This document shows, piece by piece, positions 1 through 64,000 of a stretch of 64,000 bases of DNA (positions are counted from its first letter, which is position 1; the number at the start of each line of letters is the position of its first letter). This stretch comes from Alphaproteobacteria bacterium (GTDB lineage Bacteria; Pseudomonadota; Alphaproteobacteria; Micavibrionales; Micavibrionaceae). The translations under genes and the position numbers were made by a program. The notes under the pieces were generated by a model. That model worked only from the letters and a program-made list of their open reading frames with translations. It was not told the origin of the DNA and ran no database searches. Location: assembly GCA_003245575.1 (NCBI GenBank), contig QKCR01000160.1:1-64000 (forward strand), given 5' to 3'.

Positions 1-75
1 CTGCTTTTTGACTGCGTCGCTGCTCTCCTTGCCTAGGTTTACTAGACGTCGTCGCTGGCTCCTTGTCACAAAACA
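1..75. repeat. Imperfect hairpin repeat at window edge
   Basis: The first ~75 bases form an imperfect inverted repeat around a CTAG-GTTTA-CTAG core, and contain CTCCTTG and GGCTCCTTGT segments resembling the hairpin after rimO (11373-11458). It probably belongs to the same dispersed hairpin family and may be cut by the window edge. The rest of 76-223 is AT-rich and non-coding as far as I can see; it should hold the promoter for the gene at 224. Confidence 0.35.
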
Positions 76-223
76 AATTGCTTTGACAATTTTTAAATAT
101 TTCTAAAAAACTATCGGGAATTTTCCTATCTGCTTTTTATTTCGATTGCAAGTCTCTCTTTTTTTCTTTATACATAACATAAATTTGCAAAAGCATTCCA
201 AAAAAATATCTAGGAGATAATAA

Positions 224-562
224 ATGTTTGATTTCGACGCGGCAGCTGGTGGTGATGATCCTCATAAAGACAATCCGATGGGGGATGAAACAGTTCCTAT
301 CCATGCAGAAGGACCGATTTATGGAGGAGCGAACAAGCCAGCATCGTTTCTGGCTGTCTATGATGAGTCCTTAGCAGAACGCGCTATTTCAGCGTTTGCA
401 GGTAATGCTGTTACACCGGATACTACTTATTCACGTCATATTCTGGATTGTGGACATTTTGATGTTCCGCCAGAACATATGGGCGGTACAATTCGCTCTC
501 AAGACCATTCTTTGCCAGCTGGATTTAATCCGTATACTGACTGTATCCCGGGAGCTAAATAA
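224..562 (+). CDS. Small protein of unknown function (112 aa)
   Basis: I do not recognise this protein. It starts with a clear Shine-Dalgarno (AGGAGA, 8 bases before the ATG), is acidic, and has no signal peptide or membrane segment. The C-terminal half carries two cysteines and a His/Pro-rich stretch (HFDVPPEHMGG). It stands alone: a strong rho-independent terminator follows at 665-697. The good ribosome site and terminator argue that the gene is real despite the lack of a recognisable family. Confidence 0.6.
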   Translation: MFDFDAAAGGDDPHKDNPMGDETVPIHAEGPIYGGANKPASFLAVYDESLAERAISAFAGNAVTPDTTYSRHILDCGHFDVPPEHMGGTIRSQDHSLPAGFNPYTDCIPGAK

Positions 563-664
563 GGATAAGTTTGCATTCCGGCTCGTAAGTTTGTTAGACT
601 TCCCGTGTAACGTAAATATGCATGAATGAGTATAAATGTTTGATCTCGGAACACTAGGATTTAC

Positions 665-697
665 AAGGCCATCCCGTGAAAGGGCATGGCCTTTTTT
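665..697 (+). terminator. Rho-independent terminator
   Basis: GGCCATCCC (667-675) pairs with GGGCATGGCC (682-691) with one bulged C, followed by six T (692-697). It ends the unit of the small gene at 224-562. It lies inside the longest possible reading frame of the downstream phosphoesterase, so it bears on that gene's start. Confidence 0.8.
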
Positions 698-779
698 ATC
701 AAATTTGCTGCGGGTAAATGCAGCAAATGATTCGCAGAAAATCGAGGCACAGGATGGCCGATTGGTATTTTCGTCTATT

Positions 780-1991
780 ATGATGCCTGACGGTCGAAAG
801 GGGCTGTATTTTCCGGCGGTCTTTCAGTCGGATATGCATCTGGGAACACACGGAACACGGGCCAAGCGCCTGTGTTTGTTTTATGATCTGGTACAAACTG
901 ACCAGCTCAAGCTTGTCGGCGATATTATCGGCGGCACGGAAATGACAGAAAAAAAGAATTTCAGGTTTGGCGGAAAGTGGCATAAGCAGGTTCTGGGTCA
1001 TTTTTTAAGAAAAGCAGCTTCGGGAACCGATGTAACCTTTATTCCGGGAAATCATGATGAAATCCCTCGCGGTAAAAAAATCAAGGCTGCTGACGGACAG
1101 AATAAATGGCACAGAAAATTGACCGGAAAATCAATGCTCGGGGTCTGTGTTCAACATGAAGACCTGTATACCGATCCCAAAGGGCGTCAGTTTCGCGTTC
1201 TGCACGGGGATAAATTCGATAACTTTAGCGGATTTTGGTACAAGGTCGGTGATTGGTTTATTACCCAGCTCCAGAATCTGGATCGCGCGGTACAGACAAA
1301 ATTCCCGTCCATGCGTGAACACTCAATTGCGGCTATGGTTAAACGGGCCTTTAAAACGGTGATTATGCCATTTATGGCTGTCAAACAATCAGTTTTGAAG
1401 TACGCGAACAGGATTAAAGCGGATGGAGTCATATATGGGCATTCGCATATCTCGGGTTTTCAGACATCTATGAATGGCAGCATCGCCATGAATGACGGAT
1501 GCTGTACTGAACATGTTCAGGCATTGGTGCATGATAAAAATGGCGTATGGGCTGTTTTGACGATGTACGCGGACAGATTTGATGTCGAGCAGGAGGACGG
1601 ACAACGCTATGAAAAGACGTTCGATCAACTGGGTTTGACAGAATCTGTTGAAAAAGGCCCGACTTTGTATCGGGACGGCGCGCGTGCCAATGTCGGGCGG
1701 CTGCTTCGTTTGATTGCCCGTACGTGGCCATCTAAATCCCGCTCGAGCGCGCTTGAGGAAATGCACCAGATTTTCAAGACAAGCGCTGTAAAGGGTGCTG
1801 ATGTTTCCCCTCATTCCCCGCCATCCTCTTTTGCGGCTGATTTTAATGGGACAGATATTGTTGATTTTGATGCCGAGCGCGTTTCCCGATTGCGTGCCGA
1901 GTTTCTTCAAATGCCTATCAAACGTAAGCCTTTGGAGAATATGGTTCCATCAAGTTTGGTGTTTGCCGATAAAATAAAGCTTGAAGCCTGA
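780..1991 (+). CDS. Calcineurin-like metallophosphoesterase, LpxH-like
   Basis: Probable metal-dependent phosphoesterase related to UDP-2,3-diacylglucosamine diphosphatase (lipid A pathway, inner face of the membrane). The metallophosphoesterase motifs appear in order: QSDMHLG, a GD in VGDIIGG, IPGNHDE, VLHGDKFD and YGHSHISG. From the start chosen it has 403 residues, longer than LpxH (~240) because of a ~130-residue C-terminal tail I cannot assign. The reading frame is open back to an ATG at 636, but a terminator hairpin (665-697) lies in that extension and residues 1-48 look unlike the family, so I prefer the ATG pair at 780/783; neither start has a convincing ribosome site. Whether the substrate is UDP-diacylglucosamine is inference from fold alone. 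Confidence 0.7.
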   Translation: MMPDGRKGLYFPAVFQSDMHLGTHGTRAKRLCLFYDLVQTDQLKLVGDIIGGTEMTEKKNFRFGGKWHKQVLGHFLRKAASGTDVTFIPGNHDEIPRGKKIKAADGQNKWHRKLTGKSMLGVCVQHEDLYTDPKGRQFRVLHGDKFDNFSGFWYKVGDWFITQLQNLDRAVQTKFPSMREHSIAAMVKRAFKTVIMPFMAVKQSVLKYANRIKADGVIYGHSHISGFQTSMNGSIAMNDGCCTEHVQALVHDKNGVWAVLTMYADRFDVEQEDGQRYEKTFDQLGLTESVEKGPTLYRDGARANVGRLLRLIARTWPSKSRSSALEEMHQIFKTSAVKGADVSPHSPPSSFAADFNGTDIVDFDAERVSRLRAEFLQMPIKRKPLENMVPSSLVFADKIKLEA

Positions 1992-2011
1992 GAAAGGCTT
2001 TGCTAGAACGC

Positions 2012-2112
2012 CCTCGGAAGATCGGCTCGGGCGAAAATATCGCCAACCCGGTCAGGGCCGAAAGGCAGCAGCCGCAACGAATTCTTTTCGGGTCGTGTCC
2101 GGTCTTCCACTT
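2012..2112 (+). ncRNA. ffs: Signal recognition particle RNA (4.5S type)
   Basis: Bacterial small SRP RNA, partner of Ffh in co-translational membrane targeting. The diagnostic apical domain is present: GGTCAGGGCCGAAAGGCAGC (2050-2069), matching GGTCAGG-CCGGAAGG-AGCAGCC, with AGCAGCC at 2067-2073. The closing helix pairs GGAAGATCGG (2016-2025) with CCGGTCTTCC (2099-2108), ten pairs with one G-U, and a T-run follows at 2111-2115. Its place just upstream of dnaX matches many alphaproteobacteria. Ends are estimated from the helix. Confidence 0.9.
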
Positions 2113-2204
2113 TTTCTCTTCATTTCAGAAAATAATCCCGAATTTTGTGAATCCTGCCTTGTTTTAGGTTGAAGGGGCTTCCGACTCTCTCTAGAGTCCA
2201 TTTC

Positions 2205-3893
2205 ATGTCAGAAAATCAAGAGAATCAAGCCTATCGTGTGCTTGCCCGTAAATATCGTCCGCAGAACTTTGACCAGTTGATCGGTCAGGATGCGTTGGTG
2301 CGGACATTGACCAATGCTATCCAGTCAGGGCGCGTGGCTCATGCCTTTATGCTGACGGGTGTACGCGGTGTAGGAAAAACCACTACGGCGCGGATTATAG
2401 CCAAAGCGCTGAACTATGTCGGTCCTGATGGAACGTCCGGTCCGACAACAGGTCCAACGGATGATTGTGAGATTTGCCGTGCGATTTCCGAAGATCGTCA
2501 TCCGGATATTATGGAGATGGATGCTGCATCCCGTACAGGTGTGAATGATATTCGCGAGATTCTCGACGGGGTGCGTTATGCGCCAACATCTGCGCGGTAT
2601 AAAGTCTATATTATCGATGAAGTGCACATGCTTTCGACCAGCGCGTTTAATGCGCTTCTGAAAACTCTGGAAGAGCCACCGCCACACGTGAAGTTTATTT
2701 TTGCGACGACTGAGATCCGCAAAGTCCCTGTGACTGTGCTGTCTCGTTGTCAACGCTTTGATTTGCGCCGTGTTGATGCTGCAACATTGCTGCAGCATTA
2801 CAAAAATGTGTGCGCCAAGGAAAATGTGCAGGCCGAAGATGAGGCTACTGCCATGATTGCCCGTGCGGCTGACGGGTCTGTGCGGGACGGATTGTCTATC
2901 CTCGATCAGGCTATGGCTTTGAGTGAAGGGTCTATTACTGTCGATCAGGTTCGTTCTATGCTGGGCCTTGCTGATCGCGCACGTTTGCTGGATTTGATGG
3001 AAGCGGTTCTCGGTGGGCAAGGCGATGTGGCTATGACGGTTATGGCGGACCTTTACCGCGCCGGAGCAGACCCGCAGACTGTTTTACAGGATTTGCTGGA
3101 TATTACCCATTTGATGAGCAAGTTCCTGACGATCAAGGCGCCGCCGTCAACGGTTGAGCCGAATATGGCGGACACAGAGCGCAATCGTGCGGCAGATATG
3201 GCTGCGAAAACAGGTGTTCCTGCCTTGACGCGCGTTTGGCAGATTTTGCTCAAAGGCTTGAACGAAATACAACATTCTCCGAATCCTCAGGCGACGGCAG
3301 AGATGGTGATTATCCGCTTGATTTATGCTGCGGATTTGCCTGACCCCGCGACTGTTCTTAAGCAACTTAAAGACGGGACGATTGTCTCGGGCGGTGGCGG
3401 GGCGCGGGCTTCTGCTGCAGGAGGTAGTGGCGGGGCTACGGCTTCCGTGACCTCTATTTCTAGTGGCGGTGGTGCAAAAATTGCTGCACAACCTGTTGCG
3501 GCTTCCCAGCCTGTTGCCGTTGCCAACTCTAACCTTGAAACACTTTCAGATGTTGTCGGTTTGTTAGAGCAAAACGGAGCCATGGTACTGGCGTCTAACG
3601 TAGTTTACGGCGTTGAATTGGTGAAGCTTGAGGCGGGACGTCTTGAATATCACCCGACTCCCGATGCCGATCCGAAACTGGCGCAGGAATTGGGCAAGAA
3701 ACTCACGCAGCTTACGGGGCAGCGCTGGTTAGTGTCCGTGTCCATGAGGCAGGGGCAGCCGACTTTGGCGCGCCAGCATGAGATGGCGGTAGAGGCCGAG
3801 CGTCAAACAGCCATGGCAGACCCTGTTGTCGCCCGTATTTTATCGGTTTTTCCCGGTGCAGAAGTTTTATCTATTAAAAAAGAGGATGTATAA
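2205..3893 (+). CDS. dnaX: DNA polymerase III subunit gamma/tau
   Basis: Clamp-loader ATPase of the replicative polymerase. The AAA+ module is complete: Walker A GVRGVGKTT, Walker B in IIDEVHMLS, the sensor region FIFATTE and the SRC arginine-finger motif (LSRCQRFDLRR). Of the usual four zinc cysteines only a CEIC pair is obvious. A Gly/Ala/Ser-rich linker (about residues 395-435) leads to a C-terminal tau-like domain. The start is the ATG at 2205 (MSENQENQAYRVLARKYRP); an in-frame TTG at 2169 is less likely. It sits between the SRP RNA and ybaB, with two bases before the next gene. I saw no slippery heptamer for a frameshifted gamma form. Confidence 0.95.
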   Translation: MSENQENQAYRVLARKYRPQNFDQLIGQDALVRTLTNAIQSGRVAHAFMLTGVRGVGKTTTARIIAKALNYVGPDGTSGPTTGPTDDCEICRAISEDRHPDIMEMDAASRTGVNDIREILDGVRYAPTSARYKVYIIDEVHMLSTSAFNALLKTLEEPPPHVKFIFATTEIRKVPVTVLSRCQRFDLRRVDAATLLQHYKNVCAKENVQAEDEATAMIARAADGSVRDGLSILDQAMALSEGSITVDQVRSMLGLADRARLLDLMEAVLGGQGDVAMTVMADLYRAGADPQTVLQDLLDITHLMSKFLTIKAPPSTVEPNMADTERNRAADMAAKTGVPALTRVWQILLKGLNEIQHSPNPQATAEMVIIRLIYAADLPDPATVLKQLKDGTIVSGGGGARASAAGGSGGATASVTSISSGGGAKIAAQPVAASQPVAVANSNLETLSDVVGLLEQNGAMVLASNVVYGVELVKLEAGRLEYHPTPDADPKLAQELGKKLTQLTGQRWLVSVSMRQGQPTLARQHEMAVEAERQTAMADPVVARILSVFPGAEVLSIKKEDV

Positions 3894-3895
3894 TC

Positions 3896-4228
3896 ATGTT
3901 TAATATGCAGCAAATGATGCAAAAAGCGCAGTCAATGCAAAAGAAAATGGCAGAGCTTCAGGAACGCGTTGGCGAAATGGAAGTTTCAGGCCAATCCGGT
4001 GGCGGGTTGGTTTCTGTCACGATGACTTGTAAGGGGCAAATGAAAGCATTGACCATTGATCCGTCGATTATCTCTGTTGATGACAAGGAAATGATGGAGG
4101 ATCTGATTAAGGCCGCTTGCAATGATGCGCGCAGCAAAGCTGATCAGAAAATGGCGGACGAGACACAAAAAGCCATGGCTGATATGGGCTTGCCTCCAGG
4201 GCTTATGGGCGGCGGGATGCCGTTTTAA
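3896..4228 (+). CDS. YbaB/EbfC nucleoid-associated protein
   Basis: Small DNA-binding protein (110 aa) of the YbaB/EbfC family, a dimeric nucleoid-associated factor usually encoded after dnaX. It shows the typical Met/Gln-rich N-terminal helix (QQMMQKAQSMQKKMAELQ), the conserved GGGLVSVTM core and a Gly/Met-rich C-terminus (GLPPGLMGGGMPF). Only two bases separate it from dnaX, so it is co-transcribed. The usual third gene, recR, is absent; xth follows instead. Confidence 0.93.
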   Translation: MFNMQQMMQKAQSMQKKMAELQERVGEMEVSGQSGGGLVSVTMTCKGQMKALTIDPSIISVDDKEMMEDLIKAACNDARSKADQKMADETQKAMADMGLPPGLMGGGMPF

Positions 4229-4237
4229 GGCATCGGT

Positions 4238-5053
4238 ATGTCTGGTAAATCAAATAAATTGCGTATTATGACATGGAATATTAATTCGGTGCGGTTGCGT
4301 GCGGAGTTGGTGTTGAAGGCTGCTGCAGAGATGCGGGCTGATGTCATTTGTTTGCAGGAAACCAAAACACCTGACGAATTTTTCCCTCATGATGTTTTTG
4401 AGGCGGCAGGTTTTAAATACCGCCATATCAGCGGTATGAAATCCTATAACGGCGTTGCCATTCTATCCAAAGTTCCTTTCGATAAAGTCGGAATTCATCA
4501 CCGTGTCGGGCGTGAAGATTGTCGTCACATCATGGTGCAAATCGGTGGTATGGATTTGCATGATCTTTATATTCCTGCGGGCGGTGATATTCCTGACCGT
4601 GACCAGAATGAGAAGTTCGGGCATAAGCTCGATTTTGTTGACGAGCTAAAGACATGGTTTGGTGCGCAGTATAAAATGACTGATCGCGTCATGGTCGTCG
4701 GGGATTTTAACATTGCGCCGTTCGAGCATGATGTATGGTCACATAAGCAGCTTTTAAGTGTTGTGTCGCATACGCCGATAGAAGTTGAGAAATTGACGGC
4801 ATTTTCCAAGGCTTTGGATTGGGTGGATGTGGGCCGTCATTTCGTGCCGATGGACGAAAAACTTTATACGTGGTGGTCATACAGAAACCGCGACTGGAGG
4901 AAATCCAATCGCGGTCGCCGTCTTGATCATATCTGGGTTACGCCTTGCTTAACGGAGGCTCTCAAGTCCCATGACGTTCTAACCTCGGCACGGGACTGGG
5001 AAAAAACCAGTGATCATGTCCCCGTTACGGTTGAGATTGATCTGGCTGCTTGA
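4238..5053 (+). CDS. xth: Exodeoxyribonuclease III / AP endonuclease
   Basis: Base-excision-repair enzyme of the ExoIII family (271 aa, usual length). It carries the metal and catalytic motifs MTWNINSVR (Asn), LQETK (Glu), VGDFNIAP (Asp-Asn), RRLDHIWV and SDHVPV (Asp-His). It starts ten bases after ybaB and probably ends the dnaX operon. Its last 40 bases overlap the end of the convergent MFS gene. Confidence 0.93.
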   Translation: MSGKSNKLRIMTWNINSVRLRAELVLKAAAEMRADVICLQETKTPDEFFPHDVFEAAGFKYRHISGMKSYNGVAILSKVPFDKVGIHHRVGREDCRHIMVQIGGMDLHDLYIPAGGDIPDRDQNEKFGHKLDFVDELKTWFGAQYKMTDRVMVVGDFNIAPFEHDVWSHKQLLSVVSHTPIEVEKLTAFSKALDWVDVGRHFVPMDEKLYTWWSYRNRDWRKSNRGRRLDHIWVTPCLTEALKSHDVLTSARDWEKTSDHVPVTVEIDLAA

Positions 5054-6234
5054 GCTTTTATGCTGCGTTCAATCAACAGATAAGCGCCAATTCCACATAC
5101 AGCTATGACAGCGGCATGAATCAATAAGCCGTTTCCTATGCCGTAATGGTCGGTCGCCCATCCTATGACTTGGCTCATCGGTATAAATCCCAGCGAGGTT
5201 GCTAATGATGCGGTCGAGAGGATTGTTGCCCGTTCACCTGAACCAGCCAGATTGTTGACTGCCTCTTGCGCGCGCGGCATGCCGAAGCCGAAGACAAATG
5301 CTTCGAATCCGAGACAGATCAATCCGAACCATGTGACATCCAGTCCTGCTATAACCAGAGAAAATATGAGGGCTGCCAGCAGGATATAGAGTGCCTTCCG
5401 ACCGTAGAGGTTTGGCCAGATTTTATGCCCGATATGCCCGAAGACACCGCCTGAGACCATGACGAGGGAGATGATCCAGCCGTTCCATGACGTGTCCCAC
5501 CCGAGTGCTAGTGTGTAGGCTTGAATGGACCACATGCAGATTTTGGTTGTCGCAAAAGCAAGGGTCATCAACATAATCAGGCCTGCGATTTCCTTGTGAC
5601 CATGCATCACATATTTTATGGTACGCAAGATGTCCATTGCCGGATGACCTTCGACCGTTTTTTTGTGGCGCGGTGGCTCAATGAAGGCAAAGGCCAGTAA
5701 CGCTCCAATGCAGCAAATTGTGGTTTCGACATAGAAAGGCAGGCTTGCATCTATCGTGTAGAGATAGCCTCCGATAATGGCGGCCCCCGCGCAGGCGTAG
5801 AGTTGAAGCGCGAAGCGGAACCCTTCACGTTTACGGAATTCATTTTCGCGGTTTGCCGCAAGGAGAGAGTCGTACAGCAGAGCCGAATTAGCGCCCGTCA
5901 TCAGGGAAGAACCGATGCCAACAACGCCTTGTGCGGCGATGATTGTCCAGAATCCTATAGCATAGTACATGCTTAAGATTCCAAGGCCGAAGACGAGTGC
6001 GCCGAGGATCAGACATTTCTTACGACCCCATTGGTCAGCGAGCCAGCCTGTCGGAACATCCAGCAGAATCATGGAGGCGGCAAAGACTGATTCCCCGATC
6101 AGGAAGTCATGAAAACTTAGGCCCAAATGGTCTTGATAAAAGGGCATAAGGATGGGGAGGCAAAAAACCGAGTTAATGCAGAGTGTATAAAGATAGAGTA
6201 GTTTTATGTTGCGGTTGCAGAGTGTATTTTCCAT
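5014..6234 (-). CDS. Major facilitator superfamily transporter
   Basis: A 406-residue polytopic membrane protein with about 11-12 hydrophobic helices and the MFS signature between helices 2 and 3 (GWLADQWGRKKCLILG). It resembles drug or metabolite exporters of this superfamily; the substrate cannot be read from the sequence. It is the last gene of the GNAT array (4 bases after the acetyltransferase at 6239-6742), which hints at export of, or resistance to, an acetylated compound; that link is inference. Its 3' end overlaps the convergent xth gene by 40 bases. Confidence 0.85.
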   Translation of the reverse strand: MENTLCNRNIKLLYLYTLCINSVFCLPILMPFYQDHLGLSFHDFLIGESVFAASMILLDVPTGWLADQWGRKKCLILGALVFGLGILSMYYAIGFWTIIAAQGVVGIGSSLMTGANSALLYDSLLAANRENEFRKREGFRFALQLYACAGAAIIGGYLYTIDASLPFYVETTICCIGALLAFAFIEPPRHKKTVEGHPAMDILRTIKYVMHGHKEIAGLIMLMTLAFATTKICMWSIQAYTLALGWDTSWNGWIISLVMVSGGVFGHIGHKIWPNLYGRKALYILLAALIFSLVIAGLDVTWFGLICLGFEAFVFGFGMPRAQEAVNNLAGSGERATILSTASLATSLGFIPMSQVIGWATDHYGIGNGLLIHAAVIAVCGIGAYLLIERSIKAQAARSISTVTGT

Positions 6235-6238
6235 TTTT

Positions 6239-6742
6239 TCACTTTAATTTATAAATATAGTTGTAACTTGTGCTCTCTTTATTGTCACCGTAGGTTTTCC
6301 TGCTGTAACCTTGAAACTCAAATCCCGCTTTCAAGATTGCTGATCGTGACGCTATATTGCCTTCACGATGCGAGACATGAATTTCTTTATACCCCGTTAA
6401 GGATTTGGCGTAGGTCAGGCAGTGCTTGTATCCCAGAGTTGTTAGGCCTTTGCTGCGATAGGCCGGAGACGTGTAGTTCATTCCGATTTCAAGGACATCT
6501 TTCGGCAACTTGTTGTGGCTAAAGATGCCAATAAGACCGACGAGTTCAGTACCTTTGAAATACCCAAAATGGCGGCTTATCGGGCTTGAAAGCCGTTTGA
6601 TCCACTCTTTCTTCGGGCGCGCGCGGGCAGCTTCTTCGTTTTCGAGGAAGGCTTCCGGGTTTGTGCTGACCATCTCGATCCTGATGTGATGCAGCTTTTC
6701 CCAGTCGTCGGTGGTGAGTGCCCGTATGTTAAATTGGCTCAT
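6239..6742 (-). CDS. GNAT family N-acetyltransferase (array member 5)
   Basis: Acetyl-CoA-dependent N-acetyltransferase fold (167 aa): N-terminal IRALTTDDWEKLHHIR, central beta strand ELVGLIGIF, the acetyl-CoA loop region YRSKGLTTLGY and a C-terminal VSHREGNIASRSAILKAGF. It is clearly paralogous to the next gene upstream (6755-7258), sharing VSHRE-N-AS and TYGDN/TFGDG. The initiation region carries AACAGG-N7-AAATG, seen before other genes of the array. Substrate unknown. It is four bases from the MFS gene. Confidence 0.85.
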   Translation of the reverse strand: MSQFNIRALTTDDWEKLHHIRIEMVSTNPEAFLENEEAARARPKKEWIKRLSSPISRHFGYFKGTELVGLIGIFSHNKLPKDVLEIGMNYTSPAYRSKGLTTLGYKHCLTYAKSLTGYKEIHVSHREGNIASRSAILKAGFEFQGYSRKTYGDNKESTSYNYIYKLK

Positions 6743-6754
6743 TTTTATTGCCTG

Positions 6755-7258
6755 TTAAATTTTGAGTTCATATCTGATGTCTTGTCCTGTGCTGCCGTCG
6801 CCGAACGTGACTTCTCCAGTTTCATAATAGGTGAAGCCAAAATTCTGGTTGGCTGCTTTTGAAGCTGCATTTTCTTCTCGGTGAGAGACGGTAATGCGGT
6901 TGATGCCTTCCTGTTCTTTTGCCCAATTGATGCGGGCTTCGTAAAACAGGCGAGACAAGCCGCGTCCACGGTAATCTTTCACGAGATAGCTCATGCCGAG
7001 GATTACTGTGTCTTCGCGGCTTTCTTTCCAGCGGAAGGCTCCTGTAATGCCGATATGCGTGTCTCCGTCAAAAAGGCCAAAGATTGCGCAATCCTTATTT
7101 GTCAGCATATCGCGCCAAAAAGCTTCGTCACGGGCGGCGCAGTTTGCTGCATTATCCAGAAAGTAGTTTGAAAATTCTGTGACGGCACGCAGGCGCATTT
7201 CGCGAAAAAGTTGCCAGTCATCCGACCCTAATTGTCGTATGTTATAATCGCTATCCAT
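6755..7258 (-). CDS. GNAT family N-acetyltransferase (array member 4)
   Basis: A 167-residue GNAT protein, same length as its downstream paralogue. Visible features are IRQLGSDDWQLFREMRLRAV at the N-terminus, HIGITGAFRW, the cofactor loop YRGRGLSRLFYEAR and ITVSHREENAASKAANQNF. Upstream it has AACAGGAAATATTAAAATGG, a ribosome site of the repeated type in this array. Twelve bases separate it from the following gene. Substrate not predictable. Confidence 0.85.
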   Translation of the reverse strand: MDSDYNIRQLGSDDWQLFREMRLRAVTEFSNYFLDNAANCAARDEAFWRDMLTNKDCAIFGLFDGDTHIGITGAFRWKESREDTVILGMSYLVKDYRGRGLSRLFYEARINWAKEQEGINRITVSHREENAASKAANQNFGFTYYETGEVTFGDGSTGQDIRYELKI

Positions 7259-7272
7259 TTTAATATTTCCTG

Positions 7273-7830
7273 TTATCTAAAGTTTCGTTCGTATGTAATG
7301 ACGTCCAGTTTTTCGCCTGTCAGATTGCTGGTATGTGCTTTTGGTTCTGTACCTGCGTAGTTCATGCCCAATCTTTCCATCAGGCTTTGGCTTCTGGTAT
7401 TACCCTCGTAATAGCTAGCCTTGATCATTCTTGTGCCGATGGTTTCTTGTACAAAATTAAAAATGGCGGACATGCTTTCATAGGCCAGACCTTGACCTTC
7501 ATAACCTTTGGCCAGCCACCAGCCGGTAGAGACGGTGCTGAAGTCTTCGTCAGTTGTGTCTATTCCGGTGGCGAGTACGAATTTACCGCTGAGTTTATCC
7601 AGTCCTATCAGCGGAATGCTCACTTTACTTGCGGTGGCGTTGGTTAGCCAATCGTCCAGACCTTGGCGGCTCATTCCGAAATCGTCAGACCATTCCATCC
7701 ATCGGCGTAGTGTTTCTTCCAGTGCTTCTTTTGCATTTTGTATCTGCTCCGCATCATCCGGCATGGGCGTCCGAATGATGAGACGTTCCGTCTCCAGCGG
7801 CAGATATTTTAGTATGGATTTCTTATCCAT
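7273..7830 (-). CDS. GNAT family N-acetyltransferase, RimJ/RimL-like (array member 3)
   Basis: A 185-residue GNAT of the RimJ/RimL-like branch (N-terminal protein or small-amine acetylation in known members): it opens with LETERLIIRTPMPDDAEQI, has GWWLAKGYEGQGLAYESM as the acetyl-CoA region and ends with NTRSQSLMERLGMNYAGTE. The start ATG follows AACAGGAGAGTAAAAA. It lies 57 bases after array member 2 and 14 before member 4, so it is part of the same likely transcript. Confidence 0.85.
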   Translation of the reverse strand: MDKKSILKYLPLETERLIIRTPMPDDAEQIQNAKEALEETLRRWMEWSDDFGMSRQGLDDWLTNATASKVSIPLIGLDKLSGKFVLATGIDTTDEDFSTVSTGWWLAKGYEGQGLAYESMSAIFNFVQETIGTRMIKASYYEGNTRSQSLMERLGMNYAGTEPKAHTSNLTGEKLDVITYERNFR

Positions 7831-7887
7831 TTTTTACTCTCCTGTTCAGCTCGCGCTGTTCTTGTTTTTTTGTTTAGTGTTACGCAG

Positions 7888-8517
7888 TCAGTTTGCCCAT
7901 GAGACTTCCAAATCGGGCAGGCTTTCTATGTCATAGCGGACATAGGAGGCGTGACCGGTCGGAGAGCCATCGGGAAGGTAAGCGTCAAATTTTGTAACGG
8001 ATTCCAACCCGAATTCCAGTTTCTCAATAACGCGGCGAGAGGCTGCGTTACCTGATGCCGCGCTGATTGATACGCGGTTTGCATCCAAAGCACCGAATGC
8101 AAATCTTGTTAGAGCATTCGCCAATTCCGTGGCGTAGCCTTTGTTGTGTTCGCTTGATCTCACGTAATAGCCGATGTCAAAGCTACGTAGCGCCCAGTTC
8201 GGATCATGCAATCCACACATGGAAATCAATCGTCCGTCATGCGTGAAAGCAGCGCACATCATGTCTTCACGTAAGATGTATCTCGCATGATTTTCACGGA
8301 TGATTTTTTCAGTATCATCAGTTGATTTAAGACCGTGATTTGTGAATTCCATCCAATTGCACAAGTCTGTCCAGCTTTCTTCAAGTACTTCGTGCATGGC
8401 CTTACCATCTCCCGGCATCACATTCCTGATCATTAGACGCGGTGTCGTAATGGGGAATGCGATGTCGATCAGAATGGGATGGACTGTGTTGCGCCTAATA
8501 GGCTTTCTATTTTCCAT
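7888..8517 (-). CDS. GNAT family N-acetyltransferase, RimJ/RimL-like (array member 2)
   Basis: A 209-residue GNAT protein of RimJ/RimL type: ITTPRLMIRNVMPGDGKAM at the N-terminus, YYVRSSEHNKGYATELANAL as the cofactor-binding region and NAASRRVIEKLEFGLE near the end. It has a ~20-residue N-terminal extension compared with member 3. It starts nine bases after member 1. Its initiation region (AAGAGAAGAAAATG) does not share the AACAGG motif of members 3-5. Confidence 0.85.
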   Translation of the reverse strand: MENRKPIRRNTVHPILIDIAFPITTPRLMIRNVMPGDGKAMHEVLEESWTDLCNWMEFTNHGLKSTDDTEKIIRENHARYILREDMMCAAFTHDGRLISMCGLHDPNWALRSFDIGYYVRSSEHNKGYATELANALTRFAFGALDANRVSISAASGNAASRRVIEKLEFGLESVTKFDAYLPDGSPTGHASYVRYDIESLPDLEVSWAN

Positions 8518-8526
8518 TTTCTTCTC

Positions 8527-9003
8527 TTAAGGTTCTCTGTAAGGCTCTCTGACAAGGCCTGTTGATTTTCTTTGTGAGTCGCTTTCTTTAAAACCCAGTT
8601 GCTTGTAAAGGTTTAGTGCGGCTGTGTTCCAATTCTCAGCGTAAATCCCAAACCCTTGAGCGTTGTGTTTGTCTTTTGCTTCATTTTGGATCGTCAGCAG
8701 TAAGGCTTCGCCGATTCTGTTCCTGCGAAATTCTTCGGCTACAAACAGGTTCTGGATACGGAACTTTGTTATTCCTGAGTGAAATTCGTAGATCGCAAAC
8801 CCGCAGACGTAACCTGCTAGAACTCCTTCTTGTGTTTCGGCAACAAGGAGTGTTACTGGAGCGTTCTCGCTGCAAACCATGTCGTCAAAAGATTTGCGCG
8901 TAATACCGTGCTTATCCCCGTGTGCTTGACACAGGCCGGCAATGAGAAGTTCGAGTTGCGCCCAGTCTCCGCTCCGGGCGTTGCGGATTCTGATATTTAA
9001 CAT
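8527..9003 (-). CDS. GNAT family N-acetyltransferase (array member 1)
   Basis: First gene of the minus-strand array, 158 aa. Compact GNAT: IRIRNARSGDWAQLELLI, then LAGYVCGFAIY, the acetyl-CoA loop VAEEFRRNRIGEALL and NTAALNLYKQLGFKE. Its ribosome site lies in the 3' arm of a 10-bp hairpin (9010-9042), so translation of the first gene may be structure-controlled. Substrate unknown. Confidence 0.88.
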   Translation of the reverse strand: MLNIRIRNARSGDWAQLELLIAGLCQAHGDKHGITRKSFDDMVCSENAPVTLLVAETQEGVLAGYVCGFAIYEFHSGITKFRIQNLFVAEEFRRNRIGEALLLTIQNEAKDKHNAQGFGIYAENWNTAALNLYKQLGFKESDSQRKSTGLVREPYREP

Positions 9004-9344
9004 GGTAATAGTCCTTTCCTTTTCCTGTTTTTGGAAAGGACTGCCAGATTCTTATTATTCTCTTATTCGGGGAATTTTTTGAACTGCCAGCCTTTCCGTT
9101 TCTCGGGCTGACAGTCTTGTGAACCTTAGCCCAATCTGCCTTTACCGCCCGCAAAATCCTTATTGACTTGGGATTCAAGTCGATAGGACGCCATCGGCGC
9201 AACCATGGTGGTCGCTGCGTTCAGGCTGGGGTTCCAGCAAATCTGTTGGTGGTTCAATTGATTTGTCATGCTTTCATGGAAACACAATTTTATATTGTGG
9301 TGCAATAGATAATTTTCAAATTTTGTAATTTTCTTTTTTGGCGC
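9004..9344. other. Non-coding stretch upstream of the GNAT array
   Basis: 341 bases between the first array gene and the GNAT-like gene at 9345-9881. It holds the hairpin at 9010-9042 and a possible 47-codon minus-strand frame at 9126-9269 (begins MTNQLNHQQICWNP, ends GGKGRLG) with only a weak ribosome site. I see no convincing promoter, tRNA or terminator. The promoter of the GNAT operon is expected here. Confidence 0.4.
9010..9042 (-). promoter_or_regulatory. Ribosome-site-sequestering hairpin in GNAT leader
   Basis: On the minus strand AGTCCTTTCC (9042-9033) can pair perfectly with GGAAAGGACT (9019-9010), loop of 13 bases. The 3' arm contains the likely Shine-Dalgarno GGAAAGGA, six bases before the ATG of 8527-9003. 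The loop carries ACAGGA. This geometry would hide the ribosome site until melted or bound. The pairing is seen; the regulatory role is inferred. Confidence 0.5.
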
Positions 9345-9881
9345 TTATGGCGGTGACATATTTGCAGCACAGGACAAAGGTTGCGTAACCCCTGTGTTTC
9401 CTTGTGTTTGAGCACTGTTATCATCTTGGGCGCTGACTGGAATTTCTCTAAAGATTGGGCCTTCTGCCAATCCGTATCTATAGGTTTCAAGTGCATCGTT
9501 CTTACTTTTTGCATAGGCAATCATTGCCAGTTTGAATTCATGAGTCAGTTTTGTCTCGGGAGTTAGGTCTCCATTTTCACTTAGCGCATCTTGATTTTCA
9601 GGGAGGGTCTCTTCATCGGCGACCTCTGCTTGTCTATATAAATAGGTTGGGATGAAGGGTTGTTTGATGTCTAAAATGGAGGGGGCATTTGGCCCTTTTA
9701 CTTTTGCGGTGATGAAGCCGACAGTTTTATTTCCCATTGTGGCGATAAGCGCAAAATGTTGGTCCGAATTTCTGGCGTGGTAGGAGAGGTCTGTTGCGCC
9801 GAACCCGCTATGGTCATTAAACATGCATTGGAGCATATTAATATCGCCCCAAGTCATTGGCCGGAATGATATTTTATCCAT
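9345..9881 (-). CDS. GNAT-like protein of uncertain activity
   Basis: A 178-residue protein whose first ~70 residues look like the N-terminal half of a GNAT fold (ISFRPMTWGDINMLQCMFND, then FALIATMGNKTVGFITAKV), but I find no acetyl-CoA loop like those of the neighbouring genes. The middle is acidic and the C-terminus Ser/Gln/Asn-rich. The start has a good ribosome site (AACAGGGAAAAATGG), the same motif as in the GNAT array. It may be a degenerate sixth array member or a structural relative. It is divergent from rimO. Confidence 0.55.
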   Translation of the reverse strand: MDKISFRPMTWGDINMLQCMFNDHSGFGATDLSYHARNSDQHFALIATMGNKTVGFITAKVKGPNAPSILDIKQPFIPTYLYRQAEVADEETLPENQDALSENGDLTPETKLTHEFKLAMIAYAKSKNDALETYRYGLAEGPIFREIPVSAQDDNSAQTQGNTGVTQPLSCAANMSPP

Positions 9882-10019
9882 TTTTCCCTGTTCAACTGCC
9901 TTGTGTCATGCAGTTCATTTATCGAATCAGGATACTCCAATTTCAAAGGTTTTTGCAGGGGGTAGTCGTGCACTGCAAAATCTTTGCACTCTTTAATTAT
10001 TTCAGATATAACCGCGCTC

Positions 10020-11366
10020 ATGACCGGATCTAGTAAAAAGCTCTCTTCCCCAAAAATCGGGGTTGTGTCCTTGGGGTGCCCTAAGGCGCTTGTTGATTCT
10101 GAACGCATCATGACCCAGCTGCGCTCCGAAGGGTATCAATTTACAGATACTCATAAAGACGCCAACGTGGTTATTGTAAATACATGTGGGTTTCTGGATT
10201 CTGCAAAAGAAGAATCTCTGGCCGCGATTGGACAAGCCATGACCGATAATGGTCGGGTTATCGTGACAGGATGTATGGGCGGTGAGCCTGAGAAAATTAC
10301 CGAGCGGTATCCGAATATTTTGGCTGTAACGGGTGCTCACCAATATGAGCAGGTTGTGGAAGCCGTACATGATGCAGTCCCACCTGTGCATGATCCGTTT
10401 ATGGATTTGGTGCCTGAAGGTGGTTTGAAACTTACGCCTCGCCATTATGCCTACTTGAAAATTTCTGAAGGGTGCAATAACCGCTGTACGTTTTGCATTA
10501 TTCCGTCTTTGCGCGGTGATTTGGTTTCCCGCCCTATTCACCATGTGTTGTTTGAAGCTGAAAAGCTGGTGAATGCAGGAGTTAAGGAACTTCTTGTTAT
10601 TTCTCAGGATACGAGTGCGTACGGAATTGATACCAAATACGCCGAATATCCGTGGAAGGGCCAACGCCGTAAGACAAAATTCTACGATTTGTGCGATGCT
10701 CTGGGTGATATGGGCGTTTGGGTACGTTTGCATTACGTGTACCCGTACCCGCATGTTGATGAGGTCATTCCTTTGATGGCGGAAGGCAAAATCTTGCCAT
10801 ATCTGGATATTCCATTCCAGCACGCGTCACCAAAAGTTTTGAAAGCCATGAAGCGCCCGGGTAATCAGGAAAAAACCCTTGATCGCATTAAAGCATGGCG
10901 TGAGATCTGTCCTGAACTCACTTTACGTTCCAGTTTTATCGTCGGATTCCCCGGAGAAACCGAAGATGATTTCGAATATATGCTCGAGTGGATGCAAGAG
11001 GCGCAGATCGACCGTGCGGGTTGCTTTAAGTACGAAAATGTTGAGGGAGCTGTTTCCAGAGGACTGGATGAACATGTCCCTGAGGAAGTTAAACAGGAAC
11101 GTTTTGAGCGGTTTATGGAGATTCAGCGCCAGATTTCCGAAGAGAAATCCCAAGCAAAAATCGGTTCGGTGATCCCTGTTATCATTGATGAGGTCGATGG
11201 TGAGGGTGGCGCAGATGGTCGCTCTATGGGAGATGCGCCTGAAATTGACGGTAAAGTCTTGTTGCGAGATGCCGAAGATTTCAAAGAAGGCGATATTGTT
11301 ATGGTCGAGATTGAAGATGCAGATGATTATGATCTGTACGGTGTTCCTGCCGAGTTCAATCCGTAG
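10020..11366 (+). CDS. rimO: Ribosomal protein S12 methylthiotransferase
   Basis: Radical-SAM methylthiotransferase that modifies an aspartate of ribosomal protein S12. Domains in order: UPF0004 N-terminal domain with cysteines in SLGCPKA, VNTCGF and TGCMGG (auxiliary cluster); the radical SAM CxxxCxxC in [13 protein letters not shown]; and a C-terminal TRAM domain. The sequence [10 protein letters not shown] and about 449 residues fit RimO rather than MiaB. The start is the ATG at 10020 ([23 protein letters not shown]); upstream in-frame codons are probably not used. Single-gene unit, followed by the hairpin repeat at 11373-11458. Confidence 0.93.
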
Positions 11367-11372
11367 AGCTTT

Positions 11373-11458
11373 ATGCGTTTCACTTGAGTGTCGTCACTTT
11401 GTCGCTAGCGTACTCCTTGTACGCGGCGCTCCTTGTTCCTAACTCAATTAAAACGTAT
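11373..11458. repeat. Long hairpin repeat / bidirectional terminator
   Basis: Nested inverted repeat between the convergent rimO and atp12: outer arms ATGCGTTT (11373-11380) and AAACGTAT (11451-11458), middle arms TTGAGT and ACTCAA, inner core GCGTAC-TCCTT-GTACGC. Its place suggests termination for both genes. Copies with a related GTAC-N5/6-GTAC core lie at 24605-24682 and 34568-34647. Confidence 0.65.
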
Positions 11459-11464
11459 TTTGCT

Positions 11465-12169
11465 TTATAGAAGGCTTAGGAATAAGCGGGCGTTCTCTAG
11501 CTCTGATTTTAGGATTTTACGTTTGCGCTCCTGATCGGGACTAATCCCATATTGCTCGGCTAGATAGATTTCATCCTTCAACAAATCTTCGGCCAAAGCG
11601 GCTTCGAATATTTCTTCGGGGGTAAATGCGCCCTCCAAGAAGGCGAGTGCCATCAGAAGTGAACCAGTCGCCGTTGTTATCAGGTAGAGAGTGCCGAATT
11701 TTAAATCATTCAAGGCGTTGATATGTTTTTTAATGATTCCTCTTGTTTCTACAGGTTGTTTGAGAGCGCTGAGGCCTGTTGTCGTCTCAATATTAATTGC
11801 GAAACGGGATTTATTCCACTCAAGAATGGGAGTCCATTTTGTGCGTTGTTGTTCTGCGTAAATTTTAGGTTCTTCCGCATAGTAACAAACCATATCTGTA
11901 TCGAGATAGTCTAGAATTTCATCTTCGAATGTCGCGCGGTTTGGTGTTACGCGGTCGATCACGGTCATCATCATTTGCGTAACGGGCATTGAATCGGGCC
12001 AAATAGTTTCTTGTTGTCCGGCCCATTCCTGCATCATATGAGTGGCAATGTTTTCAGTTGGTACCAGACAGTCTGCTTTCATCGGAGTTAGGATTTTCTT
12101 TCCGTCAAGCAGGATGAGATAGCCGTCATCGCTTTGCGAAGTTGTGACTGTTTTATAGAATTTTTTCAT
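11465..12169 (-). CDS. ATP12 family F1-ATPase assembly chaperone
   Basis: Assembly chaperone related to mitochondrial Atp12, which binds the F1 alpha subunit; characteristic of alphaproteobacteria. Recognisable features are FYKTVTTSQSDDGYLILLDG at the start, KTKIL-like LDGKKILTP, the conserved MPVTQMMMTVIDRV and LDYLDTDMVCYYAEEP, and a helical C-terminus. I chose the ATG at 12169 (234 aa), three bases after the AsmA-like gene's stop; an upstream in-frame ATG at 12202 would overlap that gene. Last gene of the rluC operon. Confidence 0.9.
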   Translation of the reverse strand: MKKFYKTVTTSQSDDGYLILLDGKKILTPMKADCLVPTENIATHMMQEWAGQQETIWPDSMPVTQMMMTVIDRVTPNRATFEDEILDYLDTDMVCYYAEEPKIYAEQQRTKWTPILEWNKSRFAINIETTTGLSALKQPVETRGIIKKHINALNDLKFGTLYLITTATGSLLMALAFLEGAFTPEEIFEAALAEDLLKDEIYLAEQYGISPDQERKRKILKSELENARLFLSLL

Positions 12170-12171
12170 GA

Positions 12172-12936
12172 TTATAGACCGTACCGTGTCAATTCTTTGC
12201 ACATTGTTTCGAGATCTGATTTTTCAACATCAGAGGTCGCAATCGCTGTGAACACATAACCGGTAAAGTTCATCATGGTATATCTGTTTTCAGCAGGCAG
12301 TGACGTACATTTTTTTCCATCACGTTCAATGGACAGATTTATCAACGAGGCATTGTCTGTCACGTATGGGGAGAAAATTCCCGTGAGCTTCGTTACGCCG
12401 ATTTCAAGAGTAAAAGGGTTTTCTTTTCCAAAGCTGAAAGATGGGGGGATAGATTTTGATGCTTGTACCATGTCCACGGTCATAGACATCGGGACGTTAT
12501 TATACTTGCCGACAACTTTGTAGTATGGCGTTGCATCAGATGGTGTTTCGATGCTGCCGCTATCAATCACAGTATATTCATTCATTAGTTTGCCTTTTTG
12601 AATGGTCATATTTGTGATCGAGAAATCTTTTATTCTTCTGCTTTTTGCCAAGAGGTCAAAGAGGCCGAAAGATAAATTAATATGATCGGCATGAATATCC
12701 CCGTCTTGCCCATCATAAGAAACAAGAAAATTTTCGACTTCAATTGTTAGGTCAGGAAATATATTGAAAGCCAAAAGTTTTCCGAATTGGACGACGCCGC
12801 CTGTTGATTGTGAAAAGGCGTTTTCAAGACTGGATTTTTGTGTGTCTCCTGTCCCGCTAATTAGTTTCAGGCCGCCAATAAAGATACAGCACAGGATGAT
12901 GATTGTCAGAAGCAGGCGGATAATCCATTTTTTCAT
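12172..12936 (-). CDS. AsmA-like single-pass membrane protein
   Basis: A 254-residue protein with one N-terminal membrane helix (WIIRLLLTIIILCCIFIGG) and a periplasmic part whose beta-rich pattern (DGDIHADHINLSFGLFDLL, then IKDFSITNMTIQKGKL) resembles the AsmA/DUF748 N-terminal repeat found in envelope lipid-transport proteins. It is much shorter than full AsmA. In many alphaproteobacteria a HAD hydrolase occupies this position between rluC and atp12, so this is a local substitution. Function beyond envelope location is unknown. Confidence 0.6.
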   Translation of the reverse strand: MKKWIIRLLLTIIILCCIFIGGLKLISGTGDTQKSSLENAFSQSTGGVVQFGKLLAFNIFPDLTIEVENFLVSYDGQDGDIHADHINLSFGLFDLLAKSRRIKDFSITNMTIQKGKLMNEYTVIDSGSIETPSDATPYYKVVGKYNNVPMSMTVDMVQASKSIPPSFSFGKENPFTLEIGVTKLTGIFSPYVTDNASLINLSIERDGKKCTSLPAENRYTMMNFTGYVFTAIATSDVEKSDLETMCKELTRYGL

Positions 12937-12948
12937 CTTGGAACTCGT

Positions 12949-13971
12949 CTATTTTTTGTCAGGCTTGATGGGTTTTAGGTCTTTGGGGATGATAGCAGCA
13001 AATGGGTCGTCGTCATAGTCCGGATTGAAGCCTAATTTTTCCCATGTGCCGCGCAAATCCTCTGCCAAAGGGGCTTTGATGTCCATGATTTCGCTTGTAT
13101 TGGGGTGGCGGAACATGAGGCGTGCTGCGTGTAAATGAAGACGTCCATTGAGGTCATGAGTGTCAATTGTTTCACCAGAGCAGTCATATTTTTCATCACC
13201 CAAAATCGGGCAACCCAAAATATCTGCCGTGTGGATGCGAATTTGGTGCATGCGGCCTGTGCGAGGCCAGAAGGCAACGAAGGCGGCTTTATTATCTTTG
13301 GTGCGTTCAATGACGCGGTACATGGTCTTAGAGGCTTTGCCGTTTTCATTATCAATCACCATGGCTTCTTTACGTTTGCCTTGCGTGCCCTTGGCGATTG
13401 CACCTTCGATTTCACCCTGGTCTTTTTGAGGCGCGGGTGAGACGATAGCCCAATAGATTTTCTTGATGTCACGATTAACGAAAATGTCACCCATATCGCG
13501 GGTCATTGCAAGGGATCGACCGCAGACCAGAATGCCTGATGTGTCCCGGTCCAAGCGGTGCACAAGACGTGGTTGGACGCCTTTAAGATTGCGGAGCTCT
13601 GCCAACATTCCGTCAATATGACGGGTGATATTCGGGCCGCCCTGAACGGCTAGGCCATAGGGTTTATTGAGGATCAGAAGTTTTCCGTCATCATAAAGCG
13701 TGATGGATTCAAGGAATTCTTTGTCCCCATCTTTGGGGCGGAATGTGAGTTGTGTGGTTTTCTTTTCCGCCGGAGGAAGGCGTACATCTTGGCCTGCTTC
13801 GAGGCGGGTTTCAGCTTTTGCGCGTTTACCATCCACGCGGACTTGACCCGTGCGCAGCATTTTTTGAATGAGTGCGTAGGGTGTTTTAGGCAATTTCTTT
13901 TTCAGCCAGCGGTCAAGGCGTTGTCCGTCAGCATCATCTTCAACTGTTAAGTGGGTGATTTCGTGGTTCAT
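12949..13971 (-). CDS. RluA-family 23S rRNA pseudouridine synthase, RluC-type
   Basis: Isomerises uridines in 23S rRNA. It has an N-terminal S4 RNA-binding domain (RLDRWLKKKLP to VRVDGKRAKAETRLEAG) and the catalytic motif RLVHRLDRDTSGILV with the essential aspartate in RLDRDTSG. Length 340 aa and gene context (after crcB, before atp12) match RluC of alphaproteobacteria; the exact target uridines cannot be told. It starts 11 bases after crcB. Confidence 0.88.
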   Translation of the reverse strand: MNHEITHLTVEDDADGQRLDRWLKKKLPKTPYALIQKMLRTGQVRVDGKRAKAETRLEAGQDVRLPPAEKKTTQLTFRPKDGDKEFLESITLYDDGKLLILNKPYGLAVQGGPNITRHIDGMLAELRNLKGVQPRLVHRLDRDTSGILVCGRSLAMTRDMGDIFVNRDIKKIYWAIVSPAPQKDQGEIEGAIAKGTQGKRKEAMVIDNENGKASKTMYRVIERTKDNKAAFVAFWPRTGRMHQIRIHTADILGCPILGDEKYDCSGETIDTHDLNGRLHLHAARLMFRHPNTSEIMDIKAPLAEDLRGTWEKLGFNPDYDDDPFAAIIPKDLKPIKPDKK

Positions 13972-13981
13972 GTTTTAAGGC

Positions 13982-14374
13982 TTAAATCTGTGCGATCTGA
14001 CGGATGAACCACAGTCCAGCCATTGTTGCGGAGAGTGAGACGGCGAATGAGGCCACAACATAAAGGATTGCTTGGGTCGTTGCGCCTTTTTCAAACAGCA
14101 ATATTGTGTCCAGAGAAAAAGAGGAGAAGGTGGTAAAGCCGCCCAGAACGCCGACAACCAAGAGGAGGCGCATTTCTTGGGTCCAGTTGGCAAAATGAGC
14201 AAAGCAACCGGCTAGAATGCCGATCAAGAGAGAGCCTAGGATATTGGCGGTGAGTGTTCCATAGGGGAAGTCAGGGCCGATGAGTTTGAGGGACGCCATA
14301 TTCACGCCATGACGTGCCATTGCGCCGATAGCGCCGCCGAGGCCAACCAGTAGGAAATGGATCAGTGTAATCAT
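13982..14374 (-). CDS. crcB: Fluoride ion channel CrcB/Fluc
   Basis: Small dual-topology fluoride export channel (130 aa, four membrane helices). Family motifs are visible: GGAIGAMARH near the start, PYGTLTANILGSLLIG, and GVLGGFTTFSSFSLDT with the polar track that lines the pore. The start codon overlaps the stop of the P-loop protein by four bases (ATGA), so they are translationally coupled. Confidence 0.95.
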   Translation of the reverse strand: MITLIHFLLVGLGGAIGAMARHGVNMASLKLIGPDFPYGTLTANILGSLLIGILAGCFAHFANWTQEMRLLLVVGVLGGFTTFSSFSLDTILLFEKGATTQAILYVVASFAVSLSATMAGLWFIRQIAQI

Positions 14375-14958
14375 GCGGCTTTCTTCCCGAATTTTAGGGT
14401 CAGTTCTTGAGCCAAGTTATAACATGATTTTTCAAAATCGGACATATTCAATCCGTCATTTGTGATTTCGTAAAAATGCGGTGTCAGAGCACGGTAATCT
14501 TCTATTAGGGCTGAAATTTTTTGTGCGCGGTCTTCCAGATAGGTCATGGGGGTATGGCGACCTTCGATAATGCTGCGTTGATCGACATGGCGTTGTGCAA
14601 TCGTGATGGGTGTTGCGATTGAGACCAGAATGATGGTGTAGCCGCTTTCTTTGGCGCGGTTCAGAATATCCAGATGGCTGGCTGCTGATCCGCCGTTATC
14701 AAAAAACAGAGATTGCTTCTGGGCAATCAAGCTTTCGAGTATTTGATAGCCCTTTTCCCGTGCGGGGAGTTCAAACATCTCAAAGGCTTTAATTTTGTCT
14801 GGTTCTGCTTGGTAGTCAGGCATGGCCTGCATGACTTGGTCAAAACCGAGGAGATATGGTTTATCCGCTCTGCCCCAATTGGCTTCAAGGATATTCAGGA
14901 AGGTTGTTTTGCCTGCACCAGGAATGCCCAGCATATGAAGAAAAATTGGTTGGGTCAT
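14371..14958 (-). CDS. P-loop kinase-like ATPase
   Basis: A 195-residue P-loop protein with Walker A MLGIPGAGKTTFLNILE at the N-terminus and LGFDQVMQAMPDYQ following, an arrangement seen in small kinases and zeta-toxin-like phosphotransferases. No antitoxin is adjacent, so a toxin role is unsupported. It is coupled by four-base overlaps to both NUDIX (upstream) and crcB (downstream). Substrate unknown. Confidence 0.65.
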   Translation of the reverse strand: MTQPIFLHMLGIPGAGKTTFLNILEANWGRADKPYLLGFDQVMQAMPDYQAEPDKIKAFEMFELPAREKGYQILESLIAQKQSLFFDNGGSAASHLDILNRAKESGYTIILVSIATPITIAQRHVDQRSIIEGRHTPMTYLEDRAQKISALIEDYRALTPHFYEITNDGLNMSDFEKSCYNLAQELTLKFGKKAA

Positions 14959-15518
14959 TTTTTAAGCGTTTTTAGTTTGTCTATCATGCGCAGCATGTGG
15001 AGATCATTGTTCGTTAAATCGACGGCTTCGTTTATTGAGCACCATTTTAGAGCGTTTGACTCGTGACTTACAAAAAATTCTGTTGGTGTTGTTTCTTTTA
15101 AGCGAAATAAAAATGCTATGTCCAGATGATTATGTTCTGGCTCATTGCGCTTCTTGTTCTCAGGAATTGTATGAATATCCAGATCAAATATTTCTTGAGT
15201 GTAGAATTCTATTTGATTTTCCGAGTAGCCAGACTCCTCGCATGTTTCTCTGAATGCGACACGTCTAATGTCTTCATCGCCATCTGCGTGCCCTCCGAAG
15301 CAGAGCCATCTATCGAGAGTTTTGTGATGATTTAGGAGAATGCTGTTTGTATCCGGATTTACAAGCAAACCTGACCCTGTGATATGTCCCGGAGTAAAGC
15401 AAGTTCTATAAAAAGCATCTTCTTTTGTCTCCATAAGCTCGATCATCGGAGAAATGAAGCAAGCTTCTTCGTCTGACGCGGAATAGGTCTTGATGTCGTG
15501 AATAAGTTGGCTACGCAT
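14955..15518 (-). CDS. NUDIX hydrolase
   Basis: Hydrolyses a nucleoside diphosphate linked to another group. The full NUDIX box is present: GHADGDE-N7-RETCEESGY, i.e. GX5EX7REUXEEXGU, within ~187 residues. The region before it (GLLVNPDTNSILLNHH, WLCFGGH) fits NUDIX enzymes of the housecleaning type. It overlaps rarA by eight bases and the next gene by four. Substrate unknown. Confidence 0.85.
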   Translation of the reverse strand: MRSQLIHDIKTYSASDEEACFISPMIELMETKEDAFYRTCFTPGHITGSGLLVNPDTNSILLNHHKTLDRWLCFGGHADGDEDIRRVAFRETCEESGYSENQIEFYTQEIFDLDIHTIPENKKRNEPEHNHLDIAFLFRLKETTPTEFFVSHESNALKWCSINEAVDLTNNDLHMLRMIDKLKTLKK

Positions 15519-16824
15519 TTTTTTCTTTTCTCAATTTATCCCAGTAGGCGAGGCGTTTGTTGATCTCGCGCTCGAAGCCGCGTTCGGGTGGTGCGTAATA
15601 ATTTTGGCGGTCCATTTCCTCGGGAAAGTAATCCTGACCTGAGAATGCATCCTCTGCATCGTGGTCGTACTGGTATCCTGTACCATATCCTTGTTGCTTC
15701 ATGAGCTTGGTCGGGGCGTTGAGGATATGTTTGGGTGGCATGAGTGAGCCGTATTCTGCGGCGGATTTTCTGGCGGCTTTATAGGCGACATAGTTGCCGT
15801 TTGATTTTGGAGCTGTTGCCAGATAGATCAAGGCTTCGGAGAGGGCCAGTTCGCCTTCGGGTGAGCCGAGTTTTTCGTAGGTGTCCCAAGCGGCCAAGCA
15901 GATCGGCATGGCTTGCGGGTCGGCAAGTCCTATGTCTTCGACGGCCATTCTGACCATGCGGCGTGCGATATAGCGCGGGTCTTCGCCGCCATCGAGCATT
16001 CTTGAAAACCAATAGAGGGCTGCTTGTACGTCTGAACCGCGTACGGATTTATGCAGAGCAGAGATCAGATTGTAATGTGCGTCGTCCCCTTTATCGTAGA
16101 GCGGTGCACGTTTTTGCACGAGGGTGAAGAGGGCTGTTTGATCCAGTTCCGTATTCTCAGGAGCTTGTGCAAAAATCTGTTCTGCGAGTGTCAAGAGATA
16201 CCGTCCGTCACCATCTGCCAGAGCTTTTAAGGAATCACGAGCTTCTACTGTTAGAGGCAGGTTTCTTCCCTCGTGTGTTTCTGCTTTTCCAAGAAGCAGC
16301 TCTAGGGCTGTATCATCTAAACGTTTTAGGACGAGGACTTGTGCGCGGGATAGAAGCGCGGCATTGAGTTCAAAAGACGGGTTTTCTGTTGTGGCGCCGA
16401 CTAATGTGATTGTGCCGTTTTCAACGACAGGCAGGAACGCATCTTGCTGCGATTTGTTGAAGCGGTGAATTTCGTCGACAAAGAGGAGTGTGCCTCTGCC
16501 TTGTGATTTTCTGAGTTTTGCTGCGTCAAAAACTTTCTTAAGGTCTGCAATGCCAGAAAAGATCGCGGATATTTGTTCGAAATGCAGATCGGTATGCTGG
16601 GCCAATATACGAGCCAGAGTGGTCTTGCCGCATCCGGGTGGTCCCCAGAAAATCAGGGACGGGATTTTTCCTGATTTTAAAATTCGGGTCAGAGGTGCAT
16701 TTTCGCCGACCAGATGATCTTGCCCGACAACGTCTTCGATTGTTTTCGGACGCAGCAAATCTGCCAAAGGACGGTTGAGGTCTTCTGTCTCTGATGATTG
16801 GTCTATTGCGAATAAATCGGGCAT
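15511..16824 (-). CDS. rarA: Replication-associated recombination protein A (RarA/MgsA ATPase)
   Basis: AAA+ ATPase acting at stalled replication forks. It shows Walker A FWGPPGCGKTTLARIL, Walker B TLLFVDEIHRFNKSQQD, the sensor GATTENPSFELN and the C-terminal tetramerisation region with EGELALSEALIYLATAPKSN, typical of the family (437 aa is the usual length). It leads the run rarA-NUDIX-kinase-crcB-rluC-asmA-like-atp12. Eighty bases separate it from degP upstream. Confidence 0.93.
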   Translation of the reverse strand: MPDLFAIDQSSETEDLNRPLADLLRPKTIEDVVGQDHLVGENAPLTRILKSGKIPSLIFWGPPGCGKTTLARILAQHTDLHFEQISAIFSGIADLKKVFDAAKLRKSQGRGTLLFVDEIHRFNKSQQDAFLPVVENGTITLVGATTENPSFELNAALLSRAQVLVLKRLDDTALELLLGKAETHEGRNLPLTVEARDSLKALADGDGRYLLTLAEQIFAQAPENTELDQTALFTLVQKRAPLYDKGDDAHYNLISALHKSVRGSDVQAALYWFSRMLDGGEDPRYIARRMVRMAVEDIGLADPQAMPICLAAWDTYEKLGSPEGELALSEALIYLATAPKSNGNYVAYKAARKSAAEYGSLMPPKHILNAPTKLMKQQGYGTGYQYDHDAEDAFSGQDYFPEEMDRQNYYAPPERGFEREINKRLAYWDKLRKEKNA

Positions 16825-16904
16825 GGGCAGACATTAGCTGTCTTTTGCTGAAAATTCCAGTGAAGAGTCGTATATTGCGCTGATATTCTTGAGTGTTCCG
16901 CGGG

Positions 16905-18341
16905 CTATCTGACCATCAAGGTTCTGACTTGTCCGCCCGACAGGATTTTTAAAACCCAGCCTTTTCCGGACGGGTGGTCGAGGGCTTTTTTTAGGTCTTC
17001 CATGGTTTTGATTTCTTTACCATTGATCTCGAGAATTACGTCTCCCACAGTGACCATGCGCTGTGCAATTGAATTGCGGAGAATGTCACCGATGACGATG
17101 CCTGTGTCCGGTGCAGTTTTTAGGCCTAGTTCCGATATGACGGCAGGTGAAAGATACAAAGCTGTTGCTCCTGATAGAGGGGTACTTCCTGAGAGCTTTG
17201 TCGCAGTGCGGGCTGGTGTTTCAGGCGGTGCAATCGAGGTGAATGAAATTGTGTGTTCTGTGCCTTTGTTCCAGACAGTGAGTTCTGCAGTTTTCCCGAG
17301 AGCAACCATTGCCATGCGGAAGCGCAGTTCTGCTGCGTCTTTGACAGGGTGGCCATTTATTTTTGAAACAATATCCCCGACTTTTAGCCCAGCCTCTTTT
17401 GCAGGGGATGATGCGTGTACTGCGTTGATTAAGGCTCCTGTAGGGCGCGATAATCCAACGGATGTTGCAATATCTGGCGTTACATCCTGAGCAGAAATAC
17501 CAAGCCAAGGGCGTTTGATTTTTCCGTCTTTTGTGACTTGTCCTCCGTCATAGGCAGCAAGAAGGGACGCTACCATTTCGGAAGGGATTGCAAATCCGAT
17601 CCCGAGGGAACCACCGTCTCGGGAATAGATAGCACTGTTAATGCCTATGATCCCGCCATCCATAGACACGAGCGGGCCACCTGAATTTCCGGGGTTAATG
17701 GCGGCATCCGTTTGGATGAAAAAGTTCAAATCAGAAATTGATAGCGATGATCTCGATAGGGCGGAGATAATGCCTGATGTGACTGTTTGCCCAACCCCAA
17801 ACGGATTGCCGATAGCAATAACCAAATCACCGACTTCTTGTGTCTCTGAAGGTTGGAGAGTTGCCGCGGGGAGCGGTTCTCCATCCGTTCTAACTTGCAG
17901 TAAAGATAGATCAGAGGCTTCATCCTTGACTTTTATTTCAGCAGGGAACTCGCGTCCATCGCTGAGTGCAACGGTGATTTCTGTTGCGTCTTCAATTACG
18001 TGGGCGTTTGTAATCACGAGGCCGTTCTTATCTAATATGACTCCTGAACCAAGCGAGCTTTCAAGGCGTTGTTGTGGGACAGAAAAACCACCACCGAAAA
18101 ATTGAGAGAAGAATGGGTCACCCATCAATGGTGATACACGGCTGGTTACCAGACGTTTGGTGTAGATGTTTACGACCGAGGGTGAGATGGTTTTGACGAT
18201 CGGCGAAAAAGAGAGTTTGATCTGTGTTTCGCTGTTTGGCAGTTGGGATGAAGTTTGGGCACTTGCCTGTAATGACAATATCGGGAGCAAGCCGGTTATA
18301 AGGCTAGTGATCAGGCATGTAGACAGGAATTTTCCAAACAT
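16905..18341 (-). CDS. Do/HtrA-family periplasmic serine protease
   Basis: Periplasmic chaperone-protease. After a signal peptide (hydrophobic stretch ending ...LQASAQ) comes a trypsin-like domain with the full triad: His in VITNAHVIED, Asp in ASDLSLLQV, Ser in INPGNSGGPL; then two PDZ domains. The start is the ATG at 18341 with a GGAAGAG ribosome site; the frame is open further upstream but that part lacks family features. At 478 aa it is of DegP length. A second HtrA lies at 51295. Confidence 0.92.
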   Translation of the reverse strand: MFGKFLSTCLITSLITGLLPILSLQASAQTSSQLPNSETQIKLSFSPIVKTISPSVVNIYTKRLVTSRVSPLMGDPFFSQFFGGGFSVPQQRLESSLGSGVILDKNGLVITNAHVIEDATEITVALSDGREFPAEIKVKDEASDLSLLQVRTDGEPLPAATLQPSETQEVGDLVIAIGNPFGVGQTVTSGIISALSRSSLSISDLNFFIQTDAAINPGNSGGPLVSMDGGIIGINSAIYSRDGGSLGIGFAIPSEMVASLLAAYDGGQVTKDGKIKRPWLGISAQDVTPDIATSVGLSRPTGALINAVHASSPAKEAGLKVGDIVSKINGHPVKDAAELRFRMAMVALGKTAELTVWNKGTEHTISFTSIAPPETPARTATKLSGSTPLSGATALYLSPAVISELGLKTAPDTGIVIGDILRNSIAQRMVTVGDVILEINGKEIKTMEDLKKALDHPSGKGWVLKILSGGQVRTLMVR

Positions 18342-18408
18342 TCGCACTCTTCCTTTTGTTCTGATTCCTAATAGGTAATCAAAATTGTGGATTTGTCCAG
18401 AGGGCGAT

Positions 18409-18960
18409 TTATCCCGGGAAAATAACCTGACGTAGCCCGTCGTCAATTAAGAGGCTCAGAATGGAAATCGCAGCACCCAGCATCCAGTTTATGCGCAAAA
18501 GGTGGGTAATCATAAAGGCTTGATAGGTTACTGCAAAAAACATCATGAAAATGAAGAGATTAAACATCTCTTGATAAGAGTAGTATCCCCAATAGACCAG
18601 CAGGAAAAAGGGTATGTTGGTTACGAAAGAGGTGAGCGTAATCCAGTTTGTTGCAGATATGAATTGATACAGGTGATCTTTGCGGTCAAGAGCCGCCATA
18701 CAAGCGTAGCAAGCGCCGTAATAAAAAATCATGGACAGAGCAAGGAGCAGGGCTGTTATTGATAGGATATAGATATAGCTTAGATCTGCGTAGTCAGGAT
18801 TAATGCGCGATATTTCCGATATAGGAAACAAAAAGAGAAATGGGACCATGAAGGATGAGATCGCTGCTTCTTTGGTGTTTTCGAAGCGTTTCACACCTGT
18901 TTTCATGAATAATGGAATCTCGAGGCATCCCAGAAGGGCTTTTTTGATTGTGTGGGACAC
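18409..18960 (-). CDS. Polytopic membrane protein, YIP1-like
   Basis: A 183-residue protein with about five hydrophobic helices. The pattern (short cytosolic N-terminus with FMKTGVKRFENTKEAAISSF, then closely spaced helices) resembles bacterial YIP1-family proteins, though the match is by eye and weak. It precedes degP by 68 bases in the same direction. No functional prediction. Confidence 0.5.
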   Translation of the reverse strand: MSHTIKKALLGCLEIPLFMKTGVKRFENTKEAAISSFMVPFLFLFPISEISRINPDYADLSYIYILSITALLLALSMIFYYGACYACMAALDRKDHLYQFISATNWITLTSFVTNIPFFLLVYWGYYSYQEMFNLFIFMMFFAVTYQAFMITHLLRINWMLGAAISILSLLIDDGLRQVIFPG

Positions 18961-18984
18961 GCGTGACGCTCCTTTGTCGCTTTG

Positions 18985-19635
18985 CTATTGACTAACCCAG
19001 ATAATTCGAGCCATCCAGATAATGTGATCCGTCGATAAAACGATATTTTCGTGGTCAGGATTTAAGGACCTGACTTCAATTTTTCCCGCAGTCTGGCGTA
19101 ATAATTCTTTGGCCATGACTTCACCCTTATTGGTTTTTATCACAATACGGTCGCCGCGACGGACTGTGCTGTCAGGAGATAAAACAAGTCTGTCTCCATG
19201 TCTGAAGAGCGGCAACATTGAATCCCCACTGACTTCAAGTGCGTAAATTTTCTGGTCGTGATGCGGCTTGGGTGATGCCGTCGGAAAATGTATGTAATCC
19301 CAGCCTTCACCAGTCGGGAATCCCGCTTCGTCGAAATATCCGTCCTTGCCGGCTTGGGCGTATCCTATAACAGGAATCCTTGGGCGCCGATCGGTTGCCG
19401 TTGACTCGTTTACCAGAAGCTCCATGAATTCCGAGATGTCTGCGCCTGTGGCTTCAAGTACGCGGGCGAGGCTTTCAGTTGAAGGCCATCTTGGCTTACC
19501 GTCAGGGCCTGTTCTTTTGCTGCGATTGAATGACGTCGGATCCAGTCCGGCTTTTTTTGCAAGACCTGATGTCGAGTATCCGCAGGTGCGGGCAAGTCGA
19601 TCGATGGCGTTCCAGATTGTTTCGTGTGTTAACAT
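18985..19635 (-). CDS. S24-type (LexA/CI-like) transcriptional repressor
   Basis: A 216-residue regulator with an N-terminal helix-turn-helix (WNAIDRLARTCGYSTSGLAKKAGLD then STESLARVLEATGADISEF) and a C-terminal S24 autoprotease domain. The catalytic serine is in VSGDSMLP and the lysine in GEVMAKELL; the cleavage site region is VIGYAQAGK. Such proteins are inactivated by RecA-stimulated self-cleavage or act as phage/SOS repressors. It is divergent from the podovirus-like element with a 108-base promoter region between, making it the prime candidate regulator of that element. It could equally be a chromosomal regulator that predates the element. Confidence 0.85.
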   Translation of the reverse strand: MLTHETIWNAIDRLARTCGYSTSGLAKKAGLDPTSFNRSKRTGPDGKPRWPSTESLARVLEATGADISEFMELLVNESTATDRRPRIPVIGYAQAGKDGYFDEAGFPTGEGWDYIHFPTASPKPHHDQKIYALEVSGDSMLPLFRHGDRLVLSPDSTVRRGDRIVIKTNKGEVMAKELLRQTAGKIEVRSLNPDHENIVLSTDHIIWMARIIWVSQ

Positions 19636-19662
19636 GATACCAGTATCTCATAAGTCTTAAAT

Positions 19663-19676
19663 CCTAGGTATAGGAA
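19663..19676. promoter_or_regulatory. Small palindrome between repressor and element
   Basis: TCCTAGGTATAGGA at 19663-19676 is an inverted repeat of five-base arms (TCCTA/TAGGA) separated by four bases, lying in the divergent promoter region of the S24 repressor. A -35-like TTGACA at 19695-19700 faces the element. It could be the operator of the S24 repressor; no second copy was noticed. Confidence 0.35.
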
Positions 19677-19726
19677 AATAATCATAAAATTTTCTTGACA
19701 AGACATGAAAACTCCGTCACAGATAA

Positions 19727-19741
19727 GAACATAAAGGGAAC
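19727..19741 (+). promoter_or_regulatory. LexA-type SOS box (GAAC-N7-GAAC)
   Basis: GAAC (19727-19730), seven bases, GAAC (19738-19741): the direct-repeat form of the alphaproteobacterial SOS box (GTTC-N7-GTTC read on the other strand). It lies just upstream of the first gene of the podovirus-like element and downstream of a TTGACA at 19695, where a bound repressor would block transcription. About two such matches are expected by chance on both strands of 64 kb, but few in a given 108-base promoter region. Confidence 0.6.
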
Positions 19742-19800
19742 AAATGTATCCGCGCCCTAGATCATCTGGTGTGGAGCATTTCTTTTGGGGTAGGAAATTC

Positions 19801-20202
19801 ATGACACGATACAAAGAAACTCACGGGGAATATACCCGCGGAGAAGCCGTTCCATTCGAGACAGCTGAGGCCGCCTGGTTCTGGTTTGTGCAGGCTCAGA
19901 CGGCGCGCAATGAAGGCGCACAGATTGTGGCGGGTGCCGGAAATTGTGTGCGTCCGTGCGAGCCTGTCGATATTTACCGCGAGTTGGATCGTCTTTACCG
20001 CGGGCGTCGATTGGTTATAGATCATATAAAGGTCTTGCGTCATTACGGGATGCGGTTGCTCTCTCCTGATCCAAGACATCCGAAGGAGGCGCGCGCATAT
20101 ACAATCTGGATCGAAGCTTTGGATAGGTTGGGCGATGCACTAAAATCCAAAGGAATCGTTGCTGAAGTCTCTTATTGGGATGGGGCTGCTCATGGAGGGT
20201 GA
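19801..20202 (+). CDS. Conserved-looking protein of unknown function, first gene of element
   Basis: A 133-residue soluble protein I cannot name. It is rich in charged and aromatic residues, with an AWFWFVQAQ segment, two close cysteines (NCVRPCEP) and the helical stretch YRELDRLYRGRRLVIDHIKVL. The ATG at 19801 follows GGTAGGA; an in-frame ATG at 19744 is possible but sits directly on the SOS box and its extra 19 residues look non-coding. It overlaps the next gene by 11 bases. Possible roles include regulation of the late genes; this is speculation. Confidence 0.65.
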   Translation: MTRYKETHGEYTRGEAVPFETAEAAWFWFVQAQTARNEGAQIVAGAGNCVRPCEPVDIYRELDRLYRGRRLVIDHIKVLRHYGMRLLSPDPRHPKEARAYTIWIEALDRLGDALKSKGIVAEVSYWDGAAHGG

Positions 20203-20560
20203 TTGCGCATTGGTGGTCTTTAGCGGACAGACGGATGTGTGGTGGCTCAAATTTTTAAGACGTGAGTTCAGACATTGTTTTGTTTTTGTCAGAATGGGGG
20301 AACGTTGGGTTGCGATTGATCCAATGTTGCATCATTGGGACGTATCCTTACCCGACATAGAGACATCATTTGATTTGAAGGCTTGGCTGGAAGATCAGGG
20401 ATATAGAGTGATTGAGACAAAAATTCTTATTCCTGAGAGGCGGTATTTTCCGCCTCTTTTTTTGTCCTGTGTCGAGGTGGTGAAGCGGATTATAGGGCTT
20501 CAGAAGCCATATATCCTAACGCCTTACCAGCTTTATCGTTATTTGAAGTTTCAACATTAA
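20192..20560 (+). CDS. Possible permuted NlpC/P60-like cysteine peptidase
   Basis: A 122-residue protein with a histidine in a strand-like context early (FRHCFVFVRMGERWVAIDP) and a cysteine later (FLSCVEVVKRIIG) followed by LTPYQLYRYL. The His-before-Cys order and the helix following the Cys resemble circularly permuted papain-like peptidases (YebB/YiiX class). I infer this from pattern only. In a phage element such an enzyme could act on peptidoglycan. The start could also be the ATG at 20180. Confidence 0.5.
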   Translation: MEGDCALVVFSGQTDVWWLKFLRREFRHCFVFVRMGERWVAIDPMLHHWDVSLPDIETSFDLKAWLEDQGYRVIETKILIPERRYFPPLFLSCVEVVKRIIGLQKPYILTPYQLYRYLKFQH

Positions 20561-20571
20561 AGGAGATTTGA

Positions 20572-20835
20572 ATGGGAGCATTTTCTTCCAAGCCCAAGGC
20601 GCCAAAATCATCGCCGACGGTTGTTTATTATGTGCCTAAAACTACAAGCGAAACATCTACTACGACAGATACATCATCCAGTGTTGAGGCTGATCCGGCA
20701 GAAGTTGCCGCAACGCGGGTCGAGAATGTTTTACGCCGTAAGCGCAGCATTGTCGGAAATGTTTTGACATCTTTGCGCGGCGTTCTTGAAAACGGGTCGG
20801 GTAATGTCGCTCGTAAAACACTTTTGGGGGAATAG
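20572..20835 (+). CDS. Small phage head-region protein upstream of portal
   Basis: An 87-residue protein with a disordered Ser/Thr/Pro-rich N-terminal half and a basic C-terminal helix ending ARKTLLGE. Small proteins with a basic stretch and a TLLG-type tail just before the portal occur in many T7-like phages of proteobacteria. Ribosome site AAAGGAG. It ends directly against the portal start (no gap). Function unknown. Confidence 0.7.
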   Translation: MGAFSSKPKAPKSSPTVVYYVPKTTSETSTTTDTSSSVEADPAEVAATRVENVLRRKRSIVGNVLTSLRGVLENGSGNVARKTLLGE

Positions 20836-22176
20836 ATGGTGGAGGATACACAAACGGGCGTTGAACAAATTCATGAAGGAATGATTGGGGCGGTTGCTGC
20901 ACGGTTTGATCGAGCAAAGACGATTCGGTCAAACTGGAGTAGTTTATGGCAAGATTGTTATGATTATGCTTTGCCGAACAGAAGTCAGAGTTCTTTAAGT
21001 CGTGGACGCGCAGATCATCTTTATGATGCAACGGCGCTTGATGCGGTCGATGAACTTGCCTCGATGCTTTTGGGTTATTTAACGCCGCCTATGACCCCGT
21101 GGTTTGCAATTAAGGCCGGTACGGATGTCACGGATGAGGATGCGCAGAAGCTAGCGCCACTTCTTGATCAGGCTACGCGTGTTCTACAGGCGCATTTTGA
21201 CCAGTCGAATTTTCTAGTCGAAATACATCAGTGCTTTCTAGATTTGGTTGTCTCTGGCACGGCGTCTCTTGCTTTTGAAGAAAGTGAGCCGGGAGACTTA
21301 TCCGCGTTCCGGTTTGCGGCTCTTCCGATGTCGGAGATCAGTTTTCTTGAGGGACGAAACGGTTATCTTGATGTTGTGTTTCGTGAATTGTCTTTGAGTT
21401 CTGTGCGTATTCGAGAACGCTATGGATATATAGAGACAGATATATCGACAGATCAGGCGTTTGAGGTGATAGAGTGCATCTTGCCGATGCAGGATGGAGC
21501 CGGATATTTTTTCATTGCTTACTTAAAGGATAGTTTGGATGTCATATCTGTTCAGAAGGTTTCTGAGTCTCCATACATAAATTTCAGATGGATGAAATCT
21601 CCGGGCGAGGTTTATGGGCGTTCTCCTGTGATGAAGGCTCTTCCTGATATTAAGACGGCCAATAAAGTTGTTGAGTTAATCTTAAAGAATGCGTCGATTG
21701 CGGTCACAGGAATTTGGCAGGCGGATGATGACGGGGTGATAAATCCTGCGACTATTCAATTGGTTCCCGGGGCAATTATTCCAAAGGCTGTTGGGTCTAA
21801 GGGGCTAACGCCTCTAGAGATGCCATCGCGTTTTGATGTGTCCCAATTGGTTCTGGAAGATTTGCGTGCACGCATCCGTCATGCGTTGTTGGTTGACCGT
21901 CTGCCTGCTGTGGGGGGAGGAAAGATGACCGCAACCGAGATCACTGAGCGGACTGGTCAGATTGCCTTGTTGCTTGGCGCGACGTTTGGTCGATTACAGG
22001 TCGAATTATTGAACCCGTTGTTACAGCGCGCGTATCAGATATTGCGGGATCGCGGATCAGTTCCCGATTTGCCGTTAGACGGGCGTACATTGGCAATTGA
22101 ATATCGCTCACCATTGGCGCGTGCGCAATCCATATCCAGACACTTATCGGATGGCTCGGCATGGCACAATCTTTAG
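20836..22176 (+). CDS. Portal (head-tail connector) protein, C-terminus frameshifted
   Basis: T7 gp8-type portal, the dodecameric ring through which DNA enters the capsid. Family features: RAKTIRSNWSSLWQDCYDYA, YDATALDAVDELASMLLGYL, LTPPMTPWFAIKAG and the late TATEITERTGQIALLLG with LAIEYRSPLARAQ. The frame ends at residue 446, whereas relatives are ~500-550 aa. The missing end (GNAVLDYFARTLGVPA) is encoded in the -1 frame from about 22125 to 22316, so a single-base deletion (or a non-obvious frameshift) has split the gene. I saw no slippery heptamer. Confidence 0.85.
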   Translation: MVEDTQTGVEQIHEGMIGAVAARFDRAKTIRSNWSSLWQDCYDYALPNRSQSSLSRGRADHLYDATALDAVDELASMLLGYLTPPMTPWFAIKAGTDVTDEDAQKLAPLLDQATRVLQAHFDQSNFLVEIHQCFLDLVVSGTASLAFEESEPGDLSAFRFAALPMSEISFLEGRNGYLDVVFRELSLSSVRIRERYGYIETDISTDQAFEVIECILPMQDGAGYFFIAYLKDSLDVISVQKVSESPYINFRWMKSPGEVYGRSPVMKALPDIKTANKVVELILKNASIAVTGIWQADDDGVINPATIQLVPGAIIPKAVGSKGLTPLEMPSRFDVSQLVLEDLRARIRHALLVDRLPAVGGGKMTATEITERTGQIALLLGATFGRLQVELLNPLLQRAYQILRDRGSVPDLPLDGRTLAIEYRSPLARAQSISRHLSDGSAWHNL

Positions 22177-22316
22177 GGAAAGATGCATCTGCTCGCGTGA
22201 ACGGGAATGCGGTTCTTGACTATTTTGCACGGACTTTGGGAGTTCCTGCCGTGTTCTTAAATCAATCATTACCACTTAATCAGATATCTCAAGAAGGAGA
22301 GACAAAACATGACTGA
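22161..22316 (+). pseudogene. Detached C-terminal fragment of portal gene
   Basis: In the -1 frame relative to the portal, ATG at 22161 opens 51 codons (MAQSLGKDASARVNGNAVLD, then YFARTLGVPAVFLNQ) that look like the C-terminal end of T7-type portals. The same frame is open back to about 22122, so a -1 shift there would give a ~495-residue portal. The ATG lies 13 bases before the portal's stop codon, so re-initiation could make it as a separate peptide. Its stop overlaps the scaffold start. Confidence 0.65.
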
Positions 22317-23043
22317 GACATATTTGGATGCAAAAATTGAAGATCAAACTGCTCTTGTAGAAGGTCTGCCGGAAGGTGTTCCTGTCAAATTCTGGGATGC
22401 CGAGAAAAAAGAGATCAAGGTTGATGCTTTGATGAAATCGTATAAGGAGTTGGAGAAAAAACTTTCCCGTATGATGCCTATTCCTGAAAGCGATGCGGAT
22501 AGGGTGCGTCTTCATAAGATGTTGGGTTGTCCTGATACGCCTGAGGGATATGAAGTGACGCTGAGCAATGAGTTTTTGGATGTTGATCCTGAGCTGAATG
22601 CGCGCCTCCATGGGAAAGGGTTTACGAGCGCGCAGGTGCAGGAAGTTTATGATCTGGCTGGTGAGAGATTGGTGCCGTTAATTTTGGAAATGGCAGCTGA
22701 GTTTCAAGCAGAGCGCGAGATTGAGCGTTTGGTCGAGGCTTTTGGCGGTGTGACCAAGTGGCAGGAAATTTCCCGTCAGTTACAAGAATATGGGCGCAAG
22801 GTTTTGCCTGCTCCTGCTTTAGAAGGAATGGCGTGCTCTTATGACGGGGTGATGGCGCTTTACCGCATGATGCAAAAGGACGGCAAGATCCCATCGGCTC
22901 GTGCAGATGGAGAAGTGGGGGATGTGTCAGATGAGAAGTCATTGCGCAAGATGATGCAAGATCCACGTTACTGGCGTGATCGTAATCCGGCCTTTATTGC
23001 GAAGGTCAGTGCCGGATTTGAAAAGCTTTACAGTGGGCGATAA
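22309..23043 (+). CDS. Capsid assembly scaffolding protein
   Basis: T7 gp9-like scaffold (244 aa): acidic, helical, located between portal and capsid. The N-terminus has VPVKFWDAEKKEIKVDALMKS, a pattern typical of phage scaffolds of this class (FWD...G.iR.DAL.KSY.ELE), followed by a long helical middle and a charged C-terminus ending AGFEKLYSGR that would contact the coat. Ribosome site AAGGAGAG. It acts inside the procapsid and leaves upon maturation. Confidence 0.85.
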   Translation: MTETYLDAKIEDQTALVEGLPEGVPVKFWDAEKKEIKVDALMKSYKELEKKLSRMMPIPESDADRVRLHKMLGCPDTPEGYEVTLSNEFLDVDPELNARLHGKGFTSAQVQEVYDLAGERLVPLILEMAAEFQAEREIERLVEAFGGVTKWQEISRQLQEYGRKVLPAPALEGMACSYDGVMALYRMMQKDGKIPSARADGEVGDVSDEKSLRKMMQDPRYWRDRNPAFIAKVSAGFEKLYSGR

Positions 23044-23044
23044 A

Positions 23045-23443
23045 TTACGCTTGTGAGCCTGCGAATTCGCGCGCGTTAAAGTCGTCGATCACATTTTGGA
23101 ATGTTTTGCGAATGTCTTGTGTGAGCGGCTCGAATTGTAGGGAGTAGCTCTCGGACATTTTGCGGACAACAGTTGCCGTGTGCTTGATTTGAATCAGGCT
23201 TTCACGCAAATGGAATTTCATTTCGACTTCCATCTGGTCGCCAAGTGCGATCGGGCGTGGGTCGCCGAATACTTTGACGCCACCTGGACTCCAGTCAAGG
23301 ATCGGATGGGCTTTGCCGTTGATGAACCCGATACATTGGTCGCATGTACGACGCGGATGTGAGCGGCGAGACGAAAATCCATCGCCGCCATCGGAAGAAT
23401 ATGATTTTTTAAAACTGAGTGCTGACATAATGGTTTGCAGCAT
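23045..23443 (-). CDS. PilZ-domain (c-di-GMP-binding) protein inserted in capsid module
   Basis: A 132-residue single PilZ domain: the arginine motif RRSHPRRTCDQ, then DWSPGGVKVFG for the (D/N)xSxxG motif, and a beta-barrel rich in charged strands. PilZ proteins bind cyclic di-GMP and switch motility, adhesion or envelope functions. The start is the ATG at 23443, with GAGGT eight bases upstream; the open frame extends further but lacks similarity. It is antisense between scaffold and capsid, two bases from the scaffold stop, where no phage morphogenesis gene is expected: a moron-like insertion. Confidence 0.88.
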   Translation of the reverse strand: MLQTIMSALSFKKSYSSDGGDGFSSRRSHPRRTCDQCIGFINGKAHPILDWSPGGVKVFGDPRPIALGDQMEVEMKFHLRESLIQIKHTATVVRKMSESYSLQFEPLTQDIRKTFQNVIDDFNAREFAGSQA

Positions 23444-23748
23444 ACTTATGACCTCGTGTTCGTCCAGTGTAAATTTACATTCATAAACAAGTACCGAACA
23501 CCGAAATTTTTGCGTCACGTATTGGTTGCACTTTACGTAACGACCGACCGCTAATAATATAGGGTGTTTATTATAAATAATCAAGTTTTTCGTGAGGCCA
23601 GAATGTCGCAATTTTAGCCTGACGACGCGGATAACAGGCCGTTCGCTTTGCCCGCAATTTTCCTGCTTTTGGATGCGCCGTTTGTACGATAACCACCAAA
23701 AGTCCCCATTATTTAACATAATATTACAATTCTCAAAAGGAGAAGTCT
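23444..23748. promoter_or_regulatory. Divergent PilZ/capsid intergenic region
   Basis: 305 bases between the PilZ gene and the major capsid gene. A perfect 12-bp palindrome TGTAAATTTACA lies at 23468-23479, 25 bases upstream of the PilZ ATG, a plausible operator. The arms CGTCACGTA and TACGTAACG near 23512-23541 form a second imperfect inverted repeat. AAAAGGAG precedes the capsid ATG. I could not place promoters firmly. Confidence 0.4.
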
Positions 23749-24579
23749 ATGAGCACTGAACTTCCTCAGGCGTTCGTGAAGCAATTCGAGCGCGAAGTCC
23801 ACGAAGCCTACCAACGACAAGGGTCAAAACTGCGTGGTGCAGTCCGTGTCATTAATAACGTTAAAGGGTCGTCTGTTGTCTTCCAGAAAGTCGGAAAAGG
23901 CACTGCATCCACCAAATCTACTCACGGGATGGTGCCTGTGATGAATCTTTCCCATAGTTCTATCGAGTGTGCGCTCGAGGATTATTATGCCGGTGATTGG
24001 GTTGATAAGCTGGACGAACTTAAAATTAATCATGATGAGCGTCATGTTATTGCCAATGCCGGTGCCTATGCGCTGGGACGTAAAACAGATGATCTGATTA
24101 TTACTGCCCTGTCCGGTGGGAGCTCATTAAGCGTCTCCGATGACAATATCGGTTTGACTCGTGATAAAGTCCTTGAGGCCTTCGAGTTGCTTGGTGAAAA
24201 TGACATTCCCGATGATGGTGGTCGTTTTGCCGTCATCGGTTGGAAGCAATGGTCTGAGCTTTTGAAAATTCAGGAATTTGCATCTAGTGAATTTGTCGGC
24301 CCTGATGAGCTGCCGTACAAAGGAACTCAAGCCAAAAAATGGCTCGGGACAACCTGGATTCCGCATTCAGGATTGCCGATTGATGGGAATGATATTCGCT
24401 CCTGCTTCTGGTTCCACAGAACAGCAATCGGCCATGCATCCGGTTCTGATGTTCAGACTGATATTTCATGGCATGGAGATCGCGCTGCGCACTTCGTCAA
24501 TAATATGATGTCCCAAGGAGCCGCTTTGATTGATGAGAGCGGAGTGGTCACTATCAATTGTGATGAGACCCCTGACTAG
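23749..24579 (+). CDS. Major capsid protein
   Basis: Coat protein of the T7-like HK97-fold class (276 aa). Visible traits: QAFVKQFEREVHEAYQRQGS at the start, the NNVKGSSVVFQKVGKGTAS E-loop-like segment, YYAGDWVDKLDELKINHDER, and FVGPDELPYKG in the A-domain. Strong ribosome site AAAAGGAG and a downstream hairpin indicate high expression. No host-related oddities; the frame is intact. Confidence 0.88.
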   Translation: MSTELPQAFVKQFEREVHEAYQRQGSKLRGAVRVINNVKGSSVVFQKVGKGTASTKSTHGMVPVMNLSHSSIECALEDYYAGDWVDKLDELKINHDERHVIANAGAYALGRKTDDLIITALSGGSSLSVSDDNIGLTRDKVLEAFELLGENDIPDDGGRFAVIGWKQWSELLKIQEFASSEFVGPDELPYKGTQAKKWLGTTWIPHSGLPIDGNDIRSCFWFHRTAIGHASGSDVQTDISWHGDRAAHFVNNMMSQGAALIDESGVVTINCDETPD

Positions 24580-24604
24580 ACTAATTCTTTGATCTTTGGA
24601 CTGC

Positions 24605-24682
24605 AAAACCGATGATTCTGCGCTTCCGGTGCTCACGTACTTTTATGTACGCTGCGCTCCGGTTCTCGGATCATCGGCTTTT
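24605..24682. repeat. Long hairpin repeat after capsid gene
   Basis: Outer arms AAAACCGATGAT (24605-24616) and ATCATCGGCTTTT (24670-24682), inner core CGTAC-TTTTAT-GTACG. It is related in design to the hairpins at 11373-11458 and 34568-34647 and lies 26 bases after the capsid stop, where it may stabilise the capsid mRNA or reduce read-through. Confidence 0.6.
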
Positions 24683-24745
24683 CGTCTCAAATCTCTTCGA
24701 ATTTATATCCCTTTTTCATTTTTATATTTTTATAGGAGTTCCTAG

Positions 24746-24988
24746 ATGGCTTTCGAAAGCAAAGACCTGAGTGTGTTGGCCTATGCCAATAATTTTACGC
24801 TCTGGCATTACACCACCACTGATTCAAGCGTCACTGGGGCAGGATATTTCAATTCTGCTGCAACCATGTTGCGCGTCAATGATCTGATTATTGTCAATAT
24901 CGATACAGACGGCACACCATCCACGGTGTTTTATATTGTGACAGTGAACACAGGTTCTGTTGTCACTGTGGCAGCCTTTACTGCCTGA
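24746..24988 (+). CDS. Small head protein (putative decoration/fiber)
   Basis: An 80-residue all-beta-looking protein beginning MAFESKDLSVLAYANNFTLW and containing GYFNSAATMLRVNDLIIVN. Similar small proteins follow the capsid gene in phages of alphaproteobacteria and are thought to decorate the head; the assignment is from pattern memory and position. Ribosome site TAGGAG. It ends before the hairpin at 25037-25066. Confidence 0.6.
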   Translation: MAFESKDLSVLAYANNFTLWHYTTTDSSVTGAGYFNSAATMLRVNDLIIVNIDTDGTPSTVFYIVTVNTGSVVTVAAFTA

Positions 24989-25036
24989 TTTCCTGCCTTT
25001 GGTCAGGCCGCATGCCACCTGATCTGTATCGTCTCT

Positions 25037-25066
25037 GATGACCGGAGGATTTCCCCTCCGGTCATC
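25037..25066 (+). terminator. Strong hairpin between head and tail genes
   Basis: GATGACCGGAGG (25037-25048) and CCTCCGGTCATC (25055-25066) form a perfect 12-bp stem with a six-base loop, followed by a T-rich stretch (25067-25085). It sits between head and tail genes, the position of the T7 late terminator, and likely lowers tail-gene expression relative to capsid. Confidence 0.65.
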
Positions 25067-25096
25067 TTCCCTTTAAATTTTCTTTTATGAGGTTTT

Positions 25097-25669
25097 ATGA
25101 TGGCTTTGACCGATACGGGGCTTTGTTCCCGCGCGCTGGTCCGATTGGGTGTGCACCCGATCACGTCTTTTTCTGACGGAACTGCTGCGTCCGAAATTGC
25201 AGGTTTGATTTATGAACCTGCACGGGATGCCGTATTGTCGTCTTATGCTTGGAGTTTTGCGACGGGACAAGTTGCTTTGACTCAATTGGGGAGTGGCCCA
25301 AATGCCGATTATGCCTATGCCTATCAATTGCCGAATGATTTCTTGCGGGCGATTTCTGCGGGTACGGGAACACGCGGGCGCGGTATTGCTTATCGTATAG
25401 TCGGAGACCAGCTTCATACGAATGCGGATCAGGTTATGCTGACCTATATTTACCGCCCTGCTGAGGAAACTTTTCCGCCGTTCTTTGATATGGTTTTGAT
25501 TGCGCGGTTGGCATCGGAGTTTTGTTTACCCTTAACCGAAAATGTGTCGCGTGCCGAAATGTTAGCGCGTTTGGCCGAGAGCGAATTTCAGCGCGCGCGG
25601 CAATTGGATGCACAGCAGGATACGCCCAACAGGCTTGAAAGCTTTGCGTTGATTGATGCACGGGAGTAG
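25097..25669 (+). CDS. Tail tubular protein A (T7 gp11-like)
   Basis: Adaptor ring between portal and nozzle (190 aa; T7 gp11 is 196). Signature: LCSRALVRLGVHPITSF, EIAGLIYEPARDAVLSSYAW, then YAYAYQLPNDFLRAIS. These match the tail-tube A family. The start may be ATG 25097 or 25100. Three bases separate its stop from tail tube B, as in phage tail operons. Confidence 0.9.
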   Translation: MMALTDTGLCSRALVRLGVHPITSFSDGTAASEIAGLIYEPARDAVLSSYAWSFATGQVALTQLGSGPNADYAYAYQLPNDFLRAISAGTGTRGRGIAYRIVGDQLHTNADQVMLTYIYRPAEETFPPFFDMVLIARLASEFCLPLTENVSRAEMLARLAESEFQRARQLDAQQDTPNRLESFALIDARE

Positions 25670-25672
25670 GAC

Positions 25673-27574
25673 ATGGCACGGACAACACAAATTAAAACAA
25701 CATTTACGGCCGGAGAAGTGTCTTCTGATCTTTTGGGGCGCGGAGATTTGCGTGCCTATGAGAATGGGGCTTTGAAACTCAGAAATGTTTTTATTCAACC
25801 GACAGGCGGGGTAAAGCGCCGCTCGGGATTGCGTTACCTCGATCAGGTTGCCGGTATGGGGCGATTGATTGCGTTTGAATTTAATACTGAACAGACTTAT
25901 TTGTTGGTGGTGACGGATCTGCAAACTGCGATCTATGCTGACGGGGTCTTGCAGACAACACTGTCGACCCCATGGGAAGAAGCGGATATTGCAAATCTTG
26001 CCTGGACTCAAAGTGCGGATACGTTGTTGTTGGTGCATCCTGATTATTCCCCGAAGAAGATTACACGCTCTGGGCTTGGTGTTTGGAGTGTTGTTGATTG
26101 GGAATTTTATGAAACGGATTTGGGTCGCAAAACTCAGCCGATGTATAAATTTGCGGAAGCTGTGGTTACGATTACACCCAGTGCTACGACGGGGTCTATC
26201 AGTTTGACGGCATCTGCGGCTGTCTTCGAGACAGGGCATGAGAATACACGTCTTCGGGTGGGGGACAGGGAAGTCCTTATTACGCTTGTCAATTCGCCGA
26301 CTGTGGTGACGGCAACGGTGATTGAGACTTTGGTGTCTGCGTCCCCAACAGTGGATTGGGAAGAGCAGGCTTTTTCAGTCGTGCGCGGGTATCCGCATAC
26401 GGTGGCTTTCCATCAGGATCGTTTGGTGATCGGTGGGTCGAGGGATTTGCCGAACAGGTTGTGGTTTTCGCAGTCGGGTGATCTCTTTAATTTCGATTTG
26501 GGAACGGGGCTTGATGCAGAGGCGATTGAGTTCGGAATTTTCTCGGATCAGGTGAATGCTATTCGCGGGATATTTTCAGGTCGTCATTTGCAGGTTTTTA
26601 CCAGCGGGGCGGAATGGATGGTGACGGGTGATCCGCTGACGCCTTCGACAGTGCAGATCAAACGCCAGACGCGCGTCGGGTCGATGGTGTCGCGTTATAT
26701 TGCGCCGCTTGATGTTGATGGCGCGACTTTATTTGTTGCGCGTAATGGGCAAGAGCTTAGAGAGTTTGTGTATACGGATGTTGAGGCTGCGTATCAGTCC
26801 ACGGATTTGGCGCTTCTTTCCAAGCATATCATCACGACGCCTGTCGATCAGGATTTTGATCAACGGCGCAGATTGTTGTTTCTGGTGCGTGAGGACGGCA
26901 AGTTTGCCACATTGACTGTTTATCGTGCGGAGGCTGTGGCGGCGTGGACGCTTCATGAGACGCAAGGGGCGGTTAAGTCTGTTTCGGTTGCGGGGGATGA
27001 TGTTTATTTTCTGATTGATCGCGGTGGAGCGTATTATATCGAAGTGATTGATGATGCGCTGTCTCTTGATTCTGCTCTGACGGGGGAAGCTATAACGCCT
27101 ACAGAGACATGGAGTGGGTTGAGTCATTTGAATGGTCGAGCAGTATCTGTTGTGGCGAATGGGCGCGTACAAGATGATGCGGCTGTTTCTGCGGGAGAGA
27201 TTATTCTGGTTCAGGCGTTTTCTGATGTTCAGGTCGGACTGTCTTATACGCATATCATTGAGCCTTTACCGCCCGCCAATGTGTCCGGTGTCGGGTCTGC
27301 GCGGGCTGTGAGGCTTACCGAGCTTGTATTTCGTTTGAGTGCAACTTCTGCTTTACAGGTGGATGTGGGGCGAGGGTTGCAGGACGTGTCGTTGCGCCAA
27401 TTGGGAGAGGACGAGATATTAGATGCGCCTTTGCCTGCAGTGTCAGGGGATATTCGCGTTGGGGCGTTCGGATGGGTTTATGATCTGGCACAGCCTTTAT
27501 GGCGCGTAGAACAATCTCTGCCGCTGCCCTTTGCTTTGTTGTCCGTTCAGACAGACATTGTTGCCAATTCGTGA
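25673..27574 (+). CDS. Tail tubular protein B / nozzle (T7 gp12-like)
   Basis: Nozzle protein of the short tail (633 aa; T7 gp12 is 794). The N-terminus has FTAGEVSSDLLGRGDLRAYE and NGALKLRNVFIQPTGGVKRR, diagnostic of the podovirus nozzle family; the middle has GYPHTVAFHQDRLVIGGSR and DQVNAIRGIFSGRHLQVFT. The frame is intact along its length. Confidence 0.88.
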   Translation: MARTTQIKTTFTAGEVSSDLLGRGDLRAYENGALKLRNVFIQPTGGVKRRSGLRYLDQVAGMGRLIAFEFNTEQTYLLVVTDLQTAIYADGVLQTTLSTPWEEADIANLAWTQSADTLLLVHPDYSPKKITRSGLGVWSVVDWEFYETDLGRKTQPMYKFAEAVVTITPSATTGSISLTASAAVFETGHENTRLRVGDREVLITLVNSPTVVTATVIETLVSASPTVDWEEQAFSVVRGYPHTVAFHQDRLVIGGSRDLPNRLWFSQSGDLFNFDLGTGLDAEAIEFGIFSDQVNAIRGIFSGRHLQVFTSGAEWMVTGDPLTPSTVQIKRQTRVGSMVSRYIAPLDVDGATLFVARNGQELREFVYTDVEAAYQSTDLALLSKHIITTPVDQDFDQRRRLLFLVREDGKFATLTVYRAEAVAAWTLHETQGAVKSVSVAGDDVYFLIDRGGAYYIEVIDDALSLDSALTGEAITPTETWSGLSHLNGRAVSVVANGRVQDDAAVSAGEIILVQAFSDVQVGLSYTHIIEPLPPANVSGVGSARAVRLTELVFRLSATSALQVDVGRGLQDVSLRQLGEDEILDAPLPAVSGDIRVGAFGWVYDLAQPLWRVEQSLPLPFALLSVQTDIVANS

Positions 27575-27595
27575 TTTTTTAAAAAGGAGAGAGAG

Positions 27596-28060
27596 ATGGG
27601 GAGTTTTGCCTCGGCGTTGACACCGATCATGCAGATCGGGTCAGCGATAAGTAGTGTTGCGAGTTTTTCAAAACCGTATGTTGCTCAAAGCCAATCAAAT
27701 GCGCAGGCTGATCTGGAGTTACAGCAGTTGGAACAGCGCACGGCGCAACAAAAGAAACAAAATTTATTGGAGTATCAGCAAGCAGAAACTGCGCGGCGAT
27801 CCAAATTGCAGAAACTATTATCGACACAGCGTGCAGAGTTTGGCGGCAGCGGAGTTGGAAGTGGAACCGGATCAGGTGAGGCTGTTTTAACAGGATTAAC
27901 AGCAGATTCCGATGTCGAGCGGCAGTTTAATACAAAAGAGTATCAATTAGATAATCAAGCATTGGATTTACGCGTCGCGCAGCAACGCCAGTTGAATTTG
28001 CTGCAAAAGCAGCAGCTCAAGAACAAGACGTTGCTGAATTCTTTGACTGATATTTTCTAA
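27596..28060 (+). CDS. Internal virion protein, gp14-like
   Basis: A 154-residue protein with a hydrophobic N-terminal part (ALTPIMQIGSAISSVASF), a long Gln-rich coiled coil (residues ~35-75), a Gly/Ser hinge (FGGSGVGSGTGSGEAVL) and a second Gln-rich helix. This resembles T7-type internal virion protein gp14, which is ejected into the outer membrane. The large partners gp15 and gp16 are not present nearby. Confidence 0.65.
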   Translation: MGSFASALTPIMQIGSAISSVASFSKPYVAQSQSNAQADLELQQLEQRTAQQKKQNLLEYQQAETARRSKLQKLLSTQRAEFGGSGVGSGTGSGEAVLTGLTADSDVERQFNTKEYQLDNQALDLRVAQQRQLNLLQKQQLKNKTLLNSLTDIF

Positions 28061-28083
28061 TTCAGTTTATTCGAGGAGAAGTT

Positions 28084-30108
28084 ATGACCGAGCATATTAA
28101 AATGCCCGATGTGGTGCCTGTTGTTCGTTATCTGGCGAACGGCGTACAGACCAGTTTCGAGTTTCCGTTTCCTATATTTGCCAGTGAGGATTTGCGCGTT
28201 TCGTTTGACGGCGCGCTCCAGATCTCAGGGTTTATGATTAACGGGGCAGGCGCGAGTTCCGGCGGGAATGTGATATTTGATGTTGCGCCGTTAAACGGAA
28301 TTGTTGTCACTCTGGAACGGCGTATGGCGTTTGAACGTTTGACAGACTTTATTGAAGGCGGGGATTTTGCGGCGTCTGCGATTAATTCCGAGCTGGATTA
28401 TCTGGTGGCAGGATTGCAGCAAGTGGCACGTGACCAGATTCCGATGCTTAAATTCAATGACGGGGAAGAGCCGTCAGTCACTTCTCTTCCTGCGCGGAAT
28501 GTGCGTGCGGGAAAGGCCCTCGGATTTGACGCAAGCGGCGACCCTGTGGCTCTGTCTTTGGACGGGGCGATGGCTTCCCCTGATTTTACAGCCGTCGGGA
28601 GCGGGGCCGTGACGCGTACCAGCACAGATAAGCTCAAGGATGTCGTTTCTGTTAAAGACTTCGGGGCGGTAGGTGATGGTTTAACCGATGATACGCTGGC
28701 TTTCCAACAGGCTCTGGCGGCCCATGCGGCGGTGTTTGTCCCCACAGGTGTTTATATTGTCAGTGGGACGATTGCCTTGGGACAAGGACAGAGTTTGATT
28801 GGGGTGGGGGATTCTTCCGAAATTCAAATGGCGTCCACTTCTCTTCCCTTAATACAGTTTACAGGGAGTTATGCTTTACTCAAAAATTTGAAGCTCTTTG
28901 GCGGAGGGGTCGGGATCAAGTTTTTGGGTATTGGTGGGCCGTGTGTTCAGAATGCCGTGGTTGATGTATCGACTTGGCAGGCGCAAACGGGGATTTTGCT
29001 TGATGGCGGGAGTGACGGGTTAAAGCCGACTTACTGGAATAATTTTACGCGCGTTTTGGTGGCGCAGCCTTTTGTAAACGGGATTCATATGATGCGCTCA
29101 GGTGCGGGGGATACGCCCAATGCGAACCGCTTTGTGCAGTGTCGCGTCTATTCTCTGGGGGCGGCGACATCAGGCGCAGGCGTTTATATCGAAGAAGGAT
29201 CGTTTAATAACAGCTTTACCGATTTGGAAGTGAATGTAAACGGTATGAGCGCACAGGCCTGTGTGCGGTGTGGATATGGGTCGAACAAGACTTTGTTTGT
29301 TAATCTCTATACCGAGTCGAGTAATTCTGTTCCCAATGTGAAGTTAGATGCAGGGTCGATTGAGACTGCGATTTATAATTTGCTTTCGGCCAGTGACGGG
29401 GCCGCAATTTGGGATTTGTCGGGCGGCGAATATACGGCGTTTAATGCAGGGTATCCGCACAAAAACCGTATGCAGCGCTCGATTTGTACAGATATGACAG
29501 CAACGATGATGCGTTATGATACCGAATATATTGATGCGAGTGGGTCAGTGACACTTGATCTCTCGCATTCCGTGCATTTGGTATCGTCTTATGGAGGTGC
29601 TTTGATTGTGGAGCTTCCGAACGCTGCTGAGGCGGTCGGATGTATGATGGTCGTCAAAAAGATTGATAGTTCCAAGAATATTATCACCGTGACAGAGGAT
29701 GCAGGCTCAGGGCCTGATAACAGGTCTTATTATCTAGGGGGCGAGAATGATTTTGTTGCCATGATGTCCAACGGAGCCGAGTGGTTTGTGATGTCATCGA
29801 ACCGTGCGCCGGGGAATACGCGTTTTTATGACGGGAGCGGGACATATGATATTGATATGGCAGTGGATGTCTATTTGCTCTCAAGTTTCGGAGGAGCACT
29901 GACTGCGCGGCTTCCACCTGCTAATGCGCCCGAAGCTGTGGGGCGGCAAATCACGATCAAGAAAACAGATGTGTCGTCTAATGTCGTAACTGTTTCAGAA
30001 TTCGGGGGTGCAGGTCCTGACGGATATAGTCAACCGCTCGCGTCGCAGTACAAATCGATTACGGTCGTGTCGGATGGCGGGCAGTGGTACATCCTATCAA
30101 AATTCTAG
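28084..30108 (+). CDS. Tail spike with T7-type anchor and pectate-lyase-like helix
   Basis: A 674-residue receptor-binding protein. Residues ~1-120 match the T7 tail-fibre N-terminal anchor (YLANGVQTSFEFPFPIF ... ERRMAFERLTDFIEGG). Residues ~180-215 hold the start of a right-handed beta helix (VVSVKDFGAVGDGLTDDTLA), typical of polysaccharide-degrading spikes. The C-terminus has two tandem repeats of about 80-85 residues, each with V-LLSSFGGAL-like and VVSDGGQWYILS-like segments. It probably binds or cleaves a surface glycan. It ends at 30108. Confidence 0.82.
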   Translation: MTEHIKMPDVVPVVRYLANGVQTSFEFPFPIFASEDLRVSFDGALQISGFMINGAGASSGGNVIFDVAPLNGIVVTLERRMAFERLTDFIEGGDFAASAINSELDYLVAGLQQVARDQIPMLKFNDGEEPSVTSLPARNVRAGKALGFDASGDPVALSLDGAMASPDFTAVGSGAVTRTSTDKLKDVVSVKDFGAVGDGLTDDTLAFQQALAAHAAVFVPTGVYIVSGTIALGQGQSLIGVGDSSEIQMASTSLPLIQFTGSYALLKNLKLFGGGVGIKFLGIGGPCVQNAVVDVSTWQAQTGILLDGGSDGLKPTYWNNFTRVLVAQPFVNGIHMMRSGAGDTPNANRFVQCRVYSLGAATSGAGVYIEEGSFNNSFTDLEVNVNGMSAQACVRCGYGSNKTLFVNLYTESSNSVPNVKLDAGSIETAIYNLLSASDGAAIWDLSGGEYTAFNAGYPHKNRMQRSICTDMTATMMRYDTEYIDASGSVTLDLSHSVHLVSSYGGALIVELPNAAEAVGCMMVVKKIDSSKNIITVTEDAGSGPDNRSYYLGGENDFVAMMSNGAEWFVMSSNRAPGNTRFYDGSGTYDIDMAVDVYLLSSFGGALTARLPPANAPEAVGRQITIKKTDVSSNVVTVSEFGGAGPDGYSQPLASQYKSITVVSDGGQWYILSKF

Positions 30109-30188
30109 CTGTTATTCTGGGCTTTTGGGCTGCAAATAATGCGAATGGGTTAGTAGCCTTTAGGCTGCACAAAAAGAGGGAGTTTTCT

Positions 30189-30482
30189 TTGGAAATAAAA
30201 TTATTGGTAGATATTGTGCGCGATCAGGTTGCAGCATTCCTGCCTGATGCGTTGACCAAGACGTTGGCGTCTTATCATGAGTACATGAAGGCGGATATTT
30301 CGGCCGAGAATTTTGCCGAGATGCATAAGAATGCCAAAGTTGCGATTTCTCATGTCGAGTTGCTTATCAAGCTTGCCAAATGGGTGGACGGAGCAACTCC
30401 TAAGGGGGATATGCCCCTGATTCCGGAGGAAATTCTTATGATGGCGGAAGAAGATATTGCCGCGTTTCGCGGAGAAGGATAA
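30189..30482 (+). CDS. Small helical protein, candidate small terminase subunit
   Basis: A 97-residue mainly helical protein between spike and large terminase, the place of T7 gp18 (89 aa). I chose the TTG at 30189, six bases after GAGGGAG; an open frame from a GTG at 30084 overlaps the spike. Sequence is not recognisably TerS, so the assignment rests on size, position and helical character (IVRDQVAAFLPDALTKTL, HVELLIKLAKWVDG). Confidence 0.5.
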   Translation: MEIKLLVDIVRDQVAAFLPDALTKTLASYHEYMKADISAENFAEMHKNAKVAISHVELLIKLAKWVDGATPKGDMPLIPEEILMMAEEDIAAFRGEG

Positions 30483-30485
30483 ATA

Positions 30486-30517
30486 TTGACATAACTCCAC
30501 ATGTTTCTATATATAAT
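30486..30517 (+). promoter_or_regulatory. Sigma70-type promoter for metallopeptidase
   Basis: TTGACA (30486-30491), 18 bases, TATATA (30510-30515), with TATAAT in register at 30512-30517. The expected start of transcription (~30522) falls on an in-frame ATG, so the message may be leaderless. Together with the terminator at 31608 this makes the metallopeptidase a separate unit. Confidence 0.55.
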
Positions 30518-30521
30518 GCGG

Positions 30522-31580
30522 ATGAAATTACTCGAGCCCTCTTCGAACATACCGTATTTGTTGCCTCCGCATCAGGTGGGACAAATGCTGGATAATTTCC
30601 CGTTCGGAAGTCGCTTTCCGCAGATGATAGATTTAATTCTTTCCTTCCACAGGGCCGGCGGACGGTATGGAGTTGGATATAGCGAGAAGGGCGTTGTTGC
30701 TGATTATGTTCCGGGAAAAGAACCTCTTGTTCGTTACTACTCTCAGCCAACGGCTAGCGTAACTATTCATGAACTAGCTCATCATCGCCAGGCAATACGT
30801 TTACCGGAATTATGGCGACAACATGGTAGTATGCACCCTGTCGTGGGGATGTGGATTGAAGCAGATGCGCGGGTGCATGAGGCTTTGCACGCGCTTGAAG
30901 TGATTGAGTATCTTAAGGCGACAGATCAAAGTACGAGCATGGTGTTTCGGGATATGGATTATTTCGAGGATTTATCCCGTTTGGAAACTCTGTGTGAGGG
31001 GACCTTAAAAGATTTAGAGGACATTGCTACAACACGTGGTCCTATTCCACATAAAGATCGGTTAGAATTTTTAAGGGATGTCTTTGATAGTTTCGTCGAT
31101 GGATTCACAAAAGATCAGGAAAGGAACATAGGATATATCTCTATTTTCTCTGAATCGATGGCTACTTATAATGCAAATGTTGATGCTTCGGCGCGTCGCT
31201 ATTTGCGTTCCAGTGTGTCGTGGGTTGCTCTGACGGCTGCTATGTCGCCTCTACCTGCTGCTGTTATTCCGGCACTGATCGCCGGAATGGATGTTTATAG
31301 GCAAAAGCAATTTATTGAATGTGCCGATGCATTTTATAATCCACCGTCTGCTGATTATGCCGTAGATAAGCTTTCAACACTTGGTCGTCTTCCCTGCCGT
31401 TACGGCAATTATTTGACGGATGTTGACGGTGAATCTTTGGGATCAGAGTTCTATCGATCGGTTTGCCCGGAAATGGATAGGGTTATCGAGTTGTTTCGTG
31501 AAGATTTGCAGTCACGTAAATTGACGCAAATTCCTAAAAATCTTTACAAAAGATTGATGCCCTCTATGTCGTCTCCGTAG
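30522..31580 (+). CDS. Putative zinc metallopeptidase (HExxH), cargo gene
   Basis: A 352-residue protein with the zinc motif HELAHHRQA and, ~45 residues on, acidic residues that could complete the site (GMWIEADARVHEALHALEVIEYL). It resembles putative metallopeptidases of the DUF6782 type, assigned by eye. A weakly hydrophobic stretch (WVALTAAMSPLPAAVIPALIAG) lies near residue 240. No signal peptide. ATGs at 30501 and 30516 are in frame but lie within the promoter. It sits between candidate TerS and TerL yet has its own promoter and terminator. A toxin, effector or anti-phage factor is possible. Confidence 0.65.
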   Translation: MKLLEPSSNIPYLLPPHQVGQMLDNFPFGSRFPQMIDLILSFHRAGGRYGVGYSEKGVVADYVPGKEPLVRYYSQPTASVTIHELAHHRQAIRLPELWRQHGSMHPVVGMWIEADARVHEALHALEVIEYLKATDQSTSMVFRDMDYFEDLSRLETLCEGTLKDLEDIATTRGPIPHKDRLEFLRDVFDSFVDGFTKDQERNIGYISIFSESMATYNANVDASARRYLRSSVSWVALTAAMSPLPAAVIPALIAGMDVYRQKQFIECADAFYNPPSADYAVDKLSTLGRLPCRYGNYLTDVDGESLGSEFYRSVCPEMDRVIELFREDLQSRKLTQIPKNLYKRLMPSMSSP

Positions 31581-31605
31581 TAGTCATAAATTTTATCGGT
31601 TTTCA

Positions 31606-31639
31606 CCCCGCTTGTTGCGGGGTTTTTGTTTGCTTTTTT
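31606..31639 (+). terminator. Terminator after metallopeptidase
   Basis: CCCGC (31608-31612), loop TTGTT, GCGGG (31618-31622), then T-rich TTTTTGTTTGCTTTTTT to 31639. It ends 13 bases before the GTG start of the large terminase and separates the metallopeptidase from the packaging genes. Confidence 0.65.
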
Positions 31640-31651
31640 CAGGAGTTCAAT

Positions 31652-33139
31652 GTGCCGCCATGTTCGTTTCCGTTTTTCGTCGCCACATGGAACAGATTAC
31701 AAAACCAGATGACTCCGCGTGTCCATTTTGTCATCGCCGATTTTCTGGAGCGGAGTTGGGTGACAGGTCAGAGGCGCTTGCTGTTGATGGCTTTTCGGGC
31801 GTGCGGAAAATCGACCTTGGTGGGTTTGTTTTGCGTCTGGCTTTTGCTGAAGTCGCCTGATGTGCGTATATTGGTGCTCTCGGCTGATCTGGCGTTGGCA
31901 AAAAAGATGGTCAGGAACGTCAAGCGAATTTTAGAGCAGCATCCTTTGACAACACATCTCAGGCCCGAAAGTGCAGATCAATGGGGGGCTGACCGATTTA
32001 CAATCAAGCGCGCGAAGGAATTACGTGATCCGTCGATGCTGGCCAAAGGGATTGTCAGTAACCTCACAGGAACCCGCGCGGATGTGATTATTTGTGACGA
32101 TGTGGAAGTTCCCAAAACCAGCAATAGCTTCTCCAAGCGCGAGAATTTACGCGAGCGCCTATTAGAGTTGGATTATATCTTAACGCCTGACGGGACACAG
32201 CTATATGTCGGGACACCGCATTGTTACCATTCAATTTACGCGGATGAGGTGCGTAGCGAGTTTGGCGAGCGGCAGATTTTTTTGGACGGGTTCGAGCGTC
32301 TGGTGATGCCGATATTAAATACTTCGGGTGAGAGTGTCTGGCCTGAGCGGTTTTCTCAAGAGCGGATTGAGGCAATCAGGCTGCGCACAGGACCTGCGCA
32401 TTTCAACAGCCAGATGATGTGTGAGCCGACGCGGATCGAGCAGGGGTATTTCACGGCAGATAGTCTGCATCTTTATGATGATGAGTTGATTTACCGCGAA
32501 GCGGGCGGGCAAGCGGTTTTATCGTTGGGAGGGCGCCGCATGGTGTCTGCTTCCGTGTGGTGGGACCCAGCCTTTGGGTCAGAACGCGGGGACAGGAGTA
32601 TTCTGGCGATTGTTTATAGTGATGAAGACGGGGATTATTTTGTTCATCGTGTTCTGCCGTTGACGATTTCAAAAACATCGTCTTTGGATGAGGCCACCCA
32701 GCAATGCCGTCAGGTGATTGATGCGATCACGGCTTACTACATTCCGTGTGTACGTCTCGAGATTAACGGATTGGGTAAGTTTTTGCCCAATGTGTTGCGC
32801 CGTGAATTGGGATTGGCGGGCGTTTCTTGTGCAGTTGAAGAGATGGTTTCTAAAGACCCGAAAGGGGAGCGTATCCTCAGAGCTTTTGATGCGCCTTTGG
32901 CGGCGCGTGCCGTTCATATCCATCGGTCAGTCTTGAAAACGCCTTTTGTCCGCGAGTTGGAGGAGTGGCGTCCGGACGACGCACGCGGCGGGCATGGCGG
33001 GCATGATGATTGTCTGGATGCCGTGGCCGGAGCCATTGCCCATGCCGGTGTTCGAATTAAGAGACTTTTTGTGCGCGGAGGGCGTGCTTCATGGCAAGGC
33101 CGCGGGGCGCATCATGCGCCCCATGATTTTGATGTTTAG
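31652..33139 (+). CDS. Large terminase subunit (TerL)
   Basis: DNA-packaging motor-nuclease of the T7 gp19 type (495 aa). ATPase: Walker A-like MAFRACGKSTLVG, Walker B DVIICDDVEVP, coupling region YVGTPHCYHSIY. Nuclease: first acidic residue in VWWDPAFGSERGDRSILAIV, and a C-terminal HDDCLDAVAG acidic cluster. The GTG at 31652 follows CAGGAG. All motifs are intact, so packaging function is conceivable. Confidence 0.92.
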   Translation: MPPCSFPFFVATWNRLQNQMTPRVHFVIADFLERSWVTGQRRLLLMAFRACGKSTLVGLFCVWLLLKSPDVRILVLSADLALAKKMVRNVKRILEQHPLTTHLRPESADQWGADRFTIKRAKELRDPSMLAKGIVSNLTGTRADVIICDDVEVPKTSNSFSKRENLRERLLELDYILTPDGTQLYVGTPHCYHSIYADEVRSEFGERQIFLDGFERLVMPILNTSGESVWPERFSQERIEAIRLRTGPAHFNSQMMCEPTRIEQGYFTADSLHLYDDELIYREAGGQAVLSLGGRRMVSASVWWDPAFGSERGDRSILAIVYSDEDGDYFVHRVLPLTISKTSSLDEATQQCRQVIDAITAYYIPCVRLEINGLGKFLPNVLRRELGLAGVSCAVEEMVSKDPKGERILRAFDAPLAARAVHIHRSVLKTPFVRELEEWRPDDARGGHGGHDDCLDAVAGAIAHAGVRIKRLFVRGGRASWQGRGAHHAPHDFDV

Positions 33140-33148
33140 GAGACAAGA

Positions 33149-33439
33149 ATGCCTGATTCAATTTTACAAACTTTAGGATGGTGGATCGCCGTTATTGAAT
33201 TGCCGGTTGTTTCTGCCTTGTTCCGCATGATGTGGACATCACGTCGTGATCTGGAAGAGGCCGTGCAAATTCTGCGTGATGATCTGGCAGACCATAAGGT
33301 CGATGTGGCGCGCACTTATGCTCAGACCAAAGATTTGCGATTGCTGGAAAATCGCCTGACAGCACATTTGTTACGCATCGAAGCCAAGCTGGATGCGACT
33401 GCTCTTAAAGCCGAACAAAACTCATTTACGAGAGGATAA
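33149..33439 (+). CDS. Small membrane protein with coiled coil, Rz/spanin-like
   Basis: A 96-residue protein with an N-terminal hydrophobic segment (WWIAVIELPVVSALFRMMW) followed by a charged coiled coil (DLEEAVQILRDDLADHKVDV and onward). In the lysis cassette this topology is typical of an inner-membrane spanin or a holin accessory protein. No outer spanin gene is obvious nearby. It is nine bases after TerL. Confidence 0.6.
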   Translation: MPDSILQTLGWWIAVIELPVVSALFRMMWTSRRDLEEAVQILRDDLADHKVDVARTYAQTKDLRLLENRLTAHLLRIEAKLDATALKAEQNSFTRG

Positions 33440-33443
33440 AATC

Positions 33444-33935
33444 ATGGATAAACCGAAATTAGTAGCGTTGCCTTCCAAAAAAGCGGGGGCAACGGAAGCT
33501 TTGTTGCAAGATGCTCAGCGTGAAATGGAAGCTGATATTTTGGCCCGCACCTTGTGGGGGGAGGCGCGCGGCGAGGGTAAAACAGGCATGGAGGCCGTTG
33601 CTATGGTTATTTTGAACCGTGTTGAAATTGCACGAAAAGCAGGCGGGTTCTGGTGGGGGAATTCGGTGATCGAAGTGTGTCGCAAGCCGTATCAGTTTTC
33701 CTGTTGGAACAAGGATGATCCGAACATGTCCAAATTATTGAGTGTCGGGGAAGATAATCCGTATTTTGTGACGGCTTTGCGCGTTGCGCGTCGGGCGTTG
33801 CTCGGGTTTTTAAAGGACCAGACCAAAGGGGCAACACATTATCATGCGCGAAATGTACAGCCCTATTGGGCCAAAGGTCAACGCGCTGTTGCGGTGATCG
33901 GGCGTCATATTTTCTATCGTTTGGCGGGGGATTAG
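33444..33935 (+). CDS. Cell wall hydrolase, SleB-like endolysin
   Basis: Peptidoglycan hydrolase of the SleB/Hydrolase_2 family (163 aa). The catalytic region is ARTLWGEARGEGKTGMEAVA with the key glutamate in GEARGEG, followed by MVILNRVEIARK, KPYQFSCWN and the C-terminal ATHYHARNVQPYWAKG. ATG at 33444 follows AGAGGA; the upstream open frame overlaps the previous gene. It has no signal peptide, so it needs the holin for access to the wall. Confidence 0.85.
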   Translation: MDKPKLVALPSKKAGATEALLQDAQREMEADILARTLWGEARGEGKTGMEAVAMVILNRVEIARKAGGFWWGNSVIEVCRKPYQFSCWNKDDPNMSKLLSVGEDNPYFVTALRVARRALLGFLKDQTKGATHYHARNVQPYWAKGQRAVAVIGRHIFYRLAGD

Positions 33936-34490
33936 ATGGCACTTCCTATTCTGGCACAGCTTGGGATTCCTGTTTTGGTAAAGGGATTGGCCTCAGGGTT
34001 GGCTGAATTAAAATCTCCTGTGGCGCAAGGGGCGTCTGCAGCGCTTTCGGAACTGAGTACCGCGTTCGGGAGCGGGGCAATCAGCGATACGCAAATGGCT
34101 GAACTTCATCGGCATCTCGAGAAGATGGAAGAGGTTGCCGCAAAAGAGCGTGAAGTGTCTGTGGCACAAGTCAATGAAAGCTTGAGGGCAGAGGTGGCGT
34201 CGAATGATCCTTATGTCCGGCGGATGCGTCCGACGTTCGGCTATATCATTGCCCTGACATGGGGAGCGCAGATGTTCGCTTTGGCCTATATTATTATCTT
34301 TGAGACCTCACAGGCGGCGTTGGTCATCGAATCGATTGAGCGGCTCGGGACGATTTGGGCGGTCGGGTTATCGGTCTTGGGGGTTTATGTGTATAAACGC
34401 AGCGAAGAAAAACGCGGGAATTTTTCCAAAGATATAATAAGTGAGGCGGCAGCAGAAAATTCACGAAAGAGAACGCCCTATAACAGTTAA
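33936..34490 (+). CDS. 3TM-type holin, GTA/phage holin family
   Basis: A 184-residue protein with an acidic coiled coil (residues ~55-90), then NDPYVRRMRPTFGYIIALTW and two to three membrane helices, matching the GTA_holin_3TM-type family that occurs in alphaproteobacterial gene transfer agents and prophages. It starts on the base after the endolysin stop. Last gene of the element. Confidence 0.82.
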   Translation: MALPILAQLGIPVLVKGLASGLAELKSPVAQGASAALSELSTAFGSGAISDTQMAELHRHLEKMEEVAAKEREVSVAQVNESLRAEVASNDPYVRRMRPTFGYIIALTWGAQMFALAYIIIFETSQAALVIESIERLGTIWAVGLSVLGVYVYKRSEEKRGNFSKDIISEAAAENSRKRTPYNS

Positions 34491-34567
34491 CTGCTTTTTG
34501 CTATGGTCAGGTCTATAAGTTCGCCCTATACTTATAGTCGTTCTATTTAAGAATAGGACACATCTGC

Positions 34568-34647
34568 GAATGAAGCCGTTTTTCAAAAAACCTCCTCAAA
34601 GTACCGCTATGTACGTTGTTGTCGGTTTTTTAAAAAGCCAGTCATTC
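34568..34647. repeat. Long hairpin repeat at the end of the element
   Basis: Arms around 34568-34592 (containing GAAGCCGTTTTTC and AAAAAACC) pair imperfectly with 34624-34647 (GGTTTTTT and AAAAAGCC), enclosing GTAC-CGCTAT-GTAC (34601-34614). Same design as the hairpins at 11373 and 24605. It separates the holin gene from nhaA and probably terminates the element's transcription. Nothing else is seen in 34491-34707. Confidence 0.6.
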
Positions 34648-34707
34648 TCGATCGGTGTCTTATTCTAAATAAAAATGACTATGGGCGGTTATAAGGAGCC
34701 GAAATAT

Positions 34708-35976
34708 ATGGGAAATTATCTCGACAACCGAAACAAACCTTCCGAAATCGATCTTGATCATAGCTTTGATATGTTCTCCCGCAATGCCCATCCGGTGATC
34801 GGTATGGCCAGAGAGTTCTTCAAACTTGAGGCTTCGGGCGGAGTTATGCTGGTTATTGCCGCCGTATTGGCTTTGATTGTTGCCAACACGCCGTTGTATG
34901 AGCTTTATGACTTCGTTTTGAACGATGTCAATTTTACGATCGGCTTTATGGGACCGAATGACGGCGGACCGTTTCTGGATAAGTCCGTCTTGCACTGGAT
35001 CAATGACGGTCTTATGGCCATCTTCTTCTTTCTGGTGGGATTAGAGATTAAGCGCGAAGTGATGCGCGGCGAGTTGGCATCCAAAGAAAAAGCTCTTTTA
35101 CCGATTGTGATGGCTATCGGCGGTGTGGCGTTGCCGTCCTTGATTTATTACGTAGTTAATATGGGTGAGGGCGGCTTGTCCCACGGATGGGCTGTGCCAG
35201 CGGCGACCGACATTGCATTTTCGCTTGGTATTCTCGCGTTGCTTGGGTCACGCGCGCCAGTGTCGTTGAAAATTACGCTGACCGCTATTGCTATCATTGA
35301 TGATTTGATGGCCATTCTGATTATTGCCTTTTTCTATTCCGGCGGGATGGCAACGACACCGCTTATGATTGCCGGTGTGGCTGTTTTGGGTTTATTTGCC
35401 CTAAATCAGAAGAAGGTTGTTACCACTGCCCCTTATGTTCTTGTCGGGTTTGTGTTGTGGGTGGCTTTGCTGAAATCCGGCATGCATCCGACAATCGGCG
35501 GTGTTTTGACGGCGTTTGCTATTCCGCTATCTTGTCCGCGCCGCCCGTGGTTGACACCTGTCGAGACTTTGGAGCATGCACTTCACCCGTGGGTGTCTTA
35601 TATGATTTTGCCGCTTTTTGCTTTTGCCAATGCCGGTGTTTCCTTTGCCGGTATGGGGCTGCATAGTTTCGGTGAATTGGTCACACTCGGGATTATCGCG
35701 GGTCTGTTTATCGGGAAGCAGGTTGGGATCTTCCTACCGCTCTTTATTGCTGTCAAAGCCGGATGGGCCAAGCTGCCTCAGGGGGCGAATTGGGGCCAGA
35801 CCTATGGTATGGCTGTTCTTTGCGGGGTCGGGTTTACCATGTCGCTGTTTATCGGTGAGTTAGCATTTGACGAACATGAAGTTCAGTCTTCAGTGCGTCT
35901 TGGCGTGCTGACCGGCTCTTTGATTTCCGCCTTTATCGGGTATGCAATTATCCGCTTCTCGGCACGTCATAAATAA
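34708..35976 (+). CDS. nhaA: Na+/H+ antiporter NhaA
   Basis: Inner-membrane sodium/proton exchanger (422 aa). The essential paired aspartates are in AIIDDLMAILIIAFF; other family motifs are VGLEIKREVMRGELAS, VPAATDIAFSLGILALLG and a C-terminal FTMSLFIGELAF. The ATG at 34708 has AAGGAG upstream and fits the family; an in-frame ATG at 34675 is less likely. First host gene after the element. Confidence 0.94.
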   Translation: MGNYLDNRNKPSEIDLDHSFDMFSRNAHPVIGMAREFFKLEASGGVMLVIAAVLALIVANTPLYELYDFVLNDVNFTIGFMGPNDGGPFLDKSVLHWINDGLMAIFFFLVGLEIKREVMRGELASKEKALLPIVMAIGGVALPSLIYYVVNMGEGGLSHGWAVPAATDIAFSLGILALLGSRAPVSLKITLTAIAIIDDLMAILIIAFFYSGGMATTPLMIAGVAVLGLFALNQKKVVTTAPYVLVGFVLWVALLKSGMHPTIGGVLTAFAIPLSCPRRPWLTPVETLEHALHPWVSYMILPLFAFANAGVSFAGMGLHSFGELVTLGIIAGLFIGKQVGIFLPLFIAVKAGWAKLPQGANWGQTYGMAVLCGVGFTMSLFIGELAFDEHEVQSSVRLGVLTGSLISAFIGYAIIRFSARHK

Positions 35977-35986
35977 GATTGACCCA

Positions 35987-36034
35987 TAAAAAAAGAGCGC
36001 GTTCCAGGCGGGGAGAGAGGAAACGCGCTCTTTA
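35987..36034 (-). terminator. Bidirectional terminator
   Basis: GAGCGCGTTCC (35995-36005) pairs with GGAAACGCGCTC (36019-36030) with one bulge. On the minus strand the stem is followed by seven T, ending the sulfur-transport unit; on the plus strand a shorter T tract serves nhaA. Confidence 0.75.
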
Positions 36035-36082
36035 GTTTGGATCAGCTCTTATTAGGCCAGAGCTTTTATTCCCTCTAGAGAA

Positions 36083-36634
36083 TTAGAGTATGCGTTTTGG
36101 CAGTGCGGCGGCGATGGCGATGAATGCTGCGCCGATAACCAATCCGAGCCATTGTCCGTCCATTAGAGTGACGGATTTTTCATTGCCTGTATCAGCAAGA
36201 GTTACCGCTCCACCCAAAACCTTATCGAACAGGGCTGTGTCTTTGATGGCTCCATAAATCAGGGCATAAACAAATGCGCCGAGCAATCCGCCGATTACAA
36301 AAAACATAGCATCTTTTCGGCCAGTCATAGCGGCCCCTAATCCCGTTCCCGGGCAATAGCCCGCTACAGCAAATCCGCTTCCCAACAGGGCACCGCCCAA
36401 CAGGACACCCCAGTAAGCTTTTTTGATCGAGATATGGCTTGGGTCAACTATTCCTGCCATTAATCCGCCAAAGAGCAGAACCGCAGCAATGCCGATGCCG
36501 AGCATGATGGCTTTCATTAGGAACGTGTCGCGGAGGCGCAACATATTGATGATGTTTTGCGGGTTTGTTGCCCCGACACGGTTCAGAGCAAATCCGAATA
36601 AAAGTCCGAGAATAATGGGAAGTGCGTATGTCAT
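36083..36634 (-). CDS. YeeE/YedE-family sulfur transport protein, half 2
   Basis: A 183-residue membrane protein with about five helices and the family's functional cysteine motif GYCPGTGLGAAMTGRKD. Paired half-size YeeE/YedE proteins move thiosulfate or persulfide-type sulfur. It follows its partner by eight bases. The divergent SqrR-like regulator supports a sulfide/persulfide link. Confidence 0.85.
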   Translation of the reverse strand: MTYALPIILGLLFGFALNRVGATNPQNIINMLRLRDTFLMKAIMLGIGIAAVLLFGGLMAGIVDPSHISIKKAYWGVLLGGALLGSGFAVAGYCPGTGLGAAMTGRKDAMFFVIGGLLGAFVYALIYGAIKDTALFDKVLGGAVTLADTGNEKSVTLMDGQWLGLVIGAAFIAIAAALPKRIL

Positions 36635-36642
36635 ATCGGCTC

Positions 36643-37221
36643 CTATTCTGTGTCGTGTTTTTTATTGAAGAGAATGATCGCCAGCGGGATGCCCACGGCG
36701 AAGGCGCCTGCGGCGAACATAAACCCCGAGACAGACATTTGCATGATACCGCTCATCATATGGCCAGAGGTGCATCCGCCTGCGAGACGGGCGCCAAACA
36801 GGACAATAAAACCGGCAGCAAATGAAGCCACATAGCGTTTCATTTTGCTTTCACCAAAGCGGGATGCCCAAACTTCGGGCATGGATTTTTGCAGACCTTC
36901 CGGTTTGTCTCCTTTGAGGAGAGAGGACAAGAATGCGCCGACCATCAGGGAGGCAACAAACAGCATGCCGTAAGAAACCGGATTCTCAATGGCTTTGGCC
37001 ATTTTTCCGTCGGATGAATTGAGGTAAGCGTTCGGAGAGCTATAGCCTGACTTGGACGCTTCATCTGCGATGACAATGTCGGGATTGACGGCATTCCAGA
37101 TAATCCCGTCCGTAATGACAAATTCTGTTGAAACTCCGATCGGTTTAATCAGAAAAACCGACAGAAAAAAGACGGCCCCAAGGAGTATCCCGCCAGCCAG
37201 CCAAGGTAGTGTTTTCGGCAT
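36643..37221 (-). CDS. YeeE/YedE-family sulfur transport protein, half 1
   Basis: A 192-residue protein with an N-terminal helix, a short loop (INAVNPDIVIADEASKSG-like region, residues ~40-60) and the cysteine motif AGGCTSGHMMSGIMQMS. The ATG at 37221 has GGGAG upstream. First gene of the two-gene unit, transcribed away from the arsR-type gene across a symmetric operator (37245-37280). Confidence 0.85.
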   Translation of the reverse strand: MPKTLPWLAGGILLGAVFFLSVFLIKPIGVSTEFVITDGIIWNAVNPDIVIADEASKSGYSSPNAYLNSSDGKMAKAIENPVSYGMLFVASLMVGAFLSSLLKGDKPEGLQKSMPEVWASRFGESKMKRYVASFAAGFIVLFGARLAGGCTSGHMMSGIMQMSVSGFMFAAGAFAVGIPLAIILFNKKHDTE

Positions 37222-37244
37222 TTTTGTCTCCCGCACACATGCTT

Positions 37245-37280
37245 ATATTAATAATTCTTAATATTAAGTTCGATTAATAT
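37245..37280. promoter_or_regulatory. Symmetric operator between sulfur transporter and ArsR-type gene
   Basis: ATATTAAT (37245-37252), four bases, perfect palindrome CTTAATATTAAG (37257-37268), four bases, ATTAATAT (37273-37280). The outer boxes are exact inverses, making a 36-bp dyad centred between the divergent starts. This is what an ArsR/SmtB-type repressor controlling both directions would bind. Confidence 0.7.
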
Positions 37281-37282
37281 GA

Positions 37283-37312
37283 TTGTCAAGTCCCTTCCGA
37301 TCTTGGTACACT
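37283..37312 (+). promoter_or_regulatory. Candidate promoter of arsR-type gene
   Basis: TTGTCA (37283-37288), 18 bases, TACACT (37307-37312). The predicted transcription start falls at or next to the ATG at 37319, which lacks a Shine-Dalgarno, so this mRNA may be leaderless. The promoter abuts the dyad operator. Confidence 0.45.
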
Positions 37313-37318
37313 CTGCCT

Positions 37319-37621
37319 ATGGCAAAACATTCCGACATGACTGAAGTTTTGGGCGTTCTCAAGGTGTTAAACCACCCTGTGCGCCTGAGTATCTTGTGTA
37401 ATCTCATTGAAAAGGGCGAGATGACCGCCGGAGAGATCGTGGCACAGGAAGAGGTTTTCGCCTCACAATCCCAAACATCGCAATATCTCAAAATTCTTAA
37501 AGATGAGGGGTTGGTGACATCACGCAAAGACGGGCAATTCGTTATTTATGCTCTGGCTTCCGAGGAAGTTAAAGTTTTAATTGCGACGTTGCATGAGCTT
37601 TATTGTCCCAAGAAATGCTAG
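37319..37621 (+). CDS. ArsR-family regulator, SqrR/BigR-like persulfide sensor
   Basis: A 100-residue winged-helix repressor: LNHPVRLSILCNLIEKGEM, then QTSQYLKILKDEGLVTSRKD as the recognition helix and wing. Cys27 in the LSILCNL helix and C-terminal cysteines (YCPKKC) are placed like the redox pair of SqrR/BigR, which form a polysulfide bridge and release DNA. Divergent YeeE/YedE genes fit sulfide-responsive control. Metal-sensing ArsR is the alternative, but classical metal motifs (CxC) are absent. Confidence 0.82.
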   Translation: MAKHSDMTEVLGVLKVLNHPVRLSILCNLIEKGEMTAGEIVAQEEVFASQSQTSQYLKILKDEGLVTSRKDGQFVIYALASEEVKVLIATLHELYCPKKC

Positions 37622-37718
37622 TGTTTCTGATACTCTCACGCCATTCGGAAAAAGCGCGCGAAATATAATGTCCGTATTTTGTGTTGCAATAGACCATAAT
37701 TCGTGTTTTCATTTCCCT

Positions 37719-37820
37719 ATGAACTTACTTGCTGCCCCACTTTTGACCGTTTCTCTGATTGCTGCCATGATCGGCAAAGCAGCAGGCGCAGGCGCAGCAG
37801 CAGCATGTGCGGCGGCTTAG
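37719..37820 (+). CDS. Possible 33-residue hydrophobic peptide
   Basis: ATG 37719 opens 33 codons: a hydrophobic first half (LLAAPLLTVSLIAAMIG) and an Ala/Gly-rich tail with one Cys. No good ribosome site, so it may be chance. The rest of 37622-37889, between the arsR-type gene and the aminotransferase, shows no other feature. Confidence 0.25.
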   Translation: MNLLAAPLLTVSLIAAMIGKAAGAGAAAACAAA

Positions 37821-37889
37821 CCCGCTACATTTTCACTCCCCCCTCTCAGCACAAATAGAAAATTAATCCCTACAAGCGATAATCAGGGT

Positions 37890-39149
37890 ATGAAGATGTT
37901 TACAAATCCGCTTGAGCGCAGCTCAAATCCACATTTTTCAGGCGATGACTCCCACGAGACATCCCAGCCGCAGATGGAAAGTTTCCCTCTGTCCAAGAAT
38001 ACGTACCGCAATTGTTTCAAGACAATGGGCGCCAATAAGGCCGCAGACTTGCTCCGTTACGGCAAGGCCAAGGAGGGATGTATCTCTCTGGGGCAAGGTG
38101 AGGGTACACGTCCGACGCCTGATTTTATCTGTGAGGCCGTGAACAAGGCTTTGGCTGACGGTAAGACATTCTATAGTTTCGGTGCAGGGTCGCCCGAACT
38201 GCGTCAGGAAATTTCGACGTATTATTCCCGTGTGTATAATGTGCACCTTCCGACCAACCGCATTACAGTTACCAGTTCAGGAACAAATGCCGTTCATTAT
38301 GCCTTGATGTCCATTCTTGAAGAAGGGGATGAAGTTGTTGCCGTGACACCGATCTGGAAAAATCTGATCGGCATTACGGAGCTGGCAGGCGGCAGTATTA
38401 AAGAGTTTCCGATGGTTCAGGATGAAACAGGATGGACACTTGATCTTGATCGTCTATTCGAAACCTGTTCCTCTTCGACCAAGGCGTTGTTGATTGTCAC
38501 ACCGAATAATCCGACAGGCTGGACGATGTCCGCGACGGATGTCAAACGTGTCTTTGATTTTGCCCGCGAACGCGGTATCTGGATTATCGCCGATGAAGTC
38601 TATGGGCGCTGTGTGCATGATTTGAATCGTGCACCAAGCTTTTTGGATTATGCCGACGAGAATGACCGATTGTATGTCATCAACAGTTTCTCGAAGAGCT
38701 GGGCGATGACCGGTTGGCGTCTTGGCTGGCTTGTCGGACCTGCTGATGCCGAAGACAAAATCCGTGATCTGATCCTTTATGAGAATATGGGTCCTCCGAC
38801 CTTTACGCAGGTTGGCGGTATTGAAGCTTTGCGTCATGGTGAAGAGTTTCTGGCCTCCCAGAAAGAGCTTTGGATGCGTAATTTGGATGTTGTAATGGCC
38901 CGTTTATCAAAGTTTCCTAATCTAAAAGTTGTGCGCCCGAACGCGGCTTTTTATGCCTTTATCAAGGTCGATGGCGACGTTGATTCTTATACTCTGGCTA
39001 AAGAAATGATTGATGATGTCGGCCTGTCTTTGGCTCCGGGAGCGGCTTTCGGGCATGGGTTCGAGACCTACTTGCGTCTGTGCTTTGCGGTTGAAACGGA
39101 TGTTTTGAATCGTGCTCTGGATCGTTTGGAGCAGTTCTTTAACCGCTAA
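37890..39149 (+). CDS. Class I/II PLP-dependent aminotransferase
   Basis: A 419-residue fold-type I aminotransferase. The Schiff-base lysine lies in INSFSKSWAMTGWRLGW; other landmarks are SSGTNAVHYAL, VTPNNPTGW and IADEVYGRCVH. It has a ~30-residue N-terminal extension before SKNTYRNCFKTMG. Substrate (aspartate, aromatic or other) is not predictable with confidence. Followed by a hairpin at 39166-39200. Confidence 0.85.
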   Translation: MKMFTNPLERSSNPHFSGDDSHETSQPQMESFPLSKNTYRNCFKTMGANKAADLLRYGKAKEGCISLGQGEGTRPTPDFICEAVNKALADGKTFYSFGAGSPELRQEISTYYSRVYNVHLPTNRITVTSSGTNAVHYALMSILEEGDEVVAVTPIWKNLIGITELAGGSIKEFPMVQDETGWTLDLDRLFETCSSSTKALLIVTPNNPTGWTMSATDVKRVFDFARERGIWIIADEVYGRCVHDLNRAPSFLDYADENDRLYVINSFSKSWAMTGWRLGWLVGPADAEDKIRDLILYENMGPPTFTQVGGIEALRHGEEFLASQKELWMRNLDVVMARLSKFPNLKVVRPNAAFYAFIKVDGDVDSYTLAKEMIDDVGLSLAPGAAFGHGFETYLRLCFAVETDVLNRALDRLEQFFNR

Positions 39150-39165
39150 AAACCCCTAAATTTGA

Positions 39166-39200
39166 CGGAGAAAGATTAATTTTTTATATATCTTTCTCCG
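39166..39200. promoter_or_regulatory. Perfect 11-bp stem-loop
   Basis: CGGAGAAAGAT (39166-39176) and ATCTTTCTCCG (39190-39200) with a T-rich 13-base loop. It lacks a classical T-run on the plus strand, so it may protect the 3' end of the aminotransferase mRNA or act in the leader of the next gene. Confidence 0.45.
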
Positions 39201-39245
39201 GTATACTCCGGAATAGAATAATTTATAAAAAAATAAGGTGTGTAC

Positions 39246-40151
39246 ATGTCTATTTCTGCTGATCTTGATCCGGTTACCCGTTACGAAGAGCGTTTGAAAC
39301 GGGATCATGAATTAACTCTGGATGATCGTATTCGCGAGATTGTCGATTTCGCAGAACGTTTAGAACAAAGTGTTGTAAACGGCACAGTATACCAGAGTGA
39401 GTCTCAAGGTGGCGGATATGCTTTGTCCAGTTGCGTCCGTGATGATTTTTCAATCCCGACAGGAACAGCGCCTCATTCTATCCAGTTGTTGATGCAGCGT
39501 TTGAATGAAGAAGTTGATGCTCAGGATGTCGCCCTTTCTGCGGCCAGTTATGAAGATATTCAGTATGCCGTCGAAAAGATTGACTCTTTGGCTGAGCGCA
39601 TCAAGCGTGACCATCATTTGCATCAGGATTATTCCCATGTTCTGGACCAAATTCTTGCATCGCGACCTGTGCTGCATAAAGAGCTGAATGAATTGGCGCA
39701 GCGCAGTGTTCAACCCGGTCCGACCTTATCGGAACGAGTGTTTGAGGTTGCCAGATTTGCCGAAGATTTTACCGCGTTGGTTATGGCCGGTCGTGTCTAT
39801 GAGAATGAAGCAAATGGCGGCGGATATGCCGTTACCAGCGAAGTTCGCCCGCAGTACCATGTACCGACCGGGACTATGCCTGCCACGGTTTCAGGACTTC
39901 TTGAGGAGATACATAAAAGATGTGTGTCGCGTGACAGAACTCTTGAACCATATCAAATGAAAATGCTGGAAGGTGCTGTGTCCCAGTTTGATAAGGCCGC
40001 ACGTTCTATTCAATCTGATTCCAGATTAACATCAATTTATTCAGGTGTTGCCGAGTATATTGCCGAATGCGAACCGGGAATGCTCAAAACCTTGGATGCT
40101 TTAAAGCATCATGTCAAAGATACAGGGAGCCTCCCCGGCTATAAGTTTTAG
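39246..40151 (+). CDS. Unknown protein with internal tandem duplication
   Basis: A 301-residue soluble protein made of two related halves (about residues 20-135 and 155-270). Each has R-E/V-FAE, then V-NGTVYQSESQGGGYALSS or MAGRVYENEANGGGYAVTS, then PTGT-P, then a long helix. I do not recognise the family. The ATG at 39246 follows AAGGTG. It is monocistronic and convergent with folA. No membrane segment or signal. Confidence 0.7.
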   Translation: MSISADLDPVTRYEERLKRDHELTLDDRIREIVDFAERLEQSVVNGTVYQSESQGGGYALSSCVRDDFSIPTGTAPHSIQLLMQRLNEEVDAQDVALSAASYEDIQYAVEKIDSLAERIKRDHHLHQDYSHVLDQILASRPVLHKELNELAQRSVQPGPTLSERVFEVARFAEDFTALVMAGRVYENEANGGGYAVTSEVRPQYHVPTGTMPATVSGLLEEIHKRCVSRDRTLEPYQMKMLEGAVSQFDKAARSIQSDSRLTSIYSGVAEYIAECEPGMLKTLDALKHHVKDTGSLPGYKF

Positions 40152-40171
40152 AAAACGTTGCGGTTTTCTTC

Positions 40172-40663
40172 CTATTTCCGATCAAGTGTCAGAAATTCGT
40201 ATGACCAGGTGTCATCGGATGACTCGCGACGTTCGGTCATTTCCCATTCCTCATCTTTAATTTCAGGGAACCATGCGTCGCCTTCAACATCGGCATGAAC
40301 GATTGTCAAATAGATGCGGTCGGTGAATGGTAAGGCCTGTTCATAGATGCTTGCGCCGCCCATGATAATGGTCTCGGCGTCGGGGTGATCGGATTTTGCT
40401 TTGGCGACTGCATCTTCGAGAGACGTGCAGCCTGTTACGCCATCATAGGTCACCGGCGAACGACTGACGATATAATGCGGGCGACCGGGGAGAGGTTTCC
40501 CGATCCGTGCCAGAATCGAGTCAAATGTCTTGCGGCCCATAATGACGGGTTTTCCTGTGGTGGTCGTTTTAAAGAATTTCAAATCTTCAGGGATATGCCA
40601 CGGCAGGTCGTTTCCTTTGCCGATTGTCCTGTTTTCTGCCATTGCCACAATAAGTGAAATCAT
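40172..40663 (-). CDS. folA: Dihydrofolate reductase
   Basis: Reduces dihydrofolate with NADPH (163 aa). Motifs: ISLIVAMAENRTIGKGNDLP, WHIPEDLKFFK, GKPVIMGRKTFDSI, and IIMGGASIYEQALP for cofactor binding. I chose the ATG at 40663; in-frame upstream ATGs exist at 40675 and 40693. Divergent from mscS. Confidence 0.94.
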   Translation of the reverse strand: MISLIVAMAENRTIGKGNDLPWHIPEDLKFFKTTTTGKPVIMGRKTFDSILARIGKPLPGRPHYIVSRSPVTYDGVTGCTSLEDAVAKAKSDHPDAETIIMGGASIYEQALPFTDRIYLTIVHADVEGDAWFPEIKDEEWEMTERRESSDDTWSYEFLTLDRK

Positions 40664-40775
40664 TCTTGTTTCCATTCTCCATATTTGCGGCAACGTTAGG
40701 CATCATACCCCAAAAAGTCAACCGTGGCCGAGGGTAAGGGGTTGTTTTTCACCGCAGGAGACTTATAGTCGGGAT

Positions 40776-42263
40776 ATGAAACATTATATTCTTATACCGC
40801 TGTTTTTATTTGTTTTTTCCCTGCAGTTCTTCGGACAATTTTTTGGGCAGAATTTTGGAACTTTTTCAAGTGCTCCGGCGTTTGCTCAACATTCAGCTTC
40901 GTCAAGTGATGCGAAGGCCGATGAGGTCATTACAAAAGACGATGTCTCGAACCTGATTGACACGTTAGAGAACGATCAGTCCAGAGAGAAGTTTCTGGGA
41001 GATCTTAAAACTCTTGTGCAACAGCAGAAGGCTCAGGCTGCTGAAGAAGATGCTCCGTTGGCAGCTCCTTTGACCGAGGCGATCGGTGTGCGTGCCGGCG
41101 TTTCCCAAGCGGTTGATACTTACGAAAAATTTCTAGATGAAAATAATTTGTCCGCGTCACTTGTGTCGCAATTTGTGGGTAGTTCTATTGTTTTGATGAT
41201 TGCTCTCGGGTTTTTGTTAGGTGTTCGCAAGATGTCCAAAAAGATCCTGAAAATGGTTGATAAACTCTCGCAAAAAATCGGAATCAAGCTCTCACGCCTC
41301 AATGTCTACACCAATGTCTTGCAGTTTATTTTGAAGGTCCTGATTTCTGCGATGGCGGTCTATACTTTGGGAAAAATCTGGTCTATCGGATTTGTCGACG
41401 CGTTCTTTGAAAGTGTTCAGATGCGCGCCTTTATCGGGACATCCTTTACAGTTCTTTTTGTGGCCTTTGTTGCGGCTGTGATTTGGGAGGCTGTCGGGAT
41501 TTATCTCTCTTATATGTTCAAACAGGCGGACAGCCAAAATCAAACCCGCGTTAAAACTTTGCTGCCGATTGTGCGCAATGTTGTGATGATGGTTGTTTTT
41601 GTGTTGTTCGGGTTGGTGCTTCTTTCCGAGGTCGGGATTAATGTTACGCCGCTTCTGGCAGGGGCAGGTGTGATCGGTGTGGCTATCGGGTTCGGTGCGC
41701 AGACCATGGTCAAAGACTTTCTTTCAGGCTTTACGATTATTCTGGAGGATTTGTTCCGTGTCGGAGATGTCGTGACATTGGGCGGAAATACAGGGGTTGT
41801 GGAACAGATTACCCTCAGGAAAGTTCAATTGCGCGATGTGGCGGGCATTGTTTATACCGTTCCGTTTTCCGAGATTACGACCATCCAGAATTTGACCAAG
41901 GATTACAGTTTCTACGTCATGGATATTGGCATTACTTATAACGTTGATACGGACAAGGTGGTTGAGGTTCTTCATCAGGTTGATGAGGATCTCCGTGCTG
42001 ATGACGAGTATGGTCCACTTATTCTTGATAAGCTCGAGATTATGGGTGTCGACCAATTTGCCGATAGTGCTGTTGTGATTAAAGCACGTATTAAAACGCT
42101 GCCGATCAAGCAATGGTTTGTCGGTCGTGAATTTAACCGTCGTATGAAACATGCTTTTGATAAGGCAGGTATTGAGATTCCATTCCCGCAGCGGACAGTT
42201 ACAGTTGTTAATACGGGTTCTCCCGCGTTACCTCAGGCTGTGATTGAAGGCGCGGTGGACTAG
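40776..42263 (+). CDS. MscS-family mechanosensitive channel
   Basis: A 495-residue channel with a signal peptide (YILIPLFLFVFSLQFFG), a ~110-residue periplasmic helical region, several membrane helices, and the conserved pore helix and beta domain: GVIGVAIGFGAQTMVKDFLSG, FRVGDVVTLGGNTGVVEQI. It releases solutes during osmotic downshock. The frame extends upstream to 40530, but that part overlaps folA and lacks signal features. Followed by a terminator. Confidence 0.9.
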   Translation: MKHYILIPLFLFVFSLQFFGQFFGQNFGTFSSAPAFAQHSASSSDAKADEVITKDDVSNLIDTLENDQSREKFLGDLKTLVQQQKAQAAEEDAPLAAPLTEAIGVRAGVSQAVDTYEKFLDENNLSASLVSQFVGSSIVLMIALGFLLGVRKMSKKILKMVDKLSQKIGIKLSRLNVYTNVLQFILKVLISAMAVYTLGKIWSIGFVDAFFESVQMRAFIGTSFTVLFVAFVAAVIWEAVGIYLSYMFKQADSQNQTRVKTLLPIVRNVVMMVVFVLFGLVLLSEVGINVTPLLAGAGVIGVAIGFGAQTMVKDFLSGFTIILEDLFRVGDVVTLGGNTGVVEQITLRKVQLRDVAGIVYTVPFSEITTIQNLTKDYSFYVMDIGITYNVDTDKVVEVLHQVDEDLRADDEYGPLILDKLEIMGVDQFADSAVVIKARIKTLPIKQWFVGREFNRRMKHAFDKAGIEIPFPQRTVTVVNTGSPALPQAVIEGAVD

Positions 42264-42272
42264 AAAAAATAA

Positions 42273-42295
42273 AAGGGCCAGATGGCCCTTTTTTT
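42273..42295. terminator. Terminator after mscS-like gene
   Basis: AAGGGCC (42273-42279), loop AGAT, GGCCCTT (42284-42290), T-run to 42295. The A-run before the stem also makes a terminator on the minus strand, serving the convergent gene at 42303. Confidence 0.85.
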
Positions 42296-42302
42296 GTGTC
42301 TC

Positions 42303-42593
42303 TTACAAATAGAGGCTACGGCCTTCACGCTTGTTTCTCGCCTTGATAAGAGGCGAAGCATCTTTTGATACCTCCCAGAAACCACGTTCGACTTCATTCA
42401 TCATAAAGGCCAGTTGTTCTCTGGTGAGGTCTTCGGTTGCGACTGTAAAAGCTGTATCGGACTGAAAAACTCCTACTAAGCGGACCCCTTCTTTATCCGA
42501 CAAGGCTTGGCGCGCTTTGTCAAAACGCGGGCGGGTGGAAACTCCGGGAGTCAGGCTATCTGTTCTTGCAGCAATTCTGAAATATTCCAACAT
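42303..42593 (-). CDS. Small protein of unknown function (96 aa)
   Basis: No family recognised. The protein is basic at its C-terminus (IKARNKREGRSLYL), with a beta-strand-like VRLVGVFQSDTAFTVATEDL in the middle and a helix ELAFMMNEVERGFWEV-like region. ATG at 42593 follows AAGAGAG; the longer frame to 42656 is less likely. Soluble. Confidence 0.6.
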   Translation of the reverse strand: MLEYFRIAARTDSLTPGVSTRPRFDKARQALSDKEGVRLVGVFQSDTAFTVATEDLTREQLAFMMNEVERGFWEVSKDASPLIKARNKREGRSLYL

Positions 42594-42683
42594 AATACTC
42601 TCTTTTAAGGCTGGAGGTTGTGGCAGCCTTAAAGCATGATTATGGTATTCGTGCAAGTTTTAATATTGCCGCAGCGCGGGACT

Positions 42684-43769
42684 CTAAAGTCCCAGATATT
42701 TTGCAAAGACCGGATCGGTCACCGCCATAAATTCTTCAACGATTTCGGTGTAATCTTCCGGTTTACCGAGGTCGGAATTCACGGCTCCGTGACTCTTAGC
42801 GAGAGGGAGCGTATCGGCCAAAATGCCCAATGAGTCGAGTTTTTCTGCCATTTGTTTGGCTTGACCACAGGAATCGTCAGGGCGCGTTGTGGAGCAAACC
42901 CCTAACCATGGAAGAGATTGTGCGCTGATCTGGTGATAGGGAGAGGCTGCGATCTGGTGTTCTTTGTCCGAACCGAAGGCTTCGTTATAGACATCGACCA
43001 TGATGCGTGGCGGGTTTTGCATCTGGGTAATAACATTGGTTGCGCCAGAGTCCAGAGAGATGACGGACGAGACGGGTTTGGCCCCGAACTCTGCCCTGAG
43101 GGCTGCGTTTGCTGCATACATCGAGACCAGGTGTGCTCCTGCCGAGTGCCCCATCAAGACGATATGGTTGGCGTCCCCGCCCCAGTTTGCTGCATTTTTC
43201 TGAATGAAGGCCATGGCTTTTGCCATCTCGCGCGTTTGCTCATAGGCATCAAGTCCGTCAGTAATCATCGGGTAATTGACTGATATCAACATAAATCCTT
43301 TTGGAACCCAGCGTGCCACTTTGTTTTCTGTGACAAATTTCATGGTTTTATCACCCACGCACCAGCCGCCGCCGTGAACCATGACGATAATGGGGGCAAG
43401 TTTTGATTTGTCGGTGTTTTTGACGGATGCAGGCAAGAAGATATCAATTTTTTCGAGCTCTTTATCCCCATAGGCAACATCGGCTATATCCGCTTTCGGG
43501 CCTTTTGTGCGCTCGCCCTGAAATTTTTGCGCTTTGGAAAGTCTTTTAGAACAAGAGCGGTCACCGATGCCGCCACCAGATGCGCCTAATCCATCCAGTA
43601 TGCTCTCTGAGTTGCCAGATTCTTCCGCCTTGTTTTGGCGGCGTTCGATGATGCGCTCGATCAGCTTTTTACGGAATTCACCGTCGGCGGCGTGGGCTTT
43701 ATGAGATGTCGGGGTGGACAGGAAGAAAGACAGGCTGAGTATGCCTATCAGTAGCGGTTTAAAGGTCAT
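42684..43769 (-). CDS. Secreted alpha/beta hydrolase (esterase)
   Basis: A 361-residue carboxylesterase-like protein of the hormone-sensitive-lipase class: oxyanion-hole motif MVHGGGWCVGDK, nucleophile GHSAGAHLVSM, and Asp/His near the C-terminus (KSHGAVN). A signal peptide (LLIGILSLSFFLS ... HKAHA) indicates export. It overlaps the membrane-protein gene upstream by four bases. Substrate unknown. Confidence 0.85.
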   Translation of the reverse strand: MTFKPLLIGILSLSFFLSTPTSHKAHAADGEFRKKLIERIIERRQNKAEESGNSESILDGLGASGGGIGDRSCSKRLSKAQKFQGERTKGPKADIADVAYGDKELEKIDIFLPASVKNTDKSKLAPIIVMVHGGGWCVGDKTMKFVTENKVARWVPKGFMLISVNYPMITDGLDAYEQTREMAKAMAFIQKNAANWGGDANHIVLMGHSAGAHLVSMYAANAALRAEFGAKPVSSVISLDSGATNVITQMQNPPRIMVDVYNEAFGSDKEHQIAASPYHQISAQSLPWLGVCSTTRPDDSCGQAKQMAEKLDSLGILADTLPLAKSHGAVNSDLGKPEDYTEIVEEFMAVTDPVFAKYLGL

Positions 43770-44440
43770 GGAGTCTCCGTGGCTTTAAAATGTTTCCTGA
43801 TCATAGTGTACAGGTAAAGCGCCACGAAATAAAAGAGGTAAAGTTCCAGAACTTCGCTGATGCGCCAGAAGAACTTCAGATGGAAGGCGTCGCACAGCGT
43901 ATCCGTAATTTTGAGAGAGAGGGCAATTAGGGCCGTCGGCAGCAATTGGTAGTCGCCGTAAATGTCTTTGAATTTTTCGGGAAGTTTTGCAGGATTGAAT
44001 ATTTTCAGGAGCGGGATGATGATTCCCCCTACCAGTACGCCAATCTGTAGCAAGATTTGTGGTTTTTGGTCAAACCATGACGAGGTGTTGTGCAGATTGG
44101 TTTCATTCTGGTCGTTAAGAGCTGACCAGCCTTCCGGCGTGTCCCAATAGAAAATCCATTGACCCCAACTGACTTCTTCGCCTGCCACGTAGAAAGACGC
44201 GAGGGCAGCTATGCCAAACCAGAGTTTCAGCCATTTTCCTTTGATGCGGATGGTCAGGTAGGTTGCCATGACAAAGGCAATAAACATCGTGACGGCCTGC
44301 ATAGTTTCATGGGGGCCACCTTCTTTAAGGAGAAGTTCTTTTGTTGCTCCGCTTAAAAAAACTTCTATTCCCAACTGGATCAGGATCAGCAATACGGGCA
44401 CGCCGATCCAGAGGGTTTTATTCAATATTGTATCTCTCAC
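43766..44440 (-). CDS. Polytopic membrane protein of unknown function
   Basis: About 224 residues with six hydrophobic helices and a conserved-looking hydrophilic stretch FYVAGEEVSWGQWIFYWDTP, then NDQNETNLHN, which I associate with uncharacterised membrane proteins. The GTG at 44440 follows the glmS stop by ten bases; a longer frame (to 44587) overlaps glmS. Coupled to the esterase gene by a four-base overlap, so both may serve the envelope. Confidence 0.6.
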   Translation of the reverse strand: MRDTILNKTLWIGVPVLLILIQLGIEVFLSGATKELLLKEGGPHETMQAVTMFIAFVMATYLTIRIKGKWLKLWFGIAALASFYVAGEEVSWGQWIFYWDTPEGWSALNDQNETNLHNTSSWFDQKPQILLQIGVLVGGIIIPLLKIFNPAKLPEKFKDIYGDYQLLPTALIALSLKITDTLCDAFHLKFFWRISEVLELYLFYFVALYLYTMIRKHFKATETP

Positions 44441-44450
44441 AGAATGATAT

Positions 44451-46277
44451 TTATTCCACTGTAACCGATTTGGCAAGGTTTCTTGGTTGGTCGACATCTG
44501 TGCCTTTTGCCACAGCTGCGTGGTAGGCCAGCAACTGGATCGGCAAGGCATAGAGGATTGGCGTAATAAACGGGTGCATTTCGGCAATGGTCACGACCCA
44601 TTGGCAGGATGGCCCCAGATTTTTTGCACCTTTTTCGTCCGTAATCAGCAAGACTTTGCCGCCGCGGGCGATGGTTTCCTGTACGTTCGAGGCTGTCTTT
44701 TCAAACAATTTGTCTGATGGCGCCAAGACGACTACGGGGACGTTTTCGTCAATGAGGGCAATCGGTCCGTGTTTCATTTCGCCTGAGGCGTAGCCTTCGG
44801 CATGGATATAGGAAATTTCTTTGAGCTTTAAGGCGCCTTCCAGAGCCAGAGGGTAGAGCGCGCCGCGTCCCAAATAGAGCACGTCACGCGCCTGGGAAAT
44901 GTCCTTGGCGATGTTCTGGATTTCCGCATCATGCGAGAGAATTGTTGCAGCAATTTTCGGCATAGCGCGCAGTTCATAGGCATGGTCTGCTTCTTGTGCC
45001 TGAGAAATAACTCCCTTGGCAGACGCTAGAGACAGAGCCAGACATGCGAGGGTGGTTAATTGGGTCGTGAATGCCTTGGTCGATGCCACGCCGATCTCGG
45101 GTCCGGCCAGCGTATGGAGGCATAGATGGGCTTCGCGTTCGATGGTACTTTCAATGGTGTTCACAATCGCCAAGCACATCTGGCGTTCACTTTTGCAATA
45201 TCTGAGGGCTTCGAGCGTGTCGAGTGTTTCCCCTGATTGGGAGACAAAGATCGCCATACCATCTGCCGGGAGCGGAGCTTCGCGGTAGCGGAATTCAGAA
45301 GCAACGTCGACTTCGCACGGGACACGCGCGACTGTTTCAAACCAGTATTTTGCAACAAGGCACGCGTAGTAAGCCGTGCCGCAGGCAATGAGTGTGATGC
45401 GTGGCGCGCGCAGCAAAGCTTCCAAAACTTCATTAGGCAGCGTGATGCGGCCTGTGGTCGGGTTGACGAAGCTGTTGAGCGTATCGGCAATGACTGCGGG
45501 TTGTTCGTAGATTTCTTTCAGCATGAAATGGCGGTATTCGCCTTTGCCGGTGGCAAGGCCTGATTGGGCCGTAATGCGCACAGGGCGGTCTACCGGTTTC
45601 TTTTTGGCATTCATAATACGTGCGTTGTCATTGGTGACAACCAGACGGTCTCCGTCTTCTAGGAAGCAAATTTTGCGCGTGAACGGGGACAGAGCGTACG
45701 AGTCAGAGGCGATATACATTTCATTTTCGCCGTAGCCGATAGCCAGTGGTGTGCCTTGGCGTGCGCCGATCAGCATATTTTCTTCGCCTGTGAACATCAG
45801 GACCACCGAGTACGCACCGCGCAGGCGGTCGAAAGCTTTATGTGCTGCGTCTTCGGGTTTTTCCCCTTGGGTCATGTAATGGTCAACCAAATGGGCGATG
45901 ACTTCGGTATCCGTATCTGTTTCAAAACGGACTTGATGGGATTTCAGTTCTTCTTTGAGTTCGGCATAGTTTTCGATGATGCCGTTATGCACGACTGCAA
46001 CGCGCTTTGTGGCGTGCGGGTGGGCATTGTTTTCGGTTGGTTCGCCGTGTGTTGCCCAGCGTGTATGGCCGATGCCGATTGTTCCTGTCATCGGGGTTTG
46101 TTTCAGGCGTTCTTCCAGATTGACGAGCTTGCCCTCGGCACGGCAGCGGATAATGGCGTTATCGTGCAAGGTTGCGACGCCTGCCGAGTCATAGCCGCGA
46201 TATTCAAGACGCTTTAGTCCTTCTACGAGTGAAGGGACAATATTCTTTGTTGAGACGATTCCGATAATTCCGCACAT
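44451..46277 (-). CDS. glmS: Glutamine-fructose-6-phosphate aminotransferase (isomerizing)
   Basis: Makes glucosamine-6-phosphate, first step to UDP-GlcNAc (608 aa, the usual length). The N-terminal glutaminase has the catalytic Cys2 (MCGIIGIV); the C-terminal part has two SIS domains (IFVSQSGETLDTLEALRYC; ARDVLYLGRGALYPLALEGA) and ends SVTVE. Lies just downstream of glmU in the same direction, a common pairing. No glmS riboswitch is seen, as expected for proteobacteria. Confidence 0.96.
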   Translation of the reverse strand: MCGIIGIVSTKNIVPSLVEGLKRLEYRGYDSAGVATLHDNAIIRCRAEGKLVNLEERLKQTPMTGTIGIGHTRWATHGEPTENNAHPHATKRVAVVHNGIIENYAELKEELKSHQVRFETDTDTEVIAHLVDHYMTQGEKPEDAAHKAFDRLRGAYSVVLMFTGEENMLIGARQGTPLAIGYGENEMYIASDSYALSPFTRKICFLEDGDRLVVTNDNARIMNAKKKPVDRPVRITAQSGLATGKGEYRHFMLKEIYEQPAVIADTLNSFVNPTTGRITLPNEVLEALLRAPRITLIACGTAYYACLVAKYWFETVARVPCEVDVASEFRYREAPLPADGMAIFVSQSGETLDTLEALRYCKSERQMCLAIVNTIESTIEREAHLCLHTLAGPEIGVASTKAFTTQLTTLACLALSLASAKGVISQAQEADHAYELRAMPKIAATILSHDAEIQNIAKDISQARDVLYLGRGALYPLALEGALKLKEISYIHAEGYASGEMKHGPIALIDENVPVVVLAPSDKLFEKTASNVQETIARGGKVLLITDEKGAKNLGPSCQWVVTIAEMHPFITPILYALPIQLLAYHAAVAKGTDVDQPRNLAKSVTVE

Positions 46278-46302
46278 GATGTGTGTTCCTGTTTCCCTGT
46301 TG

Positions 46303-47676
46303 TTATGATTTTAGTTTGCCTTTGGCTTTTCCCGCCAAGGATTTTGTTTCTGCACGTGCAATGACAAGAGCGTCTTGTTCGACGTCTTTGCTCAATGTAC
46401 TGCCAGCCGCAATATACGCGCCGTTGCCAATTTCAATCGGGGCAATGAGTGAGCTGTTCGAGCCGATCATGACATTATCGCCGATGATGGTTTTTGATTT
46501 TTTCTGTCCGTCGTAATTTACGGTAATCGCGCCGCAGCCAAAGTTGGAGTGTGCGCCCAATTCGGCATCTCCGATATAGCCCAGATGGTTGGCTTTTGCG
46601 CCTTCCTTGATATGGGCGTTTTTGACCTCGACGAAGTTACCGATGCGAGCGTCTTGTTCGATTACGGTATCGGGGCGAATGCGGGCGAACGGGCCAATGG
46701 TGGCGCCTGATTTAATTTTAGCCCCTTCGATATGGCTGAAGGCGCGGATTTCAACATTATCTTCGATCTCGACATTTGGGCCGAAGATGACGGATGGGCC
46801 GATAATGGTATCGCGGCCGATTTTGGTGTCCGCAGCAAAATATGTTGTGTGCGGGTCAAGAAGGGTGACGCCATCATCCATGATTGCAAGGCGTTTTCTG
46901 TGTTGCCACAGGGCTTCGAGGTCGGCCAGTTGTGCGCGGGAGTTGACTCCTTTGAGTTCCGTGAAGTCTCCACGAATGACGCCTGTCGCCAGATCGTCTT
47001 CTTTAAAAATAGTCGGAAGATCGACCAGATAAAATTCTTTTTGGGCGTTTTTGTTCCCTATGCGCTCAAGACGATCCGCCAAGCCGTCGCCTTCCATGAC
47101 CATCAGGCCAGAATTGACGAGGCGTACCAGACGTTCATCATCATTTGCGTCTTTTTCTTCGACGATGCGGTTTAATGTTCCGTCACCGTTTTGAAAGATG
47201 CGTCCGTAGCCTGTCGGATCAGGAGCCGCCATTGCCAGAACGGTTGCACCCAAATCTTTGCCAAGGCGGTGGTGGTTAATCAATGCTTCGAGCGTGTCTT
47301 TGCTGACGAGCGGGACATCCCCATAAAGCACCAGAACTTGTCCTTTAAAGTCGCCGAGTTCTGCTATTGCGGACTTGACGGCATCGCCTGTGCCGCGTTG
47401 TTGTTTTTGAATGGCAGTCGGGTGCGGGGCGACGGCTGCCTTCACATCGTCCATACCTTCAGAGATAACGGTGATAATTTTTGACGGTTTTAAAGATTCT
47501 GCTGTTTTCAGGATATGGCGGATCATCGGTTCGCCTGCGATTTTGTGCAGGACTTTCGGCAGAGATGATTTCATGCGCGTGCCTTTTCCGGCAGCCAGAA
47601 TAATTACAGCAAGGTCTTTTACGGATTTTGTCATTTTCGGGGGTGTTATATTCGGTTTGATAGCTAAGTTACTCAT
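46303..47676 (-). CDS. glmU: Bifunctional GlmU (GlcNAc-1-P uridyltransferase / GlcN-1-P acetyltransferase)
   Basis: Makes UDP-GlcNAc for peptidoglycan and lipid A. N-terminal nucleotidyltransferase: IILAAGKGTRMKSSLPKVLH and VLVLYGDVPLV; C-terminal left-handed beta helix with hexapeptide repeats and VEVKNAHIKEGAKANHLGYI. The ATG at 47676 follows GGAG; an alternative ATG lies 14 codons in. 25 bases separate it from glmS. Confidence 0.96.
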   Translation of the reverse strand: MSNLAIKPNITPPKMTKSVKDLAVIILAAGKGTRMKSSLPKVLHKIAGEPMIRHILKTAESLKPSKIITVISEGMDDVKAAVAPHPTAIQKQQRGTGDAVKSAIAELGDFKGQVLVLYGDVPLVSKDTLEALINHHRLGKDLGATVLAMAAPDPTGYGRIFQNGDGTLNRIVEEKDANDDERLVRLVNSGLMVMEGDGLADRLERIGNKNAQKEFYLVDLPTIFKEDDLATGVIRGDFTELKGVNSRAQLADLEALWQHRKRLAIMDDGVTLLDPHTTYFAADTKIGRDTIIGPSVIFGPNVEIEDNVEIRAFSHIEGAKIKSGATIGPFARIRPDTVIEQDARIGNFVEVKNAHIKEGAKANHLGYIGDAELGAHSNFGCGAITVNYDGQKKSKTIIGDNVMIGSNSSLIAPIEIGNGAYIAAGSTLSKDVEQDALVIARAETKSLAGKAKGKLKS

Positions 47677-47759
47677 AAATTCTCCATAGCCATTTTGCTT
47701 AAGCGAAAAGATCGCTCAAGTCACTAAATATTGCAGAAAATGACAGGGATTCTTGTCAA

Positions 47760-48611
47760 TTATGGGGTTACTTTATTTTCATACGACGTCAAGTGCATGA
47801 AAAGGGTCCCATAGTCGGTTTTTACGCGGATTTTTACCGGCACATAAGGGTCATTTTCACTCATACGACCCAGCCAGAGTGTCGGAAGCGATCCGACTTT
47901 ACGCCCCTGTTCCTGAATCGAGAGCCAGCCGCGCGGCTTTTTTCGCCATTTGCCTTTATCAGGCACAACTTCCACCTGACAGTAAATGCTCTCGCCTTGG
48001 AAAATATTGTATTTGCTTTCGGTCAGGGATTCGGTCGAGGTTTCCTTAAATACCAGCTTGAACGAGCGGTCCCCGTCAAAAATCAGCGAATCACCTGTGC
48101 AGCTCTTGGTTTGCGGCAAGGAACGCAGAAGTTGGTAGGTCGCAGTCAGCAGATCGGTTGTGTCTTTGCTGATTTCAGGATCAAGGTCCTTCGGGGTTTT
48201 ATCGACCGGATCTTTTTCCTCGCGTGTTTCCGTAACTTTATAGCTCTTGAAATTGCCTTTTCCGTCGTACGTGTATTTCTTTTCTTCGGTTGCGGATTTC
48301 CATGTGGAGATGGACGCGTGCTCTAACGGATAGGCATGTCCGTCTTTATCGAAAATACCGGAGGTCGTGAAAACCCCTGACCATGGGGCAAGTGTTTTCA
48401 GAAAACCGCGGGTTTTTGAGGATAGGGTGATTTCATAATCTTTTTCGTTCGAGGTGATTGCCAGTTTGGCATTCAAGGCATGAATGCCGCCTGCGTACAC
48501 ATCGTACGTCATGGTTTGTGTTTCTTTTTCAGTATTTGCGTACGCTGAAGTAACTGTAACAATTGACAGAATGCAGGCAGTTGTGAGTGTTTTTACCGTC
48601 TTGAAATTCAT
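47760..48611 (-). CDS. DUF3108-type periplasmic protein
   Basis: A 283-residue exported protein: signal peptide (TTACILSIVTVTSAYA), then a beta-rich domain with YDVYAGGIHALNAKLAI and GFLKTLAPWSGVFTTSGIF, patterns of the DUF3108 family, which is envelope-associated and of unclear role. It precedes glmU by 83 bases; both could share a transcript. Confidence 0.75.
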   Translation of the reverse strand: MNFKTVKTLTTACILSIVTVTSAYANTEKETQTMTYDVYAGGIHALNAKLAITSNEKDYEITLSSKTRGFLKTLAPWSGVFTTSGIFDKDGHAYPLEHASISTWKSATEEKKYTYDGKGNFKSYKVTETREEKDPVDKTPKDLDPEISKDTTDLLTATYQLLRSLPQTKSCTGDSLIFDGDRSFKLVFKETSTESLTESKYNIFQGESIYCQVEVVPDKGKWRKKPRGWLSIQEQGRKVGSLPTLWLGRMSENDPYVPVKIRVKTDYGTLFMHLTSYENKVTP

Positions 48612-48777
48612 TTTCGATCCTTTTTCGGCAGCTTCTCTTAGATAAACTGCAGGCGTGTGGAAATTCCCCCTTTCTTTTTTAAAGGAAAAACGGGGGTAGA
48701 TTCAAGCTTCCTCAACGGCATCCATTGAAAAGATAGCTCTCTTTCGTCACTATCGGGTCAGAAAGAGGTTTAAATCC

Positions 48778-49224
48778 ATGTTGCTTGCAGTAAAGCTCAT
48801 TGTTGGTGCTTCGATGATCGGTCTGACGGTCATCCTTCATGCCATTGTCTGTGATCTGGTTTTGCGCTTTCTCAATCGCCATTCGAAACTCTTCTTCAGA
48901 AGCTTCGGCCAATTCTGGGCCATTCTGACATTGAGTGTATGCGTGTTTGCAATCGGCTCTGCCATTATGGCTGATATTTGGATGTGGACGCTGCTTTTAT
49001 ACTACCTCGAGCCGGAAGCTTTGGGGGATATTGAGACCGCTTTGTATTTTACGACCTCGACCTTTACAACGGTCGGGTATGGTGACATTGTTTTGACAGA
49101 TGAATGGCGCATTCTTTCGGGGACAACTTCTATAAACGGGATGTTGTTGTTCGGATGGAGTACCGCCTTTATCTTTGAAATCATGGCCAAATTGTATCAG
49201 GATAAAAACCTGCCAAAATCCTAG
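48778..49224 (+). CDS. Two-helix potassium channel
   Basis: A 148-residue ion channel with two main membrane helices and the selectivity filter TTVGYGDIVL. Helix 1 region SKLFFRSFGQFWAILTLSV to AIGSAIMAD; helix 2 SINGMLLFGWSTAFIFEIM. No regulatory domain. It lies 34 bases before dapD. Confidence 0.82.
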   Translation: MLLAVKLIVGASMIGLTVILHAIVCDLVLRFLNRHSKLFFRSFGQFWAILTLSVCVFAIGSAIMADIWMWTLLLYYLEPEALGDIETALYFTTSTFTTVGYGDIVLTDEWRILSGTTSINGMLLFGWSTAFIFEIMAKLYQDKNLPKS

Positions 49225-49258
49225 AAAAATTTCATAGAAAACGTCATAGAGGGATCGA

Positions 49259-50071
49259 ATGAGCGAACTGCAAAATATTATCAATGCTGCATGGGAAGAC
49301 CGCAGCAATGTGACTACTCAAACACAAGGTGATGTGCGAGAGGCCGTTGAAATGGCCTTGGCAAAGCTGGATTGCGGCGAGTTTAGAATTGCCGATAAAA
49401 GTACAGGCCACTGGGTTGTGAATGATTGGTTGAAAAAGGCTGTTTTGCTGTCGTTTCGCCTGAACCCGAACCGCATGATGGATGCAGGGGATTCTGTGCG
49501 CTGGTGGGATAAGGTGCCTCTTAAAACCGGAGACTGGGAAGTCAGCAATTTTGTTGATGCCGGATTTCGTGCGGTCCCCGGTTCTGTTGTGCGCAAAGGC
49601 TCTTATGTTGCGCCCAGCGTTGTTCTGATGCCGTCCTTTATCAATATTGGTGCTTATGTCGATGAGGGGACTATGGTTGATACATGGGCCACGATCGGAT
49701 CTTGTGCACAAATCGGTAAGAATTGTCACATTTCAGGCGGTGTCGGGATCGGCGGCGTTTTGGAGCCATTACAGGCCAATCCGGTTATTATTGAAGATAA
49801 CGTCTTTATCGGTGCGCGATCCGAAGTTGCCGAGGGTGTGATCGTCGAAGAGGGAGCTGTCCTCTCTATGGGTGTGTTCCTTGGTGCGTCGACTAAAATT
49901 ATTGATCGTGAGAGCGGCGAGATTTTCAAAGGTCGTGTTCCCGCTTATTCTGTTGTCGTTCCCGGAACGTTGCCGGGAGAAAAAGCCCATTTGGCCTGTG
50001 CGGTCATCGTCAAGCGCGTGGACGCCCAGACACGCAGCAAAACATCTATTAATGAGTTGCTTCGTGACTAA
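49259..50071 (+). CDS. dapD: Tetrahydrodipicolinate N-succinyltransferase
   Basis: Lysine/meso-diaminopimelate pathway enzyme (270 aa). The left-handed beta helix is evident from hexapeptide repeats ([40 protein letters not shown]), and the N-terminal part has FRLNPNRMM and [12 protein letters not shown]. Followed by dapE with overlapping ends. Confidence 0.95.
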
Positions 50072-51215
50072 TATCCTTGATTCTGTTGCTCTGACGCAGG
50101 CTTTGGTGCGTTGCCCGAGTATTACCCCCCATGATGCAGGTGCTTTGGAAGTGCTGACGGTTGCTCTGGAAGGCTGTGGCTTTACCGTCACGCGGTTGCC
50201 GTTCCAGAAAGAGGGCACAGATAGAATCGAAAATATTTTTGCACGGATCGGAACTAAAGGACGCCACGTTAGTTTTTTAGGGCATACGGATGTTGTTCCT
50301 GTCGGTCGCGAGAGTGATTGGACCCACCCGCCTTTTGCTGCCGAGATTGTGGACGGTAAGCTGTATGGGCGCGGCGTGGCGGATATGAAGGGCGGCGTTG
50401 CTGCTTTTGCTGCGGCGTGCTCGGATTTTCTTGCGCAGCATCCTGATTTTGACGAGAGTATCAGCTTGATGATTACGGGTGATGAAGAAGCCATGGCGGT
50501 CAACGGGACGGTGTGTATGGTCGAGTGGGCCAAAGACAACGGTCAGTTGCCTGATGTGGCGATTGTCGGTGAACCGTCCAACCCGCAACATTCCGGACAG
50601 GTTATGCGTGTCGGACGCCGCGGGTCTTGGAACGGCCGTTTGACCGTAAAGGGCAAGCAAGGTCACAGTGCATATCCTGAACGCGCAGATAATCCGATCC
50701 CGAAATTGATGGCTATTCTTCAGAATGTTGTTGCGGATAAGCCCGATGACGGAAACGAGTTTTTTCCACCGACCCATATTGTGATTTCATCTGTTGATGT
50801 CGGTAACCCTGCACCCAATATTATTCCGGCTCGGGCCGAGGCGTTGCTCAATGCGCGGTTTAACAGTGTCTGGACGGGCGAGAGCTTTGATCGCCATATG
50901 CGCGAAGTTTTCGATAAGGCTGGCATCGCGTATGAATTGAAGAGCTGGTGCAATGCCGAGAGCTTTATGAGCTCCGGAGAAGAGTGGCGCGAATTATGTC
51001 GGGATGCCGTGACCGAGGTTACCGGACGGACACCACGCTATGACACAGGCGGCGGAACATCGGATGCGCGATTTGTTGCGCCGTTCTGCCCTGTTGTCGA
51101 GTATGGGGCATGTAATGCCACTATCCATCAGGTGGATGAATATTCCCCTGTTGCCGAAATCGAGGAATTGACGAAAACATATGTCAGAATTCTCGAAAAA
51201 TATTTTTATGCTTAA
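50052..51215 (+). CDS. dapE: Succinyl-diaminopimelate desuccinylase
   Basis: Zinc aminoacylase of the M20 family that follows DapD in the succinylase branch (about 387 aa). Metal and catalytic motifs: [59 protein letters not shown]. The ATG at 50052 overlaps dapD by 20 bases; a GTG at 50064 is an alternative. Upstream codons lie in dapD's shadow. A terminator follows. Confidence 0.94.
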
Positions 51216-51222
51216 ATGAAAC

Positions 51223-51250
51223 GCCCTTGACCTAGACGAGGGCTTTTCTT
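51223..51250 (+). terminator. Terminator after dapE
   Basis: GCCCTTG (51223-51229), loop ACCTAGA, CGAGGGC (51237-51243), then TTTTCTT. Ends the dapD-dapE unit before the htrA-like gene. Confidence 0.8.
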
Positions 51251-51294
51251 ATTTATTTTTTACATTTCTTTGGGACCGGATAAGGAGTTTATCA

Positions 51295-52875
51295 ATGCGT
51301 TCTTTTCTATCTATGACAAGATTATCTGTTTTGAGTTTTGCGGTTTTGACTTTTTCCGTGCCGATGAGCCCGATGGCCCATGCAGGATTGTTCGGCAGTG
51401 ATAAAGACAAAGAAGCAGAGGTTCAGGAAGCATCTCCACCGGGAAATGCTCCGCGCAGCTTTGCCGATTTATCCGAAAGCCTGTTGCCTGCGGTCGTCAA
51501 TATTTCTTCGACCACCAAAGTGACCCAGCCGAGCGGTGAAATGCCCGAGATGCCTGAATTTCCTGAAGGGTCTCCGTTTAATGAATTCTTCAAGGATTTT
51601 ATGGAGCGTCAAGGTCAAGGTGGGGAAGGTCAGTCTCTGCCGTCTACTTCTTTGGGATCGGGTTTTGTCATTGACGCCAAGAAAGGTCTGGTTGTCACCA
51701 ATAATCACGTGATTAAGGATGCCGATGAAATCCGTGTGATCTTTAATGATGATGTGACGTTGGACGCCGAGTTGGTCGGAACGGATGATAAAACCGATTT
51801 GGCTGTTCTGAAAGTTGATCCGAGCAAGCGTAAATTGTCCGAAGTGCCTTTTGGCGACAGTGACAAGATGCGCGTCGGGGATTGGGTTTTGGCGATCGGG
51901 AATCCGTTTGGTCTTGGCGGGACTGTGACTGCGGGAATTATTTCTGCGCGCCAGCGGGATATTCATTCCGGTCCTTATGATGACTTTATTCAAACGGATG
52001 CATCCATCAACCGCGGAAACTCGGGTGGGCCGATGTTTAACCTGAAAGGTGAAGTGATCGGGATTAATACGGCGATTTATTCGCCGTCAGGCGGATCAGT
52101 CGGGATCGGGTTTGCTATCCCATCCGATTTGGCAAAACCTGTTGTCGACCAGATTGTCGAGTTCGGGCGGACGCGTCGCGGATGGTTGGGTGTTAAAATC
52201 CAGACTATCACGGATGAAATTGCCGAGAGCATGGGACTTCAAGGAACGAACGGTGCGTTGGTTGCCAGCGTGACACCTGACGGACCTGCTGCAAAAGCCA
52301 AAATTCAGCAAGGGGACGTGATCGTTGAATTTAACGGACACAAGCTTGATGCTATGCGCCAATTACCGCGCATTGTTGCCGAGACACCGGTCGGTCGCAA
52401 AGTGCCTGTCAAGGTCTTGCGCGACGGCAAGGATGTGACGCTCTCTGTTGTGGTCGGTGAGTTGGAAAAGGCCGAAGATGACGGGCTGTTGGCAGAGAAC
52501 AATTCAGAGGAAGGCAAAACACAAAATGCCAAATCGTCTGAGTTGGACGGAACAGGCGTTTTTGTCAGTGCGATGACTGCATCAGGTCGCGAGATGTTCG
52601 GTATTCCTGACACTGTCAAAGGTTTGTTGGTTACAAAAGTGGCGGCCGGTTCTGATGCCATGATGAAAGGATTGGTTGCGGGAGACGTTATCGTCCAGAT
52701 CAATCAGACTGATGTCACGACTGTTGAAGCTGCGCAAAAACAGATCAATGAGTTGATGAAGGATAAGGATGCGAAGAAAACCGTTTTGCTTTTGGTTGAT
52801 AATCAAGGGCGCGGGGATGTTCGGTTCGTAGCCTTGAAATTATCTGACAAGAAATCGGATGCCAAGAAGAAGTAA
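51295..52875 (+). CDS. Do-family periplasmic serine endopeptidase (DegP/DegQ-like)
   Basis: Second HtrA of the window (526 aa). Signal peptide (SFAVLTFSVPMSPMAHA), trypsin fold with His in VVTNNHVIKD, Asp in KTDLAVLKV and Ser in NRGNSGGPMF, then two PDZ domains; a long linker rich in E/D/S separates the PDZs. It differs from the 16905 copy in its proline/glutamate-rich insertion before the triad (EMPEMPEFPEGSPF). It overlaps miaA by one base (TAATG). Confidence 0.93.
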   Translation: MRSFLSMTRLSVLSFAVLTFSVPMSPMAHAGLFGSDKDKEAEVQEASPPGNAPRSFADLSESLLPAVVNISSTTKVTQPSGEMPEMPEFPEGSPFNEFFKDFMERQGQGGEGQSLPSTSLGSGFVIDAKKGLVVTNNHVIKDADEIRVIFNDDVTLDAELVGTDDKTDLAVLKVDPSKRKLSEVPFGDSDKMRVGDWVLAIGNPFGLGGTVTAGIISARQRDIHSGPYDDFIQTDASINRGNSGGPMFNLKGEVIGINTAIYSPSGGSVGIGFAIPSDLAKPVVDQIVEFGRTRRGWLGVKIQTITDEIAESMGLQGTNGALVASVTPDGPAAKAKIQQGDVIVEFNGHKLDAMRQLPRIVAETPVGRKVPVKVLRDGKDVTLSVVVGELEKAEDDGLLAENNSEEGKTQNAKSSELDGTGVFVSAMTASGREMFGIPDTVKGLLVTKVAAGSDAMMKGLVAGDVIVQINQTDVTTVEAAQKQINELMKDKDAKKTVLLLVDNQGRGDVRFVALKLSDKKSDAKKK

Positions 52876-53756
52876 TGCCGGATAAAATTTGTGTTCATAT
52901 TATAGCGGGGCCGACTGCCAGCGGGAAGTCGGCCCGTGCTTTGGAGATCGCAGTCGCGCAAGGCGGCGTTGTTATTAATGCCGATTCGATGCAGCTTTAT
53001 GACGGGTTGGCGATGTTGACGGCGCAACCTTCAGAAGCAGATTGTGCTGCTGCCCCGCATAGGCTTTACGGGTGTTTGACGCCAGCATCCCAGACCAATG
53101 CCGTGTCGTGGCGCGAAATGGCTTTGACGGAAATTTATGCTGCGCGCGATGCGGGTCGTGTGCCGATTGTTGCGGGCGGCACAGGTTTTTATCTAAAGGC
53201 TTTGATGGAAGGGTTATCGCCTATTCCTGAAGTTCCTGAAGAGGTGCGCGTTCTGAGTGAAGATTTAATGGATTCCATCGGGATAGAGGAATTTTTCAAG
53301 CAGTTGAGCGAGATTGATCCTGTGTGGTGTGCTGCGGCTGATCCGCATAATCGCCAACGTCTGGTGCGCGCGTTTGAAGTATATCATCATACCAAAAAGC
53401 CTCTGTCTTATTGGCAGAATTTGCCCAAAATCGGCGCGCCTGATGATCTGGATTTCAAAGTTGAGATTATTTTGCCCGAGCGTGAGGTGTTATATCGCCG
53501 TTGTGACGCACGATTTGACCAGATGATTGCCGAGGGCGTTTTAGAGGAAGTAGCCGCCTTTGATAATTTGATCGAGCGCGGCTTTGTGCCGTCTTCTTGC
53601 CCGCTGACCCATGCGCTGGGGTTCAGACCTTTGCAGCAACATCTTAATGGTGAGATGGATTTGGACACGGCAGTAATGCTTTCCAAAAACGAAACACGCC
53701 ACTATGCCAAACGGCAAGTGACGTGGTTTAAACACCAGATGTCTCACGCTTCTTAG
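52875..53756 (+). CDS. miaA: tRNA dimethylallyltransferase
   Basis: Adds dimethylallyl to A37 of tRNAs reading UNN codons (293 aa). P-loop IIAGPTASGKSARALEIA, DSMQLYDGLAML, RVPIVAGGTGFYLKALMEG, and the C-terminal TRHYAKRQVTWFKHQ. Start codon overlaps the protease stop, so translation is coupled. It overlaps the convergent sigma-like gene by four bases. Confidence 0.94.
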   Translation: MPDKICVHIIAGPTASGKSARALEIAVAQGGVVINADSMQLYDGLAMLTAQPSEADCAAAPHRLYGCLTPASQTNAVSWREMALTEIYAARDAGRVPIVAGGTGFYLKALMEGLSPIPEVPEEVRVLSEDLMDSIGIEEFFKQLSEIDPVWCAAADPHNRQRLVRAFEVYHHTKKPLSYWQNLPKIGAPDDLDFKVEIILPEREVLYRRCDARFDQMIAEGVLEEVAAFDNLIERGFVPSSCPLTHALGFRPLQQHLNGEMDLDTAVMLSKNETRHYAKRQVTWFKHQMSHAS

Positions 53757-54466
53757 GTGAATTCAGGCTTCAAGCCCTCTTTCACAAGGGCTGCGACTTG
53801 TTGTTTGATCCGCTTGTTTACGACGCTGACCGCGAGGCCATATTCGCTCGCGAGGTCACGTTGGGTTTTTCCTGCGCCGCAGTCTTCGGGGTCGTCACAG
53901 CATTTACGTGCATTTTCCAGCATCATATGTGTTTCAGGCACACCCTCACGCTCCAGAATTTTGCGCAAAATCCGGTTGTTCAGGCTTTGCTCTTCTTCAT
54001 GGAGAACAGCAATCTCGGGCGGCAAGAGCGTTTGCGTATAAAAGCCCTCGGGCAAATCAGGAATAAAGTTTTGCCCTAGAGAGGTTTCGCCCTCCGGATG
54101 ATCTTCTGTTGTACTCAGGGCAACATATTGCAAGGGGCCTGCGATTTTGAATCTGCGGTCTGCAGTGGTGCGGGCAACAGATGACGCCCATCCATTGAAG
54201 GCCTGATAGATCTTGCAGAAGCTTCCTGTTTTGCCTTTTTTGGCAAGAGTTTGGAGTTCCAGCAAAGTTAGAGAGATTTCTTGTTCAAGGTCATCCAGCG
54301 GCCATCTGTTGCCTGTCACGCGGTTCGCAAAAAAGGCGAGGCGTTGTCTGTTTTCCTCGAGGTATGTTGCGAGAGCTGCTGTATCAAACTGTTCAACGAT
54401 TTTGAAATAGAGCGCGTGTTTCGGGTCTTCCCCCGTTGGTTCTTTTGGCATTGTTGTTGTCGGCAT
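53753..54466 (-). CDS. Sigma-factor-like protein
   Basis: A 237-residue protein with a region 2-like helix bundle (RQRLAFFANRVTG, WPLDDLEQEISLTLLELQ) and a C-terminal helix-turn-helix of region 4 type (TQRDLASEYGLAVSVVNKRI). The intervening ~80 residues are unusual and contain DPEDCGAGK with two neighbouring cysteines (KCCDDPEDC) that could bind metal or sense redox. No anti-sigma gene is adjacent. Could be an orphan ECF-like sigma or a sigma-derived regulator. Confidence 0.6.
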   Translation of the reverse strand: MPTTTMPKEPTGEDPKHALYFKIVEQFDTAALATYLEENRQRLAFFANRVTGNRWPLDDLEQEISLTLLELQTLAKKGKTGSFCKIYQAFNGWASSVARTTADRRFKIAGPLQYVALSTTEDHPEGETSLGQNFIPDLPEGFYTQTLLPPEIAVLHEEEQSLNNRILRKILEREGVPETHMMLENARKCCDDPEDCGAGKTQRDLASEYGLAVSVVNKRIKQQVAALVKEGLKPEFT

Positions 54467-54591
54467 TTAATCGATCCCTGTTTTTTGTTGGAGAGTGGGC
54501 TAGATTTAAAAATATGTCAAATAAATAAAAATTGTCGCAGGTGTGAAATAAAATGTTGCATAGCGGCAGGGATGCGCGTAACAATACTGCC

Positions 54592-54672
54592 ATGATGTTC
54601 CAAACCAGCAACATTCTTCTTAGCAATATCGTCGTCCTCGTGGTGGGTACGGCGTTGCGGGATGTTGCTTAA
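54592..54672 (+). CDS. ilv leader peptide (26 aa)
   Basis: ATG ATG followed by codons for FQTSNILLSNIVVLVVGTAL and RDVA, then TAA: 2 Ile, 4 Leu and 5 Val in 26 residues. This is the composition of an attenuator leader for branched-chain amino acid genes; ribosome stalling on scarce charged Ile/Val/Leu-tRNA would decide the fold of the RNA downstream. The ribosome site is poor; the start ATG overlaps the stop of the short frame at 54572-54595 (ATGA), so coupled translation is possible. Confidence 0.8.
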   Translation: MMFQTSNILLSNIVVLVVGTALRDVA

Positions 54673-54701
54673 GAGGTAACTTCAGTTTGAACCGTAACGC
54701 C
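54651..54701 (+). promoter_or_regulatory. Antiterminator helix of ilv attenuator
   Basis: GGCGTTGCGG (54651-54660) pairs with CCGTAACGCC (54692-54701) over ten pairs including one G-U. Bases 54699-54701 are shared with the terminator's 5' arm, so the two structures exclude each other. 54651-54660 lies inside the last third of the leader peptide and is masked when the ribosome completes it. Confidence 0.75.
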
Positions 54702-54730
54702 CCGATCGAAAGAACGGGGCTTTATTTTTT
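54699..54730 (+). terminator. ilv attenuator terminator
   Basis: GCCCCG (54699-54704), ten-base loop, CGGGGC (54715-54720), then TTTATTTTTT (54721-54730). Lies 27 bases after the leader stop codon and about 68 bases before ilvB. Confidence 0.9.
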
Positions 54731-54798
54731 CGGACTTAGATATTGTTCGGACAGACTAACGTAGTAGAGTGTACAAGCAAGAAAGGCAGTAAACGATC

Positions 54799-56706
54799 AT
54801 GGCAACCAAAACGACCCTGAAACCAAAAAACAAGGCGGGGGCCAAGTCGGCCGCAAAATCTGCCGGAAAGCCGCAGATGAAGTTGGTGAAATCAACACCT
54901 GAAGCCAAGAAGGCCAAAAGCACATCCGCGTCCCAATGGGTTTATGATAAGAAAACTCTGACAGGTGCCGAGATTGTGATTCAGGCTTTGGTCGATAACG
55001 GGGTTGATACGATCTTCGGGTATCCCGGTGGTGCTGTTCTGCCGATTTATGACGCCATTTTTCAGCAAAAGAAAATCAAGCACGTCCTCGTCCGCCATGA
55101 GCAGGCCGCGCTTCATGCTGCAGAAGGCTATGCCCGTTCGACAGGTAAAGTCGGATGTGCGCTGGTGACGTCAGGTCCGGGGGCCACAAATGCCGTGACA
55201 GGCCTGACCGATGCGCTGCTTGATTCCATTCCTGTTCTGTGTTTCTCGGGCCAGGTTCCAACCTTCCTGATCGGAACGGATGCGTTCCAAGAAGCCGATA
55301 CAACAGGTATTACCCGTCAATGTACCAAGCAGAACTATCTGGTTAAGGATGTCAAGGATTTGGCCAAGACGGTTCATGAAGCTTTCCACGTTGCTAAATC
55401 CGGTCGTCCCGGCCCAGTTCTGATTGATCTGCCGAAGGATGTTCAGTTTGCACCAGGGCCTTATCAGTCCCCAGAAGAAACAGATTTGTCCCGTTATTGT
55501 CCGCGCACGATGCCTGATATTTCATTGATTGAAGATGCCGTCGAGATGATGGCCAATGCTAAGAAGCCCGTCTTTTATACGGGCGGCGGTGTTGTTAATT
55601 CCGGTACTGAAGCTGCAGAATTATTGACTGAGTTTGTCCAGATGACCGGATTTCCGATTACCTCTACATTGATGGGATTGGGCGGATATCCGATGCGCGA
55701 TAAGCAACATTTGGGTATGCTCGGGATGCACGGCACGTTTGAAGCCAACTGGGCGATGCATGATTGTGATGTGATGATTAATATCGGCGCGCGCTTTGAT
55801 GACCGTGTGACGGGACGTCTTGATGCATTCGCTCCGAATTCCAAGAAGATTCATATTGATATTGATCCAAGCTCGATAAATAAAAACGTGCGGGTTGAAC
55901 TGGGAATTGTTGCAGACAGTGTTGAAGCGTTACGCGCGATGATTGCTGTTTGGAAAAAACGCAAATACAAAGCGGATGCCGCAGCCATGAAAGCATGGTG
56001 GGCACAGATTGAAAAATGGCGCGCTGTGAAATGTCTGAACTATCAGAAATCTGCCAAAACCATTAAGCCACAATATGCTTTGGAGCGGTTGCAGGCAGCT
56101 TTGGATAAAGAAATGTCCAAGAAAAACGGTCGGGATGTCTTTATTTCCACGGAAGTCGGACAGCACCAGATGTGGGCGGCACAATTCCTGAAATTCGACA
56201 AGCCGAACCACTGGATGACCTCCGGCGGATTGGGCACAATGGGATATGGGTTCCCTGCGGCAATCGGTGTGCAGATGGCGCATCCGGATGCGTTGGTTGT
56301 TGATGTTGCGGGGGATGCCTCTATCCTGATGAATATTCAGGAGATGTCGACGGCGGTTCAATATCGTTTGCCTGTTAAAATCTTTATCCTCAATAACCAG
56401 TGGATGGGAATGGTCAAGCAATGGCAAGAATTGTTGCACGGGGAGCGGTATTCCAACTCTTATACCGAATCTTTGCCTGACTTTGTGAAGTTGGCAGAGG
56501 CCTACGGCGGTATCGGAATGCGCGTGAGTGATCCTGCGGAGCTGGATGATGTTATCGCCAAAATGATGAAAACGGATTGTGTGACCATCGTTGATGTGTG
56601 TGTTGACCCATCGGAGAATTGTTTCCCGATGATCCCGTCAGGCAAGGCGCATAACGAAATGATTCTGTCGGCCGATGCCGAAAAATTCGATAAAACATTG
56701 GTGTAG
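54799..56706 (+). CDS. ilvB: Acetolactate synthase large subunit
   Basis: ThDP-dependent first enzyme of valine/leucine/isoleucine synthesis. Motifs: FGYPGGAVLPIYDA, HEQAALHAAEGYARSTGKVG, TSGPGATNAVTGLTDA, MTSGGLGTMGYGFPAAIG and the ThDP-binding GDASILMN...NNQWMGM. At 635 aa it is longer than usual because of a ~45-residue Lys/Ala/Ser-rich N-terminal extension before KTLTGAEIVIQALVDNG. Followed by ilvN. Confidence 0.96.
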   Translation: MATKTTLKPKNKAGAKSAAKSAGKPQMKLVKSTPEAKKAKSTSASQWVYDKKTLTGAEIVIQALVDNGVDTIFGYPGGAVLPIYDAIFQQKKIKHVLVRHEQAALHAAEGYARSTGKVGCALVTSGPGATNAVTGLTDALLDSIPVLCFSGQVPTFLIGTDAFQEADTTGITRQCTKQNYLVKDVKDLAKTVHEAFHVAKSGRPGPVLIDLPKDVQFAPGPYQSPEETDLSRYCPRTMPDISLIEDAVEMMANAKKPVFYTGGGVVNSGTEAAELLTEFVQMTGFPITSTLMGLGGYPMRDKQHLGMLGMHGTFEANWAMHDCDVMINIGARFDDRVTGRLDAFAPNSKKIHIDIDPSSINKNVRVELGIVADSVEALRAMIAVWKKRKYKADAAAMKAWWAQIEKWRAVKCLNYQKSAKTIKPQYALERLQAALDKEMSKKNGRDVFISTEVGQHQMWAAQFLKFDKPNHWMTSGGLGTMGYGFPAAIGVQMAHPDALVVDVAGDASILMNIQEMSTAVQYRLPVKIFILNNQWMGMVKQWQELLHGERYSNSYTESLPDFVKLAEAYGGIGMRVSDPAELDDVIAKMMKTDCVTIVDVCVDPSENCFPMIPSGKAHNEMILSADAEKFDKTLV

Positions 56707-56727
56707 TTGAAAAGGGAGAAATTGACT

Positions 56728-57283
56728 ATGGCACGTACATCTCAACAGGACCGCAAAAGTGTCTACGGGGCTGCCCCCGTTCAAGACCCTGTGTCGTCAC
56801 ATACGCTCGCTGTGATCGTTGATAACGAACCGGGAGTTTTGGCCCGCGTAATTGGTTTGTTTTCAGGTCGCGGATATAACATTGAAAGCCTGACGGTCGC
56901 CGAAACAGATCACACAGCACGCAAGTCCCGTATCACAATCGTGTGTTCGGGGACTGTGCATGTGATCGAACAGATTCACCATCAGCTCTCGCGCCTTGTG
57001 CCTGTGCATAAAGTCTCGAACCTGACACTCGAGAGCACCCATCTTGAACGCGAGCTTGCGCTCCTTAAGGTGGTCGGGAAAAAAGACAAACGAATTGAAG
57101 CTTTGCGCGTCGCTGATATTTTCAGGGCGCGCGTTGTCGATTCAACGCTTGAAAGTTTTGTGTTTGAAATCACTGGGACAACGGAAAAGGTCAATGCATT
57201 TATTGATTTGATGCGTCCTTTGGGGTTGACTGAAATTTCCCGTACGGGAGTTGCGGCTATCTCGCGCGGAAAGGAAGGCGTCT

Positions 57284-57297
<14 letters not shown>
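56728..57297 (+). CDS. ilvN: Acetolactate synthase small (regulatory) subunit
   Basis: Regulatory partner of IlvB with an ACT domain binding valine for feedback control: HTLAVIVDNEPGVLARVIGL and FSGRGYNIESLTV, then a C-terminal domain (ALLKVVGKKDKRIEALRVAD, GVAAISRGKEGV). The ATG at 56728 follows AAGGGAG, 21 bases after the ilvB stop. Its end overlaps the lipoprotein start. Confidence 0.95.
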
Positions 57298-58784
<1,487 letters not shown>

Positions 58785-58790
58785 AATCAA

Positions 58791-58814
58791 AAGCCCCCGT
58801 AAGGGGGTTTTTTA
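58791..58814 (+). terminator. Terminator after ilvC
   Basis: CCCCC (58794-58798), loop GTAA, GGGGG (58803-58807), TTTTTTA. Ends the ilv operon. Confidence 0.9.
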
Positions 58815-58891
58815 TTGGCAAATATTTATATTACCAGATATGAATATAGCAGGCGTTTCAATGCCTGTTATTTTTAGTATGTGAGATCCCT

Positions 58892-59863
58892 TTGTCCTTC
58901 CTTAAAAAAATCCCCGAACTTGTCTATGCCTGCATTCTGATGGTGCTGTCTGTGTTTTTTGTTACAGCCATGAACACGGGGGCTAAATTATCCAGTCCTT
59001 ACCATGACCCGATTGAGATTGTATTTTATCGCGGATGTGTGGCGTTAGCAGTCATGACACTCTGGATGATGGCTACCAATAATTACAAGCTGCTCAAAAC
59101 CAATCGGCCTTTCACTCATTTGGGGCGGTCTGTTGTCGGCAATATCGGCGTGTGTATGGTGTTTTGGGCGTATGCTTTGCTGCCGATGGCATCGGCCACG
59201 ACGATTATTCTGACCTCGGGTGTGATGGTGACATTATTATCTGCTGTTTTCCTCAAAGAAAAAGTCGGGCCATGGCGATGGGGTGCTGTTGTTTTCGGCT
59301 TGTGTGGATGTTTGATCGCAACAGACATGCACGGATCGGACTTTAATCCGGTCGGCACGATGGTGGCGATGGTGGCCATGGTGACGACTTCTCTTGTGGC
59401 TATTTTCTTGCGGCATATGGGGAAAACCGAGCACGCTTTTACGACAGTTTTTTATTTTGTTTTGGCAGGTGTTTTGTCTTCGGGAATTTATATGATCTTT
59501 AAAGGGCATGCGCCTGATCCTGCGGCTTATCTGATTTTGTTGGCAACCGGTTTATTCAGTCTCTTTAGTCTGTTACTCAAAACAGAATCTTATAAATTCG
59601 CCGAGGTGTCACTCCTGTCTCCCTTGCAATATACGGCTCTGGTGTGGTCTGTGGCGTTCGGGTGGATGTTCTGGGGAGATGTGCCGTCAGTTATGGTTTT
59701 ATCCGGTGCGGGGTTGGTTGTTGCAAGTAACGCCGTTATTGTATGGCGCGAATCCGTTCATCGTAGGCGGCATTCTCCTGAGTCTGCACCAATATCTCTC
59801 GTGACGGATGCACCCGATGCAGATGAGCCGTTAGCAGAAAAAGATATTGCAAAATGTGCCTAA
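58892..59863 (+). CDS. EamA/DMT-family transporter
   Basis: A 323-residue ten-helix drug/metabolite transporter with two EamA repeats (IEIVFYRGCVALAVMTLW; ASATTIILTSGVMVTLLSAVFLKEKVGPWRWGAV; SLLSPLQYTALVWSVAFGWMFWGD). It has a hydrophilic C-terminal tail. The start chosen is a TTG at 58892; an ATG further in would cut into helix 1. Substrate unknown. It may export an amino acid, given its place after ilvC, but it is a separate unit. Confidence 0.82.
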   Translation: MSFLKKIPELVYACILMVLSVFFVTAMNTGAKLSSPYHDPIEIVFYRGCVALAVMTLWMMATNNYKLLKTNRPFTHLGRSVVGNIGVCMVFWAYALLPMASATTIILTSGVMVTLLSAVFLKEKVGPWRWGAVVFGLCGCLIATDMHGSDFNPVGTMVAMVAMVTTSLVAIFLRHMGKTEHAFTTVFYFVLAGVLSSGIYMIFKGHAPDPAAYLILLATGLFSLFSLLLKTESYKFAEVSLLSPLQYTALVWSVAFGWMFWGDVPSVMVLSGAGLVVASNAVIVWRESVHRRRHSPESAPISLVTDAPDADEPLAEKDIAKCA

Positions 59864-59870
59864 CATAAAC

Positions 59871-59895
59871 AAAAGCCCCTCTGTGAGGGGCTTTT
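59871..59895. terminator. Bidirectional terminator
   Basis: AAAAGCCCCT (59871-59880), loop CTGTG, AGGGGCTTTT (59886-59895): perfect ten-base stem, symmetric A and T ends, between the convergent transporter and chemoreceptor genes. Confidence 0.9.
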
Positions 59896-59912
59896 AAATG
59901 AGGCTTTTACAA

Positions 59913-61607
59913 TTAGCTTCTGAGAGAGCCGAGGAAGTGACCGACTACGTTTTGTAGAGATTGTGTCTGGTCAGCAATTTCTTGAGAGGCTTCGGCGACT
60001 TTACGCGCTTCAACACCTGTGTTTTCAGTGTTCTTTTGAACCTCGACGATATTTGCAGTAACTTTTTGTGTACCGACAGAGGCTTCTTCGACATTGCGCC
60101 CGATTTCAGCTGTTGCCGCGTTTTGCTCTTCGACAGCACCCGCAACAGAAGCAGTTGCATGGTCAATGTCTTGTACATCCTTGATAATTTGCTCCATGGA
60201 GGATGCTGAGATGCGGATGGCTTCCTGAATATTCATGACGCGTTCGTCGATTTGTGTTGTCTTCTCGGCTGTTTCTGTTGCGAGTTTTTTAACCTCATCT
60301 GCAACAACGGCAAAGCCTTTACCTGCTTCACCTGCGCGCGCCGCTTCGATGGTTGCGTTCAGTGCCAGCAAGTTTGTCTGATCCGCGATTTCTTTAATCG
60401 AGCTGACGACCTCGCCAATCGAGTTAGCCATTTCATTCAGGCGATTTACCGAGTCGCTGATTTGTGAAGCCTGACCGGAGGCACGATTTGATTTTTGTGC
60501 AACGCTTGCAATCTGACGGGCAATTTCCGAACTGGATGCTGTCAATTGCTCGGTCGCAGCTGCAACGGTTTGAACATTTCCATCAGCTTCGAGGGCTGCG
60601 CTGGCAACCAACTGGCTGGTATGCGCGTTTTCATCTGAAGCACGTGTTAGGGATACGGAGGTCCTATTCATTTCGGCGGCTGAGGTCGAGAGTTTATCAA
60701 TTGCTCCCGCAACTTGCTGTTCAAAATCATTCGCCAAGCGTTCCATGATCTCGCGCTTTTCTCTCTCGGCCTTGATTTTGAGGGACTCTTGCTCTGCCTC
60801 CAGTTTGGCTTTGGCAATGGCATTGTCTTTAAACACCCCAAAAGCGTTTGCAATCATACCGACTTCGTCTTTGCGATTTTTGTAGGGCACGTCGACATCA
60901 ATATTTCCACTTGCAAGAGACGCCATATTTCCCGAAAGCGTAAATAACGGTTTGGACAACAAGGCATAGGCGCCGTATGTGCCGATGGCTAACGTCAGTG
61001 CGAAGAGGCTCACAAATCCCATTTCCAGATAGAAATTTATTAGAGCATCTTTTTCAAGATCATCAAGATAGACTCCAGTTCCGACAACCCATCCCCATTG
61101 TGGCATCAGCTTAAGGTAAGATGATTTCGGAAACATCTGTTCTTTCGGGTGCCCCGGTTTTGACCACTCATAATACATTTCCCCGCCGTCTTTATTGGCT
61201 TGAGCCACTTTTGCGAATTCCAGATAGCGGTTATGGGAGGCTGGGCTGAGAACTTTCAAATCACCTTTTTCAAATTCTGGACGGAGAGGGTGAACGATGG
61301 CTTGACCATCCAGAGACGTCACAAAGAAATATTGTTCTCCTTCGTATCTGGAAGCACGGATTGTCTGTTTGAAGGTATTCTGGGCTTCTTCTTTAGTAAG
61401 GAGGCCTTTTTGAACATCGCTGTTCAATGCATCCATCACAGAGACCATGGATTCAACCAGAGCCTTGTTTTTCTTCATCGTGTAGTCAACGGTAAGGAGG
61501 TAGCCGAGATAGGAATTAACTGCGCCCCAGCCTATTGCGCAGACCATCATGACGAGACTGACAAATATAATTTTCTTGAAAATACTTAAGTTGATAAACC
61601 AGCTCAT
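59913..61607 (-). CDS. Methyl-accepting chemotaxis protein with Cache sensor
   Basis: A 564-residue chemoreceptor: N-terminal helix, periplasmic Cache domain (residues ~35-185; [38 protein letters not shown]), second helix ([20 protein letters not shown]), HAMP (~215-265) and a signalling domain with the hairpin tip [20 protein letters not shown]. It should couple to CheA/CheW. No che genes are in the window. Single gene. Confidence 0.93.
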
Positions 61608-61816
61608 CTATGCAGTTCCCCATTTTTTTGTGATTACTCTACGCAGATAGAATTAGTTTAACTTATTGGAGTCTTTTAAATCTTAATCTTTGCTCAATAG
61701 CTGACATCATCTTATGCTAAAATTTGTCGCATGGATTTTAGCCAAATTGTCTCATGACTCTGTTTTGCACCTTCGAAAGACCTAGAGGCTCCGAAGGTGA
61801 TATGTCTTTTCTTCTC

Positions 61817-62293
61817 TTACTGTAAAATAAGGCCATCTGACCCGAAATATCCGATGATCTGATCTGTCTGCGGGTCGCGTAGGTAGAACATTCGCGGGGA
61901 TTTCTCGGTGATCTGGTATACGTAGTTTACAGTTTGCATTACACGGCTTTTGTCATAGCCGGAGAGGTGATAAAAATTGATCCCGACATCGAGCACAGGA
62001 ATGTCATTGTCATAGGACTGTGAGTCGATAATTTTGGCGGTATACCAACGGTTGATCAAATCCTGACCTGATCCGCCATTCATGGTGATCCAGTCGGTCG
62101 GATGCCATTCTTTATTGTCCCATTGGGTGTCATGGGGTTCTGTTCCATTGTCATAGTAAGGAATAAAGTCCTGATTTTTCCAGTGGCTAGACCACCACCA
62201 GTGCGAATAGAACTTCGATCCTGCTTCGGCAGGTTGAATGGAAAACGCGCTTAGGCCTACGAGAACAAGAGTTATAGCTAAGAATCTGGACAT
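61817..62293 (-). CDS. Exported protein of unknown function (158 aa)
   Basis: Signal peptide (FLAITLVLVGLSAFSIQPAEA) followed by an aromatic-rich mature part with many Trp and Tyr (SHWWWSSHWKNQDFIPYYDN) and NFYHLSGYDKSRVM. No family recognised. The 209 bases between it and the chemoreceptor hold an eight-base stem (61768-61775 with 61792-61799) but no clear gene. Confidence 0.65.
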   Translation of the reverse strand: MSRFLAITLVLVGLSAFSIQPAEAGSKFYSHWWWSSHWKNQDFIPYYDNGTEPHDTQWDNKEWHPTDWITMNGGSGQDLINRWYTAKIIDSQSYDNDIPVLDVGINFYHLSGYDKSRVMQTVNYVYQITEKSPRMFYLRDPQTDQIIGYFGSDGLILQ

Positions 62294-62343
62294 GGTTCAC
62301 CCCATAAAATATTTCTTAATGTATCCTATGATATATTAATAAA

Positions 62344-62757
62344 ATGATAAACCCGATTTCTATAGCTTTGAGCGGTTTAACGTCGGCTTCGAAAAAAGCC
62401 GAAGTGGCGTCCAATAATATCGTGAACGCCGATGTTGTGGGGTCTACCGACCCGAATAGCCCCAATCAGGCTTATACGCCGAGAAATACCGTAGACCAGA
62501 GTTTGTCCGTCAACGGGCAAGGGGCAGGGGTTAAAACAGTCGTTCTAAACCGTGATCCCGCCTTTGTGCCGAGTTTTTCACCAGATTCACCTTTTGCCGA
62601 TGAAAACGGATTGGTCAATGCTCCCAACGTTAATCTAGATGAGGAGTTGGTGAATATGAAAGTGGCGGAAAATGCCTATAAGGCCAATGCACAGGTCATA
62701 AAAACCAGTTCGGAAATGCAAGATGCCCTTCGGGAGGCTCTGGACTCTAATCACTAG
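62344..62757 (+). CDS. FlgC-like flagellar rod protein
   Basis: A 137-residue protein with the N-terminal rod/hook signature (SIALSGLTSASKKAEVASNNIVNAD) and the C-terminal Flg_bbr_C helix (LDEELVNMKVAENAYKANAQ). The length and layout match FlgC. It has no flagellar neighbour in the window and no Shine-Dalgarno. Its last four bases overlap the convergent transporter. Confidence 0.78.
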   Translation: MINPISIALSGLTSASKKAEVASNNIVNADVVGSTDPNSPNQAYTPRNTVDQSLSVNGQGAGVKTVVLNRDPAFVPSFSPDSPFADENGLVNAPNVNLDEELVNMKVAENAYKANAQVIKTSSEMQDALREALDSNH

Positions 62758-63626
62758 AGCGTTGAGAGCAGCAGGCCGACAGCCCCCACAATCAACAAAA
62801 TACTAGCTGGTATCGAGACGTCGTCCTTGATGTGGCGAATCTTGTTGTATGTATAAAGCCAGACGGGTGTCAGAGCCAATATCAGACCCGGCAAGGTCGG
62901 GTGTGGTGCCAGAACAATCGCAAAAATCGAGCTCAAGACCATCCCTGCCGTCCAGAGGGCGCACCATGCGCTACCCCAGAGTAATTTTTTATTGAAGAAG
63001 GTCGTCGGGCGGCCTTCGAGCGGCTGTGGGATCAGGACCAGCCATGTGACGATAGAACAGACAATCAGCTCCAGAAAGGCGTAACTGAGTGCGAGCTTAT
63101 AGAGGTTGAAATCTTGTCCCATGACATATTTGGTCAAGGCGTCAAACACACCAAACAGAAATCCGACAGGCAACACGATCAGGAAGCTGTTGAGCGAAAT
63201 GTCAGTATCGCGAACTTTGTGAATAGCCACGAAAATCAGAGCTGCAGAGATTACAGAGATTGCAACCTTTTCAGGGTGTGCCGTCATGGACGGACGTTCC
63301 CCCGGCATCAGCATCCACCATGCTACATAAGCACCGATGGCGGCGAGTGGCAGGATCATGCTCGAGACACGGCCCGATTGGCGGGCTGCCAAATAAAAGA
63401 ACATGACCATTCCCGCGGCTGTGACTGCACCATCAAGGCATGCCACTACATAGAACCATTTGTCATGCGGCCAGATCATAAACGGTATGGCTGTGCACAA
63501 GAGGGCCGTTGCAAATGTCGAGCGCCATGCATTGAGCATGGTGGCGTCCAGTTTAAAGACTTTGTTGCTTTCTGCTAATGCTGCGGCACAGAGACTTGCG
63601 GCAAGTGCCCATAAAAACCAAAACAT
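62754..63626 (-). CDS. EamA/DMT-family transporter
   Basis: A 290-residue membrane protein of about ten helices in two halves (ATMLNAWRSTFATALLCT; AARQSGRVSSMILPLAAIGAYVAWW). DMT superfamily by pattern; unrelated in detail to the copy at 58892. Substrate unknown. Convergent with the FlgC-like gene; 20 bases after the NhaD gene in the same direction. Confidence 0.78.
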   Translation of the reverse strand: MFWFLWALAASLCAAALAESNKVFKLDATMLNAWRSTFATALLCTAIPFMIWPHDKWFYVVACLDGAVTAAGMVMFFYLAARQSGRVSSMILPLAAIGAYVAWWMLMPGERPSMTAHPEKVAISVISAALIFVAIHKVRDTDISLNSFLIVLPVGFLFGVFDALTKYVMGQDFNLYKLALSYAFLELIVCSIVTWLVLIPQPLEGRPTTFFNKKLLWGSAWCALWTAGMVLSSIFAIVLAPHPTLPGLILALTPVWLYTYNKIRHIKDDVSIPASILLIVGAVGLLLSTL

Positions 63627-63646
63627 ATGTTCGGGCCCTTTTCCGG

Positions 63647-64000
63647 TTAGCCGTTAAGAAGGTAATGTGCCCCGATGGCTGCGCCATAGCCCAGAACCAA
63701 TGCAGGAAACCATTTGAGATGTCCGATGAAGGTATATTGACCGCGCGCAGTTCCCATAAGGGCCACTCCGGCTGCGGAGCCGATAGAGAGCAGGCTACCG
63801 CCTGTTCCCAGAGCCAAAGTCAGGAGTTGCCATTCGAATTCCGACATATCAGGGTTCATACTGAGGACTGCGAACATCAACGGGATGTTGTCGATCAAGG
63901 ATGACGCTGCGCCGATGAAAATATTGGCTGCGTTTACGCCGATCTCTCCGTAAAGAGAGTTGGAGAGCAGTTCCAGATAGCCCAGATACCCGAGGCCCGA
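63647..64000 (-). CDS. NhaD-type sodium/proton antiporter, C-terminal part (partial)
   Basis: The frame is open to the window edge and lacks its start. The visible ~118 residues include SSLIDNIPLMFAVL, GTGGSLLSIGSAAGVALMG and a final helix WFPALVLGYGAAIGAHYLL, matching the C-terminus of NhaD-like antiporters of the ion transporter superfamily. Confidence 0.8.
   Translation of the reverse strand, partial: SGLGYLGYLELLSNSLYGEIGVNAANIFIGAASSLIDNIPLMFAVLSMNPDMSEFEWQLLTLALGTGGSLLSIGSAAGVALMGTARGQYTFIGHLKWFPALVLGYGAAIGAHYLLNG

Follow-up and report, generated by a model that had tools for sequence, protein, structure and literature searches.

Gene transfer agents (GTAs) of the RcGTA type are siphovirus head-tail clusters. 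To our knowledge, the known alphaproteobacterial GTAs are all of this long-tailed kind, and their tie to the SOS response is only indirect, except for a LexA site predicted in D. shibae. SOS control of phage genes is otherwise ordinary and, in the case of the CTX phage, the host LexA and the phage repressor RstR exert control jointly. Alphaproteobacterial LexA sites fall into GTTC and GAAC consensus groups, and those of the D. shibae GTA cluster were predicted in silico (PMC6473078). In Caulobacter, RogA is a LexA-like protein that combines an HTH and an S24 domain and is devoid of the key cleavage residues (PMC9632790), while the GIL01 phage is repressed directly by the host LexA, acting on a phage promoter (PMC4551915). 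Finally, FpGTA of Faecalibacterium prausnitzii was proposed in 2026 as a podovirus-like GTA-like element and called the first of its kind, packaging of host DNA being shown by sequencing the encapsidated DNA (PMC12946183).

Here, we analysed a phage-like locus of a Micavibrionaceae bacterium, located in a stretch of 64,000 nucleotides (hereafter the window), together with its counterparts in related genomes. Our reading, which we hold with good confidence, is that LexA and a repressor of the element together hold a domesticated podovirus-type particle operon, which would be released by DNA damage.

The main ORFs of positions 18985-34490, scanned with Pfam and/or PHROGs, form a T7/pelagiphage-like structural, packaging and lysis cluster of about 15.5 kb. 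The first gene (19801-20202, defined by homologue alignment within a longest ORF that opens at 19744) encodes an orphan helical protein of 133 aa (AlphaFold pLDDT 82), whose family is present in 105 of 142 genomes from the order. Searches by sequence against Pfam, PHROG and PDB matched no family and Foldseek gave nothing significant, so that it was rejected as a known activator; a fold search of this helical protein returned one weak VIA match, to an ECF sigma factor (Z 5.0, 71 residues), and we retain it as a candidate activator. It is followed by a second 133-aa gene (20159-20560), supported by alignment, with an invariant His39 and Cys104 and no convincing Pfam match, by an 87-aa gene whose position is conserved in relatives (20572-20835), by the portal or head-tail connector (20836-22176; PF12236, E 1e-114), and by the scaffold, a T7 capsid assembly protein (22309-23043; PF05396, E 1e-9). 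In the window, the C-terminal ~50 aa of the portal are out of frame, with a switch around 22131-22185 (region 22131-22308); same-genus relatives have an uninterrupted, longer portal, and the switch is either a real mutation or an assembly error.

Beyond the scaffold, the cluster comprises the major capsid protein (23749-24579; PF19821, E 2e-81), an 80-aa gene whose place behind the capsid gene is conserved (24746-24988; PHROG 18004, match in 57 of 81 loci), the tail tubular A-like (25097-25669; PHROG 394) and B-like (25673-27574; PHROG 376, E 2e-143) proteins, a weakly matched T7 gp14-like internal virion protein (27596-28060; PF24072, E 0.0014, PHROG 418), a pectate-lyase-like tail spike (28084-30108; PF12708, PHROG 1640), a conserved 132-aa gene with matches in relatives' loci (30084-30482), the terminase large subunit TerL (31652-33139; PHROG 38, E 3e-80), a 96-aa gene (33149-33439; PHROG 29007), a cell wall hydrolase annotated as endolysin (33393-33935; PF07486, E 8e-21) and a GTA_holin_3TM holin (33936-34490; PF11351, E 3e-9). 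Between the 132-aa gene and terL, the window also carries a 359-aa gene with a metalloprotease-like HELAHH motif (30501-31580), present only in the window copy among the relatives fetched. PilZ domains bind c-di-GMP, and a PilZ-domain gene lies on the opposite strand inside the cluster (23045-23719, - strand; PF07238, E 1e-7). It has a tblastn match in 66 of 81 loci, with 33-78% identity between the window copy and those of relatives, and no match in cluster copies outside the family.

No integrase, polymerase or replication genes were found in the cluster when these main ORFs were scanned with Pfam and/or PHROGs. Lacking integrase and replication genes, the cluster differs from a temperate phage, and it would probably produce a short-tailed particle loaded with host DNA. 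The same gene set could instead encode a PBSX-like killing device or a capsid-based weapon, with SOS control unchanged. SOS control and lysis genes are compatible with both uses, and the predatory Micavibrio is probably among the hosts; however, the complete capsid, portal and terminase favour DNA delivery, without being decisive. We regard a weapon as a somewhat unlikely outcome.

We then turn to the control region. The initial annotation had placed an SOS box, a GAAC-N7-GAAC direct repeat, at the front of this element, and GAACATAAAGGGAAC is indeed read at 19727-19741 on the + strand. Its estimates of chance occurrence are borne out as well: about two copies were anticipated per 64 kb, for a calculated value of 1.93, and the 94 start positions possible in the 108-bp gap (19636-19743) give 1.93/64000 x 94, in line with the ~0.3% stated. 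The distance of 32 nt from TTGACA to the box holds from start to start, but the gap itself measures 26 nt. The box was also said to lie directly before the first gene. It does precede it, but probably not directly: the ATG at 19744 is unlikely to open the gene, since its homologues start at the equivalent of 19801, a conserved start codon whose context is very similar in the relative G067. With this start, the box lies some 60 nt ahead of the first gene and spans the predicted transcription start, downstream of a -35 element TTGACA (19695-19700, + strand) and, after a 17-nt spacer, of a -10 element CACAGA (19718-19723, + strand; family consensus CATAAA) placed by promoter alignment.

Taken by itself, the match is weak evidence, because the window contains 4 exact copies of the motif against 1.93 expected, and it is the position that carries weight. 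The three other copies, at 11343, 17876 and 22242, are all on the - strand and lie within or at the tail of coding DNA. Likewise, a pattern search of the genome found no enrichment of the motif, with 55 exact occurrences against 92 for the reversed control, so that only intergenic position and conservation can be relied upon. Both counts speak for a chance match, but this explanation is refuted by the conservation of the box across orthologous promoters, where an exact copy is observed in 76 of 88 cases in the family, and its probability is negligible. In these 88 promoters, 12 of which have no exact box, the box usually starts 31-32 bp after the start of TTGAC. Among the regions that could be counted automatically, 54 of 63 contain an exact box, against ~0.2 expected by chance, and TTGAC is located 31-33 nt upstream of it in 53 of these 54. 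Across the family, the promoter reads TAGGA-N6-TCCTA, TTGAC, 17 nt, CATAAA, 3 nt and GAACATAAAGGGAAC, an arrangement that is the same in Azospirillum. The spacer between the -35 and -10 elements is not conserved in the promoter alignment, unlike the letters of the box, of which the 8 GAAC/GAAC positions are invariant through the choice of exact boxes.

The identity of the motif is supported by the SOS genes of the same genome (2.3 Mb in 160 contigs), which encodes one LexA and one clear RecA, both genes being uninterrupted. The initial annotation had suggested looking for the same box at lexA, recA and uvrA. The outcome is mixed: recA carries the exact box GAACGAAAATAGAAC, 101 nt before its start, lexA carries an imperfect one, GAACAAATCGAGAAT, with a 7/8 match, and uvrA has none within 500 bp upstream. 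In relatives, an exact box is observed in 25 of 38 recA and 32 of 42 lexA upstream regions, with GAACTAAAGTAGAAC as the typical form. We examined 56 exact-box entries in the genome, 8 of which were classed as intergenic, and scored boxes with a matrix built from the recA and lexA boxes of relatives; the best two intergenic boxes are those of recA (20.7 bits) and of the element (16.6 bits). The proposed LexA motif is thus upheld, since the form of the element box matches the recA and lexA boxes both in this genome and throughout the family. Elsewhere in the genome, a LexA-like box, GAACTAATACAGAAC, is found at locus L017 (G000, contig C47:8496-8510), 14 nt upstream of an ORF that resembles Cas5 by eye.

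Divergently from the operon lies a gene (18985-19635, - strand) for a CI/LexA-like repressor made of an XRE HTH and a Peptidase_S24 domain (PF00717, E 9e-22; PHROG 4 repressor). It had been described as an S24 self-cleaving regulator, a prediction with which its residues are in accord: the catalytic Ser139 and Lys176 and the cleavage pair Ala95-Gly96 are all present. Orthologous HTH genes are found in 92 of the 104 family genomes, once in each except G093. The promoter alignment shows a second conserved block, TAGGA-N6-TCCTA, which is a candidate operator for this XRE repressor and is represented in the window by the palindrome AGGAAAATAATCAT (19672-19685). Most of the promoters devoid of an exact box in G016, G012, G008, G011, G007 and G049 carry an additional palindrome-like copy that overlaps the -10 element, and box and palindrome therefore look like separate, exchangeable operators.

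This layout raises the question of whether the GAAC repeat is itself the operator of the element's XRE repressor rather than that of LexA. In favour of this, the divergent repressor gene has the box in its control region, and the N7 of the box is more conserved than at recA and lexA. By contrast, the same GAAC-N7-GAAC motif is present at recA and lexA family-wide, and the genomes in which the HTH gene is absent or displaced dissociate the two sites. Neither G031 nor G058 has an HTH gene anywhere, and the palindrome is missing from both; G031 nevertheless keeps the exact box, and G058 a 7/8 match. In G013, G014 and G033, the HTH gene moved elsewhere, and both box and palindrome are retained. 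These genomes separate the palindrome, attributable to the XRE repressor, from the GAAC box, attributable to LexA, making an XRE operator at the box quite improbable. We therefore keep LexA as the predicted ligand of the box. Its N7 reads ATAAAGG with less variation than a preference for A would by itself explain, and a short motif located after the box (AANTGTRTC, box +15 to +24) is partly conserved in relatives, where it sometimes gives GAAC-N6-GTTC. These two features suggest that the site may also serve something besides LexA. A leader peptide or ribosome site was rejected as the cause of this conservation, the codons after the box forming no open frame in relatives.

We sorted the 70 loci with an identifiable repressor by sequence motifs rather than structures. 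An S24 domain with both Ser and Lys motifs is found in 23 loci including the window (exact box in 20), S24 with Ser and an unclear Lys in 2 (exact box in 2), an S24-like domain without the catalytic Ser in 18 (exact box in 16), short HTH frames in 5 (exact box in 5), and in-frame HTH-PyrE fusions from which the S24 domain is gone in 22 loci from several genera (exact box in 19). Hence, 40 of the 70 loci have lost the catalytic Ser or the whole S24 domain, and 35 of these keep the exact GAAC box, suggesting that many lineages kept the LexA site but probably no longer receive a damage signal through self-cleavage of this repressor. In the fusion genomes, PyrE (orotate phosphoribosyltransferase) was found only in the fused frame, as a single match per genome, except for two in G093. 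The latter has two element copies (L206 and L210), each beside an HTH-PyrE gene, one with an exact box in its promoter and the other with a 7/8 match. The palindrome operator is kept in the fusion loci, of which L249 (G070), L244 (G023) and L210 (G093) are examples. With Pfam, the phosphoribosyltransferase domain of the fusions is just below the cutoff and their HTH is weak, the HTH call being based mainly on identity to the family HTH.

Since all its genes are phage-like, the element could be an ordinary SOS-inducible prophage, now defective and retained by chance; the frame switch in the portal of the window would fit such decay, and S24 repressors and LexA boxes are frequent in prophages. 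Its distribution argues otherwise. Of the 104 Micavibrionaceae genomes, 90 encode the portal, nearly all of them in a single copy, and 34 of the 39 genera are represented; outside the family, the cluster is also seen in Azospirillum, Defluviicoccus, Ferrovibrio, Arboricoccus and other genomes. Gene order is conserved among the loci of relatives, and the neighbourhood is fixed in most genera, consisting of purC-nadK-pyrE with a DUF1476-like gene and a glutaredoxin gene (names given by sequence reading); the cluster adjoins nadK (NAD kinase) in 53 genomes. The genus of the window has it at another chromosomal site, between a rarA-degP-like block and nhaA. Protein distances track those of RecA (r 0.57 for the portal, 0.75 for the capsid and 0.60 for tail tube B, compared to 0.61 for the host nadK), and dN/dS, calculated for all but the last four genes, amounts to about 0.02-0.17 in comparisons with unsaturated synonymous sites. 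Moreover, the nearest named phage, EXVC031P Hodr, is only 36% identical in the portal and 47% in the capsid. The cluster is thus vertically inherited, essentially single copy and under purifying selection, and chance retention of a defective prophage is improbable. Taken together, these data suggest a GTA-like cluster rather than an ordinary or young prophage.

From these elements, we infer how the locus might work, from repressor binding to induction, particle formation and packaging of host DNA. The box would be a LexA operator placed over the start of the promoter TTGACA-N17-CACAGA, which would drive the podovirus-type particle operon. In an undamaged cell, this promoter would be shut by LexA at the GAAC box and by the XRE/S24 repressor at TAGGA-N6-TCCTA. 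Upon DNA damage, active RecA would promote self-cleavage of LexA and, in the genome of the window, the S24 repressor would probably cleave itself too, allowing transcription of the operon in the order small orphan protein, portal, scaffold, capsid, short tail, spike, terminase, endolysin and holin. The likely product would be a short-tailed particle with host DNA, freed by lysis, which could be either a GTA or a particle like PBSX. A broader version of this reading, to which we give an even chance, is that the cluster is an ancient podovirus-type GTA of the Micavibrionaceae and also of Rhodospirillales, switched by damage through LexA, and that the host has rewired the cluster's second repressor on repeated occasions, in some cases by fusing the HTH to PyrE. 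If true, an HTH fused to the only PyrE of the cell would tie particle production to pyrimidine status, and the series of cleavable S24, non-cleavable S24 and HTH-PyrE forms would show, as is rarely seen in nature, how a phage repressor comes to be absorbed into host metabolism. A controlled element of this type would be more interesting than the initial annotation supposed. With a LexA operator on its operon, a short-tailed cluster shared across the family would represent a separate domestication event whose trigger can be tested directly, and would raise the question of whether damaged cells make particles from which their kin could draw templates for repair, as has been proposed for Caulobacter. 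A non-exhaustive literature search found neither this alphaproteobacterial cluster nor the HTH-PyrE fusion described.

Finally, we compared the locus with known systems. As in the alphaproteobacterial SOS regulon (GTTC-N7-GTTC / GAAC-N7-GAAC), the same box is present at recA and lexA of Micavibrionaceae, which possess a lexA gene; here, however, it also sits on a particle operon, and its N7 is unusually fixed. GIL01 and CTX are real phages, whereas this cluster is inherited family-wide. The nearest named phages for portal and/or capsid, the Pelagibacter podoviruses EXVC031P Hodr, HTVC024P and HTVC010P, are full phages of 34-39 kb. FpGTA, to which the element is likened by description, belongs to another phylum and is organised in two operons, and the host of Brachyspira VSH-1/BhGTA is unrelated. 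Many of the relatives' repressors miss cleavage residues as Caulobacter RogA does, a likeness again drawn by description. RcGTA, DsGTA and CcGTA, of the Rhodogtaviriformidae type, are likewise inherited structural clusters without replication genes and with a GTA_holin_3TM gene. The portal (PF12236), the capsid (PF19821) and the T7-type tail tubes described here nonetheless set the cluster apart from the RcGTA families and place it outside Rhodogtaviriformidae: its portal, capsid and tail tubes are of the short-tailed T7/pelagiphage type, and its predicted LexA box lies directly on the operon.
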